Of a stretch of DNA of 22,534 nucleotides, positions 1 through 22,534 are shown in pieces. The notes beneath the pieces are model-generated. The model was not told the DNA's origin and did not search any database. It was given only the letters and a program-made list of their open reading frames with translations. Within the stretch, counting starts at the first letter, position 1; each line of letters starts with the position of its first letter. A program made the translations under genes and the position numbers. Source of the stretch: a virus; IMG/VR virus record IMGVR_UViG_3300025138_011200, positions 1 through 22,534 of that record; one strand, 5' to 3'.

Positions 1-395
1 GTAAAAATACTTATTATGAAGACCCTGAAGAATTTGAAATACAAATAGATTTAACACGAGAAGATATTGACCATTTAATTAAAGCAAAAAGTGCTTTAGC
101 TGATGTAAATAATATGTTAATAACTACCGCTACTGATTTTGATGGAGTAAATGTATGTGAAATTATATTTGGTGACAATACAGGTTTTTCGAATAGAATT
201 ACGTACCAACTTAGAGGTAATATTACTAAAGGAGATATTCAAATCCCATTTGATTCAGATATATTTAAAGATATATTAAGTGCCAATAAAGATATGGAGA
301 AAGGTACATTAAAAATATCAGAAGTAGGTATGTTAAAAGCAAATTTCTTAACAGAAGAAACAGAAAGTGAATATTTTATCGCAAGAAACGAATAG
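1..395 (+). CDS. Sliding clamp, C-terminal part (T4 gp45-like), partial
   Basis: The reading frame is open from the left edge (codons in phase with base 3) and ends at TAA 393-395, so only about 130 C-terminal residues are present. The tail reads ILSANKDMEKGTLKISEVG and ends near EYFIARNE. This resembles the last domain of T4 gp45: beta-rich, with a Tyr-Lys/Gly-Thr-Leu-Lys-Ile strand followed by an acidic strand and a final AxxxxFxxE..YFIA pattern. The family forms the trimeric ring that holds the polymerase on DNA and, in T4, also activates late transcription. The call leans on context, since gp44- and gp62-like clamp-loader genes follow at 3700 and 4877. The ATG at 114 is internal and not the start. 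Identification is moderate because the N-terminal domain is missing. Confidence 0.62.
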   Translation, partial: KNTYYEDPEEFEIQIDLTREDIDHLIKAKSALADVNNMLITTATDFDGVNVCEIIFGDNTGFSNRITYQLRGNITKGDIQIPFDSDIFKDILSANKDMEKGTLKISEVGMLKANFLTEETESEYFIARNE

Positions 396-398
396 GTC

Positions 399-419
399 AT
401 ATACGTATAATCGAATATA
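399..419 (+). promoter_or_regulatory. Promoter-like AT motif upstream of hsp20
   Basis: The gap between the clamp and hsp20 contains CATATACGTATAATCG followed by AATATAAAT. A similar CATATA-(T/C)-(G/T)-TATA block sits ahead of the genes at 6988 and 19367. A promoter is inferred from position and recurrence only. The region is AT-rich and chance similarity is possible. Confidence 0.3.
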
Positions 420-462
420 AATTGTAGCTAGGGCACGATGTTATGTTCAAATAAAATAAACC

Positions 463-477
463 GAGAGCTTCGGCCTC
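463..477 (+). promoter_or_regulatory. UUCG-tetraloop hairpin in the hsp20 leader
   Basis: GAGAGC-TTCG-GCCTC can fold into a short stem with a single bulged A, closed by a C(UUCG)G tetraloop, an unusually stable loop. It lies 17 bases upstream of the hsp20 ATG. No T-run follows, so it does not look like an intrinsic terminator. It could stabilise the 5' end of the mRNA or tune translation; which of these is unknown. Confidence 0.4.
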
Positions 478-493
478 ACAAAAACTAAATGAT

Positions 494-910
494 ATGAGTA
501 CATTATTCAACGAACAATCAAAGTTCGACTTACTATTCCGTAACCTTTTTAAGGCAGACGGAGTTTTCCAACCAACAACGTTTGAAAACAAGCAACCCCA
601 CCCACTAGATATTTATTACGACGATGAAGGACTTCATTTTGAAGTTGCCTGTACTGGTCTAACTAAAAAGGACATCTTATTAGAGATTGATGGTGATCTT
701 TTAAAAATTATCTATGATAAACCAACCGAAGAAGAAAATTATAGTGGTTACATCTATAAAGGATTAGCTAAAAGATCTTTTAACTTAGGTTATAAAGTAG
801 CAGCTAAATTCGAACTTGAGAAATTAGAAGCTGAAATGAAAGATGGTTTGCTCCATTTATTTATTCCAATCGCGGAATCCAAAAAAGCAAAAACAATTAA
901 AATAAAATAA
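494..910 (+). CDS. Small heat-shock protein (Hsp20 / alpha-crystallin family)
   Basis: This 138-residue protein is an ATP-independent holdase that binds unfolding proteins and passes them to refolding chaperones. A variable N-terminal arm (about 1-37) is followed by an alpha-crystallin domain (about 38-130). The hallmark strand pattern AEMKDGLLHLFIP near the end corresponds to the family A-x3-G-L-x-(hydrophobic)-x-(hydrophobic)-P signature. The C-terminus ends TIKIK and so carries an IxI-type motif used in oligomer assembly. The length is normal for the family. GroES and GroEL follow downstream, separated only by a 107-residue unknown gene, so a joint folding role is likely. Hsp20 genes occur in T4-like cyanophages. 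The ATG at 494 is the first usable start after a 98-base leader that carries a hairpin. Confidence 0.92.
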   Translation: MSTLFNEQSKFDLLFRNLFKADGVFQPTTFENKQPHPLDIYYDDEGLHFEVACTGLTKKDILLEIDGDLLKIIYDKPTEEENYSGYIYKGLAKRSFNLGYKVAAKFELEKLEAEMKDGLLHLFIPIAESKKAKTIKIK

Positions 911-947
911 AAGTTTTACCAAAAAGGCGTGTCCTAGCGCAATATTA

Positions 948-975
948 TTCGTATATTCACGATATATTAATATAT
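948..975 (+). promoter_or_regulatory. Promoter motif TTCGTATATTCACG with adjacent palindrome
   Basis: TTCGTATATTCACG (948-961) recurs almost exactly at 21088 (TTTGTATATTCACG) and 21583 (TTCGTATCTTCACG), each time in a gap just before a gene. The core TATATTCA resembles the Bacteroidota -7 box (TAnnTTTG), although no TTTG is evident 20 bases upstream here. A perfect 14-base palindrome, ATATATTAATATAT, follows at 962-975, and the ATG is at 990. It probably drives the GroES/GroEL operon. Confidence 0.48.
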
Positions 976-989
976 AAACTAAATAAGTT

Positions 990-1313
990 ATGTCCGAACA
1001 AAAACGCAGGAAATCAATACAAGTTATTACTGACCCTTTATTAGAACCATTCTTTATTACTAAGGATGAATACAGTTATACTGTAAAACAAAATGTCACA
1101 TCAGATGCAACGCATTTTAGATCAAAAGGAAATGCAAAAACATATGAAAAATCTTTGTATTATTTTGCTCGTTTTGATCAGGCATTAAATAAAATATGTG
1201 ATTTAAAATCAGATACTGAAAATTACGATAGTTTAAAAGAGTATATTAACAATTATATAAAAATTAGTACTAACATTAAAAATTACACAGATGGAATTAG
1301 AAGCATTGTTTGA
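990..1313 (+). CDS. Unknown small phage protein upstream of groES
   Basis: I do not recognise this 107-residue protein with confidence. It is hydrophilic, with a basic start (SEQKRRKS), a central beta-like stretch (FFITKDEYSYTVKQN), then a probable helical part containing YEKSLYYFARFDQALNKI. The pattern of a short 'data-like' strand followed by a column or helix of the type 'YF..FDQALN' loosely recalls small phage DUF proteins such as DUF5405, but this is only an impression. Its last 23 bases overlap the groES start (1291), so the two are probably translationally coupled. It is the first gene after the promoter-like motif at 948. Confidence 0.7.
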   Translation: MSEQKRRKSIQVITDPLLEPFFITKDEYSYTVKQNVTSDATHFRSKGNAKTYEKSLYYFARFDQALNKICDLKSDTENYDSLKEYINNYIKISTNIKNYTDGIRSIV

Positions 1314-1602
1314 TGCAGTAATCGTTAAACCAGCCGATGTTGAAGAAACAACTTATGGCTCAATTATTGTACCTGATTTAGGTAAAGATAGAAATGAACA
1401 TGGAACCGTAGTAGCAGTAGGTCCAGGTCAAAATACTTTAATGGGAACCTTTATCGAAACAACAATACAGGTAGGTGATAAAGTTGTATTACCAACGGTA
1501 GGTTTTACTAAATTACAACATTTGGGAGATGAATATTACATTGGCCCTGAAAACCAAATTTTAGCAAAAATTAATAAAAAAGACACAAAAGAAGATGAGT
1601 AA
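1291..1602 (+). CDS. groES: GroES-type co-chaperonin
   Basis: This 103-residue protein is of normal GroES length (T4 gp31 is slightly longer). It would cap the GroEL ring and close the folding chamber. The N-terminal strand LFDAVIVKPADVE is followed by a mobile loop ending in GSIIVPD, which holds the hydrophobic IIV tripeptide that docks on GroEL. Then come HGTVVAVGPG, VGDKVVLP and a terminal ILAKI strand, all in canonical order. The start ATG overlaps the previous gene and the end overlaps groEL by 8 bases, giving the usual ES-EL order in one operon. The acidic and lysine-rich tail KKDTKEDE is short and non-conserved. Confidence 0.95.
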   Translation: MELEALFDAVIVKPADVEETTYGSIIVPDLGKDRNEHGTVVAVGPGQNTLMGTFIETTIQVGDKVVLPTVGFTKLQHLGDEYYIGPENQILAKINKKDTKEDE

Positions 1603-3211
1603 ACAAGTTACATTAGGCTCAATAGCCAGGGAAAATTTAGTTAAGGGTATTGATATATTAGCTGATGCTGTTGTATCAACATTAGGTCCTAACGGTAGAA
1701 ATGTTGTTATCGCTAACGATAATGGCGCTCCACAATCAACAAAAGATGGAGTAACAGTTGCTAAATCTATTATCCTAAAAAATCCAGAACAAGAGTTAGG
1801 GGTACAATTGGTAAAGCAAGCAGCAATTAAAACAGCAGAAAAAGCAGGTGATGGTACAACAACATCTACTTTATTAGCTCGTGAAATGGTAAAAGCAGGA
1901 TTAAATGCATTAAATAATGATGAGAATGCTGTTCAAATTAAGAGAGATATTGATGTAGCTGTAAAACAAGTAGTTACTAACCTTAAACTACAAATCTCAG
2001 AAGATATTTCAGGTGAAGAACAATTAGAACAAATTGCTACAATTTCAGCAAATAATGACCCAGAAACTGGGAAATTAATTGCTACTGCCATTGATAAAGT
2101 AGGTATGGAAGGTGTAGTTCATATCGAAGAATCTCGTACTGGAGAAACATATCTTGAAACAGTTGAAGGAATGCAATTTGATAGAGGTTATAAATCACCT
2201 TATTTTGTTACTAATAATAACACTATGACTGCAACTTTAGATAACCCACTTATTTTAATTGCAGATTCAAAAATTACACAAGTAAAAGAATTACTACCAA
2301 TACTTGAAAGTGTATCATCCCAAGCAAAATCATTGTTGATTATTGCTGAAGATATAGACCAAGAAGCATTAGCAACTCTTATTGTTAATAAAATGAGAGG
2401 TACTATGAAAGTATGTGCTGTTAAAGCTCCTGATTTTGGTGATAGACGTAAATTAGTCTTAGAAGATATTGCAGTTACAACTGGTGGTGTTGTTTTTGAT
2501 AAGCAAAAGGGAATGAAGATGGATAAGTTTAGTTGGGATTGGTTTGGAGAAGCTAGAACTGCAACTATAGATAAAGAAAAAACAACTTTAGTAGATGGAA
2601 AAGGAACAGTTGAATCAATTGAAACACGTATTGAAGAACTACAACAACAAATTGACAAAGCAGATTCCCCGTTTGAAATCGAAAAACTCCAAGAAAGACT
2701 TGCGAAATTCGTCGGAGGAGTAGCTGTTATTCATGTAGGTGGTAATACTGAAACCGAAATGAAAGAAAAGAAAGATAGAGTTGATGATGCATTACACGCT
2801 ACTAAAGCTGCTATTGAAGAAGGTATTGTTCCTGGTGGTGGTATGGCTTTACTATACGCCTCTAAAGATATAAAATCATCTTCTACTGGAGCAAGTATTG
2901 TAAAAAAAGCATGTAGAAAACCATTTAATCAAATTCTAGTTAATGCCGGATATGATAATACTCAAGCAGAAATCTTATCAGCAAAATTAGTTACCCAAGG
3001 TAAAACCTGGGATGGTTATAATATTAAGACTGAAGAGATAGTTGATATGAAAGAAGCAGGTATTATTGATCCAACTAAAGTAGCTAGAGCAGCATTACAA
3101 AATGCAGCTTCAGTAGCAGGTACCGTTTTATTAACAGAATGTACGGTGGTAAATGAACCATCAGAGGATACTCCTCAACAACAAGTAGACCCATCAATGA
3201 TGGGATATTAA
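1595..3211 (+). CDS. groEL: GroEL-type chaperonin (Hsp60)
   Basis: This 538-residue protein is near full length (E. coli GroEL has 548). It is an ATP-driven double-ring folding machine that works with GroES. The equatorial ATP site is intact: GPNGRNVVI at 31-39, TKDGVTVA with Asp51, GDGTTTS with Asp86, and VDDALHAT with the catalytic Asp near 397-398, followed by GGGMALL. The apical domain includes FDRGYKSPYFVTN. The usual flexible GGM-repeat tail is absent; the protein ends DPSMMGY. A Trp-rich segment (FSWDWFG, about 310) sits where cellular GroELs have a plain LG-type sequence. It is therefore a divergent but probably active phage chaperonin. It starts inside the end of groES and is followed 20 bases later by the Hc1-like gene. 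Confidence 0.97.
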   Translation: MSKQVTLGSIARENLVKGIDILADAVVSTLGPNGRNVVIANDNGAPQSTKDGVTVAKSIILKNPEQELGVQLVKQAAIKTAEKAGDGTTTSTLLAREMVKAGLNALNNDENAVQIKRDIDVAVKQVVTNLKLQISEDISGEEQLEQIATISANNDPETGKLIATAIDKVGMEGVVHIEESRTGETYLETVEGMQFDRGYKSPYFVTNNNTMTATLDNPLILIADSKITQVKELLPILESVSSQAKSLLIIAEDIDQEALATLIVNKMRGTMKVCAVKAPDFGDRRKLVLEDIAVTTGGVVFDKQKGMKMDKFSWDWFGEARTATIDKEKTTLVDGKGTVESIETRIEELQQQIDKADSPFEIEKLQERLAKFVGGVAVIHVGGNTETEMKEKKDRVDDALHATKAAIEEGIVPGGGMALLYASKDIKSSSTGASIVKKACRKPFNQILVNAGYDNTQAEILSAKLVTQGKTWDGYNIKTEEIVDMKEAGIIDPTKVARAALQNAASVAGTVLLTECTVVNEPSEDTPQQQVDPSMMGY

Positions 3212-3231
3212 TTAATAATAAATAAATAAAA

Positions 3232-3399
3232 ATGACAAAACAAGAATTATTCGAGGAAATTGAATTAAATTTCAATACCTTATCAGCAGAACACGTAGGG
3301 ACAACAAAAGCATCTCAACAACGTGCACGTAAAGCAGCAATGAAAATTAAGAATCTAATTACAGATTATAAAAAAGCATCTGTAGCAGAATCTAAATAA
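3232..3399 (+). CDS. Hc1 / histone H1-like small basic protein
   Basis: This short 55-residue gene follows groEL by 20 bases. The translation begins MTKQELFEEIELNF and continues through TTKASQQRARKAAMKIKNLI to KKASVAESK. The pattern of an acidic helix, then A/S-x-x-RARKA-x-x-x-L-x-x-L-x-x-x-Y/F-x-x-x-S/K, matches the 55-60 residue 'histone H1-like' (Hc1-type) proteins widespread in Bacteroidota, thought to bind DNA through the basic helix. In a phage it could help organise or protect replicating DNA, or alter host nucleoid structure. The intrinsic terminator immediately downstream makes it the last gene of the chaperone operon. Recognition is from pattern memory and has not been tested by a search. 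Confidence 0.72.
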   Translation: MTKQELFEEIELNFNTLSAEHVGTTKASQQRARKAAMKIKNLITDYKKASVAESK

Positions 3400-3406
3400 T
3401 TTAATT

Positions 3407-3435
3407 GGGGGAGCTTGTCTCCCCCATTTATTTTT
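3407..3435 (+). terminator. Rho-independent terminator of the chaperone operon
   Basis: GGGGGAG (3407-3413), loop CTTGT, CTCCCCC (3419-3425) form a perfect 7-bp GC-rich stem, followed by ATTTATTTTT. In a roughly 30% GC genome this G5/C5 stem stands out strongly. It lies 7 bases after the Hc1-like stop codon and separates the chaperone module from the clamp-loader genes. Confidence 0.88.
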
Positions 3436-3446
3436 CGTATATTATA
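3415..3446 (+). promoter_or_regulatory. Promoter-like site nested in the terminator
   Basis: TTG in the terminator loop (3415-3417), 20 bases, then TATATTAT (3438-3445) inside TTCGTATATTATATA fits the Bacteroidota -33/-7 layout. The TTCGTATATT core is shared with the sites at 948, 21088 and 21583. The next gene's ATG is at 3450, so transcription from here would give a nearly leaderless mRNA. This is suggestive only. Confidence 0.32.
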
Positions 3447-3449
3447 TAC

Positions 3450-3719
3450 ATGGAAAAAATAACAAAAGAAGAGTATATTTTAATTGCTCGTAGAGTTCCT
3501 CCTGGAGATAAATGGAGATTAGTTGCAAATGAACCCGATGGTCCATTGCATAAAACATTAACTGATACTCTAGAAGCATATATGGTTAAAACCGGATTTA
3601 AGGGAGAATATAGATTAGCCCCTTTAAAAAGTGAGTTATATGCTATATCTACAACAGAGGAAGAAGTAAAACCAGAACCAATAAAAACATATTCGATTTA
3701 TGGCGAATTCGGACAATAG
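3450..3719 (+). CDS. Unknown 89-residue protein before clamp loader
   Basis: I do not recognise this protein. A TTG at 3405 is in frame upstream but lies in the terminator, so the ATG at 3450 (MEKITKEEYIL) is the sensible start. The sequence looks like a compact alpha/beta domain (ILIARRVPPGDKWRLVAN, then a helix LTDTLEAYMVKTGFKGEYRL) with an acidic, proline-containing tail (EEEVKPEPIKTY). The last 20 bases overlap the start of the gp44-like gene, suggesting translational coupling and perhaps a replication-linked role. Confidence 0.72.
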   Translation: MEKITKEEYILIARRVPPGDKWRLVANEPDGPLHKTLTDTLEAYMVKTGFKGEYRLAPLKSELYAISTTEEEVKPEPIKTYSIYGEFGQ

Positions 3720-4626
3720 TCTATTAGTAGAAAAGTATAGACCTAAAACATTAAATAATTATGTTGGTAACGAAAATATAAAAAAATCTATATCTTCATA
3801 CTTAAACCAAAATGATATACAAAATTTTATATTTTATGGTCCTGCAGGAACTGGTAAAACAACCTTAGCAAAGATTATTATTAATACTTTAGATTGTGAT
3901 CATCTATACATTAATGCTTCTGATGAACGTGGTATTGAAACTATTAGAGATAAAGTTTCTAGTTTTGCATCTGTTGCTTCATTTAAACCACTTAAAGTAG
4001 TTATTTTAGACGAAGCAGATTTTCTTACTATTCAAGCTCAAGCCTCACTCAGAAACATAATTGAAACCTTTTCACGTACTACAAGGTTTATTATGACTTG
4101 TAATTTTGTAGAACGTATTATTGATCCACTACAATCTAGGTGTCAAGTACTTAAAATTATACCCCCAACTAAAAAAGATGTTGCTAAACATTTAAATTGG
4201 ATTTGTAATGAAGAATCAATTACACATGAAATAAGTGATTTAGTACCATTAGTTAACCAATATTATCCTGATTTACGTAAATGTATTAATACTATACAAT
4301 TATCTACACAGGATAGTATATTAAAATTAGATAAATCAATATTAATATCATCTAATTATATAGATAAAATTATTAATGTCTTATCATCTAGAAAATCAGC
4401 TAATTCGGCAGATTTTAAAGTAATCCGTCAAATTATTGCTGATGCTAATGTTGATGATTTTGATGAATTATTTAAATCTTTATACAATAAATCAGGTGAA
4501 TATTTACCTGGTAAAGAAGGTACAGCCACTATTTTAATAAACGAACACCAATATAAAGCAAATTTCCGTATTGACAAGGAAATAAATATAATGTCATTAA
4601 TTCAAAACTTAATAAATAATAAATAA
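3700..4626 (+). CDS. Clamp loader large subunit (T4 gp44 / RFC-small-type AAA+ ATPase)
   Basis: This 308-residue protein is close to T4 gp44 (319). It is the AAA+ subunit that opens the sliding clamp and loads it at primer-template junctions. The sequence begins with the RFC-type opening VEKYRPKTLNNYVGNE. Walker A is GPAGTGKTT (47-55), Walker B is VVILDEAD with the DEAD box at 104-107, a sensor-1-like TCNF lies at about 133-136, and the SRC arginine-finger motif is at 146-148. A helical collar domain follows. It starts within the end of the preceding gene and is followed by an 80-residue gene and then the gp62-like gene, close to the T4 order 45-44-62. Confidence 0.94.
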   Translation: MANSDNSLLVEKYRPKTLNNYVGNENIKKSISSYLNQNDIQNFIFYGPAGTGKTTLAKIIINTLDCDHLYINASDERGIETIRDKVSSFASVASFKPLKVVILDEADFLTIQAQASLRNIIETFSRTTRFIMTCNFVERIIDPLQSRCQVLKIIPPTKKDVAKHLNWICNEESITHEISDLVPLVNQYYPDLRKCINTIQLSTQDSILKLDKSILISSNYIDKIINVLSSRKSANSADFKVIRQIIADANVDDFDELFKSLYNKSGEYLPGKEGTATILINEHQYKANFRIDKEINIMSLIQNLINNK

Positions 4627-4634
4627 TTAAAACT

Positions 4635-4877
4635 ATGGAACAACCAGTTCAACAACCCAAAATTGATTTATCAAACACTTCAGCATTAAAAAACTTTGAT
4701 GGTGGAGACACATTTAGACAAGAATTTATTATTCGTAAAGTATCTAGATTTGTTACAGGAACAGATGAAGATGCTATGATGCCTATCCCAGTATTTGTAT
4801 GTACATCTTCTGGTAAAATTGTAGGTGAAGGATTACCTCCAGAATTAAGAGAAGAATATAAAGATATAACTCTTTAA
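4635..4877 (+). CDS. Unknown 80-residue protein between clamp-loader subunits
   Basis: I do not recognise this protein. A disordered, Gln/Pro-rich N-terminus (MEQPVQQPKIDLS) leads into DTFRQEFIIRKVSRFVTGTDED, then MMPIPVFVCTSSGKIVGEGLPPELREEY. It has one Cys and no metal-site pattern. The stop shares its last base with the gp62-like start (TAATG), so it is probably co-translated with the clamp loader. In T4, genes 44 and 62 are adjacent with nothing between them, so this is an insertion relative to T4. Nothing in it resembles the RegA repressor. Confidence 0.72.
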   Translation: MEQPVQQPKIDLSNTSALKNFDGGDTFRQEFIIRKVSRFVTGTDEDAMMPIPVFVCTSSGKIVGEGLPPELREEYKDITL

Positions 4878-5290
4878 TGAAAAACATCTTTGATTGGTTA
4901 AAAGCAATTAATAACACCAAACCCCCAGTTGAGTCTTTTACAGATAAAGACTGGGAAGTTTGGAATAGTTATATGATACATAGATTTTTGTCTATGAATC
5001 CTGATTATATAGAAGTTGTAAATTATGTTCAAGATTTTCCACCACAGGAAAAAAGAATGATTTATAATATATATAGAGAATTTATTCCTAAAAATAATAA
5101 ATGGAGTAAATATATCAAGTCTAAGGTAAAACAACCTAATACGGATCTAGTTAACCATATTAAAGATAATTTTCAATGTTCAAGTAAAGAAGCAAAAGAA
5201 TATATAACTTTGTTGGATACCCCACAAATTAGTCGTATATTATCAAATAGAGGATTAAATATAAAAGAAATTAAACCATTATTAAAATGA
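4877..5290 (+). CDS. Clamp loader small subunit (T4 gp62-like)
   Basis: This 137-residue protein is shorter than T4 gp62 (187). The N-terminal part FDWLKAINNTK...DKDWEVWNSYMIHRFLSMNPDYI resembles the gp62 pattern of a short amphipathic start followed by Y-x-x-(F/Y)-x-(V/I)-(N/H)-R-x-L-S-M. A C-terminal helical region (VNHIKDNFQCSSKEAKEYI then LLDTPQISRIL) corresponds to the gp62 segment about a 'YGYS..KA' helix. The subunit completes the 4:1 gp44:gp62 loader. Position right after gp44 and small size support the call. Its end overlaps the next gene in an ATGA junction. Confidence 0.8.
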   Translation: MKNIFDWLKAINNTKPPVESFTDKDWEVWNSYMIHRFLSMNPDYIEVVNYVQDFPPQEKRMIYNIYREFIPKNNKWSKYIKSKVKQPNTDLVNHIKDNFQCSSKEAKEYITLLDTPQISRILSNRGLNIKEIKPLLK

Positions 5291-5511
5291 ATAAATTAGT
5301 AAATATGTTACGTTTATCTGCACAAGCAGATAGAGCAAAAGCACTATTATCACTTGAATTATTAGGTAATAAAGCAGTTGGTATTGGAGATCATTCAACT
5401 GGAGACTTTTATAAGAATGCTGAAGAAGCACTTATTATGTTAGTTGATGCCGATGATAGATTAGGAGCATTAGATAAATATTTTGATTCTAAAGGACAAA
5501 TCAATGGGTAG
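5287..5511 (+). CDS. Unknown 74-residue protein
   Basis: I do not recognise this protein. The translation starts MNKLVNMLRLSAQADRAKAL and is probably mostly helical, with alternating Ala/Leu and a Gly-containing middle (GNKAVGIGDHSTGDFYKNAEEAL), then MLVDADDRLGALDKYF. It overlaps the gp62-like stop by 4 bases (ATGA), and its end overlaps the next start by 8 bases. That tight packing supports a real gene in the replication operon. Confidence 0.68.
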   Translation: MNKLVNMLRLSAQADRAKALLSLELLGNKAVGIGDHSTGDFYKNAEEALIMLVDADDRLGALDKYFDSKGQING

Positions 5512-5962
5512 TATAATATCCAAATATTTTGAAAATGTAGGCCATTTTGGTAATAACGCAAAAGAAATAGAAAAAGTTATGAGTGATAGAGAAATTATGA
5601 ATGCCAAAAAAGGTATATCAGCAAAATTAGGTGTACAAGTATTTGAAAAAGAGTACCCTGAATTATCTAAGGAATTTAAAAAAATACAAAAAGAAATGTA
5701 TGAAATGTTTGCTCGTAAACATATGGATTATGGGTTAAATAATATTGCTTTAGGCGGAGATATCGTTAATAACAGCGATGACAAACAATTCTCACTAACT
5801 GGGTTATGTATTAGATTAACTGATAAAATATCACGTTTAAAAAATCTATTAATTAATGGTAGATCATTTGTTGAAGGTGAGGGTATGCAGGATACATTTA
5901 TAGATATTGCCAATTATGGAATAATCGGTCTTTTAGTAGGTCGTGATAAATGGAAAAAATAG
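5504..5962 (+). CDS. DUF1599 / nucleotide-modification-associated domain 1 (Nmad1) protein
   Basis: This is a 152-residue protein from the ATG at 5504; an in-frame TTG at 5483 would add 7 residues, but AGGAC sits well placed for the ATG. Signature blocks are KHMDYG (72-77), FSLTGLCIRLTDKISRLKNL (about 96-115) and DTFIDIANYGIIGLL (from 130), the order typical of the DUF1599 family. Members occur in phages and near nucleotide-modification enzymes, and comparative genomics has linked them to modified DNA bases; a biochemical role is not settled. Its neighbours are replication and nuclease genes. The presence of the sugar cassette downstream makes a DNA-modification link an open possibility. Confidence 0.78.
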   Translation: MGSIISKYFENVGHFGNNAKEIEKVMSDREIMNAKKGISAKLGVQVFEKEYPELSKEFKKIQKEMYEMFARKHMDYGLNNIALGGDIVNNSDDKQFSLTGLCIRLTDKISRLKNLLINGRSFVEGEGMQDTFIDIANYGIIGLLVGRDKWKK

Positions 5963-6938
5963 TTTGGCGAAAAAACTCCCAAAAATAGTAAAGGAAATAA
6001 GAAATAATCCACCTTCACCTGTTAATTATGCATATCAAAAGAATATATCATATTCTCAGATGTCCATATTTAGAGGATGTCCCCATAGGTGGAAACTTCA
6101 GTATAAAGATAAAATTAAACGATTTACATCTTCTATACATACTGTTTTTGGGACTGCTGTTCATGAAGCAATGCAACATTATTTAGATGTAGCATATGAA
6201 AAATCTTTTGCAGCCGCAGATAGAGATATTAACATGGAAGAATATTTCCAAGAAGCATACATAGGTGAATATCAAAAACAATACAAGTCAAACAAATCAG
6301 AACATTTCTCAGATGCATCAGAAATGAGAGAATTTTTTGAAGATGGTGTTGCTATATTAGATTGGTTTAAGAAAAAACGTAGTAGGTATTTTAGTAAAAA
6401 GGGTACATATTTAGTAGGTTGTGAAATACCTATTGTAGTAGCACCAAATAAAATGTTAAATAACGTATTATATATGGGATATCTTGATGTTGTCACATAT
6501 CATGAGGAAACAGAGACGTTTAAAATAATTGACATAAAAACCAGTACTAATGGGTGGAACGACTATGCTAAAAAAGATGAAAATAAACAATTCCAACTAT
6601 TACTTTATAAACAATATTTCTCAGAACAATATGGGATACCCTTAGATAAGATTGAAATTGAATTTTTTATCCTTAAAAGGAAAGTATTAGATCCTGATGA
6701 TGAAAAGCTTATGTCCCCTTATCAAGCTTATAGAGTACAACAGTTTACACCACCAAGTGGTAAAATCAAACTATCAAGAGCAAAAAATGCTATTAATAAT
6801 TTTATCAATGAATGTTTTAATTCAAGTGGAAAAATAAAAGAAGCAGACTATCACAAATCTCCATCTAAATGGAACTGTAATTTCTGTCCTTATAGTAAAG
6901 ATAAAGAATTATGTGGAGCCGGTGAACATTTTTCGTAG
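5943..6938 (+). CDS. PD-(D/E)XK nuclease with Cas4/AddB-like iron-sulfur cysteines
   Basis: This is a 331-residue protein from GTG 5943; TTG 5964, right after the upstream stop and behind GGAAAAAATAG, is an equally plausible start and would remove 7 residues. The opening ISYSQMSIFRGCPHRWKLQY is the RecB/Cas4-type helix with Cys46. GTAVHEAMQ gives the His of motif I (74), GYLDVV the Asp (182), IIDIKTS the Asp197-x-Lys199 catalytic pair, and QFQLLLYKQY the Q-x-x-x-Y helix. The C-terminus has Cys312, Cys315 and Cys324 (CX2CX8C). Together with Cys46 this makes a four-cysteine 'iron staple' as in Cas4 and AddB. It is probably a DNA exonuclease in recombination or repair. No CRISPR elements are near. 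Confidence 0.9.
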   Translation: MINGKNSLAKKLPKIVKEIRNNPPSPVNYAYQKNISYSQMSIFRGCPHRWKLQYKDKIKRFTSSIHTVFGTAVHEAMQHYLDVAYEKSFAAADRDINMEEYFQEAYIGEYQKQYKSNKSEHFSDASEMREFFEDGVAILDWFKKKRSRYFSKKGTYLVGCEIPIVVAPNKMLNNVLYMGYLDVVTYHEETETFKIIDIKTSTNGWNDYAKKDENKQFQLLLYKQYFSEQYGIPLDKIEIEFFILKRKVLDPDDEKLMSPYQAYRVQQFTPPSGKIKLSRAKNAINNFINECFNSSGKIKEADYHKSPSKWNCNFCPYSKDKELCGAGEHFS

Positions 6939-6943
6939 GTTCC

Positions 6944-6973
6944 CATATATGTATATATAATAAATAACGTTTT
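6944..6973 (+). promoter_or_regulatory. AT-rich promoter-like block before the sugar cassette
   Basis: The 49-base gap before the ribbon-helix-helix gene contains CATATATGTATATATAAT and then AAATAACG. Similar CATATA(T/C)(G/T)TATA blocks lie at 399 and 19326. It is the only non-coding gap at the head of the 12-kb cassette, so it is the natural place for its promoter and for binding by the RHH protein encoded next. No experimental support exists in the sequence itself. Confidence 0.35.
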
Positions 6974-6987
6974 AATAAATAGAGATT

Positions 6988-7188
6988 ATGAGTGCAACAA
7001 AAAACCAAACACTAACTAGTGTTAAAGTACAAACACCCCTATTCGAGGAATTTAAAATTGAATGTGTAAAGCGTAAATTTTCATTTCAAAAACTTGCAGA
7101 CCGTGCTCTGTTTTTGTATCTTACAGACGAAGATTTCCGTAAAAAAATTACTAATCAAATTAATCTCGAAATAAAGGACTATGAGTAA
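6988..7188 (+). CDS. Ribbon-helix-helix (Arc/MetJ-type) small DNA-binding protein
   Basis: This 66-residue protein has a short beta-strand (LTSVKVQTPLFEEF), then helix A (FEEFKIECVKRK), a turn (FSFQ) and helix B (KLADRALFLYLTD). That is the classic RHH layout in which dimer strands read the major groove. Length and basic/hydrophobic spacing fit. The gene heads the sugar cassette and overlaps the first glycosyltransferase by 8 bases, so it may regulate its own operon. Small RHH-like proteins of this sort occur in T4-like phages. The family call is by fold pattern; the DNA target is unknown. Confidence 0.72.
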   Translation: MSATKNQTLTSVKVQTPLFEEFKIECVKRKFSFQKLADRALFLYLTDEDFRKKITNQINLEIKDYE

Positions 7189-8629
7189 GAAATTTAAATA
7201 CATCCCTAAGGATAAAAGAAAAAAAATACTTTTAATTTGTGATGATATTAGAGTACATTCTGGAGTAGCCACGGTTGCTAAAGAAATTGTAGTTCACACA
7301 TCAAATCATTTTAATTGGAGTCAAATAGCAGGTGCTATAAAACACCCAGAAAAGGGTAAAGTACTTGATTTATCTAGTGAAACCAATAAAATGGCCGGAA
7401 TTGATGATACTTATGTTAAATTATTCCCAGTAGATGGTTATGGTAATGAACAAATTTTAAGGGATATTATCAAGGTTGAAAAACCAGATGCTATAATGTT
7501 ATTTACAGACCCAAGGTATTTTGATTTTGTCTTTAGAATGGAAGCTGAAATTAGAAAAACATGCCCCATTATTTATCTTAACATTTGGGATGATTTACCA
7601 GCCCCAATGTATAATAGTGCTTTTTATGAAGCTTGTGATCTTTTATTAGGTATTTCAAAACAAACTGTAAACATTAATAAGTTAGTTTTAAAAGATAAAG
7701 AAAAAAATAGATTATTTAGGTATTTACCTCATGGTAAAAATGAAAATATATACTATCCCTTAACACAAGAAGAAAAATCAACTAAAGAATTTAAAGATTT
7801 TAAAAAGAGTTTATTCAAAAATAAAACCCCTAAATTTATTTCTTTCTTTAACTCTCGAAACATTAGAAGAAAACAAATTCCTGATACCCTATTGGCATTT
7901 AGAGAATTTTTATATTCTCTTCCTAAAGAAGAAGCTAAAGACTGTTATCTAGTATTACATACCGAAGCAGTAACTGATCATGGTACTGATTTATATAAAG
8001 TAAGAGAATTTTTGTTTGGTGAAGATTTTGAGGACCAAATTATATTCTCCCATCAAAAATATGATGATAAAGTATTAAATTGGTTATATAATATAGCAGA
8101 TATCCAAATTCTAATTACTTCTAATGAAGGATGGGGATTAACATTAACAGAAGCTATACTATCAGGAACACCTATTATTGCTAACACAACAGGTGGAATG
8201 CAAGATCAAATGAGATTTGTGGATAATAACGGAGAATGGTTTACACCTGATGCTAATGTTCCTTCAAACCATAGAGGCACTTATAAAGAACATGGTGAAT
8301 GGGCTTTTCCAGTATATCCAGCTTCAAGATCAATTCAAGGTTCTCCTCCAACTCCTTATATATTTGACGATAGATGTAAGTGGGAAGATGTTACTGAAAG
8401 ATTAAAAGAGGTATATTCTATAGATAAGGATGAACTTAAAGCCCGAGGATTAAAAGGTAGAGAATGGGCTATAGGAAATGAAGCAGGTTTTACTTCAGGA
8501 CATCAAGCTGAAAGATTTGTAAGTGCTGTTAATGAATTATTTGATACTTGGGTACCAAGAGAAAAATATGAAATAGTAAATGCTAATGAATATAAAGGAA
8601 AATTTTTAAACCATAAAATAATTTATTAA
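7181..8629 (+). CDS. Glycosyltransferase, GT-B fold (GT4-like)
   Basis: This 482-residue protein would transfer a sugar from an NDP-sugar to an unknown acceptor, probably in the cytoplasm. The N-terminal Rossmann half starts KKILLICDDIRVHSGVATVA, with the Gly/Ser-rich acceptor-side loop typical of GT4. The C-terminal half has NEGWGLTLTEAILSGTPIIA, whose Glu316-x7-Glu324 is the GT4 donor-binding motif. Then TTGGMQDQM follows, where family members bind the nucleotide. No signal peptide or membrane segment is visible. It is the first and largest enzyme of the cassette; the stop overlaps the next start by one base. Confidence 0.9.
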   Translation: MSKKFKYIPKDKRKKILLICDDIRVHSGVATVAKEIVVHTSNHFNWSQIAGAIKHPEKGKVLDLSSETNKMAGIDDTYVKLFPVDGYGNEQILRDIIKVEKPDAIMLFTDPRYFDFVFRMEAEIRKTCPIIYLNIWDDLPAPMYNSAFYEACDLLLGISKQTVNINKLVLKDKEKNRLFRYLPHGKNENIYYPLTQEEKSTKEFKDFKKSLFKNKTPKFISFFNSRNIRRKQIPDTLLAFREFLYSLPKEEAKDCYLVLHTEAVTDHGTDLYKVREFLFGEDFEDQIIFSHQKYDDKVLNWLYNIADIQILITSNEGWGLTLTEAILSGTPIIANTTGGMQDQMRFVDNNGEWFTPDANVPSNHRGTYKEHGEWAFPVYPASRSIQGSPPTPYIFDDRCKWEDVTERLKEVYSIDKDELKARGLKGREWAIGNEAGFTSGHQAERFVSAVNELFDTWVPREKYEIVNANEYKGKFLNHKIIY

Positions 8630-9903
8630 TGAGTAAACCAAATTTTGTAATAAGCTGCCCTTTTGATACTTATAGTGGTTATGGAGCGCGCTCAAGAGAT
8701 ATAGTAAAAGCTATAATACAATCAGATAAGTATAATGTAAAATTACTACCCCAAAGATGGGGGTCAACATCCTGGGGATTTTGTGAATCACACCCAGAAT
8801 GGGAATTTTTAAATGATTTAAAAATATTAAAAGTAGAATCCAAACCTGACATTTGGATGCAGATAACTATCCCAAATGAATTTCAAGCTGTTGGTAAGTA
8901 TAATATTGGATGTACCGCAGGAATTGAAGCTGATTTATGTAAACCCGAATGGGTTGAAGGATTAAACAGAATGGATAGAAATTTTGTTTCCTCAAAGTTT
9001 ACAAAAGCAATGTTTGAGTCACAGTCTTTTGAAAAAAAATCAAGACAAACAAACCAAGTTATAGGGAATGTTAAATTAGAAAAACCTATGGATGTTGTTT
9101 TTGAAGGTGTAAATCTAGATATTTATAAACCCTTAAAAAATAGCGAATTAAATACCTTTGATTTTACAAATATTAAAGAGTCATTTTGTTATCTATTTGT
9201 AGGACACTGGATGAAGGCAGATTTTGGACATGATAGAAAAAATGTTAGTTTGTTAGTAAAAGCATTTTATGAAACGTTTAAAAATAAGAAAAAACAACCT
9301 GCATTAATATTAAAATCCTCTACAGGTATAGCAGGTTATATGAGTAGAGATGAGATCTTAGATAAAATCAAACATATCAAAAAATCGGTGGATGGTAAAA
9401 AATTACCTAATGTCTATGTATTAAATGGAGAATTTACAGATTCAGAGATGAATGAGTTGTATAATAATCCTAAAGTAAAAGCCATGGTTAGTTTAACTAA
9501 GGGAGAGGGATTTGGTAGACCATTGTTAGAATTTACAACTTCTGGAAAACCTGTTTTAGCTTCTGGTTGGTCAGGTCATACTGATTTTCTACATAAAGAA
9601 TTTTCAACACTTATTCCTGGACAACTTGAATTAGTTCACCCATCAGCTGCTAATAATTGGTTAGTCCCAGAAGCTAAATGGTTTAAACCAGATACTAGAT
9701 ATATTGGTGGTATGTTTAAAGATATATTTGAAAAATACAAAGACTTTTTAAATAATAGTAAAAGACAAAGATATTATACTGAACAAAATTATAGTTGGAA
9801 TCATATGGAAAAATTAGTTAATCAAATTTTAGATGACAATATACCAGAATTCCCTAAAAAAATGGAGTTAAAACTCCCAGAACTAAATATACCTAAATTA
9901 TGA
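8629..9903 (+). CDS. Glycosyltransferase, GT-B fold (GT4-like)
   Basis: This 424-residue protein opens NFVISCPFDTYSGYGARSRD, a Gly-rich first loop as in GT4 enzymes. The donor site is KGEGFGRPLLEFTTSGKPVLA with Glu293-x7-Glu301. A central YLFVGHWMKADFGHDRKNV segment marks the start of the C-terminal Rossmann domain, and ALILKSSTG follows. It is likely to transfer a hexose or deoxyhexose; donor and acceptor cannot be read from sequence. It is different enough from the preceding glycosyltransferase (only the motif regions look alike) that it is not a recent duplicate. It overlaps the next gene by an ATGA junction. Confidence 0.88.
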   Translation: MSKPNFVISCPFDTYSGYGARSRDIVKAIIQSDKYNVKLLPQRWGSTSWGFCESHPEWEFLNDLKILKVESKPDIWMQITIPNEFQAVGKYNIGCTAGIEADLCKPEWVEGLNRMDRNFVSSKFTKAMFESQSFEKKSRQTNQVIGNVKLEKPMDVVFEGVNLDIYKPLKNSELNTFDFTNIKESFCYLFVGHWMKADFGHDRKNVSLLVKAFYETFKNKKKQPALILKSSTGIAGYMSRDEILDKIKHIKKSVDGKKLPNVYVLNGEFTDSEMNELYNNPKVKAMVSLTKGEGFGRPLLEFTTSGKPVLASGWSGHTDFLHKEFSTLIPGQLELVHPSAANNWLVPEAKWFKPDTRYIGGMFKDIFEKYKDFLNNSKRQRYYTEQNYSWNHMEKLVNQILDDNIPEFPKKMELKLPELNIPKL

Positions 9904-10343
9904 AACACGACTCATTAAAAATATGCACCCGATGTGGTTCAGATGCTTGTTATACTCAAGAAGTAACTAAAGACATTAATATTGAAATGTGTTATGGGTG
10001 TGGTTTCCAAAGTAATAGTATTATTAAAAAAGGAAACGACTTCTTTAACCAACAATTTGAAAACCTCCCTGAATTGTATAAAGAATTAATGGATGAAGAA
10101 GAAGAAACAGGTAAAGTATGGATGCCCACTATTATCAATTTAAAAGATAAAGGTATGGTTTTTGCTGATGGGACAGGTAGAGATAATTGGAGATGGGCTG
10201 CTGTTAAGGCAATACCAGTACTTGAAGAAGAATTAGAAAAATATAAGGGAGAAAAACATAGAGCTGATATGTCTACTATAAAACATTACCAAGAACGTGA
10301 ATTTATAGAAGCACTTTCGTATATTGGAGTATTACCAGAATAA
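9900..10343 (+). CDS. Zinc-ribbon protein of unknown function inside the sugar cassette
   Basis: In this 147-residue protein, ICTRCGSDACY and MCYGCGF supply two CxxC knuckles (N-terminal 35 residues), a probable zinc ribbon. The rest is unlike any enzyme I can name: a helical, acidic stretch (LPELYKELMDEEEETGK), then WMPTIINLKDKGMVFADGTG, then NWRWAAVKAIPVLEEELEKYKG and a C-terminal helix. It is short for an enzyme and carries no obvious glycosyltransferase motif. It is coupled to genes on both sides (4-base overlap upstream, 3-base gap downstream), so it is co-expressed with the sugar genes. Its role there is unknown. Confidence 0.72.
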   Translation: MKHDSLKICTRCGSDACYTQEVTKDINIEMCYGCGFQSNSIIKKGNDFFNQQFENLPELYKELMDEEEETGKVWMPTIINLKDKGMVFADGTGRDNWRWAAVKAIPVLEEELEKYKGEKHRADMSTIKHYQEREFIEALSYIGVLPE

Positions 10344-10346
10344 GAT

Positions 10347-11192
10347 ATGAAAATACTAGTTACAGGGGGAGTTGGTTTTATAGGTACAGCTTTAATTAAA
10401 AAGTTACTAAATGAGGGATATAATGTTCATTCATTAGATAACTATGAAGTTGGGTTAAAAGAAAATGAAGTTGAGGGTTGTAATTACCATGTAGGGGATA
10501 TTGAGAATATTCACCTTATGGATAAAGACTTTGACTTAATATTTCATTTAGCTGCATTATCTAGAATTCAACCCTCATTTAACAACCCAACAGAAACCTT
10601 TAGAGTTAATACTATTGGTACTCAAGATGTATGTGAATTCGCTAGATTATCGGGAGCTAAAGTTATATATGCTGGTTCCTCTTCTAGGTGGCATAACCCA
10701 TACCAATCACCTTATGCCGCGTGTAAACACATGGGAGAAGAAGCATGTAAAATGTATAAAAAAACCTATGGAATTAATATTGAAATAGTTAGATTCTATA
10801 ATGTATATGGACCAGGTGAAATATTAGATGGAGATTGGGCTGCTGTAGTAGGTAAATGGAGACGTCAAGTTAAAAATGGTGAACCTATTACTATTGTTGG
10901 TGATGGAGAGCAACGAAGAGATTTTACATATATAGATGACATAATAGAAGGGTTATGGAAGATTGGAGTTAAGGATATTAAACATGAAGATGCTTGGGAA
11001 TTAGGAACGGGTATGAATTATTCTATTAATGAAGTGTATAATTGGTTTAAAGAAAAATTTGGAGTTGAATCCATTACAATACCAGACCAATCTGGTAATT
11101 ATAGAGAAACTATTCGTGAAAATGATGACAGTTTAAGCAAATTAAATTGGAAACCAACTGATCAATTAAAAAATTATATATTAAATTTATGA
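10347..11192 (+). CDS. NAD-dependent nucleotide-sugar epimerase/dehydratase (extended SDR)
   Basis: This 281-residue protein belongs to the UDP-glucose 4-epimerase-like family. The Rossmann motif TGGVGFIG (6-13) binds NAD. The catalytic triad is visible as SSS (111-113) and Tyr123-x3-Lys127 in SPYAACK. RFYNVYGPG and DGEQRRDFTYIDD are C-terminal substrate-binding blocks of the epimerase family. It is shorter than the usual 310-340 residues, mostly at the C-terminus. It probably interconverts or dehydrates a UDP- or other NDP-sugar for the glycosyltransferases beside it. The exact substrate is not predictable. The start is 3 bases after the previous stop, the end overlaps by 4. Confidence 0.88.
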   Translation: MKILVTGGVGFIGTALIKKLLNEGYNVHSLDNYEVGLKENEVEGCNYHVGDIENIHLMDKDFDLIFHLAALSRIQPSFNNPTETFRVNTIGTQDVCEFARLSGAKVIYAGSSSRWHNPYQSPYAACKHMGEEACKMYKKTYGINIEIVRFYNVYGPGEILDGDWAAVVGKWRRQVKNGEPITIVGDGEQRRDFTYIDDIIEGLWKIGVKDIKHEDAWELGTGMNYSINEVYNWFKEKFGVESITIPDQSGNYRETIRENDDSLSKLNWKPTDQLKNYILNL

Positions 11193-11818
11193 AAATAAGT
11201 TATGCCATAACAGTATGTGATGAATTTCTTGAAATACAGAAACTTCTTTCATTATTATTAAACAATAAAAGACAACAAGATGAAATTGTAGTGTTAGTTG
11301 ATTTAAGTAAAAATGAACCTACATCTGAGTTATTAAACTACCTCCATGAATTAAGTTCTGAAGATTATATCAAATTAATTGAAGATAATTTTAAGGGACA
11401 TTTTGCTGATTGGAAAAATTTATTAACTAAATCATGCAATGGGGATTATATATTTCAAATAGATGCAGATGAAACCCCACATAAAGTATTATTAGGCTAT
11501 CTTCCAGAAATATTAGGAAATAACCCAGATAATGAAGTATATTTAGTCCCTAGAGTAAATACAGTAGAAGGATTAACACCAGAACATATTAATAAATGGA
11601 GATGGGAGGTTAACTCAAAAGGGTGGGTTAACTATCCAGACAATCAATGGAGAATTTGGAAAAACAAACCAGAAATTAAATGGGTTAATAAAGTACATGA
11701 AAAATTAGAGGGGTTTAAAACTTATGCCTCTATTCCTCCTACTGAACAATTATCTCTTTATCATCCGAAAACAATTGATCGTCAAGAAAAACAAAATAAT
11801 TATTATAGTACGTTATGA
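11189..11818 (+). CDS. Glycosyltransferase family 2-like protein (GT-A fold)
   Basis: In this 209-residue protein, ISYAITVCDEFLEIQKLL is a GT2-type first strand and helix, EIVVLVDLSKNEPT the second strand, and DYIFQIDADETP carries the DxD metal site (Asp-Ala-Asp). A tryptophan-rich acceptor region (INKWRWEVNSKGWVNYPDNQWRIW) follows, then WVNKVHEKLEGF, a pattern seen in small GT2 proteins. The length fits a minimal GT-A domain. The acceptor is unknown. It overlaps both neighbours by ATGA-type junctions. Confidence 0.83.
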   Translation: MKISYAITVCDEFLEIQKLLSLLLNNKRQQDEIVVLVDLSKNEPTSELLNYLHELSSEDYIKLIEDNFKGHFADWKNLLTKSCNGDYIFQIDADETPHKVLLGYLPEILGNNPDNEVYLVPRVNTVEGLTPEHINKWRWEVNSKGWVNYPDNQWRIWKNKPEIKWVNKVHEKLEGFKTYASIPPTEQLSLYHPKTIDRQEKQNNYYSTL

Positions 11819-12690
11819 AGATATTATATGTAACCAATTATAATAGTATTGCCAGAGCAAGTGGTGGGTTTATAAATGACTACCAAAATGATTTAGTGTT
11901 TTATGGGTTAAGAGAGTTATATGGGGATGATGTAGTTGATTCTACACAAATAATCTCTCTTTATAAAGAATATGAAAATAAAATAAACCCAAGGCATCTT
12001 TGGGGTGGAATGACTACTTTCTGGCTTATAGGAGAAAATAATATTGATAGAACTAATATTGAACAAAAAATTAAGGATAATTATTATGATTTAATTATTT
12101 ATGGTGCTATCCAACGTTGTAAAGACTATTATGAATTAGTTTCACAACATTATTCTGATGATAAAATAATATTGATCGATGGTAATGATGAAACCAATTT
12201 AGATCCTCTATATAAAAAACACTTATATTTTAAACGTGAATTAATAAAAGAACACCCAAATCTAATTCCAATTACATTCGCAATACCAACATCTAAATTA
12301 TCAAAACCTACTAAAAATAAATCACAAAATTATGCTACATGCATACCAGGCCAACCTGAAACTTATATTTTCAAATCAGAACAACCTTACTACGAAGACT
12401 ATCAAAAGTCATATTATGGAGTTACTATGAAAAAAGCAGGTTGGGATTGTATGAGGCATTACGAAATATTAGGTAATTATTGTATGCCTTATTTTACAGA
12501 TTTAGAAGATTGCCCTAAAGATACTTTATCTCAATTCCCTAAAAAATTACTATTAGAAGCTAAGGAATTAGCTAACAATTTTGATAAACAAAAATATTAT
12601 ATTATATTAGACAAAGTTTTTGAACACACAAAACAACATTTAACTACTAAAAGTTTAGCTGAATATGTTATTAAAAAAAGTTATAAATAA
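11815..12690 (+). CDS. Putative glycosyltransferase-like protein (GT-B type, uncertain)
   Basis: This 291-residue protein starts MKILYVTNYNSIARASGGF, a Rossmann-like first strand plus loop. The middle (YDLIIYGAIQRCKDYYELV, then IILIDGNDETNLDPLY) resembles a second Rossmann domain. A later block, SYYGVTMKKAGWDCMRHYEILGNYCMPYF, with 'GWDCMRHYEI..N..MPYF' and FPKKLLLEA, looks like the nucleotide-sugar side of distant CgeB-type glycosyltransferases. No clean E-x7-E or DxD motif is visible. The assignment rests on this block and on being surrounded by glycosyltransferases. The last 26 bases overlap the next gene. Confidence 0.58.
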   Translation: MKILYVTNYNSIARASGGFINDYQNDLVFYGLRELYGDDVVDSTQIISLYKEYENKINPRHLWGGMTTFWLIGENNIDRTNIEQKIKDNYYDLIIYGAIQRCKDYYELVSQHYSDDKIILIDGNDETNLDPLYKKHLYFKRELIKEHPNLIPITFAIPTSKLSKPTKNKSQNYATCIPGQPETYIFKSEQPYYEDYQKSYYGVTMKKAGWDCMRHYEILGNYCMPYFTDLEDCPKDTLSQFPKKLLLEAKELANNFDKQKYYIILDKVFEHTKQHLTTKSLAEYVIKKSYK

Positions 12691-13456
12691 ATCTTATTAT
12701 GGTACCAGTAATTATATTGGTAACTCAAATGATCTTATAAAATTAGAACAACTTATTTTATACAATTTAAAAGTATTAAAAGAGTATAAAGGTATTATAG
12801 TAGCTACTAATTATAAAGACTTAGGTTTAGCCATTAAAAATGCAGAAATATGGTTAAGGCATTTTCCTGATTGTCATATTATTAATTTGAAAGAAAATAG
12901 GGGACATAATTTTGGAACAGCAGATTTAGATAATGCCTTATTTGATTATTGTAAACAAAATAATATAGAATGGTTATGTAAATCCTCAGGTGATATTATT
13001 CTAGAAACAGGAGTTCTTAATAATGAAATTGAAGAGAGTGATTTTTATTACTTGAATGGGGTTGGTTATGGTGGAATGGTAAAATATGATTTTGATTTGG
13101 ATAGAATTATTAAAGAAGATTTCTACCCACAAACTAATTTATATTTTATAAATGTATCTAAAACTGATTATCTAAATGATAAGGATTATATTAATAAAAC
13201 ATATGATACTATTAAAGATGATTTTGAATATAATGGTAAAATTTGGGAGTATTTTAGTGGTTGGAGTTGTGAGGATTTCTTAAAAAATTGTATCATTAGA
13301 AATAACCTTTCCACGTGTCATTTGGTTTCTCCAAAAAATTATCGTATATTATTGGAATATATAAAGGATTCTCAAATCCATGATTGTAGTCATAAAAACA
13401 TAATGATTGAGAATATTTGTCATTTACACAATGGTGTTAACATAATAAAACTTTAA
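12665..13456 (+). CDS. Unknown protein, possible divergent GT-A glycosyltransferase
   Basis: In this 263-residue protein, strand-helix alternation at the start (IIVATNYKDLGLAIKNAE, then CHIINLKENRGHNFGTADL) and the pattern N-R-G-x-N-x-G-x-x-x-L-x-x-A recall GT2-like enzymes. WLCKSSGDIIL stands where a DxD would be, but only one Asp is present. Later YFSGWSCEDFLKNCII could hold an acceptor-binding loop with an acidic residue. It may be a degenerate or metal-independent relative, or an unrelated protein. The ATG at 12665 lies inside the previous gene (26-base overlap); the next in-frame ATGs are far downstream, so this start is preferred. Confidence 0.55.
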   Translation: MLLKKVINKSYYGTSNYIGNSNDLIKLEQLILYNLKVLKEYKGIIVATNYKDLGLAIKNAEIWLRHFPDCHIINLKENRGHNFGTADLDNALFDYCKQNNIEWLCKSSGDIILETGVLNNEIEESDFYYLNGVGYGGMVKYDFDLDRIIKEDFYPQTNLYFINVSKTDYLNDKDYINKTYDTIKDDFEYNGKIWEYFSGWSCEDFLKNCIIRNNLSTCHLVSPKNYRILLEYIKDSQIHDCSHKNIMIENICHLHNGVNIIKL

Positions 13457-13464
13457 AATTAAAT

Positions 13465-14616
13465 ATGAAACAAACAAAGAAAATTTGGTATGCTCCTTAT
13501 AAATTTGAAGCATACGGGCAAGAAGAAATTGATGCCGTTGTAGAATCACTAAAGAGTGGTTGGTTAGGAGGACAAGGTCCTAAATCTATAGAATTTGAAG
13601 AAAAAATAGCTAAAAGGTTTGGTAAAAAATATGGTGTATTTGTTAATTCAGGTTCATCAGCTTGTTTATTAGCTATAGCTGCCTTAGATTTACCTAAAGG
13701 AACAAAAATCATAACTCCATCATGTACGTTTGCTACAACCTTAGCACCTATTATTCAACTAGGGTATGTACCTGTATTTGTTGACGTTGATTTAACCACA
13801 TATTGTGCCAATTTTGACCAAATTATGGACAAAATCACAGACGATACATCAGCACTTATGTTACCTAATTTAATTGGTAATAAACCAGATTGGCCTAGAA
13901 TAAAAAAGGCATTAATTGATATGGGTCGTGAAGATATATATTTAATTGAAGATTCAGCTGATACCTTAACTAAAACACCTGAAACCGATGTTGCAACTAC
14001 TAGTTTTTATGCTTCTCATGTTATAACAGCAGGTGGAGTAGGTGGTATGGTAATGTATAATGATAAAAAACACGTAACTAAATGTTTACAATATCGTGAT
14101 TGGGGTCGTTTAGGTGATGATTCAGAAATAGTAGCAGATAGATTTAACCATGTTGTAGATGGTATTCCTTATGATCATAAATTTTTATATAGTGTATTAG
14201 GATATCATATGAAAGCTAGTGAAATGAATGCTGCCTTTGGAATAGTACAATTAGAAAGATTTAAAACAAATGCTGGAATTAGAAGAGCTAATTTTGAACG
14301 TTATTTGGAAAATTTAAAAGATGTAAAAGAATTAACTTTGCCTGATGATAGCTTACAACCAAATTGGTTAGCAATACCATTACAAACTGAAGATAGATTT
14401 GCTTTATTATCATTTTTAGAAGAAAACAATATTCAAACTCGAGTAACATTTGCTGGTAACGTAACAAGACATCCTGTTTATCGTGAATACTTAGAAGATT
14501 TTGAAAATGCAGATTTGATTATGAAAAATGGATTTTTATTAGGGGCACACCATGGTATGACAATTGAAGACGTAGATATTGTTTGTGATAAAATTAAAGA
14601 ATTTTTTAATAAGTAG
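13465..14616 (+). CDS. DegT/DnrJ/EryC1/StrS-family enzyme with His in place of the PLP lysine (sugar 3-dehydrase-like)
   Basis: This 383-residue, PLP-family fold-I protein has NSGSSA (61-66), the phosphate-binding turn, and IEDSAD with Asp163, which holds the pyridine nitrogen. At the normal Schiff-base lysine position the sequence is SFYASHVITAGGVGG, with His185. His here is the hallmark of the E1/RfbH (CDP-6-deoxyhexulose 3-dehydrase) and ColD (GDP-4-keto-6-deoxymannose 3-dehydratase) branch, which use PMP for C-3 deoxygenation rather than transamination. YRDWGR, PYDHKFLYSVLGYHMKASE and FAGNVTRHP recall RfbH. The RfbH 2Fe-2S cysteine cluster after the YRDWGR block is absent, and the length is near ColD (388). 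It is probably involved in 3,6-dideoxysugar formation; aminotransfer is less likely. Confidence 0.85.
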   Translation: MKQTKKIWYAPYKFEAYGQEEIDAVVESLKSGWLGGQGPKSIEFEEKIAKRFGKKYGVFVNSGSSACLLAIAALDLPKGTKIITPSCTFATTLAPIIQLGYVPVFVDVDLTTYCANFDQIMDKITDDTSALMLPNLIGNKPDWPRIKKALIDMGREDIYLIEDSADTLTKTPETDVATTSFYASHVITAGGVGGMVMYNDKKHVTKCLQYRDWGRLGDDSEIVADRFNHVVDGIPYDHKFLYSVLGYHMKASEMNAAFGIVQLERFKTNAGIRRANFERYLENLKDVKELTLPDDSLQPNWLAIPLQTEDRFALLSFLEENNIQTRVTFAGNVTRHPVYREYLEDFENADLIMKNGFLLGAHHGMTIEDVDIVCDKIKEFFNK

Positions 14617-15300
14617 ATGAAAATAGTTATATTAGGGGATGGTTTATTAGGAACAGAATTAGCAAAACAAACTAATTGGGATATTATTAGTAGAAATTCT
14701 CATGGTCTTAATTTTAAAGATATATCATCTTGGTATCAATATCTAGTTAAATATGATGTAATTATTAATTGTATAGCTAATACTGATTCATATTCTATAG
14801 ATAAAACCCACCACTGGGATATAAATTATAAATCAGTAGTAAGACTATGTAATTGGTGTAATGAATACAATAAAAAATTAGTACACATTTCTACTGAGTT
14901 TGTTTATGCTAATAATGAAAAATTACCTACCGAAGAAGATATACCCTCTCCTGATCATACTTGGTATGCTTATACTAAATTATTAGCAGATGAATACATC
15001 CAATTATGTAATAGTAACTATTTAATTTGTAGAGAATTACATAAACCCAATCCTTTTTCTTATGATAGGGTTTGGAAAGTCCAAACATCAGGGGATACTG
15101 TTGATAAAATATCCAATTTAATAATAAAATTGGTAAATAAAAATGCTAGTGGGGTTTTTAATGTTGGAACTGGGGATAAATGGTTAAAAGAACTTGCCCC
15201 AAAAACAAGTAAAGAAATCCCACCCCCATTCAAAACCCCAACTGATACTAGAATGGATTTAACTAAATTAAATAAATTTTTAAATGAGAATAATATATAG
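14617..15300 (+). CDS. RmlD-like NAD(P)-dependent sugar reductase (extended SDR)
   Basis: This 227-residue protein starts MKIVILGDGLLGTELAKQ with GxGxxG-type spacing (7-12), the RmlD-type nucleotide loop. HISTEFVYANN (90-100) supplies the Ser/Thr and WYAYTK the Tyr117-x3-Lys121 pair. RmlD reduces dTDP-4-keto-L-rhamnose to dTDP-rhamnose. The protein is about 60 residues shorter than standard RmlD, with the C-terminal substrate domain trimmed, so the substrate may differ. It starts directly after the stop of the dehydrase-like gene, and RmlC- and RmlB-like genes lie downstream. Confidence 0.85.
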   Translation: MKIVILGDGLLGTELAKQTNWDIISRNSHGLNFKDISSWYQYLVKYDVIINCIANTDSYSIDKTHHWDINYKSVVRLCNWCNEYNKKLVHISTEFVYANNEKLPTEEDIPSPDHTWYAYTKLLADEYIQLCNSNYLICRELHKPNPFSYDRVWKVQTSGDTVDKISNLIIKLVNKNASGVFNVGTGDKWLKELAPKTSKEIPPPFKTPTDTRMDLTKLNKFLNENNI

Positions 15301-15979
15301 AATATCAGATGTAGGTTATAATAAAGTAAAACCTGATTACATCAACAATGAAAATTGTTTAGCAAATGCTACTAAAGAATTTGACGATTCTATTTGGAGT
15401 GTTATAGCAGATAATGTATCTTCAGATACTAATGATATGATTCAAAAGTACGTAACACGTAATTGTATTTTATATGCTGAAAAAGGAAATGGTGCCGCAA
15501 CTTTTAATATGGCTTTAGATGAAGCTCTAACTTATGATGATGAAGAAATAATATATTTTATAGAAAATGATTACGTACATAAACCAGGATCTCAGAAAAT
15601 ATTAGAAGAAGGATTTAAACTTGGAGCATCCTTTGTAGCATTATATGACCACCCAGATAAGTATATTACACCAGAAGATGGTGGTAATCCTTACTGTCAA
15701 GGTGGAGCTGAAGATACAAGAGTATATTTAACTGATTCTTGCCATTGGAAGATAACTAATAGTACTACTATGACTTTTGCTGCTAAAGTAAAAACACTTA
15801 AAATAGTAGAATCAACACTTAGAGCATATACTACAGGTACCTATCCACAAGATTTTAAAATGTTTTTAGACTTAAGAAAACAAGGACATTTATTAGTAAC
15901 ACCATTACCTGGTTATTCTACACATGGGGAAACTGCATGGTTAACCCCTTTAACTGATTGGGAAAAACATATAAAATGA
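15284..15979 (+). CDS. Probable glycosyltransferase, GT2-like
   Basis: This 231-residue protein lacks a clean GT2 opening but has a probable GT-A core: IIYFIENDYVHKPGS contains an acidic END metal-site candidate, preceded by a long helix (AATFNMALDEALTYDDEE) and followed by GASFVALYDHPDKYI. The central ITNSTTMTFAAKVKTLKIVE and PLPGYSTHGETAWLTPL could form the acceptor loop; the His in STHGE resembles the conserved C-terminal His of small phage glycosyltransferases. The start overlaps the previous gene by 17 bases and the end overlaps the next by ATGA. Confidence in the family is moderate. Confidence 0.65.
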   Translation: MRIIYRISDVGYNKVKPDYINNENCLANATKEFDDSIWSVIADNVSSDTNDMIQKYVTRNCILYAEKGNGAATFNMALDEALTYDDEEIIYFIENDYVHKPGSQKILEEGFKLGASFVALYDHPDKYITPEDGGNPYCQGGAEDTRVYLTDSCHWKITNSTTMTFAAKVKTLKIVESTLRAYTTGTYPQDFKMFLDLRKQGHLLVTPLPGYSTHGETAWLTPLTDWEKHIK

Positions 15980-16740
15980 TAACAGTAGTAATTACAACTT
16001 ATAAAGAACCTAAGGCATTAGACATTTGTTTACAATCTGCTATTGAAGGGCAACTATATGATAATCAAATTATTGTAGTAGTAGATGGTTATTATGATTT
16101 AAATAAAGAGGTATTAGACAAATATAAAGAAAAAATTAATATACTTAATTTAGAAGATAACTTAGGTATGATAAGGGCTATGAATTTAGGTCATTATAAT
16201 GCCCAATATGATTTAGTATTCCATGTTCAAGATGACAATGTATTCCCTTATAATTGGGATAAAAAATTACTAGAACATTATGAAGAGGGGTCAGTTTTAA
16301 CCCCTAATCAAGTTGAACCTAACCCTAGTATGTTTCCTCAATTTAATATAAAGAATTTAGGAACAGACTTAGATAACTTTGATTTATCTTTATTCTGGGA
16401 ACATGATAAGACAATATCAGAAAATAAATATGATGAATGCGGATCTACATTTCCATTTTTAATATCCAAATCTGATTACTTAAAAATAGGAGGGTTTGAT
16501 GAATCATATCCTGGACCTTGGGTTGTTGATTGGGAGTTTTTTATGAAATGTCAAATGAATGGAATGAAAATGATTAGAACTTATAATTGTCATTTTTACC
16601 ATTTTGTATCATTAGGAACTAAATCCCCAGAACAATTAGAAGAAGCAAAACATAAAGAAGGTTTATGCCATAAATTTGCCTCATATAAATGGGGTTCGTA
16701 TATTAAACATAACCCACAAAACAATATAAAATATATTTAA
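15976..16740 (+). CDS. Glycosyltransferase family 2 (GT-A fold)
   Basis: This 254-residue protein starts at ATG 15976, overlapping the preceding stop (ATGA); an upstream in-frame TTG at 15958 is not needed. It starts MITVVITTYKEPKALDICLQ, the classic GT2 opening, then DNQIIVVVDGYYD, DNLGMIRAMNLGHYNA and DLVFHVQDDNVFP, with the acidic DxD-equivalent Gln-Asp-Asp. ISKSDYLKIGGFDES and WVVDWEFFMKC are the typical GT2 'GGFDE..DWE' block that positions the catalytic base. It transfers a sugar to an unknown acceptor and is the clearest GT2 in the cassette. Its stop shares a base with the next start. Confidence 0.92.
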   Translation: MITVVITTYKEPKALDICLQSAIEGQLYDNQIIVVVDGYYDLNKEVLDKYKEKINILNLEDNLGMIRAMNLGHYNAQYDLVFHVQDDNVFPYNWDKKLLEHYEEGSVLTPNQVEPNPSMFPQFNIKNLGTDLDNFDLSLFWEHDKTISENKYDECGSTFPFLISKSDYLKIGGFDESYPGPWVVDWEFFMKCQMNGMKMIRTYNCHFYHFVSLGTKSPEQLEEAKHKEGLCHKFASYKWGSYIKHNPQNNIKYI

Positions 16741-17180
16741 TGGAACAAATAATAGGATTTACAGCTGGTAACTTTGATTTAATACATCCTGGTTATATTT
16801 ACACATTTGAAGAAGCAAAACGTCATTGTGATTACTTTATGGTATTTTTACAACGTGACCCTTCTGAAACTAGGTTTACTAAATACAAACCCGTTATTCC
16901 TTTATATGAAAGGTATAAAACATTAATGGCTATAAAATATGTAGATGAAGTAGTGACATATCAAACTGAAGATGAGTTAATAAAATTAATAGAGTTTTAT
17001 AACCCACATATCAGAATATTAGGTGACGATTATATAGGTAAAAGATTTACAGGTGATTATTTATCCCCAGAAATTATTTATACCACTAGATCTCATGGTT
17101 GGTCAACAACTAAACTAAAAAATATGATTACAAAACAAACAGTACTACAAAACCCAGACGTTATAAATGAAAAAGATTAG
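16740..17180 (+). CDS. Cytidylyltransferase-like nucleotidyltransferase with HPGY instead of HxGH
   Basis: In this 146-residue protein, GNFDLIHPGYIYTFEEAK (10-27) is the HxGH signature of the TagD/RfaE-C nucleotidyltransferases, but the second His is Tyr19. VIPLYERYKTLMAIKYVDEVV matches the family's second block and GWSTTKLK (120-127) the ISTTKI/R nucleotide-binding motif. The family transfers a nucleotide to a sugar phosphate or polyol phosphate (for example CDP-glycerol or ADP-heptose). HxGH histidines normally stabilise the transition state, so loss of one could lower or change activity. It sits with the RmlC/RmlB/Ugd-like genes, in keeping with donor-sugar synthesis. Confidence 0.85.
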   Translation: MEQIIGFTAGNFDLIHPGYIYTFEEAKRHCDYFMVFLQRDPSETRFTKYKPVIPLYERYKTLMAIKYVDEVVTYQTEDELIKLIEFYNPHIRILGDDYIGKRFTGDYLSPEIIYTTRSHGWSTTKLKNMITKQTVLQNPDVINEKD

Positions 17181-17607
17181 TGACCATAGAGGATTATTTT
17201 TTTTAGATAATGAGGTTGACTATGATCAAATATTTATAGCAACTAATGAAGCAAGACATACCTTTAGAGGTATGCATTTTCAATCTAATCCCTATCAAGT
17301 TAAATATTTAACGGTTATACAAGGTGAAGTTTTAGACTTTTTATATAATCTTAAAACTGGAGAAGTAAAAGAATACCAACTAAATCATAATAGTGATACT
17401 CTTGCTATAACTGAAGAATATGCTCATGGTTATTTAACATTAGTACCTAATACTATTATATATTATGGTGTAATAGGAAAATACAATCCTAAAACATATA
17501 AAAGTATTGTATGGGAAACAATTCCAGAGATAAATGCAAGAATAAAGCAAGTTGTAAATAATATTGATAAAATAACAATTTCAGAAAAAGATAAATTAGG
17601 AAAATGA
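17167..17607 (+). CDS. dTDP-4-dehydrorhamnose 3,5-epimerase-like cupin (RmlC)
   Basis: This 146-residue cupin is shorter than typical RmlC (about 180). HTFRGMHFQ (31-39) contains the catalytic His37. VKYLTVIQGEVLDFLYNLK and ITEEYAHGYLTLVPN are the canonical strands with the AHGY block. IIYYGVIGKYNP aligns with the FLYKTTDYY region that carries the catalytic Tyr, and a late ISEKD resembles the family's LSEKD. RmlC epimerises C3 and C5 of dTDP-4-keto-6-deoxyglucose. It overlaps the cytidylyltransferase-like gene by 14 bases and the RmlB-like gene by 4. It is likely an active, trimmed enzyme. Confidence 0.9.
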   Translation: MKKISDHRGLFFLDNEVDYDQIFIATNEARHTFRGMHFQSNPYQVKYLTVIQGEVLDFLYNLKTGEVKEYQLNHNSDTLAITEEYAHGYLTLVPNTIIYYGVIGKYNPKTYKSIVWETIPEINARIKQVVNNIDKITISEKDKLGK

Positions 17608-18491
17608 GAATAATTGTAACAGGTGCATGTGGTTTTATTGGTTCACATTTTGTAAACTTAATTGGTAAAATAGACCCAACAATAGAAATAGTAGTAGTAG
17701 ATAAATTGACTTACGCTTCAAATGTTAATAATTTAAAGGTCCCGGTCAAATTTATCAAAAAGGACATTTGCGACATAACCCATGAGGATTTAGGTGTATA
17801 CGATTATATAGTTAATTTTGCCGCTGAAAGCCATGTAGATAATTCGATTAAGGATGGTAAACCCTTTGTAAGAACAAATGTAGAGGGTACTTTTAATTTA
17901 CTAGAAGTAGCAAGGAAAAACCCAAAATTAAAAAAATTTATTCAAATATCCACTGATGAGGTTTATGGTGATATGGATGAATATGGGGAGGGAACATTAG
18001 CTGATGAATCATTTAATTTAATTGGATCATCCTATTATTCAGCAACAAAGGCGTCATCTGATTTATTAGTACAAGCAGCAGGTAGAACATATGGGTTACC
18101 ATATTTAATTACCCGTACTTGTAATAATTATGGAGAAAACCAACACCAAGAAAAATTATTACCTACAATAATAGATTGTATTAAAAATAACCTTAAAATC
18201 CCAATTTATGGTGATGGTAAAAATATTAGAGAATGGATACATGCTGATGACAATTCACAATTTATATGGGATCTAATCCAGTCAGATAAAACAGGTGTGT
18301 ATAATATAGGATCAGGTGAAAGATATACCAATTTACAAATAATTGAAATCATAGAAAGAATACTTGGATATCAATTAGATTTAAAGTTTGTTCAAGATAG
18401 AAAAGGACATGATCGAGCTTATGGGTTAGCCACAACTTTAATACCAAAACACAATTTAAAAGAATATTTAAAAAATACTTTATGCAAATAG
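17604..18491 (+). CDS. dTDP-glucose 4,6-dehydratase-like (RmlB)
   Basis: This 295-residue extended SDR is somewhat shorter than usual RmlB (about 350). TGACGFIGS (6-14) binds NAD. The RmlB-specific blocks are FAAESHVDNSI (72-82), STDEVYGD with Thr117-Asp118-Glu119, Tyr145-x3-Lys149 in YYSATKAS, RTCNNYGENQHQEKLLP (171-187) and QDRKGHDRAYGLA near the end. The STDEVYG block fits dTDP-glucose 4,6-dehydratases rather than the CDP-glucose type. The product, dTDP-4-keto-6-deoxyglucose, would feed the RmlC/RmlD-like genes. No glucose-1-phosphate thymidylyltransferase (RmlA) is in the window, so dTDP-glucose may come from the host or another part of the genome. Confidence 0.95.
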   Translation: MRIIVTGACGFIGSHFVNLIGKIDPTIEIVVVDKLTYASNVNNLKVPVKFIKKDICDITHEDLGVYDYIVNFAAESHVDNSIKDGKPFVRTNVEGTFNLLEVARKNPKLKKFIQISTDEVYGDMDEYGEGTLADESFNLIGSSYYSATKASSDLLVQAAGRTYGLPYLITRTCNNYGENQHQEKLLPTIIDCIKNNLKIPIYGDGKNIREWIHADDNSQFIWDLIQSDKTGVYNIGSGERYTNLQIIEIIERILGYQLDLKFVQDRKGHDRAYGLATTLIPKHNLKEYLKNTLCK

Positions 18492-19303
18492 GAATTATAG
18501 GCCAGGGGTTTGTTGGTAATGCTGTTTATCAAAAATTTAAAGAATATTATAATGTTTCTACTTATGATTTAGATGATAAAAAATGCAATTCATCAAAAAA
18601 TTCTATCTATGGTTGTGATATTATTTTCTTATGTCTCCCAACACCAATGAATAAAGATGGATCTTGTCATACTGATATTGTAAAGGGAGAGTTAATGAAT
18701 CTTAATATTTTTACTGAAGGGAAAATAATAATAATTAAATCAACAATACCACCTGGGACAACAAAGGAATGGAACGATCATTTTAATAATTTAAGTATTG
18801 TATTTAATCCTGAATTTTTAACTGAAGCAAATGCTGTTAAAGACTACGAAAACCAAACCCGTGTTATATTAGGTGGGCCTAGAAAATCAACTACTAAATT
18901 AAAACCAATATTTAAAAAAGCATTTCCTAATGCAGATATAATCAAAACCGATTCAACTTATGCCGAAATGGTTAAATATACTACTAATTCTTTTTTAGCA
19001 ACTAAAGTATCATTTGCAAATGAAATGTATCAAATATGTGAAGGGTTAGATGTCGATTATGACAAGGTAATTGAATATGCTACATATGATGACAGGTTAG
19101 GTAAATCACATTGGTCAGTACCAGGCCCAGATGGTGATTTTGGTTATGGAGGTCATTGTTTCCCTAAAGATGTTCAAGCATTAATATCGGTTGCTGAAAA
19201 TTTAGGTATATTTCCTGAAATGTTAATTAGTACTAATGAAAAAAATAATGAAATACGTAAAAATAAGGATTGGGAAAAAATGAAAGGAAGAGCAGTAATA
19301 TAG
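18482..19303 (+). CDS. UDP-glucose/GDP-mannose 6-dehydrogenase-like, lacking most of the C-terminal domain
   Basis: In this 273-residue protein, IGIIGQGFVGNAV (GxGxxG at 7-12) is the NAD site. NPEFLTEA (109-116), VKYTTNSFLATKVSFANE (Lys165, Asn169) and GYGGHCFPKD with Cys226 are the catalytic blocks of the family. The enzyme oxidises C6 of an NDP-hexose twice to a uronic acid. It ends shortly after the central domain, some 110-170 residues short of typical family members, so the UDP-binding C-terminal domain is missing. Either a compact phage form still works, as a dimer with sites made from the remaining parts, or it is impaired. It is the last gene of the cassette; the start overlaps RmlB by 10 bases. 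Confidence 0.9.
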   Translation: MQIGIIGQGFVGNAVYQKFKEYYNVSTYDLDDKKCNSSKNSIYGCDIIFLCLPTPMNKDGSCHTDIVKGELMNLNIFTEGKIIIIKSTIPPGTTKEWNDHFNNLSIVFNPEFLTEANAVKDYENQTRVILGGPRKSTTKLKPIFKKAFPNADIIKTDSTYAEMVKYTTNSFLATKVSFANEMYQICEGLDVDYDKVIEYATYDDRLGKSHWSVPGPDGDFGYGGHCFPKDVQALISVAENLGIFPEMLISTNEKNNEIRKNKDWEKMKGRAVI

Positions 19304-19334
19304 TTGGTTATTTAACCATCCTTTCATATATTTA
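19304..19334 (+). promoter_or_regulatory. Bacteroidota-like promoter before small-gene block
   Basis: TTGG at 19304, 19 bases, then TATATTTA (19327-19334) fits the -33 TTTG / N19-20 / -7 TAnnTTTG pattern. The -7 box sits in CATATATTTATATG, which resembles the blocks at 399 and 6944. The next gene's ATG is at 19367. It would be the start of a separate unit after the cassette. Confidence 0.4.
19305..19318 (+). terminator. Short inverted repeat after the sugar cassette
   Basis: TGGTTATTTAACCA can fold into a small hairpin directly after the dehydrogenase stop, followed by TCCTTTC rather than a long T-run. It might slow or end transcription, but it also overlaps a promoter-like layout, so a terminator role is uncertain. 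Confidence 0.33.
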
Positions 19335-19366
19335 TATGTTAGTAATAATAAAGTAATAAAATAGTA

Positions 19367-19510
19367 ATGAATACATCAGATCAAACAAACGGAAATACTC
19401 AATTGAATTCCGAAAGAAACAAACTTAACAGTAGAGTTAGTAAACTTAGTATGTTAAGTAAATCTAAAAAAGTACAATGGGATGGAATGAGAAGACATCG
19501 TACTATTTAA
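19367..19510 (+). CDS. Unknown 47-residue basic protein
   Basis: The translation runs MNTSDQTNGNTQLNSERNKL, then NSRVSKLSMLSKSKKVQWDG and MRRHRTI. A polar Asn/Thr-rich start leads into a basic, probably helical end, so nucleic-acid binding is conceivable but unproven. It is the first gene after the promoter-like site at 19304 and ends 18 bases before a zinc-ribbon gene. It is a short gene with no recognised family. Support comes from a clean ATG-to-stop frame between coding neighbours. Confidence 0.55.
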   Translation: MNTSDQTNGNTQLNSERNKLNSRVSKLSMLSKSKKVQWDGMRRHRTI

Positions 19511-19528
19511 AAATATTAAAAATAAAAT

Positions 19529-19786
19529 ATGAATATAACAATGATTCCTTGTATTAAGTGCAAAAAAGACATGCCTGAGCTAAGATTAACCCAATACGGA
19601 TATAAAGTATGTGTTAACTGTTCTAGTGTAAGCACTAAACGGGGTATCCCTGTAACTAAAGGTTCAGGTGATCATACTTGGACCGAAACAGTAATAGTAG
19701 AAGAAGATCAATATGAATCATTTGTAAATGCCACTAATAAAGAAAGAGGTAGTAGTGATAGTGTTGTAACTTTTAAATTAGATTAA
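19529..19786 (+). CDS. Small zinc-ribbon protein, function unknown
   Basis: In this 85-residue protein, PCIKCKKDMPELRLTQYGYK is followed by VCVNCS, giving two CxxC pairs separated by about 17 residues with an aromatic/Gly/Tyr turn. This is a compact zinc ribbon like those of DksA/TraR-like and transcription-factor-like proteins. The C-terminal half (GSGDHTWTETVIVEEDQYES) is acidic and has no recognised fold. It might bind nucleic acid or RNA polymerase, by analogy only. Its stop shares a base with the next start (TAATG), so it is co-translated with the HNH-like gene. Confidence 0.75.
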   Translation: MNITMIPCIKCKKDMPELRLTQYGYKVCVNCSSVSTKRGIPVTKGSGDHTWTETVIVEEDQYESFVNATNKERGSSDSVVTFKLD

Positions 19787-20400
19787 TGCCAGCAGCAAAA
19801 CCACTTTCTAAAGCACAAATAGTAGCATCCCAAGCTAAGACTCAGTCTAATATGGCTGCTGCTAGGTATTTACACGTTTCATATCAACATTATAAAAGAT
19901 ATGCTAAATTGTATAAACTATTTGCTGGGCATAAAAATCAAAGTGGTAAAGGTATACCTAAGTTTTTAAACAATGGTAAGAAATTTCCTGCTATGGTTGA
20001 AATTATTGAAGGTAGAATAGCTGCCTCATCTTTTGACCCTAACAAATTAAAATATGCTTTAATAGAACAAGGACATATGGTTGAGGAATGTACCGTATGT
20101 AAATTTAATGAACGTAGGGTATTAGATTATAGGATTCCATTATTATTACATTTTAAAGATAAAAATAGCAATAACTATAGTTTAGATAATGTACAGTTAC
20201 TTTGTTATAATCATTATTTTCTTACTGTGGGGGATGTATTTAATGCTAAAGAGGAAAAACAAATTGAAACACAACAGGAACATAATGGTACAACTGAACA
20301 GGTTAATTGGGAAGTAGATGATTATCATTTACAACGTTTAAAAGAATTGGGTTTAGATGGGGATGATGATGATGTGGATCAATATATAAGTAGAGTATAA
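19786..20400 (+). CDS. HNH-like zinc-finger protein with N-terminal helix-turn-helix
   Basis: This 204-residue protein has a basic, helical N-terminal part (VASQAKTQSNMAAARYLHVS then YQHYKRYAKLYK), which looks like a DNA-binding helix-turn-helix. The core has CTVC (102-105), PLLLHFKDKNSNNYSLDNVQ and LLCYNHYFL, following the HNH layout H..N..N..H around a zinc site: Cys102, Cys105, Cys140, His143. The usual HH pair is reduced to His122-Phe, and the last CxxC is a CxxH. The C-terminus is acidic (GLDGDDDDVDQY). Catalysis is doubtful; a DNA-binding or degenerate homing-type nuclease role is possible. It follows the zinc-ribbon gene at a 1-base overlap. Confidence 0.72.
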   Translation: MPAAKPLSKAQIVASQAKTQSNMAAARYLHVSYQHYKRYAKLYKLFAGHKNQSGKGIPKFLNNGKKFPAMVEIIEGRIAASSFDPNKLKYALIEQGHMVEECTVCKFNERRVLDYRIPLLLHFKDKNSNNYSLDNVQLLCYNHYFLTVGDVFNAKEEKQIETQQEHNGTTEQVNWEVDDYHLQRLKELGLDGDDDDVDQYISRV

Positions 20401-20571
20401 ATGAAAAAAATAAAGTCATTAGATAAAAAACATCATAAAATTACTAAGGATTATGATAAACAGAAGGAGCGACATTTAGAAAAACTTGCCACAAAAAGTT
20501 TGGCTGCTGACGAAAAATTTCGTAAATTACAGGATAAGAAAATGAAAGGCAACTTTCTCAAAAACTTCTAA
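20401..20571 (+). CDS. Unknown 56-residue Lys-rich protein
   Basis: This is a short gene starting right after the HNH-like stop (TAA then ATG). The translation, from MKKIKSLDKKHHKITKDYDK through KERHLEKLATKS to FRKLQDKKMKGNFLKNF, is very Lys/His-rich, with heptad-like leucines that suggest a charged helix or coiled coil. No family is recognised. Base composition and tight spacing (2-base gap to the next ATG) make a real gene likely. Confidence 0.55.
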   Translation: MKKIKSLDKKHHKITKDYDKQKERHLEKLATKSLAADEKFRKLQDKKMKGNFLKNF

Positions 20572-20573
20572 TT

Positions 20574-20918
20574 ATGAAATTATTAATCGCTTTACACATT
20601 GTAGTAGCTACTGTTTATAATGCAGTACCATCTCAAACAGATTCAACCCCTTTAATTACAGCCTCTAATAAACATATAGATGCTAATAATCCTGGTAAAC
20701 ATAGATGGATTGCAGTATCTAGAGATTTAGAAAAACTAGGATTTACTTTTGGAGTAGAGGTATGTGTTGAAAACGCAGGTACTATGAATGGTATATGGGT
20801 TGTTGAAGATAGGATGAATAAAAGATTTACTAACAAGATAGATTTTTTAGTAGATAATGAAATTGTATTAGGTAAATGGGAAGGAGTAATTATATCTCTT
20901 AACTCAACAAGACAATAA
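20574..20918 (+). CDS. 3D-domain protein (RlpA/MltA-like double-psi beta-barrel) with probable signal peptide
   Basis: In this 114-residue protein, a hydrophobic N-terminus MKLLIALHIVVATVYNA looks like a short signal or leader sequence; no strong cleavage site is claimed. The rest matches the 3D domain named after three aspartates: TVYNAVPSQTDSTPLITA (Asp23), GIWVVEDRMNKR (Asp79) and KIDFLVDN (Asp90), with IAVSRDL between. Family members are peptidoglycan-related lytic transglycosylase-like or cell-wall-associated proteins. In a phage it could act in lysis or at the cell envelope. It is shorter than MltA, so it contains only the barrel. Confidence 0.78.
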   Translation: MKLLIALHIVVATVYNAVPSQTDSTPLITASNKHIDANNPGKHRWIAVSRDLEKLGFTFGVEVCVENAGTMNGIWVVEDRMNKRFTNKIDFLVDNEIVLGKWEGVIISLNSTRQ

Positions 20919-20919
20919 A

Positions 20920-21066
20920 ATGAAGTCACCTACTTTAACTCTGTTTAATAATATGTCTGATGAAGATTTTATAGCAGTACATAATGCAGGTCAATTAAAA
21001 AACTTATGTCTTGCTTTATCTTTAGATTTAGAAATATTTTCTCCACCCAAAGACTTATTAAACTAA
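20920..21066 (+). CDS. Unknown 48-residue protein
   Basis: This short gene starts 1 base after the 3D-domain stop. The translation begins MKSPTLTLFNNMSDEDFIAV and ends LDLEIFSPPKDLLN; it is mixed hydrophobic and polar, probably helical at NMSDEDF and GQLKNLCLALSL. No family is recognised. It is the last gene before the promoter-like site at 21068. Confidence is limited by its length. Confidence 0.5.
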   Translation: MKSPTLTLFNNMSDEDFIAVHNAGQLKNLCLALSLDLEIFSPPKDLLN

Positions 21067-21067
21067 A

Positions 21068-21101
21068 TTAGGATACCACAGCAATTTTTTGTATATTCAC
21101 G
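21068..21101 (+). promoter_or_regulatory. Bipartite promoter motif (TTAGGATACC / TTTGTATATTCACG)
   Basis: TTAGGATACC (21068-21077), 10 bases, TTTGTATATTCACG (21088-21101). The same two blocks at the same spacing occur at 21563-21596, and the second block recurs at 948-961. TATATTCA here sits where a Bacteroidota -7 box would be. The gene starts at 21117 after AAATAAAGGTT. Confidence 0.58.
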
Positions 21102-21116
21102 TATAAAATAAAGGTT

Positions 21117-21551
21117 ATGCTATACGAATTTAAAAACTACAATAAACATGGTAATATTAGAACAAGAGTAATACCTTGGCCTAATGGTAAAGCATTTGGA
21201 ATTAATCCAAATGGTTTAGGAGGCTATATTGGTGTTAAAATATTCAAATATGAATATAAACATGAACTCAACCCACCAAGTTTAATGAATTTAAAAGGTA
21301 AAAAATACATAATGCCTGGTTGGATAGAAGTATTACCTGAAACTGAATTAAATGATATAAAATGGATTAAACCTAAAGTTAAACGTGCTGAAACATTTGA
21401 ACATAAATTCAAATCATCTAGCAATGACAGGGTTTATACCACGAAAGAACACGTATCTGTAGATGGTACACGCAAATACAGCTGTAATTGTCCTGGTACA
21501 TGGAGAGCAAAAGACAGACGCTGTAAACACATTAAAAGCATTGAAAAGTAA
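21117..21551 (+). CDS. SWIM zinc-finger-like protein
   Basis: The N-terminal part of this 144-residue protein (about 1-85) is a beta-rich domain of unknown family (LYEFKNYNKHGNIRTR, then MPGWIEVLPETELNDIKWIK). The C-terminal end has SCNCPGTWRAKDRRCKHI: Cys123-x-Cys125-x10-Cys136-x-His138, the CxCx(n)CxH pattern of SWIM domains, which bind DNA or proteins. The zinc-finger end and the beta domain may be separable. It is preceded by the bipartite promoter-like site at 21068 and an A-rich AAATAAAGG leader. Function is unknown; it is probably a regulatory or DNA-associated protein. Confidence 0.75.
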   Translation: MLYEFKNYNKHGNIRTRVIPWPNGKAFGINPNGLGGYIGVKIFKYEYKHELNPPSLMNLKGKKYIMPGWIEVLPETELNDIKWIKPKVKRAETFEHKFKSSSNDRVYTTKEHVSVDGTRKYSCNCPGTWRAKDRRCKHIKSIEK

Positions 21552-21562
21552 TGCGCGAAAAA

Positions 21563-21596
21563 TTTGGCTACCCAGGATATCTTTCGTATCTTCACG
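21563..21596 (+). promoter_or_regulatory. Bipartite promoter motif (TTTGGCTACC / TTCGTATCTTCACG)
   Basis: TTTGGCTACC (21563-21572), 10 bases, TTCGTATCTTCACG (21583-21596). TTTG at 21563 and TATCTTCA at 21587 are 20 bases apart, a textbook Bacteroidota -33/-7 spacing. It shares both blocks with 21068-21101. The start codon follows at 21642. Confidence 0.62.
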
Positions 21597-21597
21597 T

Positions 21598-21614
21598 GTT
21601 CGAATGAGTCGAAC
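21598..21614 (+). promoter_or_regulatory. Leader hairpin directly after the promoter motif
   Basis: GTTCGA-ATGAG-TCGAAC is a perfect 6-bp stem with a 5-base loop, placed 1 base after the promoter motif and 27 bases before the ATG at 21642. Its position at the expected 5' end of the mRNA suggests RNA stabilisation or a protein-binding site. It lacks a T-run, so a terminator is unlikely. Confidence 0.45.
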
Positions 21615-21641
21615 GATTAATTAATTTAAAAATAAAGGTTT

Positions 21642-21827
21642 ATGTTTTATCAAATTACAAATGTTAAGAAAAAAAGAAACAACAATGTTAGAGTTGCATC
21701 AATGGGTGCTTTAATTAAAGAAATTAAAAAACAAGGTTGGCAAATAGGAGATTGTAAGATTACTGAATTAGCTAGTGAGTTAGTTTCAACTAAATACAAT
21801 TCCCCAGACGGTAAAAATACAATTTAA
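21642..21827 (+). CDS. Unknown 61-residue protein
   Basis: The translation starts MFYQITNVKKKRNNNVRVAS, continues MGALIKEIKKQGWQIGDCKI and ends SPDGKNTI. It is basic and short, with a beta-like start and a probable helix (ALIKEIKKQGW). No family is recognised. It has its own strong promoter-like site and hairpin leader and a TTTAAAAATAAAGGTTT start region, so it is probably expressed at a useful level. Its leader sequence is closely repeated before the next gene. Confidence 0.62.
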   Translation: MFYQITNVKKKRNNNVRVASMGALIKEIKKQGWQIGDCKITELASELVSTKYNSPDGKNTI

Positions 21828-21847
21828 TTAATTAAAAAATAAAGGTA

Positions 21848-22165
21848 ATGGTTATAGCAATTAACAAACAAGAAGTAAAGTATATTAAAAAACATTTTCT
21901 TACTGAAAAGCAAAGAAAATCTAGATCAATAAAACAAGCTGAGCAAGTTGGTAATACTTTTATTGATTTTATAGGTTTAGATGGAAAAACTTATAAATTA
22001 ATATATAGAACTCCTACAAAAACCTATACTAATTATGTAGACTTTAAAGAAATATATAATACAGGTATAATGCATAAAGGGAATAATGTAAGGGTACAAG
22101 ATAAATATAATAAAGTTAACCATGCAGAGAATAATTTAATTAAAAAAATAGATAAAAACCTATAA
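21848..22165 (+). CDS. Unknown 105-residue protein
   Basis: The start is MVIAINKQEVKYIKKHFLTE, with a basic helix (KQRKSRSIKQAEQVG) and a beta-like segment (TFIDFIGLDGKTYKLIYRTP). The C-terminal half is polar and basic (KGNNVRVQDKYNKVNHAENN). No family is recognised. The start is marked by AATAAAGGTA, 20 bases after the previous stop, in a leader almost identical to that of the preceding gene. It may be co-transcribed with that gene. Confidence 0.65.
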   Translation: MVIAINKQEVKYIKKHFLTEKQRKSRSIKQAEQVGNTFIDFIGLDGKTYKLIYRTPTKTYTNYVDFKEIYNTGIMHKGNNVRVQDKYNKVNHAENNLIKKIDKNL

Positions 22166-22166
22166 T

Positions 22167-22534
22167 ATGAGTAGAGGTAGACCAAAAGAGCAAGAAGCAA
22201 TACCGTGGCAGAAGTTTACACAGGAAATGTTAGAAGTACCTTCAAAACCTGAATTAGGTAGTAAATCAGTTTGGCATTTTGATAGAAGTAAATTTGATCG
22301 TGGTCCATATAAAACAGAATACTTCCCAGCTAAAGGTGAACGTCAACTTAAATTTAAACCTGAGAAGGGTAAAGCCTATGGTAAACAACCTGTAGTATTA
22401 GTGTTTAAAACATCAAATCGTTCTAATGCTAAAACTAAAATAAAAATATTTAGAAATGAAAATATTGACTATATACTAACAACCGATAAATTAGTTGGTA
22501 TTCCATCTACAGCTGAAATAATAGATATTGGAGA
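22167..22534 (+). CDS. Unknown protein, 3' end cut by the window
   Basis: This is an open frame from ATG 22167, one base after the preceding stop, running off the right edge (122 complete codons and no stop seen). It begins MSRGRPKEQEAIPWQKFTQE, then has a tract rich in Lys, Arg, Phe and Tyr (KPELGSKSVWHFDRSKFDRG, then PYKTEYFPAKGERQLKFKP). It has no recognised motif. The composition suggests a basic phage protein that might bind DNA or another protein. Only the N-terminal part is available. Confidence 0.6.
   Translation, partial: MSRGRPKEQEAIPWQKFTQEMLEVPSKPELGSKSVWHFDRSKFDRGPYKTEYFPAKGERQLKFKPEKGKAYGKQPVVLVFKTSNRSNAKTKIKIFRNENIDYILTTDKLVGIPSTAEIIDIG

Follow-up and report, generated by a model that had tools for sequence, protein, structure and literature searches.

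Glycan-synthesis islands that appear to be exchanged as cassettes between T4-like marine phages

What does a phage gain from a long block of sugar genes, where does their product go, and how is such a block inherited? We addressed these questions on a 22,534-base IMG/VR virus fragment (IMGVR_UViG_3300025138_011200), hereafter the window, whose source genome is incomplete. A sequence-only reading of this DNA had described a packed cassette of 15 genes, headed by a ribbon-helix-helix gene and rich in donor-sugar enzymes and glycosyltransferases, and had taken it as a very large investment implying a glycan on phage DNA, virion or host surface. The swapping of islands between otherwise similar phages, which we regard as the main feature of the locus, was absent from that reading.

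The window comes from an uncultured T4-like marine phage, kin to the cultured Flavobacterium phage immuto. Upstream of the cassette lies a conserved backbone, which includes a chaperone block (Hsp20, a small ORF, GroES and GroEL; 494..3211, + strand), recognized by PHROGs matches and kept in the relatives, and the large and small subunits of a T4-type sliding-clamp loader (3700-4626 and 4877-5290, both + strand; phrog_168 / phrog_225 matches), about 36-39% identical to those of T4-like phages. Immuto is the only cultured phage whose GT4a, the first glycosyltransferase of the cassette, exceeds 50% identity to that of the window with a full-length alignment (51%), and it also gives the best GroEL match (59%). 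The nearest cellular dehydrase-reductase pair is found in a Flavobacteriales MAG (73% identity for the dehydrase and 53% for the reductase), where it adjoins a glycosyltransferase-like ORF. Since immuto is the closest cultured match and a Flavobacteriales bin has this nearest pair, the host probably belongs to the Flavobacteriia. When the cassette was compared with phage records at the nucleotide level, only a 40-bp match emerged; at the protein level, a single-protein scan of the dehydrase against 85,000 genomes gave no relative and an alignment-based scan gave 287.

The cassette is bounded by the end of the nuclease gene at 6938 and by the gap ahead of 19529. A 66-aa ORF (6988-7188) is followed by 15 ORFs on the + strand (7181-19303), mostly overlapping or touching; the co-directional, packed arrangement is thus borne out with small corrections, the count being 16 ORFs when the lead gene is included. 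All cassette genes given below lie on the + strand.

Both borders were recovered on 51 contigs in four scans of viral contigs, which yielded 40 distinct complete islands at one locus. On its left this locus is flanked by a PD-(D/E)XK nuclease, on its right by a small protein followed by an HNH gene. In the window the left border is a PD-(D/E)XK exonuclease (5943..6938, + strand; PF12705; 85-98% amino-acid identity over 80 contigs) and the right border is a small protein, aligned with the 'DnaK suppressor' of immuto, together with an HNH endonuclease-like protein (19529..20400, + strand). Both elements of an Immutovirus-type island, the left border with the core and the right border, are found on the window lineage; between immuto and G006, the closest long relative of the window, the right-border proteins are 43% (DksA-like) and 46% (HNH) identical.

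Island architecture is constant on the left, with GT4a, GT4b, a 147-aa protein and nearly always GT2a, and variable after it. GT4a (7181..8629; PF00534) is present in 39 of the 40 islands, the 40th being truncated at the contig end; GT4b (8629..9903; PF00534) and the phage-only 147-aa protein (9900..10343) are present in all 40, and GT2a (11189..11818; PF00535) in 38 by clustering. The 147-aa protein has a zinc-ribbon-like N-terminus in one subfamily, and a fold search gave a confident predicted fold, no solved relative and one uncultured-phage homologue. The 40 islands hold 102 gene clusters, 63 of them singletons, and the number of accessory families rises linearly, with no plateau, to 97 at 40 islands. 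These islands are 98% coding and 451 of their 454 ORFs are on the + strand. The length from GT4a to the border ranges from 5.0 kb in the near-complete G001, whose minimal island has six ORFs (the core and two more), to 22.7 kb in G002; the largest island has 26 ORFs. The window cassette is well supported as a glycan-synthesis operon, but its size, which had seemed exceptional for a phage, is ordinary in the lineage.

Comparison of flanks and islands between relatives suggests how this variability arises. Contig L108+L167 matches the flanks of the window at 95.8% (nuclease) and 99.8% (HNH) nucleotide identity; its island encodes Gmd, a GT2-GT10 fusion, an acetyltransferase and other genes, and nucleotide homology with the window island is confined to GT4a, GT4b, the gene at 9900, GT2a and a DegT gene, at 72-76%, the core transferases being only about 74% identical. 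In contig L037+L166 the flanks are 88% and 92% identical to those of the window and the island carries NeuB, a UDP-GlcNAc 2-epimerase, a CMP-sugar synthetase and a GT29 sialyltransferase. The reverse case is L003, where most island genes are 94-99% identical to those of the window and the nuclease only 82.7%. A pair apart from the window, L008 and L062, shares flanks at 96% with an accessory Jaccard index of 0.11. Over the whole set, accessory content is correlated with the nuclease at a Spearman coefficient of 0.32, versus 0.58-0.59 with the core transferases. These patterns argue that the glycan locus is serotype-like and, in the manner of serotype loci in bacteria, is swapped when phages recombine within the conserved flanking genes. 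Single pairs with the same flanks and different islands could be assembly chimaeras; against this it counts that the pattern is seen in many samples and that immuto is an isolate.

The exchanged genes do not look like debris. Decay of most of the cassette, named earlier as the finding that would overturn its interpretation, is rejected: in comparisons with G006 and L003 all genes of the cassette have Ka/Ks values of 0.04-0.40, and G006 shares 71-90% nucleotide identity with the window over the island genes. The cassette is clearly under purifying selection on these values and looks functional.

Most enzyme classes that had been proposed by eye have Pfam/NCBIfam support, namely RmlB, an RmlC-like protein, an RmlD-like SDR, an epimerase, a 3-dehydrase, a nucleotidyltransferase and Ugd; as for the 'at least five' glycosyltransferases, four are recognized by Pfam and the fifth by fold. 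Between the 147-aa protein and GT2a lies an accessory SDR nucleotide-sugar epimerase/dehydratase (10347..11192; PF01370), found in 8 of 40 islands. GT2a is followed by two accessory proteins with no significant family match, GT-B-like (11815..12690) and GT-A-like (12665..13456; 6 of 40 islands) by eye. Then come a ColD/RfbH-type PLP 3-dehydrase of the DegT family, closest to RfbH (13465..14616), a short RmlD-like SDR reductase, its putative partner (14617..15300; PF04321), a GT-A-fold glycosyltransferase-like protein with a conserved ENDYxH motif (15284..15979; 22 of 40 islands), whose best solved matches are human LH3 and many sugar-nucleotide enzymes, and a GT2-family glycosyltransferase (15958..16740; PF00535; 24 of 40 islands). 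The cassette ends with an HldE-domain-II/TagD-type nucleotidyltransferase (16740..17180), an RmlC-like cupin (17167..17607), RmlB, a dTDP-glucose 4,6-dehydratase (17604..18491), the last three by Pfam/NCBIfam, and a Ugd that lacks the C-terminal UDP-binding domain (18482..19303).

The co-occurrence of these genes suggests sub-pathways. The RmlD-like reductase follows the dehydrase within two genes in 11 of 12 islands, and the two together likely give a 3,6-dideoxyhexose. In an alignment with the E1 entry 3bcx, His185 of the dehydrase takes the place of the Schiff-base lysine found in aminotransferases, and this histidine is invariant in 11 phage copies; assignment to the E1 (Fe-S) type was rejected, the Fe-S cysteines (RDWGR-CxC region) being absent in the alignment, as in ColD. 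The nucleotide carrier of the resulting sugar is uncertain because RmlB accompanies the dehydrase in only half of the cases (6 islands with, 6 without). Nucleotidyltransferase, RmlC-like protein and RmlB form a trio: 8 islands have at least one of them, and 6 of these have all three. Ugd is 272-279 aa long in all 28 islands having it and keeps the GGxCFPKD cysteine motif in 26. RmlA is absent from the cassette; therefore dTDP-glucose would come from the host. The identity of the sugars, as well as the acceptor, the timing in the window phage and the advantage treated below, we infer.

When the operon is expressed bears on where its product may go. At its head stands the conserved 66-aa lead gene (6988..7188), a possible regulator; the ribbon-helix-helix label is unconfirmed, with 2 of 26 orthologues matching RHH_10 weakly (E 0.023) and no RHH protein among its PDB matches. 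Upstream of it a promoter-like element, ATATGTATA (6947..6955, + strand), is one base off the late consensus. Of 101 distinct relatives, 93 have the pattern ATA[CT][GT]TATA ahead of the lead gene, the exact late-class element ATATTTATA being found in 16, and a late-type element, TATTTATA (19329..19336, + strand), lies directly downstream of the window island. In immuto TATTTATA is found upstream of 15 of 24 structural genes versus 5 of 59 others, and in G001 of 11 of 24 versus 2 of 66, a test that is partly circular, the motif having been derived from the same structural genes. The glycan operon was not used in that definition and has the late-type element upstream in both of these long or complete relatives. 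A late-promoter matrix scan of the window gave no site above shuffled background; the late-promoter claim therefore rests on the relatives, and expression in the window phage would be late by analogy with them.

A mechanism can be proposed in which soluble GT4a, GT4b and GT2a, with the 147-aa protein, would build a shared core glycan, and the exchangeable downstream genes would make unusual donor sugars and attach them as tips; in the window the tips would draw on RmlB, the RmlC-like protein, the 3-dehydrase with its RmlD-like partner (a 3,6-dideoxyhexose being likely), Ugd (UDP-glucuronate), the nucleotidyltransferase and further transferases. The glycan would be built late in infection, in the cytoplasm, on a virion protein, giving a variable particle coat, in a presumably lytic lineage where whole islands may pass between phages via recombination in conserved flanks. 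Hydrophobic stretches are few: one or two occur in 22 of the 454 island ORFs, mostly soluble enzymes, and no ORF has more. No flippase, polymerase, ligase, transporter or GtrA/GtrC-like membrane protein was found in the 40 islands, and none is among the 25 commonest Pfam families, and the island products look soluble. The lack of membrane genes, the DNA-gene content of G001 described below and the late element, taken together, speak for an acceptor that is modified late and in the cytoplasm, for instance a virion protein, rather than for glycosylation of host surface or DNA, a preference that we hold with evenly balanced confidence. Against the virion model it counts that the island is placed among replication and chaperone genes, away from virion genes, that the promoter element of the window departs from the late consensus by one base, and that the matrix scan of the window was negative. 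Among the three placements named at the outset, the evidence runs against the usual DNA route and a self-contained surface-polysaccharide pathway and leans towards a late cytoplasmic acceptor.

The best surviving alternative is a modification of the host surface during infection, with LPS core, O-chain or capsule precursors as targets, which might serve, for example, to keep competing phages from adsorbing or to free progeny from receptors. This is the literature reading of the glycosyltransferase-rich, hypervariable 'host recognition cluster' of pelagimyophages and cyanomyophages, taken as host-LPS modification (PMC7029224), and a review attributes to Immutovirus, besides putative nucleotide-modification genes, genes for adding sugars to components of the bacterial surface (PMC11500664). 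Moreover, bacteria use the same donor enzymes to make their surface polysaccharides, and the close dehydrase-reductase pair of the Flavobacteriales MAG stands beside a glycosyltransferase-like ORF. Peripheral soluble enzymes can also act on the host LPS core or on lipid-linked sugars, so the missing membrane genes are compatible with a surface target. Nevertheless, the absence of any exporting or GtrA/GtrC-like machinery and the late-type element in immuto and G001, a late surface change having little time in a lytic cycle, make this explanation rather unlikely.

A glycan on phage DNA, as a hypermodified base against host nucleases and possibly carried on 7-deazaguanine, would fit the location in a replication/nuclease region and a lineage that makes modified DNA, and a DNA glycan that varies could help to escape restriction systems that vary as well. 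Near-complete G001 encodes QueC, QueD, QueE, FolE and a DpdA-like protein, and 9 of 10 large relatives have QueC. As a lead, the DNA of immuto reportedly holds 7-deazaguanine derivatives. On the other hand, the thymidylate synthase/dCMP hydroxymethylase family (PF00303) is absent from the 138.7 kb of G001, with a positive control, a result on which T4-type DNA glucosylation was rejected for this genome, and a DNA C5-methylase was not found in it. PF00303 does occur in G008 and immuto, as a match that does not distinguish the thymidylate synthase from the dCMP hydroxymethylase type, and a Tet/JBP search gave no match in 10 records, its controls being silent too. Furthermore, 7-deazaguanine would already protect the DNA, and we know of no DNA glycosylation that uses so many sugar genes, here a dozen or more with sialyl- or fucosyltransferase-type enzymes; this reading appears improbable. 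The many singleton families and the frequency of host-like sugar genes in phages might suggest that the island merely collects auxiliary metabolic genes from hosts, which act on different targets and serve no shared purpose. This too is improbable: site and gene order are fixed, the core is invariant, the genes strictly share one direction, sub-pathways occur together, and every gene is under purifying selection.

Returning to the virion reading, we tentatively propose, with confidence somewhat short of even, a large clade of uncultured marine Bacteroidota phages with true glycan serotypes, where a conserved core oligosaccharide on the virion would bear exchangeable dideoxyhexose, fucose-like or sialic-acid-like tips, swapped via the flanks. 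If this is true, surface antigens of the virus would reassort independently of tail-fibre genes. If the glycan is on the virion, phages of a common marine lineage would vary their coats like bacterial O-antigens, by whole-cassette swaps, and the 5-23 kb that lytic phages invest in sugar chemistry might be explained by adhesion or by a shield against binding proteins, defences or grazers. The islands, from the six ORFs of G001 to 26, offer a natural series for assigning core and tip enzymes, and soluble enzymes of sialyl, fucosyl and dideoxysugar chemistry could be drawn from them.

Phage glycan genes, including those of Immutovirus, are already described; new, as far as searched, are the defined borders, the invariant core with an open variable set, the cassette exchange and the position outside the tail-fibre region, in a large uncultured lineage. 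Immuto (Immutovirus, NC_055915; laboratory host LMO8), in which the operon occupies 48985-59988, shares the order of PD-(D/E)XK nuclease, small lead gene, GT4a, GT4b, 147-aa protein and GT2a, as well as variable genes, the DksA-like protein, HNH and upstream GroES/GroEL, whereas its accessory part differs, having DegT-type genes but lacking RmlB, Ugd and the HldE-RmlC-RmlB trio; its proteins are about 45-66% identical, and it therefore represents another genus-level lineage. The pelagimyophage cluster likewise belongs to T4-like marine phages and is hypervariable, with glycosyltransferases and some donor-sugar genes (rfaE, Ugd), but its place is among the structural genes, between VrlC and gp14, and it includes tail fibres (PMC7029224), whereas the island described here lies between nuclease and HNH with no tail genes, outside the structural regions in immuto and G001. 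Large phages of Phapecoctavirus (phAPEC8/ESCO-type) also encode RmlB, 42% identical to that of the window, and the rV5 paper makes no mention of sugar genes. Bacterial O-antigen and capsule serotype loci share conserved flanks, an exchangeable centre and operons of donor-sugar enzymes with transferases, and differ in that the island is virus-borne and lacks Wzx/Wzy, an ABC exporter and a ligase. A gtrABC-type phage seroconversion locus was considered and rejected, there being no GtrA flippase or membrane GtrC in the 454 ORFs; one GT2 of the cassette has only a weak GtrB-like match. Mycobacteriophages that glycosylate their virions reportedly have few transferases and no large donor-sugar pathway. 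Their phage-encoded glycosyltransferases place glycans on capsid and tail tube, as Freeman et al. (2023, cited in PMC12619734) are said to have described. In chloroviruses, to our knowledge, the glycosylation genes are not grouped in one swappable cassette. These viruses glycosylate their capsid with their own enzymes and share with the island virus-encoded cytoplasmic glycosyltransferases and nucleotide-sugar enzymes (PMC4691112); they are eukaryotic algal viruses with unrelated genomes, and the virion glycan is demonstrated there, whereas for the island it is predicted. The best solved relative of GT4a is the chlorovirus glycosyltransferase B736L, as a weak, general GT-B match.

The junction between the PD-(D/E)XK nuclease and a glycosyltransferase, at the left border of the island, was found again in Mel-JY01 (PP395634.1, 82271-89690), a T4-like phage of the cyanobacterium Microcystis, with a GuaB-like gene in between, and its presence in a cyanobacterial phage suggests that the island site is old.

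Within the island, the core protein of 147 aa (window 9900-10343) is found only in phages; its modelled fold is predicted with confidence and has no solved relative, and the family splits into two subfamilies, one carrying four zinc-ribbon cysteines and the other missing part of them. The Ugd encoded at 18482-19303 is a short form (272-279 aa in every copy, that is, the window and 27 other islands) that lacks the UDP-binding C-terminal domain; the catalytic motif is intact in most copies. Window-like flanks also enclose a phage island in the related contig IMGVR_UViG_3300001589_007344 (L166, 1583-7024), which brings together NeuB, UDP-GlcNAc 2-epimerase, CMP-sugar synthetase and a GT29 sialyltransferase. 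Eukaryotes are the main known source of the GT29 family.

Outside the island, some relatives (L108, L046, L155 and others) carry inserts of ~0.7-0.8 kb, possibly homing endonucleases, at two backbone sites: the gap between the 5483-type gene and the nuclease gene, or that between the 4635-type gene and the clamp loader. A distant copy (46-48%) of the HldE-like nucleotidyltransferase lies upstream of hsp20/chaperone genes in L128, L099, L149 and L158. DNA-modification genes of the 7-deazaguanine type are common across the lineage, being present in the near-complete relative G001 (L224-L231), in G002, which has the largest island, and in the cultured Flavobacterium phage vB_FspM_immuto_2-6A; QueF and a formyltransferase-like gene adjoin DpdA in the latter two, whereas G001 has neither. 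A second leader type, CGTATATTC...GTATA...AATAAAGGTT, lies upstream of 990, 21117 and 21642 in the window and ahead of many small ORFs of G001, and it looks like an early promoter class.
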